From: Acidobacteriota bacterium
GTDB lineage: Bacteria; Acidobacteriota; Terriglobia; Terriglobales; Acidobacteriaceae
NCBI GenBank assembly: GCA_003225075.1
Contig: QIAP01000039.1
Span: 62,001 to 126,000, forward strand
DNA length: 64,000 nucleotides
Reading direction: 5' to 3'
In this document: in pieces, positions 1 to 64,000 of the stretch
Layout of the letters: the number at the start of each line of letters is the position of its first letter
Numbering within the stretch: the stretch's first letter is position 1
Made by a program: the position numbers and the translations under genes
Notes under the pieces: generated by a model
What the model saw: the letters and a program-made list of their open reading frames with translations, nothing else
What the model was told of the DNA's origin: nothing
The model's database searches: none

Positions 1-1
1 A

Positions 2-706
2 AGCAATCTTTTTTTCTACTTTGCCCAGATTCTCCCCCCAGCCGCTTTCCAACTCGTCACCAAAACCATCGACGAGGTCATAAAGAGCAGCACTCGCGGA
101 AAGCTGACGTTCGGAATTGTGTTCGCGTTGTGGGCCGCTTCGGGTGGCATGACCACCATGATCTCAGTCCTGAATGGCGCCTATCGCGTGCGCGAATCCC
201 GCTCCTGGCTCAGGGCTCACGCCATTGCCCTGGGACTGACCATCGCCATTTCACTGCTCCTGGTGTCCGCCCTTGTCATGGTGCTTCTTGGTGGACAGGT
301 CGCAGAATTTGCCGGAGCCAAACTCCATTTGGGATCCTTCGCGGTCATGGCCTGGAAGGTGCTGCAATGGCCGGCAGCGCTGTTTCTTCTGGTGTTTGCT
401 TTTTCTTTGATCTACTACTTTGGCCCCGACGTGAAAGAACAGCACTGGTACTGGATCACTCCCGGCTCCGTCTTCGGCGTGGCTCTGTGGCTGGCCGCGT
501 CTTTTGGCTTGCGCGCTTACATTCATTTCTTCAACACCTATAGCAAGACCTACGGGTCCCTGGGTGCGGTCATTATCCTTCTACTGTGGTTTTACGTGAC
601 CGGCCTCGCTTTCCTGATAGGAGCGGAGATCAACTCTGAAATTGAGCAGGCTGCCGCGCGTCGCGGCCATCCCGAAGCGAAATTGCCAGGTCAGAAAGCC
701 GCCTGA
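2..706 (+). CDS. BrkB/YihY family inner-membrane protein (5' truncated by window edge)
   Basis: The reading frame is open from base 2, so the gene begins before the window; the visible part is about 234 residues. It contains at least four hydrophobic segments separated by short loops, the motif YGSLGAVIILLLWFYVTG and the downstream FLIGAEINSEIEQ, which are hallmarks of the C-terminal half of the YihY/virulence-factor-BrkB family (once misannotated as RNase BN). The family consists of polytopic inner-membrane proteins of unsettled function, possibly transport or envelope related. It ends with a short charged tail typical of these proteins. An internal GTG at 119 is not the true start, because the family sequence continues upstream of it. 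There is no partner gene on this side; a tRNA follows on the same strand. Confidence 0.9.
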   Translation, partial: SNLFFYFAQILPPAAFQLVTKTIDEVIKSSTRGKLTFGIVFALWAASGGMTTMISVLNGAYRVRESRSWLRAHAIALGLTIAISLLLVSALVMVLLGGQVAEFAGAKLHLGSFAVMAWKVLQWPAALFLLVFAFSLIYYFGPDVKEQHWYWITPGSVFGVALWLAASFGLRAYIHFFNTYSKTYGSLGAVIILLLWFYVTGLAFLIGAEINSEIEQAAARRGHPEAKLPGQKAA

Positions 707-801
707 TCGAGCCGAGTGGGATTTTTTCTGGGCTAGATTTCTTCTAAGTTGGATTTCTTCCTGCGCAGCGACCGCTTTCGCAATAGTGACCGACCACTGA
801 T

Positions 802-848
802 CACTGGCAACGTGGCAACGGCCACTGGCAACTGCCACTCGCAACTGA
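802..848. repeat. Short degenerate ACTGGCAA-type repeat
   Basis: Between the BrkB gene and the tRNA the sequence repeats variants of ACTGGCAAC and GTGGCAAC several times over about 47 bases. A shorter version in the opposite orientation (TTGCCAGTTGCCAGTTC) lies at about 43464-43480, between msrA and map. Both copies are intergenic. This is simple repeat DNA; no function can be assigned from the sequence. Confidence 0.4.
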
Positions 849-870
849 CTCTATGTTAGATTGGGCCCAC

Positions 871-943
<73 letters not shown>

Positions 944-1028
944 CTATCCCTAAGTAGATTTGGAATAAGCCCACGATCTCGTTACCTTGCCAGTCATGGC
1001 TTTCTTCGACGTAGACTCCGAGCGCGCC

Positions 1029-2636
1029 TTAGGGGTTTACCGTCTGTGTAAACACTTTCCCAATGAAAGTATTGAAGTTTGTGTCTCCGGAGTGGATCGG
1101 CTTAATTTTATGCGTCCCGGCTTTGAAAGACACCGTCAGGTTTGCTTTTCCGTTGTTCAGGCCGCCGTGCCCAATACCGTCGTCCCCTCTTGGAACATCA
1201 CAGTGCCGGTCGGAGTTCCAGAGCCTCTAACGGATGCGCTCACAGTCGCTGTAAGCGTGACGGGTTGGTTGGCAGTGGACGGGTTCGGAGAACTAGTCAT
1301 CGCAGTCGAAATCCCCCGTCTGTTGAGCACTAGTACGAGATCGCTATACGGAGCAGGACGGGAAACGACTAGGTCCACTGCACCATCGTTGTTCACGTCC
1401 CCATTTGCAAGGTGGGAGCCAGGGGCCCCGACTATGTAAGTAACTCGCGGTTCAAAGCTTCCATCTCCCTTGCCAGCGAACACGCTCACATTACCACCAT
1501 TGTTCATTGCCGCAACATCCAATTTCCCGTCTCCGTTGAAATCCTTGAGAACCATTTCGCTATAGGTGGTGCCCTGCCCAAAAGTTTTAGGTGGCTGGAA
1601 AGTGCCATCTCCGTTCCCAAGGAGAACCTGAAAACTCTGACCGCTCAAGATCAGCAAATCTAATTTCCCATCGTTGTTCAGATCCGCTGCTCGCAGTGCT
1701 ATGCCAGGCCCTCCGATGCTTTTAGGACTCTGAAATGTACCGTTCCCGTTACCGGCAAGCAGGTAAGTGTTGCTGCTGCCCGTGGCGATCAGATCGACCC
1801 TACCATCCATGTTGAAATCACCCGACTCGACATATGTGGCAGAAGTTCCCAGACCCGTATTCATAGGCGATTGGAAACTCCCATCCCCGTTGCCTAGCAG
1901 AATATTAACTAACCCCCCGGTAGGGACTGCCATATCGAGCTTCTGATCCTTATTGAAGTCTGCGAGAATGACTTCCGACCCACCCCCCGGCAAAAAAAGT
2001 CATCGCTTGTTGAAAGGTACCGTCTCCATTGCCTAACGCGGTCTCTATGTTTGAACTGTTGCCCACAATGACGTCGAAATTCTTATCACCATTTAGATCA
2101 GCGGCTCTCATTGCACTACTGAAGGAACCTCCTCCGTTCCCCCCGTTATTGGTAGGAGGCTGGAAAGTGCCGTCCCCATTACCAAGCAAAACACTTCCTG
2201 GAATCGCAACGTCAAGACTGCCGTCCTTGTTGAAGTCGACCAAGGTGACCCGCCCACTACCTTGGCTAAATGCCAGGGCGGCTTGAAATGTGCCATCGCC
2301 GTAGCCCAAAGCCGAGTTAAACAGACCGGTTGTCGTCAATACTCCGAAATCGAGCTTGCCATCACCATCAAAATCGCCCGCCACGATTGCGGTTACGTCA
2401 CCAACAGCGTAGTTGACCGGTGGCTGGAAAGTTCCGTCGCCCTTGCCAAGGCAAATCTGGGCACTTCTGCCTCCCACTGCCAGATCTAAATTACTGTCTC
2501 CATCAAAATCTGCTATGACTACGGACTTGGCTCTACCTGCCCCAGAGGTAAATACTACGGGTCCGCGACTCGGTCTATTACGAATTCTACTTGCCCCGGT
2601 AGAACACCATTGCTCTTGGCGATGGTCGCCCAGCAC
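1029..2636 (-). pseudogene. FG-GAP/VCBS-repeat protein with Ig-like C-terminus, frameshifted
   Basis: The translation shows many beta-propeller blades of the FG-GAP/VCBS type (repeated LGNGDGTFQ and DFNGDGKLD-like calcium-binding loops), the kind found in exported adhesion or surface proteins. The frame breaks at least twice. Near 1980-1993, at a run of T and G residues, the upstream frame ends in MTFFAGG and the downstream frame resumes at GGGSEVILADFN. Near 1160-1170 the frame stops after VLGTAA, while the next frame continues with LNNGKANLTVSFKAGTH and ends in FTQTVNP with a stop at 1029-1031, which is the normal end of a Big_3-type Ig-like domain. No signal peptide is visible at the 5' end, which abuts the divergent SDR gene, so the start may also be damaged. 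It could instead be a live gene with assembly indels. Confidence 0.75.
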
Positions 2637-2686
2637 ACGGCTACGATCTGTGCCCGTGGTAGGATTTGGCCACAGCGAGCCGAGCT

Positions 2687-3466
2687 ATGATTGGGAACTT
2701 AAGCGGCGAAGTGGCGGTTGTGATTGGAGGTACTTCCGGTATTGGGCGGGCTATAGCTCATGGGCTGGCAGAAGCCGGCGCTGATGTCGTGCCGACCTCC
2801 CGTCGCATGGCACACGTTGACTCCGCCGCTCGTGAAATTGAAGAGCGTGGTAGACGAACGTTACGGATCGATTCGGATGTTTGTAATCGTGCTTCGTTGG
2901 AGAGACTGCTGAAAGCCATCGTAGAAGCGTTTGGGAAAGTAGACATTTTGGTCAATTGTGCAGGACGCATTCAAGTTGCACCGACAATGGAATTCTCCGA
3001 CGATGATTGGAATGCCATTCTTGAAATCAATCTTGAAGGAACCTTGCGCGCTTGCCAGGTCTTTGGACGACACATGATTGACCGCCGCTACGGGCGCATC
3101 ATCAACATTGCTTCGATTGGATCATTCCGTGCTCTTAACCAGGCTGCGGCATACTCTGCCAGCAAAGCGGGAGTGGCTGCACTGACGAAATCGCTGGCGC
3201 TCGAATGGCGGCCATACGGAGTCTGCGTGAACGCAATCATGCCCGGAGTGTTTGTCACTGACCTGAACCGGAAATTACTGGAAGGTACTGCACGTGGACA
3301 AGAGTTCCTCTTGCGCACGCCTATGAAGCGTTTCGGAGAGGTTGAAGAGCTTGCGGGCCCGGCTGTGTATCTGGCGTCGGGTCTCATAACCGGCGAGATT
3401 CTCAGGGTGGACGGTGGGATGCTCGCGAGCGGTGTCAACGCCGTCCCATCTCCTCCCGTAGCCTGA
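2687..3466 (+). CDS. SDR family oxidoreductase, gluconate 5-dehydrogenase-like
   Basis: This is a classical short-chain dehydrogenase of about 259 residues. The Rossmann glycine motif GGTSGIGRAI is near the N-terminus, the NCAG motif follows strand 4, and the catalytic Tyr-Lys pair is in AAYSASKAG with the preceding serine in NIASIGS. The C-terminus (GLITGEILRVDGGM) is typical. It reduces or oxidises a hydroxyl/keto group with NAD(P). The overall sequence looks nearest to gluconate/ketogluconate-type SDRs, but the substrate cannot be fixed. ATG 2687 is chosen because it sits just before the first strand; a TTG at 2666 would add seven residues. It is convergent with the E2 gene, only 28 bases away, so it may serve the same catabolic island without sharing its transcript. 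Confidence 0.9.
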   Translation: MIGNLSGEVAVVIGGTSGIGRAIAHGLAEAGADVVPTSRRMAHVDSAAREIEERGRRTLRIDSDVCNRASLERLLKAIVEAFGKVDILVNCAGRIQVAPTMEFSDDDWNAILEINLEGTLRACQVFGRHMIDRRYGRIINIASIGSFRALNQAAAYSASKAGVAALTKSLALEWRPYGVCVNAIMPGVFVTDLNRKLLEGTARGQEFLLRTPMKRFGEVEELAGPAVYLASGLITGEILRVDGGMLASGVNAVPSPPVA

Positions 3467-3494
3467 GCTTAAGCAGCAGACGCTGGGAGCACAG

Positions 3495-4676
3495 TTAGCT
3501 CAACTGCTTCTCCGGCTCGCCAAATGCCTCGCCGACATCACTCAAAAAGGTTGCGGCCGTAGCACCATCAGTGACACGGTGATCACAGGAAAGAGTCAAA
3601 GTCATCATCGGACGGATGCCGGGCTGCCGGTTCACTGGCACAACGCGATCGGCAATGCGCCCCACGGCAAGGATCGCCGCCTGAGGCGGAGTGATAATGG
3701 CGCTGAAAGCGTCAACGTTATACATCCCAAGATTGGTGATGGTGAAAGTTGCGCCCGCGATGTCGGAAGGGCGCAAACGGCCTGCTCTGGCCCGTTCCGT
3801 TAGATCTCGCCGCTGGACAGCGATTTCGCCAAGCTTGGTGCGGTCGGCTTGATGGATCACCGCCGCAACCACACCACCGTCGACCGCCATAGCAACGCCA
3901 ATGTTTATTTCCGGATTGAGACGTATGTTCCCATCGCTCCAGCTTGAGTTCAGCCGCAGATGCTTCGCGAGTACACGTGCTACCAGCGCAATCAGCAGGT
4001 CGGTGTAATTGAGCTTTACGCCATTTGTCTTTTCAATCGCGGGCGCCAGGTGCTCGCGTGCCGCCACGATCGCGCTGGCGTCGATCTCTTGGACCAGGAA
4101 GAAATGTGGCACGGTCGTCCAACTCTGGGTGGTTCGTTCGGCCATCAGCCGTCCGACGGAAGTTAACGGTTCGGCACTCCTTTGAGATGACGTGTGTTGA
4201 ACTGCATCTGTGAGAACATCAGCGGCGACAATCTCTCCGCCAGGACCCGATCCCCGCACCTTGCTGATATCCACCCCGCGCTCTCTGGCAAGGCGGCGAG
4301 CTTTAGGAGAAATCTTTGCGACCGACGCATCCTGCTGATGAGGCGTGTGGGCCACACCGACTGCTGCGCGTGCCGGGACAGTGGCCGACAGAGTCGTGGT
4401 GGTACTAGACGGCACTGCCTCTGCTGGAAGGGCTTCTCCCGGAGCGACGATCCAAGCGATGGTTTGGCCGACCGGCACGACGGCGCCCTCGTGTACTTTT
4501 ACCCCGACGAGAACACCGTCTCCAGGGGCTTCAATCTCCATGACTGCTTTATCGGTCTCGATTTCAAGCAGTGTTTCGCCCTTAGCTACTTGCTCGCCCT
4601 CCTTTTTCCGCCAAGCTATGAGGGTGCCAGTTTCCTGCGCGATTTCGAGAGCGGGCATCACGACGCTGATTGCCAT
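3495..4676 (-). CDS. Dihydrolipoamide acyltransferase (E2) of a 2-oxoacid dehydrogenase complex
   Basis: This is a 393-residue E2 with the standard three parts. Residues 1-80 form one lipoyl domain with the lipoylated lysine at about K43 (EIETDKAVMEIEAPGDG). Residues about 118-152 form a peripheral-subunit-binding domain (SPKARRLARERGVD, GSGPGGEI). The rest is the chloramphenicol-acetyltransferase-like catalytic core ending in SCDHRVTDG, with catalytic H366 and D370. It transfers the acyl group made by E1 to CoA. It is the last gene of the run E1alpha, E1beta, M24, E2. No E3 (lipoamide dehydrogenase) gene is in the window, so that subunit must come from elsewhere. A single lipoyl domain and this gene order fit acetoin- or pyruvate-type complexes better than 2-oxoglutarate dehydrogenase. 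Confidence 0.93.
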   Translation of the reverse strand: MAISVVMPALEIAQETGTLIAWRKKEGEQVAKGETLLEIETDKAVMEIEAPGDGVLVGVKVHEGAVVPVGQTIAWIVAPGEALPAEAVPSSTTTTLSATVPARAAVGVAHTPHQQDASVAKISPKARRLARERGVDISKVRGSGPGGEIVAADVLTDAVQHTSSQRSAEPLTSVGRLMAERTTQSWTTVPHFFLVQEIDASAIVAAREHLAPAIEKTNGVKLNYTDLLIALVARVLAKHLRLNSSWSDGNIRLNPEINIGVAMAVDGGVVAAVIHQADRTKLGEIAVQRRDLTERARAGRLRPSDIAGATFTITNLGMYNVDAFSAIITPPQAAILAVGRIADRVVPVNRQPGIRPMMTLTLSCDHRVTDGATAATFLSDVGEAFGEPEKQLS

Positions 4677-4703
4677 AGGCGGTTTGGGAGGAGTAAGCGG
4701 GCC

Positions 4704-6050
4704 TCAGTCTGCCACTCCGACACGCTCGGTCTTGGAACTGGCTTCAATCATCTCGACGACACGCGGGCTGGGCGCGGGTTCGTGCTCACGCGTGGTCGGC
4801 AGAGGCCCGTTAACAGTGAAGTAGTGCGCGCCCGCCACCAGCAGCACTTCGGCTGGGAAACGCGTGATGACTTCATGTCCGGTTTGGGTGACCACAATTT
4901 CTTCCTCGATGCGCGCGGCACTCCAGCCGTCGGTCGACGGCCAGAACGTTTCCAGCGCGCACACCATTCCCGGTTTGATCCCGTGGGGATGGTCGAACGA
5001 GACGAGCCGGCTGATCACCGGCTTTTCCCAGATGGCGAGGCCAACACCATGCCCGTATTGCAACGCGAAGCAAGCCTCTTCGTTGGGAAAACCAAACTCT
5101 TCCGCTTTGGGCCATACCGCGGCAATCTCCGCCGTGGTGCGACCGGGGCGTACAAGTTCGATTGCGGCATCGAGATATTCCCGGCAGCGCTTGTAGGCGT
5201 CAACCATCGCGTGTGAAGCGTAGCCGATGGTAAAGCACCGGTAGTAGCAGGTGCGGTATCCCATGTAGGAGTGAAGAATGTCGTAGTAGACAGGATCCCC
5301 TGGCCGAAGCACGCGATCGGAGAAGACATGCGGATGCGGGTTGCAGCGCTCTCCCGAGATGGCATTGACTGCTTCGACGTACTCGGAACCGAGATCGTAG
5401 AGCACCTTGCTCACCAGCCCTACCGCTTCGTTCTCACGCAACCCTGGTTTCATCGCACGATACAGTTCATCGTAGGCAGCGTCCACCATCATCGCTGACA
5501 TGTTGAGCAGAGTGATCTCGTCCTGTGTCTTGATGACGCGGGCATCCGACATCAGTTGCTGCCCGTCGACGACCGTGATTCCTTCATGCTGCAAAGCAAA
5601 AAGGACAGGAGGCTCGATGATGTCGATACCGAGCGGCTCTTTATGGAGGCCGCGCATCTCCAGCTCGATGCGGATTTTGCGGGCGACATCTTCGGCGCGG
5701 CCCATCTCAGGAGACATCGCACCGCGCAGCATAGAGATTCCCGGCCGCGAGCGTTCTCCCAACCAGGGGCAATGAAGCTGATGATGCCGTGCGGCCGAAC
5801 CAAAATCCCAGAGGATCGGCTCGTCGTTCTGCGGCAGTAGTGTGAAACGATTGGCCTTGTCTTGCGCCCAGGTGCCGATGTGCGTGGAGGTCAGGTAGCG
5901 CACATTGTTCATGTCGAAGCAGAGGAGGGCACCCATCTCGGACTTGGCAAGTAAATCTTTCGCGCGCGCCAGGCGCTGCTGGCGCAAACGATCGAAGTCC
6001 ACCCGCTGTTCCCAATCAACTGCCATCGTTCCATGCGTCGGAAGTGCCAT
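4704..6050 (-). CDS. M24 (creatinase/Xaa-Pro peptidase) fold protein with altered metal site
   Basis: This 448-residue protein has an N-terminal creatinase-like domain and a C-terminal pita-bread M24 domain. M24 metallopeptidases bind two metals through Asp, Asp, His, Glu, Glu. Here the likely counterparts are D257 (VYYDILHSYMGYRTC), H334 (QYGHGVGL), E367 (CALETFW) and E382 (RIEEEIVVT). The second aspartate, expected eleven residues after the first, is replaced by C268. Loss of ligands is known in creatinase itself, which works without metal, so a non-peptidase hydrolase or lyase is plausible. The DMSP lyase DddP is another M24 relative of similar length. The gene sits between E1beta and E2 with short spacers (24 and 27 bases), so it is presumably co-transcribed. 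An AGGAG lies about 7 bases before the ATG. Confidence 0.85.
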   Translation of the reverse strand: MALPTHGTMAVDWEQRVDFDRLRQQRLARAKDLLAKSEMGALLCFDMNNVRYLTSTHIGTWAQDKANRFTLLPQNDEPILWDFGSAARHHQLHCPWLGERSRPGISMLRGAMSPEMGRAEDVARKIRIELEMRGLHKEPLGIDIIEPPVLFALQHEGITVVDGQQLMSDARVIKTQDEITLLNMSAMMVDAAYDELYRAMKPGLRENEAVGLVSKVLYDLGSEYVEAVNAISGERCNPHPHVFSDRVLRPGDPVYYDILHSYMGYRTCYYRCFTIGYASHAMVDAYKRCREYLDAAIELVRPGRTTAEIAAVWPKAEEFGFPNEEACFALQYGHGVGLAIWEKPVISRLVSFDHPHGIKPGMVCALETFWPSTDGWSAARIEEEIVVTQTGHEVITRFPAEVLLVAGAHYFTVNGPLPTTREHEPAPSPRVVEMIEASSKTERVGVAD

Positions 6051-6074
6051 GACACGGCTCCTGTACGCGAATAT

Positions 6075-7073
6075 TTAGGATCGGCCACAGAGTGCTTGCG
6101 CTGCTTCGAACACTGACTGCTCGGTGGGTACGGTGGCATCTTCAAGCGGAGGCGAGAAAGGGATTGGGACGTGCATCGCCCCCATCCGCTTTACCGGAGC
6201 ATCGAGATCATAGAAAGCGCCTTCCGCGATCACCGCAGCGATCTCCGCTGTAACACCGTACCGTCCGTAACCCTCATCCATGACGATCACTCGTGATGTC
6301 TTCCTGGCTGACTCGATAAGTGAAGCTTCATCCAAAGGCCAGGTCGTGCGCGGGTCGATAACCTCGGCGCTGATTCCTGCTGCTTCCAACAAAGCTGCTG
6401 CCCCCAGCGCCACTTGCACCATGCTGCTGGTTGCAACCAGGGTAATGTCACTGCCTGCGCGTTTAACATCCGCTACGCCGAAAGGGATCGTGTATTCCTC
6501 CGACGGTACCGGCCCCTTTAGCTTGTGATGCATCATCTTGTCTTCGAAGAAAACCACCGGATTCTCGTCCCGGATGGCCGTCTTCAGCAAGCCTTTCGCG
6601 TCGTAGGGCGTAGACGGTAGAACGACTTTCAGTCCGGGAACGTGACTGAACCAGGCGTGGAGAGATTGCGAATGTTGAGCGGCGGAGCGGCGTGTCGCTC
6701 CCAGAGTCGTCCGCATCACCATCGGAACTTTCCACTTCCCTCCAGACATGTAGTGGACCTTGGCTGCCTGGTTGGCCATCTGGTCCATGGTGAGGGTGAT
6801 GAAATCTCCGAACATGATGTCAACCACGGGGCGAAGGCCGGTCATCGCGGCGCCCACGGCCAAGCCGGTGAAGCCGGCTTCGGAAATCGGTGTATCAACC
6901 ACGCGCTCGGTACCGAACTCTTCTACCAGCCCCGACAGAACTTTGAACGGCGTGCCCGCCTCAGCCACATCCTCGCCGAAAATACAGACACGCGAATCGC
7001 GGCGCATTTCTTCCGCCAGCGCTTCGCGGACTGCTTGCGCGAAGGTCAATTCGCGATGGGCAGCTTCAGGCAT
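6075..7073 (-). CDS. 2-oxoacid dehydrogenase E1 component, beta subunit
   Basis: This 332-residue protein matches the transketolase-like beta subunit of pyruvate/acetoin/branched-chain dehydrogenases: EEMRRDSRVCIFGEDVAEAG at the N-terminus, DTPISEAGFTGLAVGAAMTG, and the C-terminal transketolase domain (VIDPRTTWPLDEASL, RVIVMDEG). Together with the alpha subunit it forms the thiamine-diphosphate heterotetramer that decarboxylates the 2-oxo substrate and acylates the lipoyl group of E2. The start overlaps the end of the alpha gene by 8 bases, and AGGAC lies just upstream, so translation is probably coupled. Length is normal. The sequence does not decide between acetoin, pyruvate and branched 2-oxoacids. 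Confidence 0.94.
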   Translation of the reverse strand: MPEAAHRELTFAQAVREALAEEMRRDSRVCIFGEDVAEAGTPFKVLSGLVEEFGTERVVDTPISEAGFTGLAVGAAMTGLRPVVDIMFGDFITLTMDQMANQAAKVHYMSGGKWKVPMVMRTTLGATRRSAAQHSQSLHAWFSHVPGLKVVLPSTPYDAKGLLKTAIRDENPVVFFEDKMMHHKLKGPVPSEEYTIPFGVADVKRAGSDITLVATSSMVQVALGAAALLEAAGISAEVIDPRTTWPLDEASLIESARKTSRVIVMDEGYGRYGVTAEIAAVIAEGAFYDLDAPVKRMGAMHVPIPFSPPLEDATVPTEQSVFEAAQALCGRS

Positions 7074-8064
7074 ACACGTCCTGCTCCACTTCTTCGGGAC
7101 TGGGATATGGAGCTGCTATTGCAAATTTAACGGCTTTCTCCATCTCGGACTTAACCTGCGAGTGAATGCTATCGAAAAGAACGGAGTCGGCAAACTTCTG
7201 CTGGCTAAGCCAATCGCCCAGTAGCTTAATAGGATCACGCTCGCTCTTCCAGCGCTGCTCTTCCTGCTTCGAGCGGTAATACTCACGGTTGATGTCGCCG
7301 ACGTGATGACCACTGTAGCGATACGTATTGCAGCAGAGGAACGCGGGGCCTTGCCCCTGGCGGGCGCGCTCCACAAGGCGGGTTGCGGTGTCGTGGACAA
7401 CTCGCACGTCCTGTCCATCGACGCTCTCCGCGTGCAATCCGAAAGCGGCCCCTCGAGCCACGATATCGCCCGCGGTGGTCTCGGAGTAGTGCGTGTATTC
7501 CGTGTACAGATTGTTCTCGCAGACGTAGATCACCGGCAGCTTCCAGAGCTGAGCCAGGTTCATTACTTCATAGAGCACGCCTTGTCCAAGCGCTCCCTCC
7601 CCGAAGAAGCACACCGCGACCTGGTTCGTGCCCAGGCGCTTGGCTGAAAACGCCGCGCCCGTCGCAATGCCTACGCTCCCAGCCACGATTGCGTTCGCTC
7701 CCAGATTTCCGGTAGCTGGATCGGCAATGTGCATCGACCCACCCTTGCCACGGCAGTAGCCCGCTTCCTTGCCCAGCAATTCGGCAAACATGCGGTCGGG
7801 CGATGCGCCTTTCGCCAGGCAATGCCCATGGCCGCGATGAGTGCTGGTGATGTAGTCGTCGGGCCGAAGCGCCTCGCAGATCCCAACTGCTACCGCTTCT
7901 TCGCCTGCATAAAGATGCGCCAGTCCTGGCATCAGGGCGCGAGTGTACAGTTCGTTTACCTGCTCTTCGAACAGTCGAATGCTAACCATCTGCCGGTACA
8001 TGCGGAGCCAATGTTCCACGCTAATCTTCGAATCCGCTTCTGGATGGTGGGCGGCGGTTGTCAT
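7066..8064 (-). CDS. 2-oxoacid dehydrogenase E1 component, alpha subunit (acetoin-dehydrogenase-like)
   Basis: This 332-residue protein carries the features of AcoA/PdhA-type subunits: MPGLAHLYAGEEAVAVG, STHRGHGHCLAKG, GGSMHIADP and the thiamine-diphosphate/magnesium motif. That motif is usually GDG followed by NN about 28 residues later; here it reads GEG (155-157) and NN (184-185), a conservative Asp to Glu change at a metal-binding position. The NLGANAIVAG and STHRGHG stretches resemble acetoin dehydrogenase alpha more than long PDH E1. The start codon overlaps the stop of the upstream beta-hydroxyacid dehydrogenase gene as ATGA, and the 3' end overlaps E1beta by 8 bases, so the four genes form a tight operon. 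Confidence 0.93.
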   Translation of the reverse strand: MTTAAHHPEADSKISVEHWLRMYRQMVSIRLFEEQVNELYTRALMPGLAHLYAGEEAVAVGICEALRPDDYITSTHRGHGHCLAKGASPDRMFAELLGKEAGYCRGKGGSMHIADPATGNLGANAIVAGSVGIATGAAFSAKRLGTNQVAVCFFGEGALGQGVLYEVMNLAQLWKLPVIYVCENNLYTEYTHYSETTAGDIVARGAAFGLHAESVDGQDVRVVHDTATRLVERARQGQGPAFLCCNTYRYSGHHVGDINREYYRSKQEEQRWKSERDPIKLLGDWLSQQKFADSVLFDSIHSQVKSEMEKAVKFAIAAPYPSPEEVEQDVYA

Positions 8065-8942
8065 TTCGAAACTCCTGACATGCGAGCCAACACATCAAAC
8101 ATAACTGCGAAATCCTGCTTCGCCATGCCCATGGCGCGGGCGGCGGTCAGAAACTCGTTGGATATAGCGGTGGTCGGCAACGGGACGTCGAGCTGACGAC
8201 CCATCTCCAGCGCCAGCAGCATATCTTTCTGCATCATGTTTACGTCGAACCAGGCCTCTGCAGGCTGTTGGAGGACGAATGGTCCGCGGTATTGAATCAT
8301 CGGAGATGCCACGGCGCTGTGGGTGAGAACGTCCACCGCGGTTTCGCGGGCGATCCCACTCTTTTCTGCCAGCAACACGCCTTCGGAAAACGCCAGCATC
8401 TGCGTAGCGAGGCTAAGATTGATAGCGATTTTCATCGAGAGTGCGAGGCCGTTATCGCCAACGTAAGTAACCTTGGGCCCGATGTCCTCTAGCAGGGGTC
8501 TCACGCGTTCGAAGGTCTCGCGACGTCCACCGACCATCACTGACAATTTTCCTTCCTGAAGAGTGGTGACGCTTCCTGACACCGGTGAGTCGACCATGTC
8601 TGCGCCTTTTTCGCGTACCTTGGTTGCAAGGGCGCGGCTTACTGTGGGACTGACTGTACTCATGTCAATAAAGGTCTTGCCCTTACTCAAGCCGGCAAGC
8701 AGCCCGTCTAGTCCATCGGTGATGGCGGCAAGTGCGGCGGAGTTGGTGACCATGGCAAAGGTTACGTCTACGGCGGCAGACACAGCTCGTGGCGAATCCG
8801 CCCATTTCATGCCACGATCGATTAACCACTGCGCCTTGGAGCGGGTCCGGTTGTAGCCGGTCACAGCGTGTCCCTTGCCGAGAAGCCGGTTCACCATCTG
8901 GCTGCCCATCACTCCAAGACCGACAAATCCGAGATTGGTCAT
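8061..8942 (-). CDS. NAD(P)-binding beta-hydroxyacid dehydrogenase (3-hydroxyisobutyrate dehydrogenase family)
   Basis: About 293 residues. The N-terminus has the Rossmann signature LGFVGLGVMGSQMVNRL, followed by the substrate-binding DSPVSGSVTT loop and the catalytic-lysine helix GLALSMKIAINLS. Family members oxidise beta-hydroxyacids such as 3-hydroxyisobutyrate, tartronate semialdehyde (reverse reaction) or 3-hydroxypropionate; some are succinic-semialdehyde reductases. The ATG at 8942 is preferred over a TTG one codon earlier because GGAG lies 10 bases upstream. Its stop overlaps the E1alpha start. With the aldehyde dehydrogenase two genes upstream it suggests an alcohol to semialdehyde to acid or acyl step in the same pathway. 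Confidence 0.9.
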   Translation of the reverse strand: MTNLGFVGLGVMGSQMVNRLLGKGHAVTGYNRTRSKAQWLIDRGMKWADSPRAVSAAVDVTFAMVTNSAALAAITDGLDGLLAGLSKGKTFIDMSTVSPTVSRALATKVREKGADMVDSPVSGSVTTLQEGKLSVMVGGRRETFERVRPLLEDIGPKVTYVGDNGLALSMKIAINLSLATQMLAFSEGVLLAEKSGIARETAVDVLTHSAVASPMIQYRGPFVLQQPAEAWFDVNMMQKDMLLALEMGRQLDVPLPTTAISNEFLTAARAMGMAKQDFAVMFDVLARMSGVSK

Positions 8943-8959
8943 CAATAATCGGCTCCAAG

Positions 8960-9688
8960 CTAGGTAACGGGTTTTGAGAGCGTCGAATGCTCGTCGGCAG
9001 AGTAGGCTTGGGAGTCTTGGCGCACTTGCTGCAGGTGAGCTCGCATGGCTTCGCGCGCTTTTTCTGCATTCCGCTGTTCGATAGCTTCAAGAATGCGCTT
9101 GTGATGAAACTGCCCGCGCTCCGGGCCGCCATCAACCTTAAAGATCCGCATCCGCTGTTCGCGAAGAAGCCCCACAATTGAATCGATCAAAGAAAGAATG
9201 AGAGGATTTGCCGCCGCTTCCGCCAATGCCAGATGGAAGTCGAGATCTGCCTCGATATAGGCATCGGGATCCTGACGCGCACGATCCATTACGGCGACTG
9301 CATCACGCATGGTGGTGACGTACTGTTCCTCAGCCCGGGTTGCGGCCAGAGCGGCAATCTCCGGCTCGAGAATCGCTCGAAGTTCGGCAAGGTGCGTGGA
9401 ACCGTCCGGCTGGCCGATTTTTATCATCAGGTCGAGCGACTGCCGGATGGCCTGTGATGTCCCATCGGTAACAAACGTCCCGCGCCCGGAATAGGCTTCG
9501 ACCAGCCCTTTTTCACGAAGCGCATTGACAGCCTCACGGACGGCGGTTCGGCTCACGCCAAATTGTTCGGCGAGTTCCCGTTCTGCGGGCAGTTGGTCGC
9601 CGGGCTTCAGAGCACCCTTGAGGATCGACTCCTCGATTTGCTGAACGATCTGCTCGTAAAGCCGCGACGCCTGGACTACCTTAAACAC
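8960..9688 (-). CDS. GntR family transcriptional regulator, FadR/FCD subfamily
   Basis: This 242-residue protein has an N-terminal winged helix (IEESILKGALKPGDQLPAERE, then FGVSRTAVREAVNALREKGLVE and GRGTFV), followed by an all-helical FCD ligand-binding domain (IEADLDFHLALAEAAANPLILSL; metal-binding histidines are expected in this region and at HHKRILEAI). Such regulators usually repress an operon for an organic-acid catabolic pathway and release DNA when they bind the acid. The start is GTG with GGGGA seven bases upstream. It lies inside the operon it probably controls, between the aldehyde dehydrogenase and the beta-hydroxyacid dehydrogenase. Candidate operator half-sites are in the divergent promoter region near 11237-11278. 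Confidence 0.93.
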   Translation of the reverse strand: MFKVVQASRLYEQIVQQIEESILKGALKPGDQLPAERELAEQFGVSRTAVREAVNALREKGLVEAYSGRGTFVTDGTSQAIRQSLDLMIKIGQPDGSTHLAELRAILEPEIAALAATRAEEQYVTTMRDAVAVMDRARQDPDAYIEADLDFHLALAEAAANPLILSLIDSIVGLLREQRMRIFKVDGGPERGQFHHKRILEAIEQRNAEKAREAMRAHLQQVRQDSQAYSADEHSTLSKPVT

Positions 9689-9739
9689 AAATTATTCCCC
9701 ATTAAGTTTCTTACATTGCGGTCTGGTGTCTCCTGGACG

Positions 9740-11140
9740 TCACGCTGCTTTCGAGGTGCGCAATCCTTCGGTAGCTTCTTGAATCCAGACCGTCTTCGTA
9801 TTGGTAAACTCACGGATTCCGTACGGCCCCAGTTCCCGGCCGTGACCGGACTGCTTCACACCGCCAAACGGCAGGCGCGGGTCGGAAGCGACCATTCGGT
9901 TGATGAACACCATTCCAGCTTCAATCTCGTTAATGAAGCGCTCCCGCTCACTCTCATCGTTGGTCCACGCACTCGCTCCCAGCCCAAAGCGGCTGTCGTT
10001 TGCGATCCGAATGGCGTCCTCTATATCTTTCGCTCGGAACAGACTGGCCACCGGGCCGAACAACTCTTCCCCGTAGGCCGGCGAATTTTTTGGAATGTCG
10101 GTTAACACCGTGGGAGCATAGAAGTTTCCCGGGCGATCCAGTCGCTTACCTCCGGTCAAAAGCCGCGCCCCCGCCTCGACAGACTTTCGAACATCCGCAT
10201 CCAGGCCGGCGAGAGCGTCTTCGGTCGAAAGTGGCCCCAGTTCCGTGTTTTCGTCGAGGGGATCGCCGACTCTGAGCGCCTCCATCTTACTTACGAACTT
10301 GCCTTCGAACTCATTTGCAATCTGCTCGGCAACGATGAATCGCTTAGCCGCGATGCAAGACTGCCCATTGTTTACGATCCGGGCTTTAACGGCGGTGGCC
10401 ACGGCCTCATCGAGATTTGCGCTTGGCATAACAATAAAAGCATCGCTGCCACCCAGTTCGAGCACCACTTTCTTAATCCTCTTTGCGGCCGCGGTTCCTA
10501 CCTTGATTCCTGCATCCTCACTTCCCGTAAGTGTTGCTGCGGCCACTCGTGGATCACCCAGAATTGCGTCCACCTTGTCGGAGCCGATGAGAAGTGTCTG
10601 GAAAGCCCCGTCCGGAAATCCTGCTCTGCGAAAAATATCTTCGATACTGAGCGCACATTGCGGGACGTTGGATGCGTGCTTCAAGAGCCCGACGTTACCG
10701 GCCATCAAAGCTGGAGCCGCGAAGCGGACGACTTGCCAGAACGGAAAATTCCACGGCATCACCGCCAGGATCGGTCCAAGCGGCTGGTAGTGGATGTAAC
10801 TCCGGCTCGCCGTCGTTTCGATAACTTCATCGGCGAGAAAACGCTCGGCATTTTCAGCATAGTACCGACATGCCCATGCGCATTTGACGGCCTCATCCAC
10901 ACCGGCGCGAAACGGCTTCCCCATTTCCATGGTCATCAATCGGCCGAGACTTTCTTTCTCTTTGTCCAGAATGTCGGCAGCCTTGATCATCATTCGCGCT
11001 CGTTCGGCGAATGGCACTTTTCGATATTTGGAAAAAACGTCGACTGCGCGCCGAAGTTTCTCCTCAATTTGCGAGTCCGACAACGGCTCGAATGATTTCA
11101 GGAGCAGCCCAGTGGCGGGGTTGATGGTCGCGATAGCCAT
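9740..11140 (-). CDS. NAD(P)-dependent aldehyde dehydrogenase, succinate-semialdehyde dehydrogenase-like
   Basis: A full-length 466-residue ALDH superfamily enzyme. The NAD-binding region (MPWNFPFWQ, ATLTGSEDAG) is present, the general-base glutamate is E228 in VVLELGGSDAF and the nucleophile is C262 in NNGQSCIAAKRF. The short length and the ELGGSDAFIVMPSANLD segment match the GabD2/Sad-type succinate-semialdehyde dehydrogenases, but related semialdehydes are possible. GGAGG lies 8 bases before the ATG. It is the first gene of the minus-strand catabolic run, 52 bases before the GntR gene, and is transcribed away from the TonB receptor across a shared promoter region. Confidence 0.93.
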   Translation of the reverse strand: MAIATINPATGLLLKSFEPLSDSQIEEKLRRAVDVFSKYRKVPFAERARMMIKAADILDKEKESLGRLMTMEMGKPFRAGVDEAVKCAWACRYYAENAERFLADEVIETTASRSYIHYQPLGPILAVMPWNFPFWQVVRFAAPALMAGNVGLLKHASNVPQCALSIEDIFRRAGFPDGAFQTLLIGSDKVDAILGDPRVAAATLTGSEDAGIKVGTAAAKRIKKVVLELGGSDAFIVMPSANLDEAVATAVKARIVNNGQSCIAAKRFIVAEQIANEFEGKFVSKMEALRVGDPLDENTELGPLSTEDALAGLDADVRKSVEAGARLLTGGKRLDRPGNFYAPTVLTDIPKNSPAYGEELFGPVASLFRAKDIEDAIRIANDSRFGLGASAWTNDESERERFINEIEAGMVFINRMVASDPRLPFGGVKQSGHGRELGPYGIREFTNTKTVWIQEATEGLRTSKAA

Positions 11141-11236
11141 AGATGTGCCCTCCGGAGTAGGGTATGAGGTCTTCGCAGGCGCTGTCGCCGGCGTTGGTCA
11201 GCTCAATCGCGGCAAGCGCTTACCGCCGCGGAGTAG

Positions 11237-11326
11237 TGGTCTGACACCTATACCATAACCTTGTCATCTGCTGTCAAGTCGCCTGTTAATAAATATCTTG
11301 ACAGCAAAACTCGTGGAGTGGTACAG
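11237..11326. promoter_or_regulatory. Divergent promoter/operator region between the dehydrogenase operon and the TonB receptor
   Basis: Two imperfect inverted repeats are visible: TGGTCTGACACCTATACCA at 11237-11255 (arms TGGT/ACCA) and CTTGTCATCTGCTGTCAAG at 11260-11278 (arms CTTGNCA/TGNCAAG). A plus-strand TTGACA lies at 11298-11303 with a weak -10 (GTACAG) after 17 bases. A minus-strand TTGACA at 11272-11277 is followed by TATAGG after about 19 bases. The repeats overlap the minus-strand promoter boxes, as expected for repression by the GntR/FCD protein encoded in the operon. The assignment of operator to regulator is inference from position. Confidence 0.4.
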
Positions 11327-11381
11327 CTGTCGGACCAGATTTTCGGGACTGCGCCCCAATATCTATCGGAGGACCCTTGTC

Positions 11382-14300
11382 ATGAATCCCCCAACTTTAA
11401 GCCTCTGGAACCATGTATGGCTGCGCGCCGTGGGAAAAACAATTCGGCTACTCGGTCCCATGTTTCTGATTTGCCTTCCCTTATCCGGGCAAACCCCTAC
11501 CGGACGTATCCTGGGAAATGTTCGAGACCAGACCGGTGCCGCTTTACGCGGGGCGACCGTGATCATCACCGCTGTCCAAAGAGGGGTCTCGCGAACTCTG
11601 ATTACAGATGACACGGGCGCGTACGTCGCTCCGGACTTGGATCCCGGTATTTATAAGGTGCGTGCCGAGGCTAAAGGTTTCAAAACTATTGAGCGCGTGA
11701 ACATCGAATTGGAAGTCGCCAAGGACGCTCTCATCGACCTTGCATTGCCGCCTGGCGAGGCTTCCGAGACGATCACTGTCACCGAAGAGATACCTCTGTT
11801 AAATACCACCTCTTCCGTCCTGGGAGGAACGCTAAGCAACAAGGAGATCAATGACCTGCCCTTAAATGGCCGTAATTACGAGAACCTGCTTCAGCTTCGC
11901 CCGGGGGTGATGCGCTATCCAGGGGGTGGATTCTCTACCACCAGTACCAACGGTCTGCGTGCGGAAGACAATGCCTACATCATTGACGGTCTGTTCAACA
12001 GTGAACCGTTCTCCGGACAGAGCATAATCAACGGGGCTGGGATCGCGGGAGATTCGGCGACCATCCTGCCCGTGGACTCTATTCAGGAATTCAATCTCCA
12101 GGAAAATCCTTCGGCGGAATATGGTTGGAAGCCTGGCGCCATCGTCAACGTCGGGCTGAAGTCGGGGACCAACAGTTTGCACGGCACCGCCTACGCTTTC
12201 GGGCGCGACACCCCGTTCGATGCGCGCAACTACTTCAACACAGTAGCCTCGGGGCCGAAGAATCCACGTGACTTGGAGCAGTTCGGCGGTACAGCAGGCG
12301 GGCCCCTCATTAGAGGCAAGCTTTTCTTCTTCGGCGGATACGAGGGGCAACGGTACACGGTCGGCAACACGGGTCAGATTTCTACCCCAGCCACGGTAAC
12401 GCTGGGCGGCGACCCGGCGAACAGCCTCGTGGATGCCATCGCCGGCGTGCAGGCTCAACACCTGGTTGACCCGACTGTTAACGTGAGCGCAGTCAGCCTG
12501 CAGGTCGGCGGGTGCACATTGGGACCGCCTATCTCCTGCGACGGCAGTGGATTTCCCGCCAATAACGGCACCAACCCGGTGGATCCCACGGTGATTAACT
12601 TTGGTCTGCCCAACTCTGTCACCGTCGACAACGCGGTCGGTAAGATCGACGCCCACATCAACGACCGCCACTCCTTGAGTGGAATGTACTTCTTCGGTAA
12701 CAACTCGGGAACGGTGAGTGACGCAAGCCAACTGCAAACCAAGTGGCTAACACAAATTCACACGCGTGCTCAAGTCCTGGGGGCAAATTGGAGTTGGATC
12801 CCCGGTTCCCGCTGGGTAAATGAAGCCCGGTTCGGTTACAACCGTCTTTACCAGCCCACGTTTACCGCCGATCACAACAAACTTGCGTCCACCTACGGCC
12901 TCAATACAGGCGTGACTAATCCCCTGTATGGGGGATTGCCCCGGATCAATATTTTCCCTTTTTATATCTTCCCCCAGGAATTGGGTGGTTTTAACTGGCC
13001 CAAGGTGCAAGGGCCCGACACAAGGTTTCAATTTGTGGACCACATCTCGTATACCCGCGGCAAGCACGCTTTCAAGTTTGGCGGAGAGATCCATCGTGAC
13101 AGCTTCAACGGCGGCGCATACGGCGGCGCCAGAGGCAGAATCAAATTCGGATTTGCCAACGACGCCTTTGCCGGCGCCACGTCGTTGGAAGACTTCTTCG
13201 CCGGCGTCCCGACCTCGGGTAGTCAACTGGTGGGCGATCCTACGCGCCACATGCACAATTGGGGATACGCCGGCTTTGTGCAGGATGACTGGCGCGCCAC
13301 CAGAAATTTGACCGTAAACCTTGGCCTGCGGTACGAACTCAATACCGTTGTGAAAGAGGAACGCAATCTGTTGGGTAACTTCGATCCGACGGCCGGGCTG
13401 CAGCAGGTTGGCAAGCAGATCGGTGCGCCCTACCACGGCGATCACACGAATTTCGCTCCGCGCTTGGGCTTTGCCTGGGATCCGACGGGTAGCGGGAATA
13501 CTGTGATCCGAGGAGGTGGAGGCATTATTTACGAGACGCTCAACTGGGAATCATTCCTTGCATTGAACAACTCGCTAGGCATCAGCACCATTCCCACAGG
13601 AGCCATCATCGATGCCAGTGGGAACACGGCAGGCGGATCAATCGCAGTCGGCACCATCGGGTTCCAAGGCAGCGACCCTACCGCCGGCGGTCTCAACTGG
13701 GACCCCGCCATTACAGGCGTGTCCGGGACCGTCTTTCCCACTACTCCGCTTAATTGCTTTGCGAATCCTTGCACAATTTTGGGAATGGATCCCAATCTCA
13801 AGACTCCATATGTGTGGAACTGGACTTTGAACCTCCAGCACGCCCTCAGCAATAACTTGTCGCTGGAGGTCGCTTATGTCGGCGACCATGGTGCGAGGTT
13901 AGCCGGCATCCATGACATCAATCAACCCCCGACGGGAGCGGGATGGACACCAGCGGTCATTGCAACCTGCCTGAGCTCCGCCTTCACTAACTGTGCGGCA
14001 GATGGCGGCGCCGAGCAGACAGCGCGACCATTCAACGCGACGTTCCCTTTCCTCGCCCAGATCTACCAGATGGGGAACATCTACCGGTCGAACTATAACG
14101 GGCTGCAGGCGACGCTAACAGGACGCAACTATCATGGTCTGAGTTTCGTCGCTGGCTATACCTATTCTCATTCGCTGGACCAGGTCGGTGCTAACTGGGA
14201 TTTCGGTGCGGGATCAGGCATCCCGACGGACAGCACACATCCGCAGCGGGAATATGCCAGCAGCGATTTCGACATGCGTCAACGCTTCACCCTTTCACTT

Positions 14301-14972
14301 ACCTACCTCATCCCTGGTAAAAAGGGTCTTGGCCAGGTGCTGGAAGGCTGGCAGCTCAATTCCATCGTCAGCCTGTATGGTGCCCAGCCCTTTGGCGCAA
14401 TGGATGCCGGCACCGATGTCAGCGGGACCGGCGAGGTCATTTCTGATCGCTGGGACTTCTTCGGAAATCCTAAAGACTTCAAGTCGGCGGCAGTCGGAAT
14501 TCCATTCTTCCCTGGAACCCTCGATCCCACCAGCCCCAGCAATGCAAATTGTGGAACGAGAGCGCTGGCCCTGGACGGCGGAACTCGCGGCTTAGCGAGC
14601 GATGCGCTAGCGCTGTTTGGTTGCTACGCCAATGGCAACTCGGTCATGATTCCACCGCCACTCGGGAGTTTCGGTACTATGGGCCGCAATATCTTCCGCG
14701 ACACGGGTTTCCGCAACTGGGATCTCTCAGTCGCCAAGAACTGGAAGTTCGGGGAACGATTCGGCGCGCAGTTCCGTGCCGAGTTCTTCAATGTTCTGAA
14801 CCATCCTAACTTTGCCAATCCTTTCGGGGGACAGAATGGCTGGGCCCATAACGATCCCTCGACCGGCTCATTCGGGTGTGCCTGCGCCACGCCCGACGTA
14901 GCGGCCTCCAACCCCGTGATCGGCTCGGGAGGCAGCCGGGCGATTCAGTTGGGTTTGAAACTCAGCTTCTAG
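11382..14972 (+). CDS. TonB-dependent receptor with carboxypeptidase-regulatory-like N-domain (Oar-like)
   Basis: A protein of about 1196 residues. After a signal peptide ending near LSGQ comes a carboxypeptidase D regulatory-like (CarboxypepD_reg) domain (GRILGNVRDQTGAALRGATV, GAYVAPDLDPGIYKV), then a plug domain (NDLPLNGRNYENLLQLRPGV, LRAEDNAYIIDGL) and a long outer-membrane beta barrel. The last strand ends in the typical hydrophobic-Phe terminus (AIQLGLKLSF). These giant receptors are expanded in acidobacteria and take up bulky carbon substrates. ATG 11382 is chosen because CGGAGG lies about 8 bases upstream and the signal peptide starts there. The gene is divergent from the dehydrogenase operon and followed by two hydrolases on the same strand, suggesting import of an ester- or amide-type substrate that is then hydrolysed and oxidised. 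Confidence 0.93.
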   Translation: MNPPTLSLWNHVWLRAVGKTIRLLGPMFLICLPLSGQTPTGRILGNVRDQTGAALRGATVIITAVQRGVSRTLITDDTGAYVAPDLDPGIYKVRAEAKGFKTIERVNIELEVAKDALIDLALPPGEASETITVTEEIPLLNTTSSVLGGTLSNKEINDLPLNGRNYENLLQLRPGVMRYPGGGFSTTSTNGLRAEDNAYIIDGLFNSEPFSGQSIINGAGIAGDSATILPVDSIQEFNLQENPSAEYGWKPGAIVNVGLKSGTNSLHGTAYAFGRDTPFDARNYFNTVASGPKNPRDLEQFGGTAGGPLIRGKLFFFGGYEGQRYTVGNTGQISTPATVTLGGDPANSLVDAIAGVQAQHLVDPTVNVSAVSLQVGGCTLGPPISCDGSGFPANNGTNPVDPTVINFGLPNSVTVDNAVGKIDAHINDRHSLSGMYFFGNNSGTVSDASQLQTKWLTQIHTRAQVLGANWSWIPGSRWVNEARFGYNRLYQPTFTADHNKLASTYGLNTGVTNPLYGGLPRINIFPFYIFPQELGGFNWPKVQGPDTRFQFVDHISYTRGKHAFKFGGEIHRDSFNGGAYGGARGRIKFGFANDAFAGATSLEDFFAGVPTSGSQLVGDPTRHMHNWGYAGFVQDDWRATRNLTVNLGLRYELNTVVKEERNLLGNFDPTAGLQQVGKQIGAPYHGDHTNFAPRLGFAWDPTGSGNTVIRGGGGIIYETLNWESFLALNNSLGISTIPTGAIIDASGNTAGGSIAVGTIGFQGSDPTAGGLNWDPAITGVSGTVFPTTPLNCFANPCTILGMDPNLKTPYVWNWTLNLQHALSNNLSLEVAYVGDHGARLAGIHDINQPPTGAGWTPAVIATCLSSAFTNCAADGGAEQTARPFNATFPFLAQIYQMGNIYRSNYNGLQATLTGRNYHGLSFVAGYTYSHSLDQVGANWDFGAGSGIPTDSTHPQREYASSDFDMRQRFTLSLTYLIPGKKGLGQVLEGWQLNSIVSLYGAQPFGAMDAGTDVSGTGEVISDRWDFFGNPKDFKSAAVGIPFFPGTLDPTSPSNANCGTRALALDGGTRGLASDALALFGCYANGNSVMIPPPLGSFGTMGRNIFRDTGFRNWDLSVAKNWKFGERFGAQFRAEFFNVLNHPNFANPFGGQNGWAHNDPSTGSFGCACATPDVAASNPVIGSGGSRAIQLGLKLSF

Positions 14973-15049
14973 TCACTGCAAGGAGAAGCGAAGAAAGCTA
15001 CACAAGTTCCGTGGTATGGCATTGAACCAGGTTCCGAAGCAAGGTTTCG

Positions 15050-16123
15050 ATGAAGCCTGTCGTGCTGCTGCTGATAGTTGGCTTGATTGGTCTGCTTAAT
15101 ATGCTGGATCTGGTCCCTCGAATCGTTGCCACCGTGTGGGCGCCGTTCCCTTCCGGCAAATCACCAGCGCCCGAAACACCGGCTCACGGCTATGTGATCA
15201 CGAAACCCGTCAAAGGATCGGACATCCCGGCGGATTACACCTTCGTTCTGACGCAAGACGAGATCTACCTGCCGATCGCCGTCCGCAAGCCAAAAGGCCA
15301 CGGGCCGTTCCCTGTCATCACGATGGGCTGGGCTGAAGGCAAGCGGGGAATGCGGAAGGTTGAGGAACTGGTGGAGCGCCTGGCGCCGATGCAGGATCGC
15401 ATGATCGCGCGCGGATATGTCCTCGTGACTGTTAATTACCGCAATGAGATCCCGTACCTCTATGAGCAACTCCAGCAACTGGCGCAAAATCTCCCCGACA
15501 GCATCAGCGGAGAGAGGCGAACGCTGAAATCTCACCCAACTCTCGATCATGAGGACTTGATCGCAACCATGCGCTATCTAAAAAGCGTGCCCTATGTGGA
15601 TAAGAACGCCATTGGTGCAATGGGTGTGAGTCACAGCGGCGAGATGATCTTAAAGGCGGCCGCCGCGTATAACTTCGACGCCGGAGTATGCATCGAGCCT
15701 GCCGCCCACGAGTTCCTGAGCGTCAACACTGGCCCTACGGCACCGCGCATAGGGACCGAGATTCAGTACACCAATATGGAAGTCGCCCGAAAAAACGCTG
15801 ACAAGACGAAGGCAATGGAGCGCATCCAGCGAATGAATACTCCCATGCTGATTTTCGGCCGCGACACAGACCACCTGCAGGGCATCTTCAAGCTGACCAA
15901 TGAATGGATGCACGAAGCCGACAAGGATGTAACCTGGGTCAGCTTCGATCATCGGGTTCACGGCTACGTGTTTATCAACGCGCAGCCGGATGGCTCCTAT
16001 AAGCCGGACCCGATACAGGAAAAAACATTCGAGATCTTGATGTCATACTTCGACAAGCGTCTGAAGTCGAGAGTACGTCGGACGAATACAGTAGACGCCC
16101 GTAACCCTTCCGAGACCGAATGA
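15050..16123 (+). CDS. Exported alpha/beta hydrolase (dienelactone-hydrolase-like)
   Basis: 357 residues. An N-terminal hydrophobic segment (VVLLLIVGLIGLLNMLDLV) acts as signal peptide or anchor. The alpha/beta hydrolase core has the nucleophile elbow GAMGVSHSGEM (Ser at about 194), a candidate acid in IFGRDTDHLQG and the catalytic histidine near FDHRVHGY. A strand-turn MGWAEGKRGM could supply the oxyanion hole. Substrate is unknown; family members cleave esters, lactones or peptides. CAAGG lies 5 bases before the start. It follows the TonB receptor by 77 bases and precedes a second, different hydrolase, so the three probably act together in the periplasm. Confidence 0.85.
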   Translation: MKPVVLLLIVGLIGLLNMLDLVPRIVATVWAPFPSGKSPAPETPAHGYVITKPVKGSDIPADYTFVLTQDEIYLPIAVRKPKGHGPFPVITMGWAEGKRGMRKVEELVERLAPMQDRMIARGYVLVTVNYRNEIPYLYEQLQQLAQNLPDSISGERRTLKSHPTLDHEDLIATMRYLKSVPYVDKNAIGAMGVSHSGEMILKAAAAYNFDAGVCIEPAAHEFLSVNTGPTAPRIGTEIQYTNMEVARKNADKTKAMERIQRMNTPMLIFGRDTDHLQGIFKLTNEWMHEADKDVTWVSFDHRVHGYVFINAQPDGSYKPDPIQEKTFEILMSYFDKRLKSRVRRTNTVDARNPSETE

Positions 16124-16180
16124 GCGCCACTTCACGAAACACTTAATGCTGGATGATCGCGAACGAAGAGAGGGTTATTG

Positions 16181-17410
16181 ATGCAGGGCTTTCATAATCG
16201 CTTCGCTGTCGTAAACCTCATGTTTGTCTTAACCGTCATGACTACCGACACCGCGTTTCCCCAGGAGCGTCGCGAACGAACACTCGACGAGATAAAGACG
16301 GAAGCGATCCATCGTGCGGAAAACGGAATGTATCCGCTAATTGGGCTGGATCCCGCGGACGTTCGCGAGGCCTTTGCTTCGATCAAGACAACTGACAAAG
16401 ACGAATGGGCTGGCGCATTTATGGCAGTTGCCGACAAATACATGGCCGAAGGGAAAGCGCTTGAAGCCACAGATCCCACAAGAGCAAACGCTGACTATAT
16501 CCGCGCCTGGCGGCTCTATTCTTTCGGCCGTTGGCCAATACCAGCATCTCCGGGAAAACAACGTTCCTACGCCAAGGCGCTGGAAGCCTTTCGTGCTCAC
16601 GCGCGCTTCTGGGACCCACCGTTGGAGATCGTGCACATTCCCTTTGAGGGGAAAGAAATAATCGGATATTTGCGGCTGCCGAAGAATGTGCAGAGACCGG
16701 TGCCGCTGGTGATCGCGGTCAACGGGTTGGATAGCAGAAAGGAAGATCTGGCTGAAAGCTTCGGCGCAATCCTCCCCTACGGCATTGGATTTCTCGCGGT
16801 GGATGGGCCAGGCACAGGTCAAGCGCCGATTAAAGTAAGCGAAAACGCGGACCGGATGTTGTCACGCGTAATCGACTACGTTCAGACCAGGCCAGAAGTT
16901 GATAAGACTAAGCTCGCAGTTCATGGGGTGAGTTGGGGTGCCTACTGGGCTGCCAAGCTGGCCATTGTTGAGCGCGCGCGTCTGAGAGGAGCCAGTGCCC
17001 AGTCTCCACCAATTGATAAATTCTTCCAGAAAGAGTTTCTGATGAATTCGCTCTTGGGAAACCGCGAGTATCTATTCGATCAAGTGCCGGCTCTCATGAA
17101 CATCCTTGAGGGAGTTAAGTCCTTAGACGAAATGGCGGCCTTCCTGCCCAGGATGTCTCTCGTGCATCAAAACCTTCTAGGGAAGCCGACGGCTCCGATG
17201 CTCGTCATTGCTGGAGTTCTGGATACGCAGGTTCCAATATCTGACATCTATTTGCTTCTCGACAATGGTGACGTTCCCAAAGATGCGTGGATCAATCCCC
17301 AAGGCGGCCACCTTGGCAGGCAGGTTAAAGTCTGGCCCGATCCAGCCATCTTCAAGCAAGTCATTATTCCCTGGCTGGTGCGCACCATGGATGTCGCTGT
17401 TCGTCAATAA
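16181..17410 (+). CDS. Exported alpha/beta hydrolase, FrsA/DUF1100-like
   Basis: About 409 residues, with a short N-terminal hydrophobic stretch ending near AFPQ that looks like a signal peptide. A helical N-domain precedes the hydrolase core, as in the FrsA/2,6-dihydroxypseudooxynicotine hydrolase group. The core shows PLVIAVNGLDSRKED (oxyanion region), the nucleophile elbow VHGVSWGAYWAAK (Ser at about 251), an acid in VIAGVLDTQVP and the histidine in NPQGGHLG. Enzymes of this group cleave C-C or ester bonds in aromatic or small substrates. An AGAGAGGG precedes the start. A TTG one codon upstream is an alternative. It is not homologous in its N-domain to the preceding hydrolase, so this is not a simple duplication. 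Confidence 0.83.
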   Translation: MQGFHNRFAVVNLMFVLTVMTTDTAFPQERRERTLDEIKTEAIHRAENGMYPLIGLDPADVREAFASIKTTDKDEWAGAFMAVADKYMAEGKALEATDPTRANADYIRAWRLYSFGRWPIPASPGKQRSYAKALEAFRAHARFWDPPLEIVHIPFEGKEIIGYLRLPKNVQRPVPLVIAVNGLDSRKEDLAESFGAILPYGIGFLAVDGPGTGQAPIKVSENADRMLSRVIDYVQTRPEVDKTKLAVHGVSWGAYWAAKLAIVERARLRGASAQSPPIDKFFQKEFLMNSLLGNREYLFDQVPALMNILEGVKSLDEMAAFLPRMSLVHQNLLGKPTAPMLVIAGVLDTQVPISDIYLLLDNGDVPKDAWINPQGGHLGRQVKVWPDPAIFKQVIIPWLVRTMDVAVRQ

Positions 17411-17620
17411 GAGAGTTGACTCTAACCATGGACTCATTCCACGCCCGGAAAGCCCGGCGCGGGGACATTTCGGACGATTCCCTTCAAATCATTCGAACTT
17501 AGGCGCACTGGTCAGTAAAGAGTCTGCTAGCTTTGTGTTCGCTACGAGCTCCTCCGCTTTTGGGAGCCTGCGCTAGCTGGTAGACTCGCACCTTTACACT
17601 AGTCGTGTTGCGAGGCGCCT

Positions 17621-18979
17621 GTGTATTGGCCAATGTCTGTGATCGGCGTCCACATCGTACGTCTGTTCGGGATGGAGTTGTCGCGGCACACCCTGGCCCG
17701 CGCCTGCTTGTCCGCTGTTGTGGTCAGCGGCGGATTAGTGCCTTTCCATTTTCGAAAGCACCTGCCAGTTTGGGTTCGGGTTGCGTGCCTCGCGTTGATC
17801 TTCGCCAGCATCGGGATTTGCTGTGTATGGAATTTCCGGATCATGCGTTCGCATGTTGAGAACCCTCCCGAGTGGGATTTCCGAGTCTTCTGGATGTATG
17901 GAAAAGTGCTCGCTCGGCACGGCAACGTATATCTACCCAGTGAATACCAGGAATTCAAAGAGTTATTCCAGTCGGACACTCAATTCACGGAAGCTTCTCT
18001 GAATGTAGGCGCGACTTATCCACCCCACAGCATGCTTCTCTTCGAACCCCTGGGATTCTCGAATATTCACACCGCCTACCTGCTGTGGTATGTGCTCCAG
18101 ACCGCTGCCCTGGTTGCTGCCATCGAGTTGCTGCGCAGAATATTCCTCGGCGGCTCCGGTGTTTGGGGCCTGGGATTGGCGGCACTTCTGCTCTTCGCCT
18201 TGCGAGGCACTTGGGTCACTATTAATTTCGGTCAAACGAACTTTCTCGTATTGCTGCTCATACTGTTGTACTGGCGCGACCACGAACTGCCGCGTGCCGG
18301 GGTTTGGCTGGCGCTCGGAATCTTGGTCAAGTTGTATGTTGTATTCCTACTGCTCTACCCGCTACTGCGTCGCCAGTGGCTCGTAGTGGCATGGACGGTT
18401 GTCAGCAGTCTGCTCCTAGCCTTCGCGAGCCTGCTAGTGCTCGGGCCGACAACGTTCTTCAGTTATTTCACTTTGCACCCGGCAAGCCACCTGCCCAGCT
18501 GGGTATACAGCGAAAGAATCAATCAGTCGCTGCTGGCGGTCATTCTGCGCAACAGCAATGGAGGGCTGGGTAATCGTGGTCCATTGGCTCAGCCGCTGTT
18601 TTTAGCGCTGGCGCTACTATTGGCCTGTGTTACAAGCTGGCTGGTCTATCGCCTTCGGCGCCGTTGCGAGTACGGACTGGCGCTGGTGCTGGTCTTGACG
18701 CTGCTGCTCTATCCCGGAACTCTTGTTCATTACACCTTAATTCTGCTTATACCGTTGCTAGTGATCTGGGAATATCGAGAAGATTTTCCAGGGGGTATAT
18801 GGGGGACGGTCGGCTTGATTGCATTCGTTTACGGATCAATTGCGTTGCAGCAAGGGGACAGTACTTTCGCGGCAATGCTGCTTGTCTGGATGGTACTGGC
18901 TGGCCTCGCCGTATTTCGCACTCAAAATCTACAAACCATCCAGCCCGAAGGTTCGGACCTCCTTACCGCCCCACACTAA
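17621..18979 (+). CDS. GT87 (DUF2029) family polytopic mannosyltransferase-like protein
   Basis: 452 residues with about ten membrane segments. The first extracytoplasmic loop has the acidic EWDFRVFWMYG motif of the GT-C glycosyltransferase fold, and NFGQTNFLVLLLILLYWRD matches the conserved GQxN-L...R signature of GT87/DUF2029. Family members transfer sugars (often mannose) from polyprenyl-phosphate donors on the outer face of the inner membrane. GTG 17621 is chosen because GAGG lies 5 bases upstream; ATG 17633 is the alternative. It follows the hydrolases by 210 bases on the same strand but there is no direct sign that it belongs to the same pathway. The acceptor is unknown. Confidence 0.85.
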   Translation: MYWPMSVIGVHIVRLFGMELSRHTLARACLSAVVVSGGLVPFHFRKHLPVWVRVACLALIFASIGICCVWNFRIMRSHVENPPEWDFRVFWMYGKVLARHGNVYLPSEYQEFKELFQSDTQFTEASLNVGATYPPHSMLLFEPLGFSNIHTAYLLWYVLQTAALVAAIELLRRIFLGGSGVWGLGLAALLLFALRGTWVTINFGQTNFLVLLLILLYWRDHELPRAGVWLALGILVKLYVVFLLLYPLLRRQWLVVAWTVVSSLLLAFASLLVLGPTTFFSYFTLHPASHLPSWVYSERINQSLLAVILRNSNGGLGNRGPLAQPLFLALALLLACVTSWLVYRLRRRCEYGLALVLVLTLLLYPGTLVHYTLILLIPLLVIWEYREDFPGGIWGTVGLIAFVYGSIALQQGDSTFAAMLLVWMVLAGLAVFRTQNLQTIQPEGSDLLTAPH

Positions 18980-19349
18980 TCGAGATTTGAAGGCAAAACA
19001 TTTTCGACAGCCAAAACCTCAACCATCAACCGATTGCGCCACTAATCTTGGAGCAGCGCACCTATCCGTAAGTGCGTCGTGCATGCGAGCCTTGGAATTA
19101 CAACTTGGGTTCCCGCAGCGAAGATCGTTGTACTAACTATTTCTCTTTTGCAGATTGCATCTTGATTTCATCACAACTGTCATCTAACATCGCTGCCTCG
19201 TCATCTTCGTCTGAAGTTGCTTTAACCTTCTGGTTCGTGGCTTCGGTTTTTTGACTTCGTCTACTGGGTACAGCCCGCCGCTTCGCCCGCGTGTTTTCTC
19301 TTAACTCGTAATTAAGAAACAATGCAACGATTCGATTAAGGAGAAACAA
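18980..19349. other. 370-bp intergenic stretch
   Basis: No convincing gene was found. A 70-codon frame on the minus strand (19137-19349) would encode a charged, low-complexity protein and its start would overlap the ribosome-binding site of the next plus-strand gene, so it is not called. AAGGAGA at 19338-19344 belongs to the following gene. Confidence 0.5.
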
Positions 19350-19706
19350 ATGACGAAAAAAATTATGCTGGTATTGCTGGCGATGGCGTCAGTACCCGTT
19401 TGGGCCGTGCTCGACCATCCCACCCTCATCGCAAAGGCTACCGAGACACCCAGCGTTATCCTGTCTCTAAAGCGGGGCACGCCAGTGCAAGGCGACACTT
19501 TCCACCACTTTAAAATCTATCGCAGGCTGGTGGAGGCAGGTGGCTGCGGCATGGACGCTGACGATGTACAGGCGACCCCAAGGAGCTTACCCTGGACCGA
19601 CACCCACGTATTCGACTATTACCACTACGCGTACCAGGTCACGGCGGTCGCTACCGATGGAAGCGAGAGCGCCCGCAGCAATTGCGTAATCGTGAAGATC
19701 CCCTAG
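19350..19706 (+). CDS. Small exported protein with a fibronectin-III-like domain
   Basis: 118 residues. The N-terminus KKIMLVLLAMASVPVWA is a clear signal peptide. The mature part ends in DYYHYAYQVTAVATDGSE, then SARSN, a pattern typical of the last strands of a fibronectin type III or similar beta-sandwich domain. Two cysteines (in AGGCGMD and SNCVIV) could form a disulfide. AAGGAGA precedes the ATG by 5 bases. It stands alone between GT87 and a convergent membrane protein. Acidobacterial genomes carry similar small fn3 proteins; no function is known to me. Confidence 0.75.
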   Translation: MTKKIMLVLLAMASVPVWAVLDHPTLIAKATETPSVILSLKRGTPVQGDTFHHFKIYRRLVEAGGCGMDADDVQATPRSLPWTDTHVFDYYHYAYQVTAVATDGSESARSNCVIVKIP

Positions 19707-19887
19707 AAATTACCAATCTACGAGCTCCAGCGAGGACCGCACAAACTCGTCTTGGGCGCTACCGGATTGCGGGATTTGAGGGCGTGAACTGTCTCAGAAC
19801 ACCGAGGAGGTATTCAGTTGTAGCGGAATTCAAGTCAATTGAAGCACGATGGGTCCGCTGAACCCTCGACGATCCGACCTATGCGAT

Positions 19888-20310
19888 TCAGTGCGCAGCC
19901 AATGCGGGCTTGTAGATCGCTCCTATCACGACGCACACTGTCGTCCATTGAACCAGCGTACTTGCCGCCAGTTCGAGCGCGAGTTTCCTGCCTATGTTGA
20001 GCGTCACGTAGTTGGCCCCCACGAACGTACATAGCACGAAAATTCCGACCAGCACACCGAATCGGAAGCCTTCCGCGGCGCCGGGTCCGCCTTCGTAGCC
20101 CTTCGCGTTGATTATCGCGATCACGAAGGTTGCAATCAGAGTGCAAGCGAAGCCGAGCGGCATGTAGCCCATCACCGTGTCAGCCGACCGGTACACTGCG
20201 GAGTATGGAGAAAAATCTTTTCTAATGAGCAAACCTTCCACCAGGAACCCGTAGACGTAATACACAACCGTGGCAGCAAACGCAGCGATAACGATTCGTC
20301 GGTAGTTCAT
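19888..20310 (-). CDS. Small four-helix membrane protein, function unknown
   Basis: 140 residues with four predicted membrane helices (starting IVIAAFAATVVYYVYGFLVEG, then MPLGFACTLIATFVIAII, RFGVLVGIFVLCTFVGANYV and ASTLVQWTTVCVVIGAIY). The pattern resembles small DUF1761-like integral membrane proteins, but I do not recognise a specific family. AAAGGG lies 7 bases before the ATG; a TTG one codon upstream is also possible. It is convergent with the fn3 protein and lies downstream of the NHL gene on the same strand by 81 bases, perhaps in one transcript. Confidence 0.7.
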   Translation of the reverse strand: MNYRRIVIAAFAATVVYYVYGFLVEGLLIRKDFSPYSAVYRSADTVMGYMPLGFACTLIATFVIAIINAKGYEGGPGAAEGFRFGVLVGIFVLCTFVGANYVTLNIGRKLALELAASTLVQWTTVCVVIGAIYKPALAAH

Positions 20311-20391
20311 CAATCACCCTTTCGTAAGGCAATTTATGCTTCCTGGCGAACTGTTGTTCGAGCTGAAGAATGTTTGCGCGTGGTCACCGTC

Positions 20392-21486
20392 CTAGTGACT
20401 TGGTTCAAGAATTAGTTTTTGCACCCGCCAGTTTAATAACTCGCCGACGTAGATTTCGTTTTCCGACGGGCATGCGATTTCGTGAATCCACCCGAACTGT
20501 TTGAGTTGCTTGCCAGACTCGCCAAGCACGCCCAGGACTTTTCCATCGAGAGTGAGCTTGTATATCCGGCCCGGGTAGCCATCAGAACTGTACATCACCT
20601 GGTTTGGCGGAGGCGTGATGCAAATTGCCCACGGCGCTCCCGGCGCCATCGTCTGATTGCCAGTGACCGGCCCGTCACTGGCTGATAAGTTCGGCTTGTT
20701 GCCGATCGCGGGACGAGCGTTGGGATCGACGGGCACATCGATGGTGATCTGGCGAAGGAATTTGCCATCACCGTCAAACACCTGTATACGGCGGTTGCCA
20801 CGATCCGCAACGTAGACGTTGCCCGCCGCGTCAAGCGCGATGCTGTGCGGGGTACTGAACTGTCCGGGTTGGTCACCGGCTTCGCCCCACGACTTCAGCC
20901 AGTTGCCATTCTTATCAACTTTCGCGATGCGCGAATTGATGTAGCCGTCGCTGATGTAGGTGTTGCCCGCGGCGTCCCACGCCACGTCGGTCACCTGCCT
21001 GAACATGCCGTCGACAGGAGGCAGCGGCGGCTTGGGATGTTTCAACGGCGCGGTTCCTTCGTCGGAGGCTTCCTGCTTGCGCCCGAACACCATGGCGACG
21101 CGGCCCTCCCGATTGAATTTGATGACCATGTCGGAGCCTTTGTCAGTGACCCAGAGGTTGTCTTCTTTATCGACTTTCACCGTGTGGGCGAACGACCAGG
21201 CGTAAAGGTTGTGGCCGATCTCGCGCAGAAACCTGCCATCGGCGTCGAACTCCAGAAGCTGCGCAGCGCTCGCGCCGTAGGCCGGGCCAGTGCTATTGCC
21301 ACGCGAGAACACGAAGACGTGTCGCTTGGAATTGACCGCCACACCCGCCACTTCGCCGAGATACAGATCGGGAGGAAGTTTCAAAAAATCGGGCACCGAC
21401 TGATACTGAATTTCGGGAACGCGCGATGGTTGAGCGAAAAGAAAACTGGTCACGGAGAGGAAAAACAAAATCAGTGAAGATCTCAT
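20392..21486 (-). CDS. Exported NHL-repeat (six-bladed beta-propeller) protein
   Basis: 364 residues from the ATG at 21486, which has GGAGG four bases upstream and opens a signal peptide (SSLILFFLSVTSFLFAQ). The mature protein is a run of NHL-type blades: VDKEDNLWVTDKGSDMVIKF, DAAGNTYISDGYINSRIAKVD, DAAGNVYVADRGNRRIQVFD and a final blade near EIYVGELLNWRVQKL. Propellers of this type include peptidyl-alpha-hydroxyglycine lyase-like proteins and scaffolds, but catalytic residues cannot be assigned with confidence. It lies 117 bases downstream of the Gfo/Idh gene on the same strand and probably belongs to the same exported sugar-processing cluster. Confidence 0.85.
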   Translation of the reverse strand: MRSSLILFFLSVTSFLFAQPSRVPEIQYQSVPDFLKLPPDLYLGEVAGVAVNSKRHVFVFSRGNSTGPAYGASAAQLLEFDADGRFLREIGHNLYAWSFAHTVKVDKEDNLWVTDKGSDMVIKFNREGRVAMVFGRKQEASDEGTAPLKHPKPPLPPVDGMFRQVTDVAWDAAGNTYISDGYINSRIAKVDKNGNWLKSWGEAGDQPGQFSTPHSIALDAAGNVYVADRGNRRIQVFDGDGKFLRQITIDVPVDPNARPAIGNKPNLSASDGPVTGNQTMAPGAPWAICITPPPNQVMYSSDGYPGRIYKLTLDGKVLGVLGESGKQLKQFGWIHEIACPSENEIYVGELLNWRVQKLILEPSH

Positions 21487-21603
21487 CAGGCCTCCGAGTG
21501 ATGCTGAAGAAAGTAGCCAACTACCTGTATTCGGAAGAATGCGTCGCGTCATCGCACCAACCATCAAAAGTTCGTGTGTGAAGCTAAGTTCCTGTCGCTG
21601 AGT

Positions 21604-22854
21604 TCAGAGTTGGACTTGAGCTGACTGCGCCGCCTCCAAAGTGATGCGCTGCTGGCGGCGGTAAGCCAGATTAGCCATGTGCGCCGCGACCGCCGACCGG
21701 TAGCCAATGTCCACCGGAGCGTGAGGAGTTTTGCGAGTGCGCACACACTCAATCCAGTTGGACATGTGATCCTGGTCTGAGCTGTTTCCAGTGATCGCGA
21801 CCCCATCCCGCCGATTAGTCTTTTCGGGAAAATAATGAGTGGTTTCGCCGGACTTGCCGCTCACCATGTCGGTTGCTCCCGCCAGATGTTCAATGGTGCC
21901 GTCGCTTCCCAGCAAACGTTCGCCCAGTCCGTAGCGACTGTTGCTGAACGTGGACTGCCAGGTAACAACCATGTCGTTGGGGAAATCCAGGGTAACCGCG
22001 ATGGTGTCGGGTACTTCGCGGCCGTCTTTTTCTGAAAATACTCCACCCGACATGTAGGCCGCACTAGGCAGCGGCAGGTCGAGGGCTGACATGATCCAGG
22101 CAATCTGATGCACCATGTTCTCGGTGACATTGCCGCCAGAAAACTCCCAGAACAATCGCCAGTTGATGAACTTGTTGGCGTCGAAAGGGCAGTTGGGTCG
22201 TCCGTTGAGAAAGGCGTTCCAATCGACGTTGGTGGCGGTGCAATCCGAGGGCACTGGCCGCACCCATTGACCTTTTCCATGAGGGGTGTTGCGGCTCATC
22301 CAAGACTCGACTTGGGTGACCTTTCCGAGCAGCCCGTCCTTGATCCACTTTCTCGCATCGGCTAGCGCTCCGGAACTCTCATGCTGCAATCCAATCTGAA
22401 TTATCCGGTCGGATATCTTCGCTGCTTGCAGGCATTGCTCCGCCTCTGGAATGGACCACGTCATGGTTTTTTCGGCATAGAGGTCTTTGCCCGCGGCCAG
22501 CGTATCCAGAAAATGCTGGGCGTGAATATGCAACGGACTGGCCACGATGACGGCATCAATATCCTTTATGTCAAGTAAGCGGCGATGATCATTCACGGTC
22601 TGAATGCCGTTTGCGATTTGTTTTGCTTCATCGTGGCGTCGAGTGTAAACATCGGCGATGGCCACCACTTGGGCCTTGGGAAGTTCCATGACTTGCTTCA
22701 AAAGTTCCTGCCCGCGTCCGCCTACTCCGATCATGCCAATGCGCACGCGATCGTTCGCACCGAGCACCCGGGCTGGCGGGTAGGCAAGCAAGGCTGCCGC
22801 GCCTAACATCGTCTGTTGCACAAACTCACGCCGCGTCTTCTTTGCCATTGTCAT
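21604..22854 (-). CDS. Tat-exported Gfo/Idh/MocA family oxidoreductase
   Basis: 416 residues. A twin-arginine signal (KKTRREFVQQTMLGAAALLA) opens the protein. The Rossmann domain follows (RIGMIGVGGRGQELLKQV), then the conserved EKTMTW lysine motif of the family (AAGKDLYAEKTMTW) and the C-terminal substrate domain (WRLFWEFSGGNVTENMVHQ). These enzymes oxidise or reduce sugars and related polyols with tightly bound NAD(P), and Tat export of a folded, cofactor-loaded enzyme fits. GGAGG lies 3 bases before the first ATG and 9 before the ATG at 22848, which is an equally good start. Two TIM-barrel sugar isomerase-like Tat proteins precede it on the same strand. Confidence 0.92.
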   Translation of the reverse strand: MTMAKKTRREFVQQTMLGAAALLAYPPARVLGANDRVRIGMIGVGGRGQELLKQVMELPKAQVVAIADVYTRRHDEAKQIANGIQTVNDHRRLLDIKDIDAVIVASPLHIHAQHFLDTLAAGKDLYAEKTMTWSIPEAEQCLQAAKISDRIIQIGLQHESSGALADARKWIKDGLLGKVTQVESWMSRNTPHGKGQWVRPVPSDCTATNVDWNAFLNGRPNCPFDANKFINWRLFWEFSGGNVTENMVHQIAWIMSALDLPLPSAAYMSGGVFSEKDGREVPDTIAVTLDFPNDMVVTWQSTFSNSRYGLGERLLGSDGTIEHLAGATDMVSGKSGETTHYFPEKTNRRDGVAITGNSSDQDHMSNWIECVRTRKTPHAPVDIGYRSAVAAHMANLAYRRQQRITLEAAQSAQVQL

Positions 22855-22881
22855 GAACCTCCATTGTCAAATCTCTTTTGG

Positions 22882-23817
22882 TCAGCCGGTGTGCGTTTTT
22901 TGCTTCGAACGAGCATCCTTCAGATATTGCGTCGCCACGCGAGCAAAATCTGGGAATGCTATTTCGGGTTCTTCAATTTCGGGATGCCATACTTTTTCCC
23001 ACTCGAATGAGTAGACGCCCCGATAGCCGTGGTCTACGAGCACTTCTATTTGTCGTCTTACCGGCACTTCGCCACGACCCGTGAGTACGTAATGGACATC
23101 ATCGCCTTCTTTGCGAGAATCTTTGAGGTGGGTGTGGCGGATATATTTTCCAAGTTGAGCCACCGTGAAGGCGGGGTCTTCCTTCCCGCTGACAAAAGTA
23201 TGGTGCGCGTCCCAAAGCAGTGCCACGTGCGAAGAGTTGGCTTGCTCCAGGATTGTGCGCAGCGTTGGAGAATCGGTAAAGTCGCCGTGCGACTCGATCA
23301 CAACCGTGACATCTCGTGGACCGGCGTAGTCCCCAAGCTCGCGCAGCGAGTTTGCAATGTGCTCGAGAGCCTGGTCTCGGGGACCCACAATTTTGTTTCC
23401 GAAAACACGGACATAGGGCGAGCCGAGCGCGTGGGCCAGGTCGATGAAGCGGCGAGCGTCGGCCATCTGCTCCGCGTGTTTCTGCGGATCGGTATCGTGC
23501 ATGTTGGCGGAACTACTGACGCAGGAAATGCGCAGGCCGCGCGCCGCGACCTGTTTGCGTGATTCAGCAATATTCGCGGCGCTAAATTCAGGGCGCGCCG
23601 GCAAATCCATCGTGCCTTGCAAGCCGCGCAACTCGACCGCAGCAAAGCCGTTGTGCTGGGCAAAGTCGAGGATTTTTAACCAGTTCCAGCCGGGGCAGCC
23701 GAGAGTCGAAAAGCCGATCGGCAATGACTCACTTCCGGCGGCGCGGGAACAGACTCGCAGGGTCCCGATTGCAATTGCGGAACTTTGGATAAATTGCCGT
23801 CGCGTCAACTGTTTCAT
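22882..23817 (-). CDS. Tat-exported sugar phosphate isomerase/epimerase-like TIM barrel
   Basis: About 311 residues. The N-terminus LTRRQFIQSSAIAIGTLRV is a twin-arginine signal. The rest is an AP-endonuclease-2/xylose-isomerase-like TIM barrel: FSTLGCPGWNWLKILDFAQH at the first strand, VVIESHGDF and ALLWDAHHT with likely metal ligands, YIRHTHLKDSR and YSFEWEKVWHPEIEEPEIA near the end. Such enzymes isomerise or epimerise sugars, or act on 3-keto-sugars, using one divalent metal. The ATG at 23817 directly precedes the Tat motif; a TTG at 23829 is weaker. Only 27 bases separate it from the Gfo/Idh gene. Confidence 0.9.
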   Translation of the reverse strand: MKQLTRRQFIQSSAIAIGTLRVCSRAAGSESLPIGFSTLGCPGWNWLKILDFAQHNGFAAVELRGLQGTMDLPARPEFSAANIAESRKQVAARGLRISCVSSSANMHDTDPQKHAEQMADARRFIDLAHALGSPYVRVFGNKIVGPRDQALEHIANSLRELGDYAGPRDVTVVIESHGDFTDSPTLRTILEQANSSHVALLWDAHHTFVSGKEDPAFTVAQLGKYIRHTHLKDSRKEGDDVHYVLTGRGEVPVRRQIEVLVDHGYRGVYSFEWEKVWHPEIEEPEIAFPDFARVATQYLKDARSKQKTHTG

Positions 23818-23864
23818 GCAGATAACCAAATTAATGAAGATTCAGCGCGGACCAGAGATTCGAG

Positions 23865-24854
23865 TTACAGCGCTCCGGCCTGGTGCAGCTCAGCTTTCAT
23901 TCCCGCCCAACTTTGTTTCGTAGATGCTTCGGGCGTGCCCGCGCCGCGCCAGTGCGTCTCGAGGCTTACGGCATAATGATAGCCGTCACGCTTGAGGGCC
24001 TTAAACTGGCCGACCCAATCGATGATGCCTCGACCCATAGCTTCCCATTCGTAGCCATCCTGTTTCTTGACCACATCCTTACAGTGGCAATGACCAATGC
24101 GATCCTTTGGCAAGAGATTGTAGCCATCGGGATAAGGTTTCTCGCCGCGACTAGCGGCATTACCCGGGTCCCAGTTCAACATTAAATACTGAGACTTCAC
24201 CGCATTCAGGACGCGCGCCGCTTCCGCCCCGGTGGCTGTATTGCAGGAGCCTTCGTTTTCCAGGACAAGGATTATGCCCTGCTTGCCTGCTTTATCGGCG
24301 GCGTCCTGCAATTTTTCGTTGATCGCCGCACGGTACGGAGTCTGATCATCGAGGCGCCAGAAATCGAAGCAGCGGACACGATCGGCGCCGAAGGTTTTGG
24401 CCAGATCAATACTGCGTTTGAGCACTTCATCCTGCTGATCAAAAGTAAAGTCGGCCTTGAACTGATCACGTTTCGGACTGAACTTTGACTTGGGAGCGCC
24501 CGGCCAATCCACTTTGAACAGCGGACTGGCTATGTCCGTGACGCGCAGTTTGTTCTTTTTCAATATACGTTGCGCTTCCGCGACTTCGTGAGAATCCAGC
24601 TTGAGGATATTCTTGTCCCACGCACTGCGCAGTTCGATCCATTCCATGCCGAACTCCCGCGAGGCCACTTCGCAGTCATGACCAAAGTCCTGCGAAATCT
24701 CATCGTTAATTACGGCGACCCGGAAGGATGACTTTGCCGGATCCAGCGAGTCGGACACCGACTTTGCCCCTGAGGGAAGAGATGACACTTTCATCGCGGC
24801 AGCCATTGCAGCCATGCCGGCAAGAAACTCACGACGAGAAACTCGAAACGCCAT
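23865..24854 (-). CDS. Second Tat-exported sugar isomerase/epimerase-like TIM barrel
   Basis: 329 residues. FRVSRREFLAGMAAMAAAM is a twin-arginine signal. The barrel has VLENEGSCNT, LMLNWDPGNAA, GHCHCKDVVKK and YAVSLETHWRG, matching the metal-binding strands of the AP-endonuclease-2 family. It is related to, but clearly diverged from, its neighbour at 22882-23817, so the pair may act on different intermediates. GGGGAG lies 8 bases before the ATG. It is the first gene of the minus-strand run TIM barrel, TIM barrel, Gfo/Idh, NHL. This set recurs in acidobacteria and planctomycetes and is often linked to oxidation and cleavage of glycosides, an inference here. Confidence 0.9.
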   Translation of the reverse strand: MAFRVSRREFLAGMAAMAAAMKVSSLPSGAKSVSDSLDPAKSSFRVAVINDEISQDFGHDCEVASREFGMEWIELRSAWDKNILKLDSHEVAEAQRILKKNKLRVTDIASPLFKVDWPGAPKSKFSPKRDQFKADFTFDQQDEVLKRSIDLAKTFGADRVRCFDFWRLDDQTPYRAAINEKLQDAADKAGKQGIILVLENEGSCNTATGAEAARVLNAVKSQYLMLNWDPGNAASRGEKPYPDGYNLLPKDRIGHCHCKDVVKKQDGYEWEAMGRGIIDWVGQFKALKRDGYHYAVSLETHWRGAGTPEASTKQSWAGMKAELHQAGAL

Positions 24855-25061
24855 TATGTTTTCTCCCCAGGATTGGGCGCTGAGCGGGCTGATTGTACAT
24901 CCGGAGTGGGGTAGTCCTCCTGTATTCTTGCTTGAGGGAATGACGCCGATTCAGAAGCCGACTGAAAGGCAGGGTTCGAAGTTACTTATTTATCGCACAT
25001 GAAGCCAGTGAAGCCCAATATCAGTTTCTCTTGTCAGAGTCGCGAGCAAAATAAAATTAAG

Positions 25062-25739
25062 ATGATGAAACGCACCCTTTCACTCTATGTATTGCTTCTG
25101 CTGAGTCCGCTTTCTGGACTGGCAACACAGACAACTGCTCAAGCCGCGAGCCCGCAGTCGGTTCAGGACCGCAAGACCAGCAGGCCTTATACCGGCGATC
25201 TCTCCATCTTTGAGTCTCCGGGGAGAGATGAGAAACTTCAGATCAATCGGGTCATGGACATTTTGGGAATTACCGACGGAAAAACTGTGGCCGATATCGG
25301 GGCGGGATCAGGCTGGTTTACAGTTCGTGCCGCCAAACGGGTGACGGGGACCGGGAAAGTTTACGCCGTTGACATTAATCCGGAGGCGATAAATTACATC
25401 GATCAGCGCACCCAGCGGGAGCGGTTGCTTAACGTAAAGACTATCCTGAGTAAGAGCGATGATCCTCTCCTGCCCACTCAAAGTGTTGATGCCGTATTGC
25501 TGCTGAAGACCTATCACGAGGTGGAGAAACCAGTATCTCTATTACGAAACTTGCGCGCCGCACTCAAACCCGGCGCGAGAGTTGGAATTATCGACCGCAA
25601 CGGTAACGGCGAGAATCACGGCATAGGGCGTGACGTTGTTATTAAAGAGGCTGCTGAAGCTGGGTATCGTTTGCTGGGACAGTATGATTTTGTGAAAGCG
25701 GATGGGATGGACTACTTTCTGGTTTTTAGCGCCAACTGA
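25062..25739 (+). CDS. Exported class I SAM-dependent methyltransferase-like protein
   Basis: About 225 residues from ATG 25062. The N-terminus (RTLSLYVLLLLSPLSGLA) looks like a signal peptide, followed by a short linker and a class I methyltransferase fold: motif I is VADIGAGSGWFTVRAA, the acidic residue after strand 2 is in VYAVDINPEAI, and motif post-I is DAVLLLKTYHEV. A C-terminal YFLVFSAN completes the sheet. Family members bind S-adenosylmethionine, which is cytoplasmic, so a signal peptide on this fold is odd. ATG 24999 would add 21 residues and hide the signal; neither start has a strong ribosome-binding site. The gene is convergent with the sugar-binding protein. Confidence 0.8.
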   Translation: MMKRTLSLYVLLLLSPLSGLATQTTAQAASPQSVQDRKTSRPYTGDLSIFESPGRDEKLQINRVMDILGITDGKTVADIGAGSGWFTVRAAKRVTGTGKVYAVDINPEAINYIDQRTQRERLLNVKTILSKSDDPLLPTQSVDAVLLLKTYHEVEKPVSLLRNLRAALKPGARVGIIDRNGNGENHGIGRDVVIKEAAEAGYRLLGQYDFVKADGMDYFLVFSAN

Positions 25740-25761
25740 CCCTTTGCTGCGACGATTGGCA

Positions 25762-26703
25762 TCACCGGCCCGCAGAGTGTCGGGCCGCATCTGCATGAGG
25801 GCGTGCCCATCGGCTGGAGGCCAATTCTTCCAGCGATGGAATTGACGCAGGAAGCGTTAACTTTCGCTCCGGTGGTTTGATATCCCCGTGCAACGCCTGC
25901 ACCAGCATCTCCAGAGCCGTGCCCGTATTAGGTGGAACGAAAATGGTTGCGGCCAGCAATCCACTGCGCACCCATGCCTGGCCGGTCTTGGGCAGGCCGT
26001 CGCAACCAGTAAAAGGTAGAGCCAGCCACCGCTCTCGGTCGCTTCCTTGTTCCTGAAATGCTTTTCTGGCGCCCACGACCATGGAATCATCCTGCGCGGC
26101 GATCACGTCAATGCGTGACTCACGTGAGGTGGACAATCGCAGCCATGAATTAATAGCTTTGAATGCGCTTGCTTCGGTCCAATTTGCTTTCAATGTCTTT
26201 ACTTGAATATCTACGCGCTTGGTTTCGTACATTCCGGCTGTCCGTTGGCGAGCCGCGGAGCTTTCGGACGGTCCTTGAATATATAAAACGGTGCCGCCTT
26301 TGGGGAGGAGCGCTCCAAACTGGCGCCCTTGAATTCGCCCGATTTCCTCGTGATCTGAGCTGATGGCAAAACAAGGTACTGGATAAGTGCGGAGTTCCGT
26401 GAGGTAATCGACATCCCGGTTCAGGACGACCCATCCGATACCCGCCGTGACCGCAGCTCGGGCTACCTGGGGCAGTGCGGTAGCTCCCACCGGTTCAAAC
26501 ACAACCGCATCGGGACGAGAATTTGTGGAAGACTGGATAATCTTCAGTATTTGCTGGCTCTGATTGATGGCATCATTATCGGCATGAATAATTTGTATGC
26601 TGATTCCTAAGCGGCGCGCCGCTTCTTCCGCAGCCTGTGCCTGCTCCAGCTGGTAATCGTTATCATTCGTGGTCAGCGCGATTAGGACGTTAAGCTTTTT
26701 CAT
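25762..26703 (-). CDS. Periplasmic-binding-protein-like sugar sensor without signal peptide
   Basis: 313 residues with the two-domain type I periplasmic-binding fold of RbsB/LacI (KKLNVLIALTTNDNDYQLEQ, PDAVVFEPVGATALPQVARA, DVIAAQDDSMVVGARKAF, ATIFVPPNTGTALEMLVQAL). The protein begins directly at the first beta strand with no signal peptide, so it should stay in the cytoplasm. There is no helix-turn-helix domain, and no ABC transporter genes are adjacent. A ligand-binding regulator partner or adaptor role is possible. The 3' end contains an inverted repeat GGCCCG/CGGGCC (25767-25786) at the convergent junction, without a T-run. The start ATG is the only sensible one. Confidence 0.8.
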   Translation of the reverse strand: MKKLNVLIALTTNDNDYQLEQAQAAEEAARRLGISIQIIHADNDAINQSQQILKIIQSSTNSRPDAVVFEPVGATALPQVARAAVTAGIGWVVLNRDVDYLTELRTYPVPCFAISSDHEEIGRIQGRQFGALLPKGGTVLYIQGPSESSAARQRTAGMYETKRVDIQVKTLKANWTEASAFKAINSWLRLSTSRESRIDVIAAQDDSMVVGARKAFQEQGSDRERWLALPFTGCDGLPKTGQAWVRSGLLAATIFVPPNTGTALEMLVQALHGDIKPPERKLTLPASIPSLEELASSRWARPHADAARHSAGR

Positions 26704-26859
26704 GGGATTATGGTTGTCCGAATGATAACGTGACTCTCACGCATTTACCCCGTTACGGAGGTAATGTGGAGTTCCGCACTTGGGCGACGCAGCCAAATTC
26801 GGGAAGTCATGTCAGGGGAATCTGATTCTGGCGCCGATCAAGATTCGCGGCCGAATGCG

Positions 26860-26889
26860 TTGACACTAAATCTGCAAAAATGTTAGCGT
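26860..26889 (+). promoter_or_regulatory. Candidate promoter of the atp operon
   Basis: A perfect TTGACA at 26860-26865 is followed after 18 bases by TAGCGT (26884-26889), about 50 bases before the first atp gene. The -35 box is strong and the -10 box weak. The position in a 237-bp gap directly before the operon supports it; no other candidate there is better. Confidence 0.4.
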
Positions 26890-26940
26890 TAAGGGTTTTA
26901 GAAGCCCTCTTACTGCTGCTGTTCTTTCCGCAAAATCATA

Positions 26941-27420
26941 ATGGATGAGACGCTCACACAACTAGGTGGATTACTGCTCGGATCCATTCCGACCATCATC
27001 TTCTTTAGTATGTTGTATGCGCTCTATAAATTCCTGGTTCACCAACCCCTCACCCGGGTGCTCACCGAGCGGCGCGACAAGACCGAGGGAGCGATCGAAA
27101 AGGCGCGGGCGGATATTGCCTCTGCCGAGGCTCGCACCGCCGAGTACGAGCAACGCCTGCGAGAGGCGCGGACAGCTATATTCAAGAGCCTGGAGGCGCG
27201 CCGTCAGCAGGCATTGCAGGCAGGCGCCACTGCGCTAGCGCAAGCTCGTGCCAGGGCGCAGGAACAGGTTAGCCAGGCTCGAAATGCAATTGAGCAGGAT
27301 AAAGCTGCGGCCCAGACTGTCCTTCAGGCCAAAGCCGGAGAGTTGGCGGCAGAAATAGTGCGAACCGTTCTGCAGCCCGTGGCGACGGTAGTGGCGGGTC
27401 CGGCAGCTGGGATTCTATGA
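26941..27420 (+). CDS. atpF': ATP synthase F0 subunit b'
   Basis: 159 residues: one membrane helix (LGSIPTIIFFSMLYALYKFLV), then a long charged, alanine-rich helix that would pair with the b subunit to form the peripheral stalk. The next gene is a second b-type subunit, and photosynthetic and many other bacteria encode such b/b' pairs. No clear ribosome-binding site precedes the ATG. It is the first gene of the operon atpF'-F-H-A-G-D-C. The last four bases overlap the next start (ATGA). Which of the pair is called b or b' is conventional; this one is shorter and lacks a signal peptide. Confidence 0.85.
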   Translation: MDETLTQLGGLLLGSIPTIIFFSMLYALYKFLVHQPLTRVLTERRDKTEGAIEKARADIASAEARTAEYEQRLREARTAIFKSLEARRQQALQAGATALAQARARAQEQVSQARNAIEQDKAAAQTVLQAKAGELAAEIVRTVLQPVATVVAGPAAGIL

Positions 27421-28208
27421 TGCGTACGTTAAGGCTCGACCGCCCGGCGCTCGGCGTCACTCTCCAATTGTTAGTCCTGATTTTCTGTCTGACGGCGACC
27501 GTCGCTCAAGGGCGGACGACAGGCTCCCAGCCCGATAAATCGGCGTCATCGACTGAGCAAAGCCGGAATCAGACAGCCCGTTCGCCTGAGGATCAATTGG
27601 CGAGAGAGTCGCGCGAAGCCAGTGAGGACGACAGTGCGGAGATCAGGCATTCTGCATCGGTCGTGCTTTTGGCGCGCATTACGGGATTGAGTGTGGACCA
27701 CGCCTATTGGCTCGCCGTGGTGTTGAATTTCGCCGTTATTCTGATTGCCATCCTGTGGTTTTCCAGAAAGCTTGTTCCCGGAATGCTTCGCGAGCGTAAC
27801 GCTACCATTCAGAAAGCGATGGAGGAAGCCCGGAAGGCCAGTGCCGATGCAAATCGTCGCCTGGCGGAAATCGAGGCACGGCTTTCGCGCCTGGACGACG
27901 AAATCAATACCATGAGGTCAGCGGCGGAGCAGGAATTCATCGCCGAGGAGGCCCGCATCGAGGCGGCGGCGGCCGAGGACGCGCGCAGGATCATCGCCTC
28001 GGCCGAGCAGGAAATTGCCGCCGCTGCCAAGCAGGCTCGTCGCGAGTTAACGGCATATGCCGCTGATCTGGCGGTTTCGCTGGCGCAGCGGCAGATACAC
28101 GTAGATGCCGCGACCGATCAGGTCCTGGTGCGCAGCTTCGTCACTGACCTGCTGGCAATCGATCGTAACGATACCAGTTCCGACCAAAAAGCAAAGAAAG
28201 GGCGATAG
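27417..28208 (+). CDS. atpF: ATP synthase F0 subunit b with N-terminal signal-peptide extension
   Basis: 263 residues, about 100 longer than E. coli b. Residues 1-31 look like a cleavable signal peptide (LQLLVLIFCLTATVAQG), followed by a polar, acidic, Ser/Gln-rich segment to about 90. The canonical membrane helix is at about 97-115 (YWLAVVLNFAVILIAILWF), and then comes a long coiled coil (repeated Ala/Glu/Arg heptads) for the peripheral stalk. The extension would lie in the periplasm. The start overlaps the preceding stop. The next gene, delta, begins two bases after this stop. Confidence 0.87.
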   Translation: MMRTLRLDRPALGVTLQLLVLIFCLTATVAQGRTTGSQPDKSASSTEQSRNQTARSPEDQLARESREASEDDSAEIRHSASVVLLARITGLSVDHAYWLAVVLNFAVILIAILWFSRKLVPGMLRERNATIQKAMEEARKASADANRRLAEIEARLSRLDDEINTMRSAAEQEFIAEEARIEAAAAEDARRIIASAEQEIAAAAKQARRELTAYAADLAVSLAQRQIHVDAATDQVLVRSFVTDLLAIDRNDTSSDQKAKKGR

Positions 28209-28210
28209 AC

Positions 28211-28753
28211 TTGGCCTCCGTCACCAGCACCTACGCTCGCGCTTTCGTGGACGTAGTCCTCGACAAGAAGCTTGATGCTTCTCGGACGCTTAGGGAACTG
28301 CGTGCGTTAGGCGATTTGGTTGCCGGGAACTCGGATTTGAGGCGTGTGTGGGAGAATCCTGCCATTCCGGCCGCGAAGAAGCGTGACGTGCTGGATGCTA
28401 TCGTAGCTCGCGAAGGAATCTCCCTGCCGGTTCGCAATTTCGTGGCGGTGCTGATGGATCATCGGCGGGTTCCGTTTCTCCGCCGGATCATTAGCGGCTT
28501 CGAACAGGAATTGAATCACAGGCTGGGATTTGCCGAAGCGGAGGTCACCAGCGCGCGCGACTTGGATGATGCGGAGAAACGTTCGTTGGAGGCACAGGTA
28601 CAGAACTTGACTGGTAAAAAGGTCAAGGCAAGCTACTCGCGTGATCGCTCGATATTGGGCGGAGCCGTCATCAAAGTGGGCAGTACGATTTATGATGGCT
28701 CCGTGCTGGGACAGTTACATGAGATACGCAAGCAGTTGGCGCGAAGCACTTAG
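28211..28753 (+). CDS. atpH: ATP synthase F1 subunit delta
   Basis: 180 residues. The N-terminal helical domain (SVTSTYARAFVDVVLDKK) that binds the top of F1-alpha and the C-terminal SRDRSILGGAVIKVGSTIYDGSV signature are present, which is the standard OSCP/delta family ending. The start codon is TTG, two bases after the b-subunit stop, consistent with translational coupling. Length is normal. It links the peripheral stalk to the alpha/beta hexamer. Confidence 0.93.
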   Translation: MASVTSTYARAFVDVVLDKKLDASRTLRELRALGDLVAGNSDLRRVWENPAIPAAKKRDVLDAIVAREGISLPVRNFVAVLMDHRRVPFLRRIISGFEQELNHRLGFAEAEVTSARDLDDAEKRSLEAQVQNLTGKKVKASYSRDRSILGGAVIKVGSTIYDGSVLGQLHEIRKQLARST

Positions 28754-28833
28754 CATCGCCATACACTCTTCCATAATCGAATGGGCTAGATGCTAATTGC
28801 CAGGTACCGAAGGCTCACGTGCTAAAAAGCTGA

Positions 28834-30396
<1,563 letters not shown>

Positions 30397-30448
30397 CGAA
30401 CTTCATCTGGCTTCTGAGAACGAGAACAGCATCTGAGCACTGGTTTTC

Positions 30449-33028
<2,580 letters not shown>

Positions 33029-33089
33029 GACGTGGGCCATCATCTTTATCGGCAATTTTGGGCAGCGGAGCTGATGGCTGGGACTTAAA

Positions 33090-33551
33090 ATGGCCGAGAC
33101 TTTTCAAGTCGAGATCGTCACTCCAGAGAAGCTGGTGGTGAAAGACAGCGCTGAGGAGATGCAGATTCCCGGTAAGAACGGGTATCTGGGGATATTGCCC
33201 GGCCACGCACCGCTCATCACCGAACTCGCCGTGGGCGAGATCAGTTATCGGAACGGTGGCCACACCCAGCATCTCGCCGTAGCCTGGGGATTTGCCGAGG
33301 TGCTTCCGGATCGAGTGACAATTCTTGCCGAGACCGCAGAGCGCCCCGACGAAATCGACATCCAGCGGGCGCAGCAAGCTAAACAACGTGCGGAGCAGGA
33401 GTTTAAAGAGGGCAAGACAGAGACTGATTTTACCCGCGCCGAATCAGATCTGCAGCGTGCCGAAACCCGTCTGGAAGTCGCTGGCAAGAAAAGCTCTTCT
33501 CCCTCTACCGCTGGTTCTGGTTCAGCCTCGCCGTCCCGCGCCCACTCTTAA
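33090..33551 (+). CDS. atpC: ATP synthase F1 subunit epsilon
   Basis: 153 residues. The N-terminal beta sandwich (ETFQVEIVTPEKLVVKDSAE, GYLGILPGHAPLITEL) and a C-terminal helical hairpin (AETAERPDEIDIQRAQQAKQR) are typical; the tail after residue about 135 is Ser/Ala-rich and variable. Epsilon couples the rotor to the c ring and can inhibit ATP hydrolysis. It is the last gene of the operon. Its 3' end overlaps the convergent DoxX gene by 30 bases. The a and c subunits (atpB, atpE) are not here and must be encoded elsewhere. Confidence 0.92.
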   Translation: MAETFQVEIVTPEKLVVKDSAEEMQIPGKNGYLGILPGHAPLITELAVGEISYRNGGHTQHLAVAWGFAEVLPDRVTILAETAERPDEIDIQRAQQAKQRAEQEFKEGKTETDFTRAESDLQRAETRLEVAGKKSSSPSTAGSGSASPSRAHS

Positions 33552-34007
33552 TTCTTTTCTGTTCCCAGGAGAGAGCCAACCGTCGACCGAGAACGCTCCG
33601 GCGCCCATCATCATGATCGCGAAAGAAATCGCCAGAACCAGAAGGTGAAATTCGATGCCTTCCCCCTTCTGATTGCCTGCCCAATTCATAAAAAGTCCGA
33701 ATTGGTGGTGGACCATCAGGATCGCGACAAGCATGTTCACCGTAATACCGAATGCAGCCACACGGGTTAAGAATCCAACGATCAGCCCCAAACCTCCGAA
33801 GAACTCCGCCGCGATCGCGAGAAAAGCCAATGGCGCCGGAATGCTCATCTGATGAGTGAAGAAACCCATAGTTCCGCTGAACCCGTATCCTCCGAACCAA
33901 CCCAACATTTTCTGCGCTCCATGGGCAAAAAATACAACTCCCAGCACGAGCCTCAGCACGGTCAAAGCAAAATTATCGGGATCTGTGTTTACCAGTCGTC
34001 CAAACAT
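33522..34007 (-). CDS. DoxX family membrane protein
   Basis: 161 residues with four membrane segments and the DoxX signature: LRLVLGVVFFAHGAQKMLGWFGG near the N-terminus, FLAIAAEFFGGLGLIVGFLTR in the middle, and an acidic C-terminal helix region. DoxX-like proteins are small quinone-associated or redox-stress-linked membrane proteins of varied roles. The gene overlaps the 3' end of the MarR gene upstream by 35 bases, so the two are translated together, and the MarR protein probably controls both. The C-terminal tail overlaps the end of atpC on the opposite strand. Confidence 0.9.
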   Translation of the reverse strand: MFGRLVNTDPDNFALTVLRLVLGVVFFAHGAQKMLGWFGGYGFSGTMGFFTHQMSIPAPLAFLAIAAEFFGGLGLIVGFLTRVAAFGITVNMLVAILMVHHQFGLFMNWAGNQKGEGIEFHLLVLAISFAIMMMGAGAFSVDGWLSPGNRKELRVGAGRRG

Positions 34008-34476
34008 GAGGTTCTCCTTTTTGTGGTGATGAGTCCAGTTTCTCTAGTGTGGCTTTGCCCCACTTTTTCAACAGTCGAATCAGAATTGCTCTTTCCGCAG
34101 GTGTGACGCTTTCAGCGGCAATTTCCATGGCAGCTTGGTGATCATGAAACGCCGTTTCGATAAGCCTCCTGCCTTCGGCTGTGAGATGGACAATGCGTGC
34201 CCGCCGGTCTGCCGAGTCTACCCCGCGCCGCACAAGATGCCTGCGCTCCAGGCGATCAATCGCTGCTGTCATGGAACCGCTGGTCAAAGGAATGCCGGCC
34301 CCCAAAATATTCACCGGCGAAGGACCCTTGTGGAGCAGCGTTTCGAGTACGGCAAAGTCGGAAAAACCGAGCCCCGTTTGACCGATGCTGTGCCAAGCGT
34401 ACCGCTCGAGCGACTGGTGAGCTTTCATCAGCACAAGCCAAAGATGAATTCCACTGGTATCTGTTTTGCCGGGCAT
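33973..34476 (-). CDS. MarR family transcriptional regulator
   Basis: About 167 residues. The winged helix is clear: GFSDFAVLETLLHKGPSPVN, then SGSMTAAIDRLERRHLVRRG with the wing SADRRARIVHLTAEGRRLIE. The dimerisation helices flank it. ATG 34476 is preferred over a TTG at 34485. The C-terminus (SSPQKGEPHVWTTGKHRSR) runs across the start of the DoxX gene in another frame. A perfect 14-bp palindrome lies 29 bases upstream of the start and is the likely autoregulatory operator. MarR proteins of this kind often sense quinones, phenols or thiol oxidants, which fits a DoxX partner. Confidence 0.92.
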   Translation of the reverse strand: MPGKTDTSGIHLWLVLMKAHQSLERYAWHSIGQTGLGFSDFAVLETLLHKGPSPVNILGAGIPLTSGSMTAAIDRLERRHLVRRGVDSADRRARIVHLTAEGRRLIETAFHDHQAAMEIAAESVTPAERAILIRLLKKWGKATLEKLDSSPQKGEPHVWTTGKHRSR

Positions 34477-34504
34477 GATCCACAAATCTACTCCAGATAA
34501 AGAG

Positions 34505-34518
34505 TCTTGATATCAAGA
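34505..34518. promoter_or_regulatory. Perfect palindrome TCTTGATATCAAGA, candidate MarR operator
   Basis: TCTTGATATCAAGA is a perfect 14-base inverted repeat located 29 bases upstream of the MarR start and between that gene and a minus-strand terminator. MarR family dimers typically bind palindromes of this size within their own promoter. The link to this regulator is inferred from position. Confidence 0.6.
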
Positions 34519-34570
34519 TAAAGATGCAAAAAAATCTGGTGGCCAAGCAAACGTATAGTTTTTGAGGACA

Positions 34571-34599
34571 AAAAAGCCGCCGGAGAGAGGTCCGGCGGC
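34571..34599 (-). terminator. Rho-independent terminator of the GY-repeat protein gene
   Basis: On the minus strand a 9-bp stem GCCGCCGGA/TCCGGCGGC (34576-34584 with 34591-34599, six-base loop) is followed by a run of six T residues. It lies 41 bases after the stop of the minus-strand gene ending at 34640, in the right orientation, and insulates the MarR-DoxX pair. Confidence 0.85.
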
Positions 34600-34639
34600 T
34601 TCATCGTCTTATCTATGATCAATAAATGTTACGAGCCAC

Positions 34640-35278
34640 TCAATATCCGCGCCGTCCGAATGTTGATTCGTAGCCGGCGCGATAACCATTGGCATATTGC
34701 GTCTGGTAGGTGTGCTTGTCGCCGTATTCGCGGCGGTAGCCATGGTCTTCATCATCGTAACGTCCGCGAGGATTGGGATTATAAGGCTTGCCGTCCGTGA
34801 CGTCCTGACGGGCAACCGACGCACCATCTTGGTAGCCGATATTGTAACCACCGTTTCCTCGGAACCAGGGCTGGTTATACCGATAGCTGCCGCGATCATA
34901 AATGCGGACGTTATCGTCAGCGTCGCCATCGCCCCAACCCCGCTGAACATTCTGGTAGCCGGCTTGAAATCCTGCTCGGTAACCTTCGCGGTAGCCAAGC
35001 CGGAAGAGGCTTAGCGGCCCCATCCAGGGTTGATAGCCACGGCTGGCGCTTTCCCATTCGCGGCTACGAAAGTCGGTAGGATCGTTCTCTCGTCCTTCAT
35101 GTCTGCCTTTAGCGATACCGTCGCGGTACCCGCTCTGATATCCGTACTGGCGAGCCTGCGCCGCATTGTTTTGGTTGCCATAATAATCGTCGTCATCGCG
35201 GTATTGAGCGACCGCAAAACTGCTCAGAACCATCGTCACCGCAACGGCACAGGCAGCCATGCTCAGTTTTCGTAACAT
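34640..35278 (-). CDS. Exported GY-repeat protein, function unknown
   Basis: 212 residues from ATG 35278, which has AGGAGGG five bases upstream and opens a signal peptide (KLSMAACAVAVTMVLSSFAVAQ). The mature protein is rich in Gly, Tyr, Arg and Asp, with short units of the form GYxxGYRxG at about 46-58, 95-108, 148-151 and 198-203, separated by Asp/Asn-rich linkers. There are no cysteines after the signal. I do not recognise a family with a known role; similar Gly-Tyr repeat proteins occur in acidobacteria. A strong terminator follows and the upstream region is long, so it is a stand-alone, probably well-expressed unit. A surface or matrix role is a guess. Confidence 0.8.
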   Translation of the reverse strand: MLRKLSMAACAVAVTMVLSSFAVAQYRDDDDYYGNQNNAAQARQYGYQSGYRDGIAKGRHEGRENDPTDFRSREWESASRGYQPWMGPLSLFRLGYREGYRAGFQAGYQNVQRGWGDGDADDNVRIYDRGSYRYNQPWFRGNGGYNIGYQDGASVARQDVTDGKPYNPNPRGRYDDEDHGYRREYGDKHTYQTQYANGYRAGYESTFGRRGY

Positions 35279-35621
35279 GTGTTCCCTCCTGGATGTTCCC
35301 CGCCCAGAGAGGGCGAGCTCCCAGCCACCCAGCCCGCCTTTCTCTCTGACTCCCCCAGCACCTTTATTGGTGTGATGCGGGCAGTTCGTGTCCGTGCTGC
35401 CTTGGCCGAATGTCAAAGCCGAAATCGTAAGAACTACGCTGCACCTTGTGACAGCGAAACTTTTGTCTGCATCTCGTGTTTACATTTGAATCGGACTAGC
35501 AGGCTGAATTCTTGTCTTTGGGTCCGCTTCCAATAATCCTCTCTCCTGCCGCTTCTGTTACACTTTTTGGTTTTCCTACTGCACGCGCGAACAATAGCCA
35601 AATACGAGTGGAGCAGCAGTC
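35279..35621. other. 343-bp divergent intergenic region
   Basis: This region separates the minus-strand GY-repeat gene from the plus-strand 3-hydroxyacyl-CoA dehydrogenase gene. It holds a minus-strand TTGACA (35411-35416 on the plus strand as TGTCAA) with no good -10 at 17 bases, and a weak plus-strand pair TTGTCT-16-TAATCC near 35513-35540. GGAG precedes the plus gene by 9 bases. No further gene or RNA was recognised. Confidence 0.4.
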
Positions 35622-36470
35622 ATGGAAGTTAAGACAATCGGTGTAGTGGGCGCCGGCACCATGGGCAACGGTATTGCGCATGTATTCGCCCGCGGCGGAT
35701 ATCAGATTCTTCTGTGCGACATAGATCGAAGCTTTCTCGATCGCGCCATCGAGACCATCGGCAAAAATCTGGATCGTGAACTGGCTAAAGAGAAGATTAC
35801 CTCCCAGGACAGATCCATGACCTTGCAGCGCATCCAGCCCGTACTCGACCGAGCCAAGCTCGCAGCTTGCGATTTTGCAGTAGAAGCCGCGACCGAGAAA
35901 CTGGAAATAAAGGCCGGTATTTTCCGCGATCTGGACAAAATCTGCCGTCCCGAAGTAATTATTTCCTCCAACACTTCTTCTATTTCGATAACCAAGCTCG
36001 CAGCATTGACCAGGCGTCCTGACAAGGTTATCGGGATGCATTTCTTCAATCCTGTTCCGGTGATGAAGCTGGTAGAAGTGATTCGTGGCTTGGCCACGTC
36101 ACAGGCGAGTTTCGAAACCGTGCGAGACCTAGCCCTGAAACTGGAGAAGACCCCGGTGGAGGTCAATGATGCTCCGGGTTTTGTTTCCAACCGTGTGCTT
36201 ATGCCGCTCCTCAATGAGGCTATGTACGCCGTCATGGAAGGGGTAGCTACTGCGGAGGCAGTCGATCAAGTGTTCAAGCTGGGAATGGCCCATCCCATGG
36301 GGCCGCTGACGCTGGCCGATTTTATTGGATTGGATGTATGCCTCGACATCATGCGCGTTTTGCAGGATGGCCTGGGAGATCCCAAGTACCGTCCTTGTCC
36401 GCTGCTCATTAAGATGGTGGACGCTGGCTGGTTGGGAAGAAAAAGCGGCAGAGGGTTCTATGTTTATTAA
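35622..36470 (+). CDS. hbd: 3-hydroxybutyryl-CoA (3-hydroxyacyl-CoA) dehydrogenase
   Basis: 282 residues. The Rossmann signature [22 protein letters not shown], the [11 protein letters not shown] substrate loop, the catalytic histidine in [18 protein letters not shown] and the C-terminal helical domain ([32 protein letters not shown]) are all as in the PaaH/Hbd family. It oxidises (S)-3-hydroxyacyl-CoA with NAD in fatty-acid, butyrate or phenylacetate-type catabolism. It is a single-domain protein without an enoyl-CoA hydratase partner nearby. GGAG lies 9 bases before the ATG. Confidence 0.93.
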
Positions 36471-36499
36471 ACTCCGAGAGAGGAGTTCTGTTTAGATCC

Positions 36500-36883
36500 A
36501 TGACAACGGCCTGGGGTGGATGTCGCTCGGATGACGATTCACCTGACAGTGAAGATTTGCATTTCTATATGCTTGCCATCGCAGCAGGCGCCTTTGCAGG
36601 ATGGATTGACGTAAAACTGGATGACCTGCTTTTCACCGCCCTGCTGGTGCTCGCGTCCTGCATGTTGTTGGGTTTGCTTCGGCCCCGCAGAGCGTGGCGA
36701 TGGGTGGTGGCGGTTGGGATTTTTGTGCCCATTGCGGATCTTTTCGCCTACTTCTTGCTGGCGCAGAAACCTAACCGGGCGCAGATTTATGAATCATTGC
36801 TGGTATTCCTGCCGGGCATTGCCGGCTCGTATGGGGGCTCAATGATGCGGGGAGTGATAGATAACCTGCTGGGCGAGAGATAG
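36500..36883 (+). CDS. Small membrane protein, function unknown
   Basis: 127 residues with three or four hydrophobic segments (MLAIAAGAFAGWI, LLFTALLVLASCMLLGLL, WVVAVGIFVPIADLFAYFLLA and SLLVFLPGIAGSYGGSMM). The first 23 residues are polar and acidic, and a start at the ATG of MLAIAAG (36569) would remove them; AGAGGAG sits 14 bases before the ATG used here, which is rather far. It follows the Hbd gene by 29 bases and is probably co-transcribed. No family recognised. A stem-loop lies 100 bases downstream. Confidence 0.65.
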   Translation: MTTAWGGCRSDDDSPDSEDLHFYMLAIAAGAFAGWIDVKLDDLLFTALLVLASCMLLGLLRPRRAWRWVVAVGIFVPIADLFAYFLLAQKPNRAQIYESLLVFLPGIAGSYGGSMMRGVIDNLLGER

Positions 36884-36982
36884 GAAGCTGCAAATATTTG
36901 TTGAGGTTGGCTGAACCCCTTGTCCGACGCAGGTTCCCACAGATCAGGCTGACGCGAAAACCCCGGATCCGCCACAAACATC

Positions 36983-37009
36983 ACAGCCCGGGCTTGTGAC
37001 CCGGGCTGT
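36983..37009. terminator. Strong stem-loop between convergent genes
   Basis: A perfect 10-bp stem ACAGCCCGGG/CCCGGGCTGT with a seven-base loop lies between the plus-strand membrane protein and the minus-strand coiled-coil protein. Only two or three T residues follow on the plus strand, so it may be a weak or bidirectional terminator. Confidence 0.55.
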
Positions 37010-37071
37010 TTACCGGAGAATATTCAGGCCCGCTCCCCCTGGTTCAGGCAGCGGCGTGGCATTCAATCTCT

Positions 37072-37335
37072 TTAGGGCCAGCGTTTTGCGGTATCCTCCC
37101 ACCCTGCGGCCCGCGCTGTTGGCGGGGTAGCATTGACCGCGGGCTGCGGGATCCGAATCGGTTGCTGCGTTGGCGAGGGCGTGGCCAGCGTTGGCTTGCC
37201 CGCGGATTCAATATTCGTATCTTTGCCCTCATCCGAGAGCAACGGAGCCGCGACTCGCAGCGCCTCAACTTCTTTTTCTAACCTGGACAGTTCCAGTTCC
37301 TTCTGCCTGAGGACCTCGTAAACGTTCTTCATCAT
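37072..37335 (-). CDS. Small coiled-coil protein, acidobacterial type
   Basis: 87 residues. The N-terminal part (NVYEVLRQKELELSRLEKEV, then EALRVAAPLL) is a two- to three-heptad coiled coil, followed by a Pro/Thr-rich tail without structure. Short proteins with this NVYEVLRQKE-type start are seen in acidobacteria; the function is unknown to me. ATG 37335 is chosen, with AGG five bases upstream; GTG 37341 is possible. It is convergent with the gene at 36500-36883. Confidence 0.65.
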   Translation of the reverse strand: MMKNVYEVLRQKELELSRLEKEVEALRVAAPLLSDEGKDTNIESAGKPTLATPSPTQQPIRIPQPAVNATPPTARAAGWEDTAKRWP

Positions 37336-37490
37336 GGGCACCTGAAAAACCTTTGTATAGAGCGAATGTTCGCACTTTATGCAGGCTTAACACGTTTGTC
37401 AAGAAGGAAGAAGCGAGCACGACAAAGGGTCACTCTCATGGCAATGACCCTGGGTTGTCGGGGCCCTCCATATTCAAGGAGGCGCGGTTC

Positions 37491-38969
37491 TTACGAGGAA
37501 CGAGACAACAGCAGGAAAATGATAATGAGTGCCAGCGCGACCAGTGCAGCGATCAAGTACTTGTGAGCGGCAAGCCACGACTCGTCACCTGTTGACTCGA
37601 TTCCACTCAAAAACTGCGGAATAAATCTTGCAGGTTCGGCGGGTACGCCTCTGCTGACCGCGGCCATGGCAGGATCATTGCCCTTGCTGGCGGAATCGCA
37701 GTCGAGGCAAAACTTTCTACCCTCCGAAACCGGAAAGCCGCAACCTTCACATTTATGGATATTTGCCGTTCCGCCGACAAACCCCTCTGGATTTATTCCA
37801 CTGGGGTCGCAGGATTCATGGTCAGTGGCATTAGCTGGCGCTTCCGCTATCACCCCGCCCCGGAGGCCGGTTGTTTTCTCACTCGGGCTGACCGCCTCCA
37901 CCTCGGGAGGCGTTTCCGGCGCAAGTGAAAACCCGGTCTCAGAAACTGCAAAAATCTTTGCCGGCTCCGTTCCCACTCCCGGAAGTATGTCCCCGTCGGC
38001 GGCCGCCGTAGACTTTGAGTCTGGCATATCAGATGGTTTTTCCTGAGTGGGTTTGGTTTCTTGCGCTGCACTCGGTCCTTGCGCGGAGTGGCGACGCGGT
38101 CCCCAGAAAACTACGCTGTGCTCTGTCGCTCGAGTAGGTTCCCGCGAAGGAACAGCCTCCTCGATGGTATCGCTTTCGGTCACCGAAGTAGTTTCAAGTT
38201 CTTCGATCCTGTCATCGGCCAGCGCATGATCTACCGTTCCCTTCCCATCGACGGTATCTGGACTCCTTACCCCAGTCTTGTCTGGCTCCGCCTGCTTAAG
38301 TGGGGTGTGCGCGGCTCGGGCATGATCTATCGCGGTGTGAACCATCTCTCCCATTCGTTCGAGGGTAGCAATATCGCGGGCTCCAAAGGTATAGGTCTTG
38401 TCGGAAAACAGCTCAAATACGCCTTCAACTTCACCGTCGCGCAACAATGGCATGATCACAACTGAAGCAATCCCCAATGCTCGACAGCTGTCCCGGTTTA
38501 CTCGCGCATCCGTCTCAGCATCGTCGCAACGCAAGATCTGGCGAGTGCGAACACTCTCTCCGGAAAGACCTGAATTTACCTGGAGCTGAGCCCCTAATTC
38601 GGGAGAGGAAGCGCCGGCGCTGGCGCGACAAAGCATGCCATCGCTATCCTTCAACGCGATAGCGGCACCAGTTGCGCCGGTGATGTATTGGGTACGTTCG
38701 ACGAGAAGTTGCAGCGTAGCATCCAACTCGCGTGTCGCCATCGCCGGCAAGGAATTGCCGCCATCATCGCGAAACGAGGAGGCAGATGTCGATTTCTGCT
38801 CTTCCTTATTTCCAAGTGCAGCGTCTGGCTGGGATTCAACGCCATCTTTCTCGGCTTCACCACTAGCAGCATCGTTGATTGCCGCCGGTCCCGGCGCCGT
38901 CGCACGCAAATCGGCGTCTTGGGACTCCAATGGAGAGCAACTTCCGCCGGCAATCGGATATTGGTCCAT
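37491..38969 (-). CDS. GAF-domain protein with zinc ribbon and C-terminal membrane anchor
   Basis: 492 residues. Residues about 80-215 form a GAF domain (LQLLVERTQYITGATGAAIA, SGLSGESVRTRQILRCDD, MPLLRDGEVEGVFELFS). A long acidic, disordered linker follows to about 400. A zinc ribbon with four cysteines (CEGCGFPVSEGRKFCLDCD) lies at 407-425, and a single membrane helix (KYLIAALVALALIIIFLLL) ends the protein. GAF domains bind small ligands or sense redox state; here there is no catalytic output domain, so a membrane-tethered sensor or scaffold is likely. The N-terminus may extend upstream, because no ribosome-binding site precedes this ATG. Confidence 0.8.
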   Translation of the reverse strand: MDQYPIAGGSCSPLESQDADLRATAPGPAAINDAASGEAEKDGVESQPDAALGNKEEQKSTSASSFRDDGGNSLPAMATRELDATLQLLVERTQYITGATGAAIALKDSDGMLCRASAGASSPELGAQLQVNSGLSGESVRTRQILRCDDAETDARVNRDSCRALGIASVVIMPLLRDGEVEGVFELFSDKTYTFGARDIATLERMGEMVHTAIDHARAAHTPLKQAEPDKTGVRSPDTVDGKGTVDHALADDRIEELETTSVTESDTIEEAVPSREPTRATEHSVVFWGPRRHSAQGPSAAQETKPTQEKPSDMPDSKSTAAADGDILPGVGTEPAKIFAVSETGFSLAPETPPEVEAVSPSEKTTGLRGGVIAEAPANATDHESCDPSGINPEGFVGGTANIHKCEGCGFPVSEGRKFCLDCDSASKGNDPAMAAVSRGVPAEPARFIPQFLSGIESTGDESWLAAHKYLIAALVALALIIIFLLLSRSS

Positions 38970-39177
38970 ACCAAATCTGACGTGGTCCTGCCCGCAGTGC
39001 TATCCAGACCCGGTTGCAATCGTTGCTCACGGGTCACAGACTCTTGCGCACTTGAACGGAGTGTCGCTCCCTGAGGAACAGACTGTCAAGACAGAATACC
39101 GCACGAAGGTCTCAGGCACGCGGACGCCTGAATCCCGAGCACGTAGAACTTTGCCCGCGCCTCCCCCCAACTCCATG

Positions 39178-40344
39178 CTAACCATGCAGCGCCAAACCCG
39201 CCACGCCCACTAGCGCTATGATTACCGGCTCGGGTACCTTCCAGCGGAACAGCAGCACGGCCAAGCTCACAATTGCTATCACCGCTGTCGGCAGATCATA
39301 AACCGATCGCCGCGCGAGCACGACGACTGCGCGATCGCTCCTGCGGCGGCCGCGGTTACTCCGCGCACGAATGCATTCAATTGTGGATTCTTCGCCCACT
39401 TTTTATACGATGGAGCTAGCGCCACTACCACTAAATACACAGGTAGAAACCCACCCAGCGCCGCCGCACCGGCACCGGCCGTGCCCGCAACCAAATATCC
39501 AATGAACGCCACCGTAATCACCACCGGCCCCGGCGTGATCATGGCGACTGCGACCGCGTCTACAAACTGACGATCAGTCAGCCAATGGTGTCCCTGCACT
39601 ACGCCGCCATATAAGAAAGGCATGATAGCGAGGCCGCTGCCGAAAACAAACATTCCAGCCTTGGCGAAATACAGAAAAACTTCCCACAACTGGCTGTTCG
39701 CCGGGAATGCTCCTGCTGCTACGAATAAACCCAAGCCAGTCGCGCTCCCCACACGCGCCCTCGCGGGAAACGATTTCACCAGCATTGCGATCACGCCTCC
39801 CAGCAGGAACAACCAGATAACCTCGCGCGAAGTCCAAGCGGTCGAGACCGCCAGCACAATAAAGATCGCTCACAACAGCCGGTCTCTGCCAAGAGTGATC
39901 TTCGTAAGCTTGAAAGCCGAGCGCGCGATAATCCCAATCACCGCTGCCCCAATTCCATAGAACTTTCCCTGCATCCAGCGCAGCCCTCCAAAGCGCACGT
40001 AGGCCGCCGAGAGGGCGAGCACCATCAAAAACGATGGCAGGACGAATGCCACTCCCACCAGCGTCGCCCCCAGCACCCCGGCGCAGGTAGCCCAGGTAGA
40101 TGGCCAATTGGGCTGGCAATGGGCCCGGAGCAAGCTGAGCCAGCGCCAGATCTTCGACATAGTCTTCTCTGCTGATCCAGTGCCGGTCATCGACCAGATC
40201 CTGCTGCATGTGGCCGGCGAGCGCGATGGGTCCGCCGACGCCCACTGTGCCCAGCCAGAGGAAATACCCGACGAATTGCCCGATTGAGGCCGGGTGTTGT
40301 GTTTGCTCCCGTTTTCCTTGGGCAGTTCCTTGGGTAGTGGTCAT
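39178..40344 (-). pseudogene. chrA: Chromate transporter ChrA, disrupted by two frameshifts and an in-frame stop
   Basis: Put together from three frames the sequence is a full two-domain CHR transporter: GQFVGYFLWLGTVGVGGPIA and LAQLAPGPLPAQLAIYLGY in the first frame, GVLGATLVGVAFVLPSFLMVL in the second, KAGMFVFGSGLAIMPFLYGG and DAVAVAMITPGPVVITVAF in the same frame after a stop, and PTAVIAIVSLAVLLFRWKVP in the third. The lesions are a frameshift near 40080, a TGA at 39870-39872 where a Trp codon is expected in this frame, and a frameshift near 39330. ChrA exports chromate or related oxyanions. GAGGG precedes the original start, and the gene is last in the chr operon. Three independent lesions argue for real decay rather than one read error. 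Confidence 0.85.
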
Positions 40345-40405
40345 ACCTAACGCCCTCAGCGAAGTGATTGCGCACTAACCGCTGAATCCGAGCTTATGTG
40401 GCAAG

Positions 40406-41353
40406 TTATTTTTTCGAGTTCGTGAGATCCACCGCCGCTCGGAGCCCCTTTGCCAATTTCATCGCATCATCATTTGCCCAGAAATGCATGAAGAACAGCC
40501 GCGGCTCCTCTGTCAGCATGTGGCTGTGAAGCGCGGTTATTTCAATTCCATTCTCCCGGAGCGCCTTCATCACCGGATTCACTTCCTTGCCAGCCAGCAC
40601 AAAATCGCCAGTAATAGCAGCCTTTCCGTTGCCCGTAGGCTGGAAGTTCAGCGCGGATCCAACGCCCATCGATGGCGGGACCGCCATTCCGTTATCGGTG
40701 ATCGTCTCAGCACGTGGGACAGTGATTTGCAAAACACCGCCATTCACCTTTCCGGGATGCCCGAGGAGATCTTCGATTTTCTTCTGATCAATTCCCAACG
40801 CCTCTGGCGAGGTCGCTGCCGGGCCGCCAGCATCCGGTCCCGGCGTTTTGGTCAGTGCTACAGCGTCATGGATGGCCTTAGCCATCTTTACCGCATCGCC
40901 ATGACTGGCCACATGCATGTACATCACACGTGGCGATTCGCCAATCAGGTGATTGTGGACCGCAGCTATTTCAACCCCGCCTTCCTGCAGTTTCCGCATG
41001 ACCGGCTCGACTTCCTCCTCAGTGAGCACCACGTCCCCCATAACCATGGCGCCGTTTTCCGCTTTCTTGAAAGCGATCCAGGATCCCAGCGCTAAACCCG
41101 GCTTGATCGCCACGCCGTTAAGGGTTACGTGTAGATCCTTGCGTGGCATGCCGAACTTGATCACATCTTCCATCATCTGCCCCGGCCGGCCCATGGCGTC
41201 TTCCACCTGCTTCCAGTCGCCGCTGGAGTTCTGAGTAGAGGGTGCTGCCTGCCCGGTAGCCGTATTACTCAGAATCGCTAACGACAATGCGGCGATCGCG
41301 CCCAGCACGAAAATGACAGCATCACGACTCGTGTTTCGAAATTGTTGTTGCAT
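40406..41353 (-). CDS. Exported protein with two DUF1259 domains (LpqO-like)
   Basis: 315 residues. An N-terminal signal peptide (AVIFVLGAIAALSLAILSNTA) is followed by two related DUF1259 units, about 47-165 and 190-312. Each contains a PG(Q/K) helix, a GVALGSW or MGVGSALNF core, a (V/L)(L)EEEVEPVM or AGKEVNPVM helix and a histidine pair (VHNHLIG, LHSHMLTEEPRLFF). The fold and role are unknown, but this family is found next to chromate-resistance genes in many bacteria. AAGG lies 8 bases upstream of the start. It lies between the ChrB-C gene and chrA on the same strand and its frame is intact. Confidence 0.88.
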   Translation of the reverse strand: MQQQFRNTSRDAVIFVLGAIAALSLAILSNTATGQAAPSTQNSSGDWKQVEDAMGRPGQMMEDVIKFGMPRKDLHVTLNGVAIKPGLALGSWIAFKKAENGAMVMGDVVLTEEEVEPVMRKLQEGGVEIAAVHNHLIGESPRVMYMHVASHGDAVKMAKAIHDAVALTKTPGPDAGGPAATSPEALGIDQKKIEDLLGHPGKVNGGVLQITVPRAETITDNGMAVPPSMGVGSALNFQPTGNGKAAITGDFVLAGKEVNPVMKALRENGIEITALHSHMLTEEPRLFFMHFWANDDAMKLAKGLRAAVDLTNSKK

Positions 41354-41447
41354 GACACTTACCTTTCTAGAACCAGATTTTGTTTGACGCTAATCAACGC
41401 AAATTGCTGTTGCCCACTTCGATGCTGGAAACAACCGTCAGGAGGCT

Positions 41448-41885
41448 TCAGCTCTCTTTGCTCCGGGCATACTGGTAAAGTGCGTCATAGACTGGAAATT
41501 GCCTGGCCAATCTTTCTTCGTCTGGCAGGTCCATTGCCGCAAATCCTTCTGCCATGGCCCGCAACCCAGCTCCCTCGGGAGCAAGATGTTCCTGCCCCCT
41601 TACGTCCGCCGCGCGCACGATTAATCCCAAGCGCGACAGCGCTGGGTCGCTCAACCCGAAGTCTTCGATAATGGCCTCGAACGAGCAGCGCGTGCCGCGA
41701 TGGTTCAACTTGACCTCGCTCAGGCGCGGTGCATCAAATGGAATTGCTCCTGTCCGCTCCGCGCTTTCCAGTAGCTGACCTTCTTCGACGAACAGAAACT
41801 CCGGTTGAGGATCAATAAACCGCCGAATGAGCCACGGGCACGCAACGCGATCCACCTTGATATTGCGACGGGTAATCCACTTCAT
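41448..41885 (-). CDS. Stand-alone ChrB C-terminal domain protein
   Basis: 145 residues. The protein begins WITRRNIKVDRVACPWLIRR, the exact type of sequence that starts the C-terminal half of ChrB, and continues with GAIPFDAPRLSEVKLNHRGT, CSFEAIIEDFGL and a helical end. In ChrB this half is preceded by a regulatory N-domain, which is absent here. It is the second ChrB-C-type sequence in the operon, diverged from the first, and intact. GAGG lies 6 bases upstream. A metal- or oxyanion-linked enzymatic or sensory role is assumed for the family but not established. Confidence 0.88.
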   Translation of the reverse strand: MKWITRRNIKVDRVACPWLIRRFIDPQPEFLFVEEGQLLESAERTGAIPFDAPRLSEVKLNHRGTRCSFEAIIEDFGLSDPALSRLGLIVRAADVRGQEHLAPEGAGLRAMAEGFAAMDLPDEERLARQFPVYDALYQYARSKES

Positions 41886-41920
41886 GCCAAACCTCTAGTA
41901 TCGGTCGAGAGAACCTCGGC

Positions 41921-42864
41921 TCAGTTAAGTCCCTGATACAAACCCTCAATCATGTCTATACCTCGCCGCAACAACTCGGCATCTGCGACGCCTTGTCCTG
42001 CCCAGCCATTCAGAACTTGATCAAGACCTTTGGCCTCTATCCGGCCAAACTTTTCATCGTCAAGGTCGGCATGGTGAACCATCTGCGCAATCTTCCTGAC
42101 CCGCGCATCGCGAATGGCAAAATGTTTGCAGAGCGTCTCAAACGTGCAGTCGTTCCCGCGGTGTCCGAATCCCTGAGGACTAAACATGTCGAATGGTATG
42201 GCGTCGGGATGGTTAGCTGGATCGTCACCGAAGACAAATCGCGCTTTGGGATCAACGAATCGGTGGATCAGCCAGGCTGACGAAACGCGGTCAATTCCTG
42301 GCCGAGTGCGTGTGATCCAAACCCGGTTCAGGTACTCGCGTGTCTTATTCCCCTTGTTAGTCGCAGGTGCCGCTCCGTCAGATTCCTCTATTCGAGCCAG
42401 CAAGGCCTCCACGCGACTCCCTAAAGGGTTTTTAAAAAAATCAATCACAGTGATCTCGTGGAATCGTTTTCCTAACCGGGCGAGTTGGCCTGTAGGTCGG
42501 CGCGACGGGAAGAACGTCCCTAGGTTCTTTAAGTCGCGCAGCAGGTTTTCATAGTCTTTGGAGCGGCTTGCACGAATAGATTCTTTATCTTTTGTTCCGG
42601 TAAGTCGTCGAACCCCTGAACTTGTGCTACCGATGCTTGTCCTTGGTAATTCCTGATCGCCGTAGCCAGCCATTCCAATTTTTCCTGATTGGCTGCGGTG
42701 TTGAGCAATAAATATCCAGAGCTTCTTAATGGCAGCACTCCATAGCGTTGCAGCTTACGCCAAACCTCGACGCGCTGGCTGGCGCGGCCTGCCGGAAGAC
42801 TGAATATGAGCAGCAGCCACGGCGCCTGCTTGGATGGTGCGCGCGAAGTTGGAGTTATAATCAT
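41921..42864 (-). pseudogene. chrB: ChrB chromate-resistance regulator, frameshifted
   Basis: Two frames make one ChrB. The N-terminal frame, from ATG 42864, has WLLLIFSLPAGRASQRVEVW and RYGVLPLRSSGYLLLN, the winged-helix-like start of ChrB. It then runs FDDLPEQKIKNLFVQA and goes out of frame near 42565-42572. The other frame continues SRSKDYENLLRDLKNL and holds the complete ChrB C-terminal domain (VWITRTRPGIDRVSSAWLIH, DMFSPQGFGHRGNDCTF). ChrB represses the chr operon and senses chromate. It is first in the operon, with a promoter-like palindrome just upstream. A single indel could be an assembly error, but chrA downstream is also broken. Confidence 0.8.
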
Positions 42865-42867
42865 TTC

Positions 42868-42890
42868 AATAACGTTACATGTATAACACA
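42868..42890. promoter_or_regulatory. Candidate chr operon promoter/operator
   Basis: Immediately upstream of chrB the sequence contains the perfect 8-bp palindrome TACATGTA (42877-42884) inside a larger imperfect inverted repeat GTTAC/GTATAAC. On the minus strand this overlaps TATACAT, a plausible -10 box, with TTGCTT about 15 bases further upstream. This fits autoregulation by ChrB but is positional inference only. The region also holds the upstream flank of the divergent msrA gene. Confidence 0.35.
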
Positions 42891-42982
42891 AATAGTGGAG
42901 AAGCAAAACGGGCTTGCGATATGCTACGGGAATGCCTTGTCGCTCGCAATGTTGCGCGACAAAGATCACGGAGTGATGAACA

Positions 42983-43456
42983 ATGGCTAAAGCAACCTTC
43001 GCCGCTGGGTGTTTCTGGGGAGTGGAAGCAACTTTCCGCCAGTTGCCCGGAGTTACTTCAACTCGCGTCGGCTACACCGGAGGGCAAACCTCCAACCCCA
43101 CCTATAAAGATGTCTGCTCCGACCAGACTGGTCATGCCGAAGCAGTAGAAGTGAAATACGATCCCGAAAAGATCTCTTATGAGCAACTGCTAAACGTGTT
43201 CTGGGAAAATCACGACCCGACGCAGCTCAATCGTCAGGGGCCGGATTCGGGTACCCAATATCGCTCTGCAATTTTTTTCCACACTCCCGAGCAAGAAACC
43301 GCTGCCAGGAATTCCAAGGATGAATTGCAGAAGTCAGGACGGTTTAACAAACCAATCGTGACGCAGATCGCTCCGGCAACCACCTTCTATGAGGCCGAAG
43401 GGTACCACCAGCAATACCTGGAGAAGCGTGGTCTTGCCACCTGCCAAATTAAGTAG
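42983..43456 (+). CDS. msrA: Peptide-methionine (S)-S-oxide reductase MsrA
   Basis: 157 residues. The catalytic Cys motif is GCFWG at 9-13, followed by [39 protein letters not shown] and the aromatic/acidic [13 protein letters not shown]; a C-terminal Cys (C154) could act as resolving residue. It reduces the S-epimer of methionine sulfoxide in proteins. It stands alone, divergent from the chr operon and convergent with map; the 27-bp gap to map contains a short TTGCCAG repeat. Confidence 0.96.
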
Positions 43457-43483
43457 GTTTCGCTTGCCAGTTGCCAGTTCGAC

Positions 43484-44242
43484 TCAGCGTCCCAGCACTT
43501 CTGCCGCGGTTAGCACCATCGGTTTGCCCTTGGTAATGACGATGGTGTGTTCGTAGTGAGCAGAAGGCCTGTGATCGGCAGTCTGCACCGTCCAACCGTC
43601 TTTTGCCAAGGTGGCTCTGCCGCTTCCGGCAGCAATGATGGGCTCAACCGTAATTACCATCCCTTCGGTCAGGACCTGAGTGGCTTGGGGATCAGCGTAG
43701 TTGGGAACGCGAGGTGCTTCATGGATGGTACGCCCAATGCCGTGTCCCCCCAGGTCGCGAATCACGGAAAAACCATCGCGGCGGACTTCGCGCTCGACGG
43801 CGCGTCCAATATCGGAAACACGGAACCCGGCACGCGCCACCAGCATTGCCTTGGCAAAGGCACGCTCCGCGCAGGCAATCAGGCGCTGAGATTCCTCTGA
43901 TACGGTACCTACCGGCACGGTGACCGCCGCGTCGGCCATAAAGCCATTCTTCTCCACCGTCACATCGAGTTTCAGCAGGTCACCCTCGCGCAGGGCCCTT
44001 TCGCCTGGGATGCCGTGCACAGCCTCGTCATTCAGGCTGATGCACGAGCTTCCGGGAAAATGGTAGACCAGTGCCGGCGCCGATTGTGCACCCTCGTCGC
44101 GCATCACTTTGTCGCCGATGGCGTCGAGCTCGGCAGTGGTTACTCCCGGACGCACATTTTGCTTCATCGCTTCAATGACGCGGCGCACCACATCTCCTGC
44201 CGCACGCATGCCTTCGAGCTCTTCCGGGCCAGTAATGGACAC
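43484..44242 (-). CDS. map: Methionine aminopeptidase, type I
   Basis: 252 residues of the M24A family. The metal ligands can be placed: the two Asp in LLKLDVTVEKNGFMADAAV, the His in GHGIGRTIHEAP, and Glu in MVITVEPII and in the final GWTVQTADHRPSAHYEHTI strand. It removes the initiator Met from nascent proteins. The start is GTG with GGAGG about 6 bases upstream. No infA or ribosomal genes are adjacent, so this may be a second or relocated copy. Confidence 0.95.
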   Translation of the reverse strand: MSITGPEELEGMRAAGDVVRRVIEAMKQNVRPGVTTAELDAIGDKVMRDEGAQSAPALVYHFPGSSCISLNDEAVHGIPGERALREGDLLKLDVTVEKNGFMADAAVTVPVGTVSEESQRLIACAERAFAKAMLVARAGFRVSDIGRAVEREVRRDGFSVIRDLGGHGIGRTIHEAPRVPNYADPQATQVLTEGMVITVEPIIAAGSGRATLAKDGWTVQTADHRPSAHYEHTIVITKGKPMVLTAAEVLGR

Positions 44243-44278
44243 GGAGTCCCTCCGTAAACAAATTAGATGTCCTATTGA

Positions 44279-44695
44279 TTAAGTTAACTCAGCAGAGGGC
44301 TGCCGTGGCCTAAAAAAAAGCATGAGGATAAACCCAGCCAAATAGAAAGGCGCCACTTGGGATAGAGTGAAACCGACAAAACAGAGGACCAATCCGAATA
44401 CCGCTAATGACTCGGAGAGTACATAAGTGACGATGTAGCCGGACTTCCACCGATTCAAAGTGGCTACATCGGTCGGCCGTGTCTTGAGTGTCGCCTCCGA
44501 TTGCAACACCAGCGTTCGTCGTACGACCAGGATCACCCCCACAATGGTGATAGCTGCCAGCGACAAAACATAAAAAATTACAGGGTTGGATGCCCTTGCC
44601 GCGGAGGCAAGCGATTGCCCGATGAAGACATACAATGCAATACTCACCAGCATTGCGATTTGAATTATCCGTATGGCTTTGACCGTCGATTCCAT
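44279..44695 (-). CDS. Small four-helix membrane protein
   Basis: 138 residues with four hydrophobic segments (IIQIAMLVSIALYVFIGQSL, VIFYVLSLAAITIVGVILVV, YIVTYVLSESLAVFGLVLCF, SQVAPFYLAGFILMLFF) and a short polar tail. The layout resembles small integral proteins found widely in acidobacteria; no family with known function is recognised. GAGGC is 12 bases before the ATG. It is 36 bases upstream of map on the same strand, so co-transcription is possible. Confidence 0.7.
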   Translation of the reverse strand: MESTVKAIRIIQIAMLVSIALYVFIGQSLASAARASNPVIFYVLSLAAITIVGVILVVRRTLVLQSEATLKTRPTDVATLNRWKSGYIVTYVLSESLAVFGLVLCFVGFTLSQVAPFYLAGFILMLFFRPRQPSAELT

Positions 44696-44815
44696 TGCAC
44701 CGATTGTGCCTCACTCAAGGGTACGCCGGTTGTGAAAATTGTGGTCACGGTGCCAGAGTCGGCAACAGGACGCGCTCACGGGATGCAGGCACTCGTATAT
44801 CACGATGGGAGCCGG

Positions 44816-46129
44816 CTAATGCGCGACCGTGTTCAAGGCCGGCCGGAGCCTGAGGAATACCCGGAAAGAAACCGGATTATTGCCGTAAATGGGATCAAGG
44901 GCGACGGGTTTGGAATAGAAGGTCACATCGCCTCCCAAACCAAGCTGCCAGGAGTGGCTTTGAATCAGATCCCGCACCCCGCCGAAAGTGTAGGCCCCAA
45001 TCCGAAATGAGGGACGGAGTAGCGCCGAAGGGAAAAGTTCGTCTTTGTCCACCAATTCCAGCCGGGTGTAGGCGTAGTTTCTTCGGGAGAAATTTGCCGT
45101 CGATTCCAGCACATAACTATTCTGGTTGGTGCCGTCAATATCCTTGTGCTTTCTGCCCCAGACCAATGATGTTGCCCAGTTGCCCTGGTTAAACGGCCGG
45201 TTGTATTCAATGGACGCAGTTTGCCGCCGCTCGCTTCCGGGCTCCAGGGCTTCGGGATGTTCCAGTCGCCCGTAGCTGTACTGGGCTGTCCAGTTGGGGC
45301 TGGGAGCCAGGCTCAATCTTGCTGACCACGAATCGAGCGCAGCCAATTGAATGCTCCACCGTTGTTCATTGGGTTCGCGGCCGTTGAATGCTGAACCTTC
45401 AAGTTTGAAATGGTCAATCACGATGCCCGTAGTTACAACTCCAAAACTGGTATGGGTAGAGTCTTGCAGATGATGCCCAAGCGGCGCGGCTGGCAATTCC
45501 GCTGCCGGAGCCCGATGAATGTACGCGACCGGGCCTAAGGCAGGCTCCGCCGCCGGGCCTCCATAGAACAGCCATGACACTTTGTCGGTTATCGGCCGTG
45601 AGTAGTACATCGACAGCTCGGCGAAAACGTTGTGAGGATGCTGATGATCGACCAGCGGTGATCCATGGTAGGTTTCTCCGGTCTGAAAAAGTTCGGGAAA
45701 ACCGGGATGCGGCGAGGTCAACGATTCGGCGGAGAACATCTGGCGGAATAGAAGCGTTCCCGAGCCCAGCCGATGTTGCTCCATAATCATCAGCCAGTTC
45801 ACCGACTCGGCTTTGCCTGCGCCGCGAGGTCCACCTTGCTGGTTATAAGTCAAAAATAGTACGCCATGTGCCATGAAATCCCATTTGCCACGAGAAGTCA
45901 TCCACTCATGCGCGGGAGCGGAGGCTGGTTCCCATCCTGTACCTGAACCGGAGTGAGGCGAGGGCAGAAACGCTTTCGCTTTATCCATGCTCATTCCTGA
46001 CATGTCCTGCATTGTCTGGCCAGACTGGCTTGGTCCAGACATTTGCATTCTGTGGTCAGCATCATCCTGCGCCAGAGACAAGCAGGCCAAAAATGTGACT
46101 GCGAATAAGTACAAGCTTGCACTATGCAC
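44816..46129 (-). CDS. Outer-membrane beta-barrel-like protein with Met/His-rich N-terminus
   Basis: 437 residues. After a signal peptide (ending near LSLAQ) comes a Met/His/Ser-rich segment (HRMQMSGPSQ, then MQDMSGMSMDK) that resembles copper-binding linkers. The rest has the alternating pattern of an outer-membrane barrel (TAQYSYGRLEHPEALEPG, SRRNYAYTRLELVDKDELF, VTFYSKPVALDPIYGNNPVS). Similar proteins occur next to multicopper oxidase and CopC/CopD genes. The start is GTG with GGAGTG 5 bases upstream. The next minus-strand gene upstream encodes a small Cys/His-rich protein, which fits a metal-handling pair; the metal is not proven. Confidence 0.75.
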   Translation of the reverse strand: MHSASLYLFAVTFLACLSLAQDDADHRMQMSGPSQSGQTMQDMSGMSMDKAKAFLPSPHSGSGTGWEPASAPAHEWMTSRGKWDFMAHGVLFLTYNQQGGPRGAGKAESVNWLMIMEQHRLGSGTLLFRQMFSAESLTSPHPGFPELFQTGETYHGSPLVDHQHPHNVFAELSMYYSRPITDKVSWLFYGGPAAEPALGPVAYIHRAPAAELPAAPLGHHLQDSTHTSFGVVTTGIVIDHFKLEGSAFNGREPNEQRWSIQLAALDSWSARLSLAPSPNWTAQYSYGRLEHPEALEPGSERRQTASIEYNRPFNQGNWATSLVWGRKHKDIDGTNQNSYVLESTANFSRRNYAYTRLELVDKDELFPSALLRPSFRIGAYTFGGVRDLIQSHSWQLGLGGDVTFYSKPVALDPIYGNNPVSFRVFLRLRPALNTVAH

Positions 46130-46216
46130 GAATCACTCCAGCGTTGAGAACCAAGTCCAATGAGATTTGAGAACGAGGAGACGTTAAGACAACGAAGTTC
46201 GCTAAATGCGATGGGT

Positions 46217-46570
46217 TTAGATACGGAGGGACCGGCTGTGAGGTTGGTCGCCGGGTAGGGCTAACAGAGTTCGGGCGGTGTTCAACATACGTCCCGACGT
46301 CGGGCGCTGGCTGGATTCAGTCACCGCTGAGATGTAAAGAAGGAGCAATGGTCGCGAAACAAAAGACTGTTCGAGCACCGCCGGGTCGTGTGGAGTTCGG
46401 CAGCACGAATGACTTGCGGGTTCGGGTGCGGAGGGTTTTGGGTAGTGCTGATGACAGCCGGCTGCGCGCGTACGTGGAGAATCAGTTGCAGCAACAACGT
46501 ATGCTGCCAGGGAAGCGGCAGTTACCGCTGTCAATAGCATCCACGCGACCGCTTTCGAGAGAAGCTGCAT
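46217..46570 (-). CDS. Small Cys/His-containing exported or membrane protein
   Basis: About 117 residues from ATG 46570. The N-terminus is a hydrophobic segment (LLSKAVAWMLLTAVTAASLA). The mature part has GCHQHYPKP and SHSCCRTPHD, a cluster of three Cys and several His that could bind a soft metal, then a second weakly hydrophobic segment (RPLLLLYISAV). A TTG at 46600 would add 10 residues. It lies 87 bases upstream of the Met/His-rich barrel gene on the same strand. I do not recognise a named family. Confidence 0.6.
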   Translation of the reverse strand: MQLLSKAVAWMLLTAVTAASLAAYVVAATDSPRTRAAGCHQHYPKPSAPEPASHSCCRTPHDPAVLEQSFVSRPLLLLYISAVTESSQRPTSGRMLNTARTLLALPGDQPHSRSLRI

Positions 46571-46640
46571 TACCACGTCATGGGATGCGAGATCCTGCAA
46601 TGATGATTCGGGATACGGGCAAATTAATTCGCTGGCCGCA

Positions 46641-47084
46641 TCACGATCCTGTGATCTTCAATCTCACCTCTTCCGGGAGACGCTCGCGAATCTCCTGGGG
46701 AAGGCGGTCGTGCACATGCCGTGCTCCGAGTCGGGCTGCGTCCACGACGGCCATGGGGGCGGGAGTCGCGACTGCCACTGCCAGCCAGATCAGGGCTGAC
46801 AGCGCAAATCCGCCCAGCGCAGCGATCTCAAGCCAGAAGGCGTGCCGGGGTCCGAAGTGGCGAATCACTCCGAAGGCCAGCAGGAACACTCCAGCCGACA
46901 CCGAAGCCAAAACAATCAGGGAGACGTCAATGGTGCGGTGCAAACGCTGGCGGGAGCGGCAGTATTCGCAGCCCGCAAAGTGGTGTTCGTAGTCGCCACG
47001 CATCTCGGGCGCCAGACCGGAAATGTCATAGCGCCATCCGGCTAGTATCTTACCCACGATAGGGTCAACGCACTGCTGACTCAT
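46641..47084 (-). CDS. Membrane protein with N-terminal ZAS-type zinc motif
   Basis: 147 residues. The N-terminus has the anti-sigma-factor-like zinc motif HxxxCxxC in HFAGCEYCRSRQRLHR, followed by two membrane helices (VSLIVLASVSAGVFLLAFGV and FWLEIAALGGFALSALIWLA) and a charged, amphipathic C-terminal helix (RLPQEIRERLPEEVRLKI). Such small ZAS proteins usually bind an ECF sigma factor, but no sigma gene is adjacent. It ends 71 bases before the preceding Cys/His gene and starts 7 bases after the MBL-hydrolase stop, suggesting one minus-strand transcript. Confidence 0.7.
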   Translation of the reverse strand: MSQQCVDPIVGKILAGWRYDISGLAPEMRGDYEHHFAGCEYCRSRQRLHRTIDVSLIVLASVSAGVFLLAFGVIRHFGPRHAFWLEIAALGGFALSALIWLAVAVATPAPMAVVDAARLGARHVHDRLPQEIRERLPEEVRLKITGS

Positions 47085-47090
47085 ATGGAA

Positions 47091-47894
47091 CTACAGTCGA
47101 ATCGGCTCCAGTGGTTCGGACTGAGTCGCCAACATCACCCGATTGCGGAGCAGACTCTGACGTGGAGCGAGCGCCTTTTCTGCTGCCCCCCGAGCGATCT
47201 CCGGATGATTATTCTGCTCCGAGAGATGCGCCAGCACAACGTATGCTGCCTCTCCATCATAGTCTTCAGCAAAGAAATCCGCGAGGGCCTCGTTGGAAAG
47301 GTGCCCCACCCGGCTCATCACCCGTTGTTTAACCGACCATGGGTAAGGGCCTCCGCGCAGCATTTCAAGATCGTGGTTTGATTCCAGCACCAGCACATCA
47401 CAGCGCCGCAAGTTGTCGCACACGCTGGGCGGCACGTAGCCAAGATCGGTGGCAAAGCCAACTTTTACACCTTCCGCGCGAAAGGTGAATCCCACCGGAT
47501 CGGCGGCATCATGGGGAATGGTAAACGGCATGACCGTGATATCGCCTATCACAAAGCTCTTGCCCGAGGAAAAGACTTCCAACCTCTCAAGCTTGGGCCG
47601 CGCCCCGTTGGCGTCGCGCACCGATCTGGTCCACGCCTGATGGGTCGCGCCAGTCATGAAAATAGGTGACTTCATTTTCTTGGAAAGCACGTGCAAACCA
47701 TAGACGTGGTCGGAATGCTCATGAGTAATGAGGATGGCGGAAAGAGAGTGGGGGTCATCACCCAGCGCCTTCATGCGCTTAAAAGTTTCGCGGCAGGAAA
47801 TGCCCGCATCCACCAGAATGCGAGTACAACTGCTGGAAACGATGGCACAGTTTCCTCGACTGCCACTGGCCAGCACTGATACCGACACACCCAT
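47091..47894 (-). CDS. MBL-fold metallo-hydrolase, YycJ/WalJ-like
   Basis: 267 residues from ATG 47894. The protein opens SVLASGSRGNCAIVSSSCTRIL and has the metal motif ITHEHSDHVYGL (HxHxDH), then TIPHDAADPVGFTFRAEGVKV, GFATDLGYVPPSVCDNL and VLESNHDLEMLRGGPYPWSVK, exactly the YycJ/WalJ-type exonuclease-like beta-lactamase family. In Firmicutes WalJ coordinates cell division with DNA replication and is a 5'-exonuclease-like enzyme; the role in this organism is not known. A longer start at 48029 would add 45 residues with no homology. Confidence 0.88.
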   Translation of the reverse strand: MGVSVSVLASGSRGNCAIVSSSCTRILVDAGISCRETFKRMKALGDDPHSLSAILITHEHSDHVYGLHVLSKKMKSPIFMTGATHQAWTRSVRDANGARPKLERLEVFSSGKSFVIGDITVMPFTIPHDAADPVGFTFRAEGVKVGFATDLGYVPPSVCDNLRRCDVLVLESNHDLEMLRGGPYPWSVKQRVMSRVGHLSNEALADFFAEDYDGEAAYVVLAHLSEQNNHPEIARGAAEKALAPRQSLLRNRVMLATQSEPLEPIRL

Positions 47895-48158
47895 AGGCTC
47901 GCAGCATACCCGCAAAGCGGCGTAATCGGGAGTGACTTTTTGGTTATCTGCTACTTTTGTGCTGGAGCGGCGGGAATCAAATTTCCGGACAGCGCAGTCG
48001 CGCCGATACCTGGGGAGGAGTCTGCACAAAAAGCGTCAGTGTAAAAGGGTTGCCTAAGTACGTTTCACCTTAGCAGGGCCGCGTAATATACTTAATCCAA
48101 CATCAATCTCACACAACCTGGCCGCGGAGGTCTTATAAGTGTGCCCCGGTGGTGAAGA

Positions 48159-49043
48159 ATGAGTACGGCTGTGGCGCCCGCCCTGTCCCCCGAACGCATA
48201 GCCCGGCGGATTGCTGCTCGCTTCCGTATTGCGATCCCTGTGGATGTGACCGTGTTGCGCTCCGGTATTCCGGATAGCGTTCCCGGACGCTCTCTCAATC
48301 TGGGGAATGGCGGCATGGGGGCGGCGGTCGCGGCGGAGTTGTTCCCCGGCGAATCCGTGGGTGTGGAATTCCGCCTTCCCTATGTCGGCTTGCCGCTCCA
48401 GGCGCGAGCTTTGGTGCGTTATCAAGACCGCTTGCACTACGGACTTCAATTCCTCGGGTTGACCGCCGAGCAGCAAGCCATGCTTGGTTATTGGTCGAGG
48501 CGTACGGCAGAAGCGCATCCCGAAACCAAACTAGCGGAGCTGACGCCAAAAAACCTTCCGTTGAATGCGCCGGAAGTAACAAGCGAAAGTTTGCCAGCCA
48601 GCGAGCAGCCTCACCTGACTTTACGTCGGCGTCACAACGGACGGGGGCTGGCCATGAGTTTCGCATTGCTCATGGTCATCACCGTCTTGGGCTGGTGGCA
48701 TTGGCAACGCGGATGGAGAGAACTGGAAACTCATCTTACGGATCGGAATGGCATCTCTTCACCGTCGCGGGTGAAAGTGCCCGCTAGTGTGATGGAGCGG
48801 CGTATCACCCATAAGGTCGATCCGGCCTATTCGCAGACGGCGCGGGCGGCCAAGACGCCAGAAGTCGTGGTGCTCGACGCGATAGTCGGCAAAGATGGCA
48901 CGGTAATAGGATTGCATCCTCGGAGCGGACCCTCGGACCTGGCGCTCGCCGCCTCAGAGGCGGTGCGCTGGTGGCGCTTTGAACCTTATCGCGTGAATGG
49001 CCAACCGGCGGAAGTGGAGACTACGCTGGCGGTGCAATTTTGA
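48159..49043 (+). CDS. PilZ domain - transmembrane - TonB C-terminal domain fusion
   Basis: 294 residues in three parts. Residues about 10-110 are a PilZ-like domain: an RIAAR (RxxxR) motif at 17-21, RFRIAIPVDVTVLR, NLGNGGMG in place of the usual DxSxxG, and HYGLQFLGL. A single membrane helix lies at about 163-182 (GLAMSFALLMVITVLGWWHW). Residues about 210-294 form a TonB_C domain (MERRITHKVDPAYSQTARAA, VVVLDAIVGKDGTVIGLHPRS, ALAASEAVRWWRFEPYRVNG). The topology puts PilZ in the cytoplasm and TonB_C in the periplasm. PilZ domains bind cyclic di-GMP; the second motif here is degenerate, so binding is uncertain. The 3' end is two bases from the convergent ligase gene. Confidence 0.9.
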   Translation: MSTAVAPALSPERIARRIAARFRIAIPVDVTVLRSGIPDSVPGRSLNLGNGGMGAAVAAELFPGESVGVEFRLPYVGLPLQARALVRYQDRLHYGLQFLGLTAEQQAMLGYWSRRTAEAHPETKLAELTPKNLPLNAPEVTSESLPASEQPHLTLRRRHNGRGLAMSFALLMVITVLGWWHWQRGWRELETHLTDRNGISSPSRVKVPASVMERRITHKVDPAYSQTARAAKTPEVVVLDAIVGKDGTVIGLHPRSGPSDLALAASEAVRWWRFEPYRVNGQPAEVETTLAVQF

Positions 49044-49045
49044 AG

Positions 49046-50629
49046 TCAATCTGGTTCGCTCAACTGCTGCCGCAGCTTGAAGCGTTGCAGTTTGCCGGTT
49101 GCTGTTTTTGGCAGTTCAGGTAAGAATTCGATCCAGCGCAAACGCTTGAACACAGGCAATCGGCTGGTTACCAAGTTCTTGAGTTCGCCTTCCAGTTCAG
49201 GAGTACCGGTTGCGCCATTTCTCAAAACTACGCAAGCTAGCGGCTTGATCAGTTCGTCGCGGTCTTTTCTGCCAATTACCGCCGCTTCCTGCACCGCAGG
49301 ATGCTCGATTAACAGGTTTTCAATTTCAATTGGACTGACCCAGACGCCGGAGACTTTCAGCATGTCGTCCGAACGCCCGGCATACCAGAAATAGTCATCC
49401 TCATCCTGGTGGTACTTGTCGCCAGTGCGAATCCACTGGCCTTCGATGGTTTCTTTCGTCTTGTCGTGCTGGTTCCAGTAAAGAGCACAGGTGGAATCCG
49501 CTTTGACCAGCAGGTTACCGATCTCACCTGTTCCCACCGCTTGATTACTCTCGTCGACGATCCTGGCTTCGTATCCCGGAATTACCTGGCCGCTGGATCC
49601 AGGACGGATAGCGCCGGGGCGATTAGCAATAAACATGTGCAGGACTTCGGTGGAACCGATGGCGTCGAGGATCTCCACTCCAAAGCGCTCTTTGAAGCGG
49701 TAAAAAATCGCCGCCGGAAGAGCTTCGCCGGCGGAAACCCCATGACGGACCGAGGAAAGGTCGAAATCCTTGTCATGCTCTCGAGGATGAGCGAGTAGGG
49801 CGGCATAGTTCGACGGTACCGAAAAGAAGATTGTGGGACGATGGCGCTCGATGACGTGGAAAACCTGCTGCGGTTTGGGTGGTCCGGGGCAAAGAATGCT
49901 GGTTCCACCCACAGCCAATGGAAAATACAGCGCGTTACCCAGGCCGTATGCGAAAAAAAGCTTGGCTACACTGAAGCAGCGGTCTCGTTCGGTCATCTGG
50001 AGAATCGCTTTGGCGTACCGCTCGGCGCAGACCACCATGTCATGTTGCAGATGGACGCAAGCCTTGGGAAATCCCGTCGAGCCGGAAGAATAGAGCCAAA
50101 AAGCGGCGTCATCCTTGCTGGTGAGCTCAGGGTCCAGTTCTGGCGAGCTCCGATCCATCAATTCGCTGAAAAGATGAGTGTCTGAAGGCACTTCCCCGCC
50201 GACTACGATGACATGCTTAAGAAAACGCAATCGTCCATTGGGAATCGCTTGCAGTTGCGGATAAAGCGAATCGCTGACAATCGCCACTCGTGCCCGCGAA
50301 TTATTCAGCATGTATTCGTAGTCGGCGGGCTTCAGCAGAGTGTTGACCGGGACGGGCACGGCTCCAATCTTAATGGCGCCGAAAAAACTGGCGGCAAATT
50401 CCGGGGTATCGAGCAGCAGGAGGAAAACGCGTTCCTCGATGCACACCTCAAGCTGGCGAAGCCCGTTGCCGACGCGGTTTACGTGCTCATGGAGTTGCCG
50501 GTAAGTAACACGGAGGTCAGCGCATTCGATAGCGACTTTTTCCCCACGTCCTTCCGCAAGGTGGCGATCGATAAAATATTCAGCAGCATTGAATTGATCT
50601 GGGAGCAGAATCGGATCACCCGCAGTCAT
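49046..50629 (-). CDS. Benzoate-CoA ligase-like acyl-CoA synthetase
   Basis: 527 residues from ATG 50629. It is an ANL-superfamily adenylating enzyme: the P-loop-like motif is FWLYSSGSTGFPKACVH, the aromatic-acid-binding stretch includes KLFFAYGLGNALYFPL, A5 is AIGSTEVLHMF, and the C-terminal lysine motif is LPKTATGKLQR. The whole layout and the N-terminal NAAEYFIDRHLAEG match the benzoate-CoA ligase family, which activates benzoate or similar aromatic acids with ATP and CoA. Its ATG overlaps the upstream stop (ATGA), so it is translated with the small membrane protein of the molybdenum-hydroxylase operon. Confidence 0.9.
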   Translation of the reverse strand: MTAGDPILLPDQFNAAEYFIDRHLAEGRGEKVAIECADLRVTYRQLHEHVNRVGNGLRQLEVCIEERVFLLLLDTPEFAASFFGAIKIGAVPVPVNTLLKPADYEYMLNNSRARVAIVSDSLYPQLQAIPNGRLRFLKHVIVVGGEVPSDTHLFSELMDRSSPELDPELTSKDDAAFWLYSSGSTGFPKACVHLQHDMVVCAERYAKAILQMTERDRCFSVAKLFFAYGLGNALYFPLAVGGTSILCPGPPKPQQVFHVIERHRPTIFFSVPSNYAALLAHPREHDKDFDLSSVRHGVSAGEALPAAIFYRFKERFGVEILDAIGSTEVLHMFIANRPGAIRPGSSGQVIPGYEARIVDESNQAVGTGEIGNLLVKADSTCALYWNQHDKTKETIEGQWIRTGDKYHQDEDDYFWYAGRSDDMLKVSGVWVSPIEIENLLIEHPAVQEAAVIGRKDRDELIKPLACVVLRNGATGTPELEGELKNLVTSRLPVFKRLRWIEFLPELPKTATGKLQRFKLRQQLSEPD

Positions 50630-51024
50630 CGGGAAAGGGCGCGATGCTTGCGAATGGCCGCAAGAATGACAACGCTGCTGATGCCGAAACTTCCCACCGC
50701 GCCCAAGGCCATCAACTCTGAGAGTTGCGGGCTGAGGCGAAGGGAGTCTGCGAACAAAGCAACCAGCGCAAAGAGCACGCCGAGCACATTCAACCACAAT
50801 GGGCTGTGAACCCTTGCCGCCAGGTCGCGGCGGAACAGCACTTGCAATAAGACCGCTGCCAGTCCGATAGCAGATATAACGACCACGGCGAGGGGGCTGA
50901 AAAAGGCACTGCGGCTGGTATAGATCACGACCAGTGCGAGCGCAGCGATGAGCAAACCGGAGCCGATGACGGTCCAGCGGCGGGATGAGGTTGATGCAGC
51001 GTGCTGCGCGTTGGCCTCAGACAT
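50626..51024 (-). CDS. Small membrane protein in the molybdenum-hydroxylase operon
   Basis: 132 residues with four hydrophobic segments (WTVIGSGLLIAALALVVIY, FFSPLAVVVISAIGLAAVLL, LWLNVLGVLFALVALFADSL, LMALGAVGSFGISSVVILAAI) and polar termini. No known family recognised. GGAGGAGG lies about 10 bases before the ATG, a strong site. The gene lies between the FAD subunit (75 bases upstream) and the ligase (4-base overlap), so it is part of the five-gene operon; a role in anchoring or substrate entry is possible but unproven. Confidence 0.75.
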   Translation of the reverse strand: MSEANAQHAASTSSRRWTVIGSGLLIAALALVVIYTSRSAFFSPLAVVVISAIGLAAVLLQVLFRRDLAARVHSPLWLNVLGVLFALVALFADSLRLSPQLSELMALGAVGSFGISSVVILAAIRKHRALSR

Positions 51025-51098
51025 GGGATCTAATTCCTCCTCCAGAATAAGGATCTTGCGAAATCAACTGTCGTCGCGTAACTCGATTCCGCGCAATC

Positions 51099-51953
51099 CT
51101 ACTTTGCAGCGCCGCTGGCAGCCTGCTCCAGGGCGCGGCGGGTCATAACTGTGGCCAGATGCTTGCGGTATTCGGCCGAGGCATAATAATCTCCGAGCGC
51201 TTCGATATTTTCTGCCGCATGCGCCGCCGCTTCGCGAATTGCGGCAACCGGCTTGCCCCGCAGCGCCTTTTCAACCGCTGTCGCGCGATACGCATTCTGC
51301 GAAACCCCGCTGAGGCCCAGGGCCGCACTCTCGATCTTTCCACCGGAGACTTTTAGCCGCACCGCCACTCCCACGACCGCATATCCGGAAGCAGGATGAT
51401 GATGCTTTTTGTAGACAACACTTTCATTCTCGGTTTTGGGCACGCGGACTTCGGTAATGATCTCGTCGGGCCGCAGCGCCGTGGTAAACATTCCGACGAA
51501 AAAAGCGGTCGCTGCGATGACCCGTTCTCCGCTGGGACCGGCCGCAATGATCTGGGCATCAAGCGCCAGAACGGCCGCCGGATAGTCAGCGCCCGGATGC
51601 GCCTGAGCCAGGGAACCTCCGATCGTGCCACGATTGCGGACCTGCGTGTCGCCGATCTGAGTGGCCGCCTGGGATAGCAGCGGCGACGATCGCTGCAGCA
51701 ACTTCGAGGAGGCGATATCGGCGTGCGTAGTCATGGCGCCGACCAGAATCTGATCGTTTGATTCGCGGATATAACTGAGCCCGGCGATCCGTCCGATATC
51801 CACCAGCAATGCAGGTTGCGCCAGCCGCAACTTCATGGCGGGCAGCAAGCTGTGGCCGCCGGCAAGGACCTTGGCGTCCTCGCGTGAGGCCAGTAGTTTC
51901 AGGGCCTCCGCCAACGTGCTGGGCGATTCGTAGTCGAAGTTTACTGGAATCAT
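51099..51953 (-). CDS. coxM: Molybdenum hydroxylase, FAD-binding (medium) subunit
   Basis: 284 residues of the xanthine dehydrogenase/CO dehydrogenase medium-subunit family. FAD-binding motifs are VLAGGHSLLPAMKLRLAQP and RNRGTIGGSLAQAHPGADYP; the C-terminal CO_deh_flav_C domain follows. There are no cysteines, so the extra [4Fe-4S] loop that marks 4-hydroxybenzoyl-CoA reductase beta subunits is absent. It passes electrons from the iron-sulfur subunit to an acceptor. The start overlaps the large-subunit stop by 4 bases with GGAGG just upstream. Confidence 0.93.
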   Translation of the reverse strand: MIPVNFDYESPSTLAEALKLLASREDAKVLAGGHSLLPAMKLRLAQPALLVDIGRIAGLSYIRESNDQILVGAMTTHADIASSKLLQRSSPLLSQAATQIGDTQVRNRGTIGGSLAQAHPGADYPAAVLALDAQIIAAGPSGERVIAATAFFVGMFTTALRPDEIITEVRVPKTENESVVYKKHHHPASGYAVVGVAVRLKVSGGKIESAALGLSGVSQNAYRATAVEKALRGKPVAAIREAAAHAAENIEALGDYYASAEYRKHLATVMTRRALEQAASGAAK

Positions 51954-54421
51954 GTGCGCCTCCTTGCTGGTTTTTGCGCGTTCTTGCGGGCCGCAGACGC
52001 CGCCAGCGCTCCCACTAAGAGCGGCTCAGGTTCGCGCGGGGCAGCCTGCGCATGACTGATGGCTTGCCATACCCGTTCGGGTTTGAGTGGCATCTCGATG
52101 TGGCGAATGCCAAGTGAGGCCAGCGCATCGCAGACAGCGTTCACCATGCACGGTGTAGACGCGATGGTGCCTGCTTCGCCCACGCCTTTTACCCCCATTG
52201 GATTCACCGGCGACGGCGTGACCGTACGGTCGAGAGTGAAATTGGGCAGGAAGTGGGCTTTTGGCAGAGCGTAATCCATCAGCGTTCCAGTCACGAGCTG
52301 CCCCTCTTCGTTGTAAATAAGTTCTTCCCACATGGCTTGGCCGATTCCTTGTGCGATGCCGCCCTGAATCTGGCCATCCACCAGTAGCGGATTCAGGACA
52401 TTGCCACAATCATCCACCGCAACGTACTTTTCGAGCTTCACTTCACCAGTTTCGGGATCCACTTCCACCGAAGCAATGTGCGCCCCGAACGGGAAAGTGA
52501 AATTAGACGGCTCGAAGAAATGGGTGGCTTCGAGGCCAGGCTCGAATCCGGCCGGAATACTCCTGGCGGTGTAGGCGGCCATCACCACCTCTCGGAAGGG
52601 GATGGACTTCTTAGAGCCCTTCGCGGTAAGAACGCGGCGGCCAATCGTGATATCTCCGGGCTTCGCCCCGAGCAGATGAGCGGCCAGGGTCGCCAACTTC
52701 GCCTTTAACTTTTGTGTAGCCAGGTAGGCAGCCGTGCCGCCCACCGCCGTGGCCCGGCTGCCAAACGTCCCGATCCCATAGGGCACCGCCAGGGTGTCGC
52801 CGTGCACGACGTTTACATCGTCAGGATCGATGCCGAGCTGGTCGGCGATAAGCTGAGCAAAGGTAGTCTCTTCACCTTGTCCGTGCGGAGAGGCGCCGGT
52901 TAGCAAGGTAACTTTGCCCGTTGGCTCAATACGTACCGTAGCACTCTCCCAGCCGCCGGCGGGCGTCGCCGCAGATGGTCCAATGGCGCAGATCTCGACA
53001 TAAGTCGAAACTCCGACGCCGTAATATTTGCCCTGCTTCAGACCGTTTTTCTGGCGACGGCGCAACGCGTCATAGCCAGCGAGCTGCAAGGCCTTCTTCA
53101 GGCTCTCCTGATATTTGGCGGAATCGTAGGTTAGACCGGTGACCGTGTTGAAAGGAAATTCTTTTGACTGAGGAAAGTTCTTCAGGCGGAACTCCGCCGA
53201 ATCAATATTCAGTTCGTGAGCAGCGATGTCCATAATGCGCTCAACGATGTAGGTAGCCTCCGGCCGGCCGGCGCCACGGTAAGCATCAGTGGACATCTTG
53301 TTAGTGAATACTCCCTGGATTTCGATATCGATGGCGGGGAACTTATAGCAGCCCGCGAGCATCAGGGCGGTGAGCTGGGGAATCAAGGGCGTGAGAAGTT
53401 GATGGTAGGCGCCTAGATCGGCCAGAATGCGTACCCGCAGGCCAAGCACGGTGCCATCCTTCTTGACTGCGAGTTCGACATCGTTGATGGTATCGCGCCC
53501 GTGAATGGTAGAGGCGAAGTTTTCTCGCCGCGTCTCGCTCCATCGCACCGGACGCCCAAGTTTCATGGCTAGCCAGGGGACGATACCATCTTCCGCATAA
53601 ACGTTAAGCTTGCTGCCAAAGCCTCCGCCGACCTCCGGCGCGATCACCCGCACCGCGGTTTCAGGCAGACCCAGCATTACGGAAATCTGGGTGCGCAGCA
53701 GATGCGGAATTTGCGTCGAATTCCAGACGGTAAGCCGCTTTTCACCCGGCAGGTATTCGGCAAGGACGGCACGGGTCTCCATGGCGATGGGCGCCAGACG
53801 CTGATTGATCATGCGCTGCTTCACCACGCGATCTGCTTTTTTGAAAGCGGCGGCGATGTCACCATTCTTTAGCGCATGAGTGAAAGCCTTGTTGCTGCGG
53901 AATTCCTCGTGGACATACGAAGTCTCATTGCCAAGCGCCTTCTCCATGTTGGTAATCACGTGAAGCGGTTCGTAATCCACCTCGACCAGTTCGGCGGCAT
54001 CGCGGGCGGCGTATAAATCCTCAGCGACAACTACTGCCACCGGTTCGCCCACGTAGCGTACGCGCTCAGTAGCCAGCACTGGATGTTTGGGAACTTTCAA
54101 GTCCGGCATCTGGATGGCACATGGCACCATGCCGATGCTAGAGACATCCTCCGCAGTGAATACGCCAACAACACCATGAACCGCGCGGGCCGCATCGGTT
54201 CGGATAGCGCCTACTTCGGCGTGCGCATAAGGCGAGCGCACCAGCACGCAATGCAACATGCGCGGTAGCTTGAGATCGTCAGTGTAGTGACTGATCCCTT
54301 GAATGAGGCGCGGATCCTCCTTGCGCTTCAGCTTGCGACCAACCCAGGGAGCGGCGTCACCATTTCGTGTCCCATTTGATTTGCCATTACTTTTGGATGT
54401 CGGCTTTCCATTTTGCGCCAT
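51950..54421 (-). CDS. coxL: Molybdenum hydroxylase large subunit, form II CoxL-like
   Basis: 823 residues with both molybdopterin-binding domains (GRKLKRKEDPRLIQGISHYTDD, VAPEVGGGFGSKLNVY-type motif with VIAPEVGGGFGSKLNVYAED around 260-278, LTGASPHGQGEETTFAQ, GVKGVGEAGTIASTPC with the catalytic Glu). The active-site loop reads AYRGAGR at 380-386, the form-II signature; aerobic CO dehydrogenase form I has AYXCSFR. So this is a hydroxylase of unknown substrate rather than a proven CO dehydrogenase. It overlaps coxM by 4 bases and follows coxS by 8. Confidence 0.95.
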   Translation of the reverse strand: MAQNGKPTSKSNGKSNGTRNGDAAPWVGRKLKRKEDPRLIQGISHYTDDLKLPRMLHCVLVRSPYAHAEVGAIRTDAARAVHGVVGVFTAEDVSSIGMVPCAIQMPDLKVPKHPVLATERVRYVGEPVAVVVAEDLYAARDAAELVEVDYEPLHVITNMEKALGNETSYVHEEFRSNKAFTHALKNGDIAAAFKKADRVVKQRMINQRLAPIAMETRAVLAEYLPGEKRLTVWNSTQIPHLLRTQISVMLGLPETAVRVIAPEVGGGFGSKLNVYAEDGIVPWLAMKLGRPVRWSETRRENFASTIHGRDTINDVELAVKKDGTVLGLRVRILADLGAYHQLLTPLIPQLTALMLAGCYKFPAIDIEIQGVFTNKMSTDAYRGAGRPEATYIVERIMDIAAHELNIDSAEFRLKNFPQSKEFPFNTVTGLTYDSAKYQESLKKALQLAGYDALRRRQKNGLKQGKYYGVGVSTYVEICAIGPSAATPAGGWESATVRIEPTGKVTLLTGASPHGQGEETTFAQLIADQLGIDPDDVNVVHGDTLAVPYGIGTFGSRATAVGGTAAYLATQKLKAKLATLAAHLLGAKPGDITIGRRVLTAKGSKKSIPFREVVMAAYTARSIPAGFEPGLEATHFFEPSNFTFPFGAHIASVEVDPETGEVKLEKYVAVDDCGNVLNPLLVDGQIQGGIAQGIGQAMWEELIYNEEGQLVTGTLMDYALPKAHFLPNFTLDRTVTPSPVNPMGVKGVGEAGTIASTPCMVNAVCDALASLGIRHIEMPLKPERVWQAISHAQAAPREPEPLLVGALAASAARKNAQKPARRRT

Positions 54422-54429
54422 GGCTCACC

Positions 54430-54918
54430 TCATGCTGCGCGTGCGGAGACGCGCTTGGTCATTTTGCGGGCGGCTGATTTCACCGCATTCACGATGTGCT
54501 CATAACCAGTGCAACGGCAGAGATTGCCATTGATGGCTTCGCGAATCTCGGAGTCCGTTGGACTGGGATGTTGCGCCAGCAGGTCGTGGCTGCACATCAG
54601 CATGCCGGGGGTGCAGAAGCCGCATTGCAGTCCGTGCTCCTCCCAAAAGCCCTCCTGGATGGCATGCAACTGGCCGCCATTCGCCAGGCCTTCGACAGTG
54701 CCGATTTTGTGGCCATCGGCCTGAACGGCAAGTACAGTGCACGATTTGACGGCCCGGCCATCCATCAGCACTGTGCAAGCGCCGCAGAGCGACGTCTCGC
54801 AGCCGATGTGTGTGCCGGTGAGCCCAGCGACTTCGCGCAAGTAGTGAACAAGCAGCAAGCGTGGTTCAACCTGCGCCTGTTGTTCAGCCCCGTTGATTGT
54901 TATTGTGACGTTCTTCAT
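54430..54918 (-). CDS. coxS: Molybdenum hydroxylase, [2Fe-2S] (small) subunit
   Basis: 162 residues with two iron-sulfur clusters. The plant-type ferredoxin ligands are C40, C45, C48 and C60 ([18 protein letters not shown]), and the C-terminal four-helix cluster uses C99, C102, C134 and C136 ([21 protein letters not shown]). It carries electrons from the molybdenum site to the FAD subunit. It is the first gene of the operon; GAGGG lies about 4 bases before the ATG. The 230-bp region upstream, toward the sulfatase-fold gene, should contain the promoter, but no clear -35/-10 pair was identified. Confidence 0.95.
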
Positions 54919-55148
54919 AGGTCCCTCGGCATATAGAGCGGGCAGGATTAATTTTCAGATTTCTGTACGCGGGCGCCCACAATATCAGAGGTTAGGGACG
55001 ATTTACAAGGCAGTTTCGTAAAAGTCATTGGGCGAACCTCTTGATGAGAGGGTAATGACCACTGGTCAGAGAGTCAGTCCCCCGGTTCGTGGCCGATTGA
55101 CCCTTAATTGACGTTAAATCATTATGCATTCTGACTGATTTTCAGACT

Positions 55149-57158
55149 TCAATGACCTGCCGGAGTTAGGCGTTGTGCCTCGGCCCTTTGCTGGCGGGCG
55201 TTCTCGTCCTGTCCCAGTTGGGCATAAGCCTCGCTCAGAAAAAGATGCGCTTCTCTCGAATTTGGCTCCGCCTGCACGGCTTTTTGCAGGTCAGGGAGCG
55301 CGGCAGAGGCATCCCCCTGGAGGGAAAGGATTCTGCCGCGAAGCAAATTGGCGCGGTAGTGGTCTGGGTCGAGCTTCAGCGTAGTATTTAGCTCCCGCAT
55401 CGCCTCGGGGACGCGGTCAATACGCGCATAAACCGATGCCAGGGAAAAATGTGCGTCGGCCCATCGCGGAGCGCGCGCCACGGCGGCTTCAAACTGGGGT
55501 GCCGCGGCCTTCCAATCTCCGGTTTCGAATAACGCCAGCCCGAACTCGTAATGGCCCATACCGGAGTCTGGTAGCAGTTCGACTGTTTTTTGCAGAGGCG
55601 GAATCGCTTTCGCGAAGTCCTTCAGACGCGCCAAAGCAATGCCAAGCTGCATCTGTGCAATCGGCATTTGCGGCTGCTCAGCCACCGTACGCTCCAGAAG
55701 GGGGACTGCCTCCTGGTAGCGGCCATTTTCTACATCCAGTAGCGCGTCATGCATTAGGTTTGCGATTTCGATCTTGTCCTTGGGATCGGGCCCGTTCTCC
55801 CGGGCTTTTGTGTCTGCGGAGTTGCTGTCGGATGCTACGTAGCCAAGGGCATTCAGCTTTTGCGCCAGTTGCGGATCGACGCCGGCCTGTGCTCCTGAAT
55901 TTGAGTTAGCGCTGCTGCTGTGCCGAAATTGGTTGAGCTGGGACGCCAAGGTCTGAGTGACGGCAGTTGCACGCGGGGCGAGGTTTCGAGATGCCTGTGG
56001 ATCGGCGGACTGATCATATAGTTCTAGGCGTGGCGCTTGGACGAATAAGTATTTTCCACTGCGAAGAGAACGCAGAGGACTCCACCCGAATGCGCGGTGA
56101 GAATAATCGGTTTCAGCATAGGCAGGTCGATCCGAATCGGCTGCGATCTCGTGACTATTCTTCGCGCTGGTGCCGCTGCCGCGCAGTCCCATTAGAGCCA
56201 GCAGGGATTTGCCCTGAATAACAACGGGCACATTTAGGCCAGCCGCCTGCAGTATCGTGGGCGTTACATCGACTAAACCGACACGCGTCGCCAATCTTTT
56301 TCCGGCCGAGTGTGCCCCCGGTAACTTGAAGAGTAACGGCACATGGATAGTTTCGTCATATAAAAAGATGCCGTGTGTGTTCTCACCATGCTCTCCTAGT
56401 CCCTCGCCATGATCAGCCATGACGGCAATGAACGCATTTTCGTACCAAGAGTGAGCACGCAGCGCGGACAGCAGTTTACCGACGGCAAAATCAACGTAGG
56501 CGATCTCCCCATCATATGGCGCTAGTTTGTAACGTGTCGCCCACGGCTCCGGCGGATTGTAGGGATCGTGCGCGTCATAGAGATGTACCCAGAGAAAGAA
56601 AGGGCCATGGCCGTTCTTCTCAAGCCACCTTAGAGCATGCGCAACCACGGTTTCGGCGCGCCTCTCGACGGTTTGGTAACGATCCTCGCTGGCTCGACGC
56701 ATGCGGAAGCCAGCGTCAAAAACGTCGAAGCCCCGATCAAAACCGGGCGCCGTGCCGCCAATCGGATCAAGGACGAGCGACCCCACAAAAGCCGCTGTAC
56801 GGTAACCGTCTTTGTGCAGCAATTCTGGAAGATAAGGCACGTCTGATAGCAAAGGCTTTCCGAAATCATTCACACGATTGAATTGCGGATAAGTCCCGCT
56901 AAGGATCGTGGCATGCGATGCCGTGGTCAGCGGAACATGAGCGTAAGCGCGGGTGAACACTACGCCACGCTTGGCGAGCGTATCCAAGTTTGGAGTGAGC
57001 CCGCGAATCGCACCAAGAAATCCCATGCGGTCGGCCCGAGTCGTGTCAAGTGTGATGAGGACGATGTTGGGAGGCGGACTGCCCGCTGCAAATCCGGGCA
57101 ACGTACAAGCGAGTATGACCCAAGCCAATACGATCGAGGTGGGGAAACGAGCCTGCAT
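55149..57158 (-). CDS. Exported sulfatase-fold (alkaline phosphatase superfamily) protein with TPR C-domain
   Basis: 669 residues. After a signal peptide (IVLAWVILACTLPGFA) comes the alkaline-phosphatase-like core: metal ligands in NIVLITLDTTRADR, the nucleophile region PLTTASHATILSG, and the second metal site VMADHGEGLGEHGE. In true sulfatases the nucleophile is the Cys/Ser of CxPxR; here the position is Thr (T78) and Arg is His, so formylglycine chemistry is not possible and a phosphoesterase or transferase is more likely. Residues about 465-660 are five or six TPR units (QMQLGIALARLKDFAKAIPP, GHYEFGLALFETGDWKAAAP). The gene starts 67 bases after the stop of the TonB receptor upstream. Confidence 0.88.
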   Translation of the reverse strand: MQARFPTSIVLAWVILACTLPGFAAGSPPPNIVLITLDTTRADRMGFLGAIRGLTPNLDTLAKRGVVFTRAYAHVPLTTASHATILSGTYPQFNRVNDFGKPLLSDVPYLPELLHKDGYRTAAFVGSLVLDPIGGTAPGFDRGFDVFDAGFRMRRASEDRYQTVERRAETVVAHALRWLEKNGHGPFFLWVHLYDAHDPYNPPEPWATRYKLAPYDGEIAYVDFAVGKLLSALRAHSWYENAFIAVMADHGEGLGEHGENTHGIFLYDETIHVPLLFKLPGAHSAGKRLATRVGLVDVTPTILQAAGLNVPVVIQGKSLLALMGLRGSGTSAKNSHEIAADSDRPAYAETDYSHRAFGWSPLRSLRSGKYLFVQAPRLELYDQSADPQASRNLAPRATAVTQTLASQLNQFRHSSSANSNSGAQAGVDPQLAQKLNALGYVASDSNSADTKARENGPDPKDKIEIANLMHDALLDVENGRYQEAVPLLERTVAEQPQMPIAQMQLGIALARLKDFAKAIPPLQKTVELLPDSGMGHYEFGLALFETGDWKAAAPQFEAAVARAPRWADAHFSLASVYARIDRVPEAMRELNTTLKLDPDHYRANLLRGRILSLQGDASAALPDLQKAVQAEPNSREAHLFLSEAYAQLGQDENARQQRAEAQRLTPAGH

Positions 57159-57163
57159 AAGAA

Positions 57164-57199
57164 AACAGAAAAAGGGAGTCCACCAGGGCGGGGACTCCC
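57164..57199 (-). terminator. Terminator of the second TonB receptor gene
   Basis: On the minus strand GGGAGTCC/GGACTCCC form an 8-bp stem (57174-57181 with 57192-57199) followed by a T-rich run (57164-57173). It lies 25 bases after the receptor stop at 57225 and just before the sulfatase-fold gene, so that gene probably needs its own promoter or read-through. Confidence 0.75.
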
Positions 57200-57224
57200 C
57201 TTAGTCTAAGCCATCAAAATAATT

Positions 57225-60200
57225 TTAGAAAACGAACCGGATCGCAAAATTCATATTTCTCGGACCGCCTTGGGCAACGACTGGATTGCCGACGGCGACA
57301 TCTGAGGTCTGGTTGACCTGTCCGAACGTCTTCGCTGTATTCACGATGTTATTCACAAAGTAGTAGAAGTTGCCCCGATTTAGGACATTAAAAACCTCCC
57401 ACCGGAACTGCATCTCAAGACGCTCGTTAATCTTTGTATTCTTAATCACCGACATATCCCATTGTGCAAGTCCGGGACCAATCAACTGGTTACGGTGAGA
57501 GGTACCCACCGTACCGCTACAAGGACGGAAGAAGGGAGACAATGGTAGCCCCCCCGAATCGTCACCGCACGGATCTGGCTGACCCGCGGTGGTGTAACTT
57601 TCAGCGACATAATTCAGCGGGTCGCGCGTGTTGTAGTGAACTGGCGTTCCATCCCACGAGGCGCGAATAGAAGAACCTCTCAGGCCTTGACCCGATGGAT
57701 CACTCCCGCCTATGAGCGCGGTAAAGGGACGCCCGCTAATCGCCGTGAAAATAGTGCTGATCTGCCATCCATTGAACCATTTTCCGAAAGCTGGAATTGA
57801 AGGCACATCGTAAACCCCACCGACATTGAAGTTCAGCCGGACGTCATGATCGCAAAGTCCGTACGAATCCTTCACATTGAGTGGGTTATTTAACTGGGGG
57901 TAATCGCCCGCCCCGCCGCGATTGACAGAGTTATAGTCATAGCACTTGCTCCAGGTGAAGTTCGTCTGGGTGTTGAAGCCATGGAAATGCCGCTGATTGA
58001 ATGACGCCTGCAGACTGTCATATTGGGATTTCGCCAAATTGGTTAATTGAATGATATGTTTCAGGTCCGGGAAATCGGTAGATAAGGGGCGATCGCCAAA
58101 ACTACCCAACGGACTCGCATTCAAATCCCGATACAGCGCCAGATTGCCGCCTCGTCGTCCGCAATACGTGAGCGTGAAGGCATTATCTCTGGCAATTTCG
58201 TGTTGAATACTCAGGTTGAAGTTGTGGGTGTGCGGGGTCTTGAAGTCTTTCACTACAGAGAAAGCGTTGAAGGGACCAGGAATAGTTCCGAAAAGCGGCC
58301 CATCCAGGCAAATGTAATCGCCCGAGAGCGAGGCGGTATCAAAGCAATTGTTGGGAGTTTCCGGGATGCTACCGGCGCCCGCCGTATAGTCGACCGCGAG
58401 AGAAGCGAACTGTCCAAGATTGGGCTGAGTAAAGGCGCCCGCTCGCGCACCAGCAAAGCTATACGGAGCAGCAATGGCGGCAAAGTTAGCAACATCATAG
58501 GTGAGCGAGTATCCTCCACGTAAGGCTGTTCTGCCATTGCCAGATACGTCCCAGGCAAAACCTGCCCTTGGGCCGAAGTCCCCCTTATCCAGGTCATAAA
58601 GTCGGTCAATACCTTGACCAAGGGTGACGAATCCGCGACCTGGGAAAAAATTCGAACCGATATTGTTCTTCTCACCCAAAGCGCCATTTAGGTCATAACG
58701 CAGCCCGAGCGTAAGAGTAAGGCGAGGACGAACCTTCCAGTCATCCGTAAAGTAAAGCCCAACCGACTTTTGGATGATGTGGCGATGAGTGTCGCCAAAA
58801 TTGCGGCTGGCTTCGTCCATCTTGCCCGTGAGAAGTTCTTCAAGTACCGCACAGTCGAGAGTGTTCGCATAAGCGCTGCATTCTGGGCTCGGCGAATACC
58901 CGAACGCAAAGAGGCCGGTGCGGGCGCGATTGCGCAGGCTATTGGTATAAGCATTCTGATAATTACCGCCCATTTTCATGCTGTGGTTGCCCTTGATCCA
59001 ACTGAAGTGCTCGGACCAGTCATAGGTCTGATCCGGAGCAGTAGTAATGGGATAGCCCTGCACTCCGCCAATGTATCCAGTGAACCCGTACATGTAGACG
59101 TAGGGAACCCCGAAGTCTGTGGGATCGAGCGGTCCGGTATCCACACCCAAACTCTTCGGATCAATCTTGTTGTTCACTTTGATGATTTGCGAGAAGCGGT
59201 TCCAGCCGAAACGGCTCTCCAGGACTTTATTGTTAGCTAGATTCCAGGTGTGGCTAAGGCCCGCCATTTGTGCCCGGCTGGGCGCCACCGAATTGAACAT
59301 ATCTGACGGAAACGGAGGCGGAGGGGGAACTGAAAACGATGGCGCGGATTGCAGACTGTCACCGAAAACGTACCTGCCCGACAATTGCATAGTGGAGCTT
59401 AATTTGTGATCGAGCTTAAATCCAAAGGAGTCCATAGTTGCCGTGGTGGGAGTGAAATACACCACGTTGTTATCAGAGGGCGTCGTACTGGGAGAAATCG
59501 GAAAAAACTTAAACAGGTTTTCGCCTGCGGTGCTTGTGGTCCCACCCTCCGCGGCAATTGCGGCACGAGCCGCCGCTACGTCTGCTTGATTCGGAACACT
59601 AAAATTCTTGGTCGCAAAAGAAACGTAACGCTGCCCTTCGTAATAGACGAAGAAGAAAGTCTTATCCTTGATAATTGGTCCACCAAAAGTGCCACCGAAT
59701 TGCATGTTGCGCAGTGGGGTGGGCTGGCAAGAACCGGGCGCGGAGCAACCGTCGATTTTCGCAAAGTAATTCGCGGCATCGGCAAAACTTGTGTGGCGAA
59801 CCCAGCGGGCGTCGCCGTGGAACCCATTGGTTCCGCTCTTCATAACCATATTTATAGGAGCACCGCCCTTCACTCCGAATTCAGCCGAAGGGTTTTCCTG
59901 TATGCCTAATTCCGCAACAGCTTCCGGCGGAAATAGCACCGCTGGCATCCCCACCACGCCAGGCTGGCCGATGGACTGGTCTCCATAGTAGCGGTCGTTG
60001 TTATACAACCCATCAATCAGGTAGTTATTTGCTGTGGTCCGCGATCCATTTATGCTGATCGCCAGAAAGCCGCCACCCGGAGCACGCTGCACGCCAGGAG
60101 TGACTGCCAGAACCGAATTGAGGTCCCGTCCATTCAGCGGCAACGCGTTGATCTTCTCGCTATCTACATAGTTATTCTCATTGCCAGAGAATTCCACGAG

Positions 60201-60581
60201 GGGAGCTGCGCCCTCGACGGTGACGGTTTCGGTGCGGTCCCCTACTTGCAGAACGTAGGCCGCGTGCGTGACAGCTGCGGCCGAGACGTCCACGGTTCGC
60301 TGCGTCGTCTTAAATCCAGCGGATGACACCGACACCTTGTAGGAACCAATAGGCAAATCCGGAATATGAAAACTGCCGCTGCTGCTGGTCACACCGGTGC
60401 GCGTGAGTCCAGTATCAAGGTGCTCCGCCCTAACTGAGGCGCCGACCACAGCTGCACCGCTGGTATCGGTTACGTCACCCGAAATTTCACCAGATATCTT
60501 TTGGCTAAAGGCTGGAAGAGTTGCGATCAATCCCAAGCATAAGCCGAGACACAATATCCACTTTGAATGGTGGCCGCGCAT
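57225..60581 (-). CDS. TonB-dependent receptor with carboxypeptidase-regulatory-like N-domain (second copy)
   Basis: About 1118 residues from ATG 60581, with TAGGGGG five bases upstream. Signal peptide to about LPAFSQ, then the regulatory-like domain (EISGDVTDTSGAAVVGASV, GSFHIPDLPIGSYKV), the plug (INALPLNGRDLNSVLAVTPGV, INGSRTTANNYLIDGLYN) and the barrel ending in NFAIRFVF. It shares the Oar-like plan with the receptor at 11382-14972 but differs strongly in the barrel, so the substrate should differ. The upstream promoter and downstream terminator make it a monocistronic unit; the neighbouring sulfatase-fold/TPR protein is a frequent companion of such receptors. Confidence 0.93.
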   Translation of the reverse strand: MRGHHSKWILCLGLCLGLIATLPAFSQKISGEISGDVTDTSGAAVVGASVRAEHLDTGLTRTGVTSSSGSFHIPDLPIGSYKVSVSSAGFKTTQRTVDVSAAAVTHAAYVLQVGDRTETVTVEGAAPLVEFSGNENNYVDSEKINALPLNGRDLNSVLAVTPGVQRAPGGGFLAISINGSRTTANNYLIDGLYNNDRYYGDQSIGQPGVVGMPAVLFPPEAVAELGIQENPSAEFGVKGGAPINMVMKSGTNGFHGDARWVRHTSFADAANYFAKIDGCSAPGSCQPTPLRNMQFGGTFGGPIIKDKTFFFVYYEGQRYVSFATKNFSVPNQADVAAARAAIAAEGGTTSTAGENLFKFFPISPSTTPSDNNVVYFTPTTATMDSFGFKLDHKLSSTMQLSGRYVFGDSLQSAPSFSVPPPPPFPSDMFNSVAPSRAQMAGLSHTWNLANNKVLESRFGWNRFSQIIKVNNKIDPKSLGVDTGPLDPTDFGVPYVYMYGFTGYIGGVQGYPITTAPDQTYDWSEHFSWIKGNHSMKMGGNYQNAYTNSLRNRARTGLFAFGYSPSPECSAYANTLDCAVLEELLTGKMDEASRNFGDTHRHIIQKSVGLYFTDDWKVRPRLTLTLGLRYDLNGALGEKNNIGSNFFPGRGFVTLGQGIDRLYDLDKGDFGPRAGFAWDVSGNGRTALRGGYSLTYDVANFAAIAAPYSFAGARAGAFTQPNLGQFASLAVDYTAGAGSIPETPNNCFDTASLSGDYICLDGPLFGTIPGPFNAFSVVKDFKTPHTHNFNLSIQHEIARDNAFTLTYCGRRGGNLALYRDLNASPLGSFGDRPLSTDFPDLKHIIQLTNLAKSQYDSLQASFNQRHFHGFNTQTNFTWSKCYDYNSVNRGGAGDYPQLNNPLNVKDSYGLCDHDVRLNFNVGGVYDVPSIPAFGKWFNGWQISTIFTAISGRPFTALIGGSDPSGQGLRGSSIRASWDGTPVHYNTRDPLNYVAESYTTAGQPDPCGDDSGGLPLSPFFRPCSGTVGTSHRNQLIGPGLAQWDMSVIKNTKINERLEMQFRWEVFNVLNRGNFYYFVNNIVNTAKTFGQVNQTSDVAVGNPVVAQGGPRNMNFAIRFVF

Positions 60582-60633
60582 GAGACCCCCTAATTTCGAT
60601 GTATCGACTCGAAACACGCCCAACTAGCGGATA

Positions 60634-60661
60634 AGTTTAGCGGGGTTCGAACTCAAGTCAA
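60634..60661 (-). promoter_or_regulatory. Candidate promoter of the second TonB receptor
   Basis: On the minus strand TTGACT (60656-60661) is followed after 16 bases by TAAACT (60634-60639), about 50 bases before the receptor start. Both boxes are near consensus and the spacing is right, so this is the most convincing promoter in the window, though not tested. Confidence 0.5.
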
Positions 60662-60822
60662 GGAAATTGTCACGATTTGATGCGATGACTTCCGGTCATG
60701 CGACTAGTAAAACCACTGCGAAAAACAATCACATCGGCGACATGCGGCCGCAATATGTTGTGTGATGAAAACTGGAGAGAACAAATTAAGAATGCAGCAC
60801 GGCATGCCAGGAGCGCAGCCCC

Positions 60823-61038
60823 TCAGCCCAGCGGCGAGTCGCTCATGCGGAAACGCGTGCGCACATGTTCGGACAGTAATTCGATGGCGGAACGATTAGT
60901 AATCGGGTCGGTTTGCGCCAAATATTTCATGGCTTCGACCAGCAAGCGCTGGCCATCCACATAGCGTGGGTCCGATGTGCGTTCTCGTTTCTTGCGTCCG
61001 AGATCTGGAGGGACGGGGATGGTGAATACTTTAGCCAT
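60823..61038 (-). CDS. Small conserved-looking protein, function unknown
   Basis: 71 residues from ATG 61038. The sequence is basic in the first third (PVPPDLGRKKRERTSDPRYV) and helical after (GQRLLVEAMKYLAQTDPITN, then RSAIELLSEHVRTRF). No transmembrane segment or signal. The codon pattern looks coding and the protein is compact, but no family is recognised. It ends 241 bases before the receptor start on the same strand; the gap holds the receptor promoter and little else. A weak GAG precedes the start; GTG 61047 is the alternative. Confidence 0.55.
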   Translation of the reverse strand: MAKVFTIPVPPDLGRKKRERTSDPRYVDGQRLLVEAMKYLAQTDPITNRSAIELLSEHVRTRFRMSDSPLG

Positions 61039-61116
61039 GAATATCACTCGGTGGCGATGGTTCGAGCAGTATATCGCCCCTGTCTCGATTTTTCAGCTTG
61101 ATTCTCTCAACGCCCA

Positions 61117-61863
61117 TTAACTCTGAGTTTGGGGCGAGATTGTCTTCGTTTTGTTCGTGGTCTTCAGTTTAAAGACATTGTCCGGAAGCTTCGGGTTGAG
61201 TTGAATGTCCGAATACTTCGCCAGCCGGTAATCGCCGCTGGGCTCAAAAAACTGTTGCTGTACCGAAACCCCTCGCGAGGGATCGATCCACAGCAAAATG
61301 CGAGCCACGTTATTTCGAACCTTGACCGACTTCGGCACCAGTTCCAGCTTGTCGGCTTCCACGCCGTCGACCTTTTCTTTACCGAGATATTTGACGTCAT
61401 ACAGTTTCAGGAGATCATGACCACTCCCGCCAAAACCAAGCACCAGAAAACTTTCAAGATCAGCGCGATTCTTTCCCGCGTTGTATTCCGTCACCTGATC
61501 GATTCGAGGCTGATAAACCCGAACCGTCCCGTTACTGAAAAGAACATACTTGTGATCCGGCTCCGTGATGTCGGCGGCCATCTGAATTTCTTTGTCCTGC
61601 CGCCGGAAGTAGATCTTACCTTTCTGGATGTCAGTGTCGTTAACGACTTTTTGATACTGATTCCAAACGAAATCAGCCTCCGTGCTGCGGAAGGCGGATG
61701 CCGCTTTGTCCATTTGCCGGAGAACACGTTCCAGTTCCGAACTGGATTGGGGCTGGGAAGTACTGCGGACACATTTGGCGGCGTCCTGCGCCACCGCGAA
61801 CGCACTGGCAAGAAGCATTGCGAGACAGCCCATCAGCAATTTGAATTTGCGATTACGTTTCAT
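61117..61863 (-). CDS. LolA-like outer-membrane lipoprotein-sorting family protein
   Basis: 248 residues from ATG 61863. A signal peptide (LLMGCLAMLLASAFAVAQ) is followed by a LolA/LppX-like beta sheet: ERVLRQMDKAASAFRSTEAD, KGKIYFRRQDKEIQMAADI, KYVLFSNGTVRVYQPRIDQV, ARILLWIDPSRGVSVQQQFF and a final IQLNPKLPDNVFKLKTT strand. LolA shuttles lipoproteins across the periplasm, but this branch (often DUF4292-like or outer-membrane lipoprotein carrier) may bind other lipids. GGAAAGAG precedes the start; a GTG at 61884 is possible. It follows the small membrane protein upstream by 36 bases. Confidence 0.85.
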   Translation of the reverse strand: MKRNRKFKLLMGCLAMLLASAFAVAQDAAKCVRSTSQPQSSSELERVLRQMDKAASAFRSTEADFVWNQYQKVVNDTDIQKGKIYFRRQDKEIQMAADITEPDHKYVLFSNGTVRVYQPRIDQVTEYNAGKNRADLESFLVLGFGGSGHDLLKLYDVKYLGKEKVDGVEADKLELVPKSVKVRNNVARILLWIDPSRGVSVQQQFFEPSGDYRLAKYSDIQLNPKLPDNVFKLKTTNKTKTISPQTQS

Positions 61864-61899
61864 CCGTCTCTTTCCGCGCTCCACGGCCGCAGCAAACGA

Positions 61900-62295
61900 T
61901 TATTCCTTCAGAACCCAAACCTTATACGCCTGGATGTGCCCCTTGCCGTCGCGAACAATTTCATATTTTGTGATCGTCACCGCACCTGAGATCGGCTCAA
62001 TAATTCGCCGCAATTCGTCCCGCACGATTCCTTCATCCCTGTTGCCCGAAAGGTCGTAGCGGGCGGCGAGCGCTGACCCTTCGATCTGGTAGATGAATCC
62101 TCCCTGTTTGTCGGGAAGCACTACTACCCCGGTTGGATGCGGATTGCGCTCCACCGGTTTGTCATTGAAATTTATCCAGTAAGGCGAAAGGAAAACGAAT
62201 AACAGAATTACGGTGACCATTACATCGTAATGCAGAGTTCCACGATCATAGGACCAAAGAATATATCCGCGAATTGTGCGCCAGATGGCCTTCAT
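61900..62295 (-). CDS. Single-pass membrane protein, function unknown
   Basis: 131 residues from ATG 62295; the frame is open to a TTG at 62358 with AGGAG abutting it, so a 152-residue form is possible. It has one membrane helix (YDVMVTVILLFVFLSPYWIN) and a periplasmic beta-rich domain (PTGVVVLPDKQGGFIYQIEG, VTITKYEIVRDGKGHIQAYK). The combination with the LolA-like gene 36 bases downstream suggests a two-protein lipid or envelope module. No family with known function recognised. Confidence 0.7.
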   Translation of the reverse strand: MKAIWRTIRGYILWSYDRGTLHYDVMVTVILLFVFLSPYWINFNDKPVERNPHPTGVVVLPDKQGGFIYQIEGSALAARYDLSGNRDEGIVRDELRRIIEPISGAVTITKYEIVRDGKGHIQAYKVWVLKE

Positions 62296-62463
62296 CGGCA
62301 GGGACGGCGCGTTTACGACAGACGGGTTGGCGTCGGCTCTCTGCAAGTCTAGTTTCAACTCCTGCTGTTAGCAATCAAAGTGTAGCCACTCGGTAACGTT
62401 AGCGTACGCGCTTTGGCTCCCATACGCTCTAAATTCCGAACAGAACCCAGCGCGCCGCTGTAC

Positions 62464-63756
62464 TCACAGCTTCCTCGCTGTGATGCGATCGGCGCCAAGG
62501 TAAGATTGGAGGGCCTCAGGGATCAGTACACTACCGTCGGACTGCTGATAGTTTTCTACTAACGCCACCCATGTCCGGCCTATGGCGAGACCACTGCCAT
62601 TCAGAGTGTGCACGAACTCAGTCTTGCCTTTCCCTTCTCGCCGATATCGTATGTTGGCGCGCCTCGCCTGGTAAGCCTCAAAGTTGGAGCATGAAGAAAT
62701 CTCACGGAACAGGTTCTGTCCCGGAAGCCACACCTCGATATCGTAGGTCTTGGCGGAGGATGGCCCCATGTCGCTTGTGCACAGGGTGACCACACGATAA
62801 TGCAGGCCCAGTTTCTGGAGCACGCTTTCCGCATCGCGCGTGAGTTTCTCCAGTTCGCCGTAAGAATCTTCCGGACGGGAGAATTTCACCAGCTCAACTT
62901 TTTGAAATTGATGTTGCCGGATGATGCCACGAACGTCCTTGCCGTAGGAACCTGCTTCGCTGCGAAAACAGGGCGTATAAGCCGTAACCGAGACGGGCAG
63001 GCGGGTGCCGTCGATTATTTCATCGCGGTAGAGGTTGGTCAGTGGTACCTCCGCGGTAGGGATCAGCCAAAGTTCTCGGTCGCCATGCGGTACGCGAAAC
63101 AGATCGGAGGCAAACTTGGGCAACTGCCCGGTACCGTACATGGAATCGGAATTCACCAGGTAGGGCGGAAGTACCTCGGTATAGCCGTGTTCGCGGGTAT
63201 GCAGGTCAAGCATAAAGTTAGCCAGCGCCCGTTCGAGCTTGGCGCCCAAATCCCAGTACACGGCAAAGCGAGCGCCGGCGAGCTTGGCTGCACGTTCGAA
63301 ATCTAGTATGCCGAGTTGTTCGCCAAGTTCCCAGTGAGGCTTGGGAGCGAAATCAAACTTGGGAGGTGTCCCCCAGCGCCGCACTTCGACGTTGTCTTCG
63401 GCGCTTTTGCCAACCGGCACGCTGTCGTGCGGCAGATTGGGGATACCTGCCAGCAATTGCCGAAGTTGTGTTTCGTATTCTGCTGCGGTTTTTTCCAGCT
63501 CCTGTATTTTGTCGCGAGATTCTTTGGTCTCGGCCGTCATCGCGCTGGCGTCCTGGCCGGACTTTTTCAATTTCGCAATTTCTTCAGAGGCACGGTTACG
63601 ACGTGCTTGCAAGCTCTCCGCTTCCGTGATGGCTTGACGGCGGTTGGTGTCGAGTTCGCGAAAGCCTTTGAGAACTTCAGCGGGATTCATACCGCGTTGA
63701 CGCAGCTTCTCTTCCACCAAGGGCAGGTTGTCACGGACGAAGTTAAGATCAAGCAT
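62464..63756 (-). CDS. serS: Seryl-tRNA synthetase
   Basis: 430 residues, class II. The N-terminal helical arm is [20 protein letters not shown] to about residue 110, rich in Glu, Lys and Ala heptads. The catalytic core has motif 2 [20 protein letters not shown]-like and motif 3 [20 protein letters not shown] with the GxGxAxGR signature. It charges tRNA-Ser with serine. No strong ribosome-binding site is seen before the ATG. It is upstream of the small membrane protein by 168 bases on the same strand. Confidence 0.97.
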
Positions 63757-63920
63757 GGAAACTTACTACTGTATCGAAAAAAGTGCAGGCAGTGCCACGG
63801 ATTCGCGAAAACCCAGAATTCTAAAGGTCCCGGGCGGTATATGTTGATTCAACACCATCGCTCGTGACTGTCACATCCAGTTGAGGCGGCCTTGCAAGAG
63901 GGATGAACGGGGTGGAAGGG

Positions 63921-64000
63921 CTACTTCCCCTGCGCCGCTGGTTTTCCTGCCGGCGATAACGATTTTAGATAGGCCGTTACCGCCGCCGCATCTTCTTTTG
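63921..64000 (-). CDS. C-terminal end of a probable c-type cytochrome (truncated by window edge)
   Basis: Only the last 25 codons are in the window. They read EDAAAVTAYLKSLSPAGKPA and then AQGK before a TAG stop at 63921-63923. The DxAAVxAYLKSL pattern is the usual C-terminal helix of class I cytochrome c domains. The haem motif would lie outside the window, so the call is tentative. Confidence 0.5.
   Translation of the reverse strand, partial: KEDAAAVTAYLKSLSPAGKPAAQGK

Follow-up and report, generated by a model that had tools for sequence, protein, structure and literature searches.

The closest described systems are TonB and Alg44. The C-terminal domain of TonB has a fold that binds its partners by beta-strand addition. 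In a survey of proteobacterial TonB proteins the median linker length was 113 and the shortest linker 40 (PMC12204202), and a motif called the D-box, an alternating hydrophobic strand between prolines, is located after the transmembrane (TM) helix (PMC10907165). Few PilZ receptors have their output domain in the periplasm, and the one compared here is Alg44, the alginate co-polymerase of Pseudomonas aeruginosa, which is laid out as a PilZ domain, a TM helix and a periplasmic domain, and which interacts with the alginate polymerase (PMC8461298). PilZ domains that do not bind cyclic di-GMP (c-di-GMP) and serve as scaffolds also exist, as reviewed in PMC10333796. A family of PilZ–TM–TonB_C proteins would add a new output fold to these receptors. 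Among the openly licensed full texts of PubMed Central, a collection outside which most subscription journals stand, no PilZ–TonB fusion was recognisable by title or abstract, and no text combined 'PilZ domain', TonB, ExbB and transmembrane.

The window analysed is a stretch of 64,000 nucleotides of acidobacterial DNA. It contains, at 48159..49043 on the + strand, a gene encoding 294 aa from its ATG, with a PilZ domain, one TM helix and a TonB C-terminal (TonB_C) domain in that order (open reading frame and Pfam; gene calls in the window and in its relatives were all made from open reading frames). The gene is monocistronic, its upstream neighbour being divergent and its downstream neighbour convergent. 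The original prediction had proposed such a fusion on one chain, with a cytoplasmic PilZ and a periplasmic TonB_C, and this predicted arrangement was upheld by Pfam, by hydropathy, by AlphaFold2 and Foldseek, and by its occurrence at about 20 loci. In the domain-architecture search both domains scored above the curated cut-offs, PilZ with 34.9 bits (residues 22–109, cut-off 22.5) and TonB_C with 33.7 bits (residues 222–294, cut-off 24.6). Hydropathy revealed a single hydrophobic segment at residues ~163–181. Because an Arg/His stretch, RRRHNGRG, stands just before it, the PilZ side is predicted by the positive-inside rule to be cytoplasmic, and the TonB_C side periplasmic.

An AlphaFold2 model of the protein, computed from 17 sequences, had a mean pLDDT of 63. 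A PilZ-like barrel was modelled with moderate confidence, and the predicted cytoplasmic PilZ domain was placed at residues 16–112 (48204..48494, + strand). The model has a helix at residues 161–190, and the single TM helix was assigned, with hydropathy, to residues ~161–183 (48639..48707, + strand). It is overlapped by a juxtamembrane motif, W-x-W-x-x-G-W-x-x-L-E, defined by alignment conservation (residues 180–190, 48696..48728, + strand). A pLDDT below 50 at residues 183–201, together with a comparison of linkers, delimited a short disordered periplasmic tether that is not proline-rich (residues 191–204, 48729..48770, + strand). From about residue 205 the model enters the predicted periplasmic TonB_C domain (residues 205–294, 48771..49040, + strand), a block with pLDDT mostly 80–89. 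In a Foldseek search of the PDB, TonB C-terminal domains ranked first, including that of FoxA:TonB 6i97 (TM-score by target length 0.77), and the PilZ domain of Alg44 with c-di-GMP (4rt0/4rt1) was matched more weakly (E ~0.04–0.14).

The same architecture was found at about 20 other acidobacterial loci, with 38–60% identity. A pattern scan of genome contigs gave a relative at 17 loci, all titled acidobacterial, 16 of which matched over most of the protein, and additional full-length copies were present among relatives of the window's genome. When 396 genomes of the phylum were scanned, with the best six candidates of each scored, full-length matches were obtained in at least two, both of the same bacterial family. 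An alignment of 17 family sequences had 44 invariant columns, and W180, W182, G185, W186, L189 and E190 of the juxtamembrane motif are invariant (alignment A1). Mean column identity was 0.73 in PilZ, 0.79 in the juxtamembrane residues 180–190 and 0.75 in TonB_C; in the variable parts it was 0.42 (cytoplasmic linker), 0.47 (TM) and 0.41 (periplasmic tether). A frameshift or a chance open reading frame was ruled out by this conservation at about 20 loci and by the invariant residues in both domains. The window copy has Ser225, within AYSQ (residues 223-226, 48825-48836), where 23 of 24 sequences have the Pro of a YP motif, and Glu235 where 19 sequences have Gly; its TonB_C may be the more altered copy. 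One locus, L079:800-1636 of genome G036, encodes PilZ and TM only. When it was examined for a frameshift, no TonB_C was seen in the three downstream forward frames; it is either a natural truncation or the result of misassembly, the genome being 76% complete.

We propose that the fusion is a single-pass inner-membrane receptor, with PilZ inside and an interaction domain outside, that its likeliest partner is surface-polysaccharide machinery, and that it is not an ExbBD-driven TonB; we give this reading an even chance of being correct. The PilZ domain would sense c-di-GMP, perhaps with an altered affinity because the motif serine is a glycine. The TM helix and the juxtamembrane WWxWxRGWxxLE motif would pass the signal on, and TonB_C would dock, close to the inner membrane, on a partner. 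In the lineage where the fusion gene adjoins polysaccharide genes, the likeliest partner would be inner-membrane or periplasmic surface-polysaccharide machinery, as with Alg44. Both proteins have an N-terminal cytoplasmic PilZ domain with RxxxR, one TM helix and a C-terminal periplasmic domain; the PilZ model of the fusion matches the Alg44 structures, and its orthologues stand near polysaccharide genes in 13 relatives, with no Poly_export gene on the window's contig. In contrast to Alg44, the periplasmic domain of the fusion is TonB_C and not a membrane-fusion domain, which is another fold, its second motif has Gly for Ser, and no Alg8-type synthase was identified for it.

The sensing step depends on the PilZ domain. 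Its RxxxR motif (R17–R21, RIAAR, 48207..48221, + strand) has both arginines invariant in 24 of 24 sequences, as is G52, the last residue of the second c-di-GMP motif, N47-L-G-N-G-G52 (48297..48314, + strand). This second motif does not match [D/N]xSxxG, Ser being replaced by Gly, but N and the final Gly are retained. The original prediction had read NLGNGG correctly; its description of the motif as degenerate had to be revised, since Gly at the Ser position is a feature of the family. Of the 24 sequences, 17 have Gly at position 49, four Cys and one Ser, and all have N, D or E at position 47 (22 of them N or D), so that the family variant can be written [NDE]xGxxG. By this alignment, the change characterises the family and does not mark decay of the window copy, and a degeneration peculiar to the window was ruled out.

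In a tree of PilZ domains, the short fusion, the long fusion, REC–PilZ and GAF–PilZ proteins and the stand-alone PilZ protein of locus L100 formed one clade with 100/100 support, and the L100 protein is the only one, among the other alignable PilZ domains of the genome, to share the Gly. Proteins of the same clade with a C-terminal PilZ were seen at L080:1714-2697, L081:1405-2595, L082:2158-3183 and L083:1852-2685. That of L082 is a receiver plus PilZ by Pfam, those of L080 and L081 are similar by reading, and that of L083 resembles GAF–PilZ by reading; a relative of the small MKNVYEVLRQ gene is near the genes of L080–L082. By profile search, the window's genome has 13 GGDEF matches and 38 PilZ matches. 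A direct sequence search of solved PilZ structures with the fusion protein alone gave no match, and with the family profile MotI/YpfA was the only significant one.

Binding of c-di-GMP by this PilZ domain is plausible from its motifs. Weak or absent binding is possible, as the motif Ser has been lost while most other alignable PilZ domains of the genome retain it. Were the domain non-binding, PilZ would be a protein-docking module and the whole protein a constitutive membrane scaffold, for which the scaffolds mentioned above offer a precedent. The Ser is missing in 23 of 24 members, as this alternative would have it, but the invariance of R17, R21 and G52 and the restriction of position 47 to N, D or E are unexpected if the ligand site had been abandoned, and we regard a scaffold as unlikely, though worth keeping in view.

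For the docking step of the proposed receptor, gene neighbourhoods were compared across relatives by synteny, and two recurring settings were seen around the fusion gene. In the first, a gene for an 86-aa protein is directly upstream in six loci, preceded in four of the six by a gene for a GAF–zinc-ribbon–TM protein. This setting includes the short forms L056 and L069, the long forms L150 and L074 described below, and L148 and L151, which have the small gene only, L151 being without TonB_C. In the second setting, a small TM gene comes after the fusion gene, and beyond it are either LuxR and Wza/Wzz/CpsD genes (nine loci: L059, L061–L064, L068, L071, L147 and L149) or dTDP-rhamnose genes (four loci: L057, L060, L067 and L146). 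L146 is arranged differently, with glycosyltransferase, Wzy and sugar-transferase genes beyond. In these 13 relatives the fusion gene is at most ~6 kb from the Wza/Wzz/CpsD or dTDP-rhamnose genes. At L147, whose orthologue is 39% identical, the upstream flank differs and the order of fusion gene, small TM gene, LuxR and Wza–Wzz–CpsD is kept.

Genomes G006 and G007 have four and six Poly_export genes, respectively, and in each genome the fusion gene has one of them as a neighbour at ~2–3 kb. By our estimate, a Poly_export gene would be found within ~3 kb by chance roughly once in a hundred per genome, a figure to be read with the shared ancestry of these loci, which are not independent. Because the genomes with polysaccharide-linked loci are related, these loci represent few independent events. 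On the window's contig, a profile search found no Poly_export gene. The informative neighbourhoods suggest, from gene order, a connection with surface polysaccharide genes, and hence a regulator of the envelope or of polysaccharide that would be under signal control.

The window itself corresponds to the first setting. The divergent neighbour of the fusion gene (47091..48029, − strand) encodes a metallo-beta-lactamase-fold hydrolase (Pfam Lactamase_B_2), and the convergent neighbour (49046..50797, − strand) an acyl-CoA ligase-like protein, common to L056 and L150 by synteny and called a ligase by reading. The nearest conserved partners are ~10 kb away. At 37491..38969 (− strand) is encoded a GAF–zinc-ribbon–TM protein, homologous to the product of the gene that, in relatives, precedes the fusion gene by two places (Pfam GAF_2 64.9 bits, tblastn and synteny; zinc-ribbon cysteines and C-terminal TM by reading). 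At 37075..37332 (− strand) is encoded an 86-aa protein (MKNVYEVLRQKELEL…GWEDTAKRWP), homologous to that encoded directly upstream of the fusion in L056, L069, L148, L151, L150 and L074 (84% identity by tblastn). Both ends of the 86-aa protein are conserved, and its L056 homologue had no Pfam match. Compared with L056, gene order and strands in the window at ~37000-48100 fit a single inversion by which the fusion gene would have become separated from the GAF gene and the small gene.

These neighbours raise another reading, in which the fusion would form a membrane signalling module with the GAF–zinc-ribbon–TM and 86-aa proteins, and the output would not be polysaccharide. It is consistent with the small gene standing immediately before short and long forms alike at six loci, at four of which the GAF gene precedes it, with the presence of the block, inverted, in the window, and with the GAF–PilZ and REC–PilZ proteins of the same PilZ clade. 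However, the block is missing beside most of the polysaccharide-linked orthologues, within the flanks examined, and gene order alone is no proof of interaction; we consider a module of this kind improbable.

There remains the comparison with TonB. The fusion shares with it a single TM helix with the N terminus inside and the fold and profile of the C-terminal domain, which are supported by the Pfam score of 33.7 bits, by profile matches to TonBs of the PDB and by Foldseek. It differs from TonB by the large PilZ domain before the TM, by its short tether without a proline-rich region, and by a location that is not beside exbBD. In every member of the short family that was measured, 38–47 residues with 2–5 prolines separate the TM from the point where the TonB_C model begins, whereas for tonB genes, in this genome and in relatives, the figure was mostly 120–131 residues with ~23 prolines. 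These lengths are based on hydropathy, by which L066 and L068 of the short family gave no TM at the threshold used; the TonBs L039 and L041 were set aside for a false TM in a glycine-rich linker. According to the AlphaFold2 model, the unstructured tether would span only ~15 residues. The motor-binding motif SHLS of the TM helix was present in none of the 24 family sequences, which is a weaker argument, since the acidobacterial TonBs compared often have SxxxQ in place of the exact motif. By eye, the family has no D-box after the TM; the TonB of the genome carries QLMTFLVAPPPP there.

The genome, assembled in 259 contigs and counted here by profile searches, has its own tonB-exbB-exbD-exbD operon on contig C62, in which exbD was assigned by reading the sequence. 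Its only two MotA/ExbB genes are the one in this operon and one on contig C120; the window is on contig C6, and the same profile search found no exbB near the fusion gene. A match to TonB_C should not be taken for TonB function, because the genome has 25 TonB_C matches for two ExbB/TolQ-type motor genes.

Two large outer-membrane barrels are encoded in the window, at 11298–14972 (CarboxypepD_reg and OMP_b-brl_4 by Pfam) and at 57225–60623 (CarboxypepD_reg, OMP_b-brl_4 and Plug). The original prediction had pointed to two large TonB receptors there. The barrels are indeed present, but 66 stretches of the genome match the same barrel model, and their co-location with the fusion gene says little and was given no weight as a functional link. 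In the relatives viewed, no receptor gene was noticed beside the fusion gene, by inspection and not by profile.

The proposal that c-di-GMP would alter energy transfer to outer-membrane receptors was not supported for the window protein, because the tether is far shorter than the linkers of the tonB genes; the missing SHLS and the separate tonB operon weigh against it as well. Since its TonB-like part is on a very short tether, the fusion probably does not drive such receptors, and it is probably not an ExbBD-driven TonB. That it is nevertheless a c-di-GMP-gated TonB, with PilZ controlling the coupling of ExbBD to the receptors through TonB_C, we hold to be very improbable: its TonB_C is genuinely of the TonB type, dozens of receptors are encoded in the genome and the syntenic-locus relatives L150 and L074 have Pro-containing linkers of periplasm-spanning length, but the short tether, the lack of a proline-rich region, of SHLS and, by eye, of a D-box, and a dedicated tonB operon elsewhere, with no exbB at hand, argue against it.

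The long forms, L150/L073 (453 aa) and L074 (483 aa), consist of PilZ, a zinc-ribbon-like stretch (by reading), TM, a long linker and TonB_C (61–66 bits). Their linkers are 148 and 157 residues long, with 18 and 21 prolines, respectively. The genes flanking L150 are common to the window and L056, and L074 has the same upstream genes. Long-linker fusions resemble the short forms by their cytoplasmic signalling domain, TM and TonB_C, and their PilZ is in the same fully supported clade. They differ (L150/L073, L074, L077 and L005, all of the same bacterial family) by linkers of 145–159 residues with 13–21 prolines and by a zinc ribbon or GAF. It is possible that long forms span the periplasm, and the idea of a gated TonB suits them more than it does the window protein. 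A comparison of short and long forms that have neighbours in common would be a natural way to ask if force transducers and local docking proteins are set apart by the length of their linkers.

A broader history can be imagined, in which Acidobacteria recruited TonB_C as the output of PilZ and GAF domains, the long-linker proteins being c-di-GMP-gated TonBs and the short-linker ones inner-membrane polysaccharide regulators converted at the same locus. We hold this scenario to be doubtful at best; if true, the long-linker members would give a second messenger control over outer-membrane import. The joining of a cytoplasmic signalling domain to TonB_C is, judging from predicted proteins, a recurring design in the window's genome. 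Two GAF–TM–TonB_C proteins are encoded there, at L077:1101-2561 (contig C152, 487 aa) and L005:169-1731 (contig C120, 521 aa); their linkers measure 145 and 159 residues, respectively.
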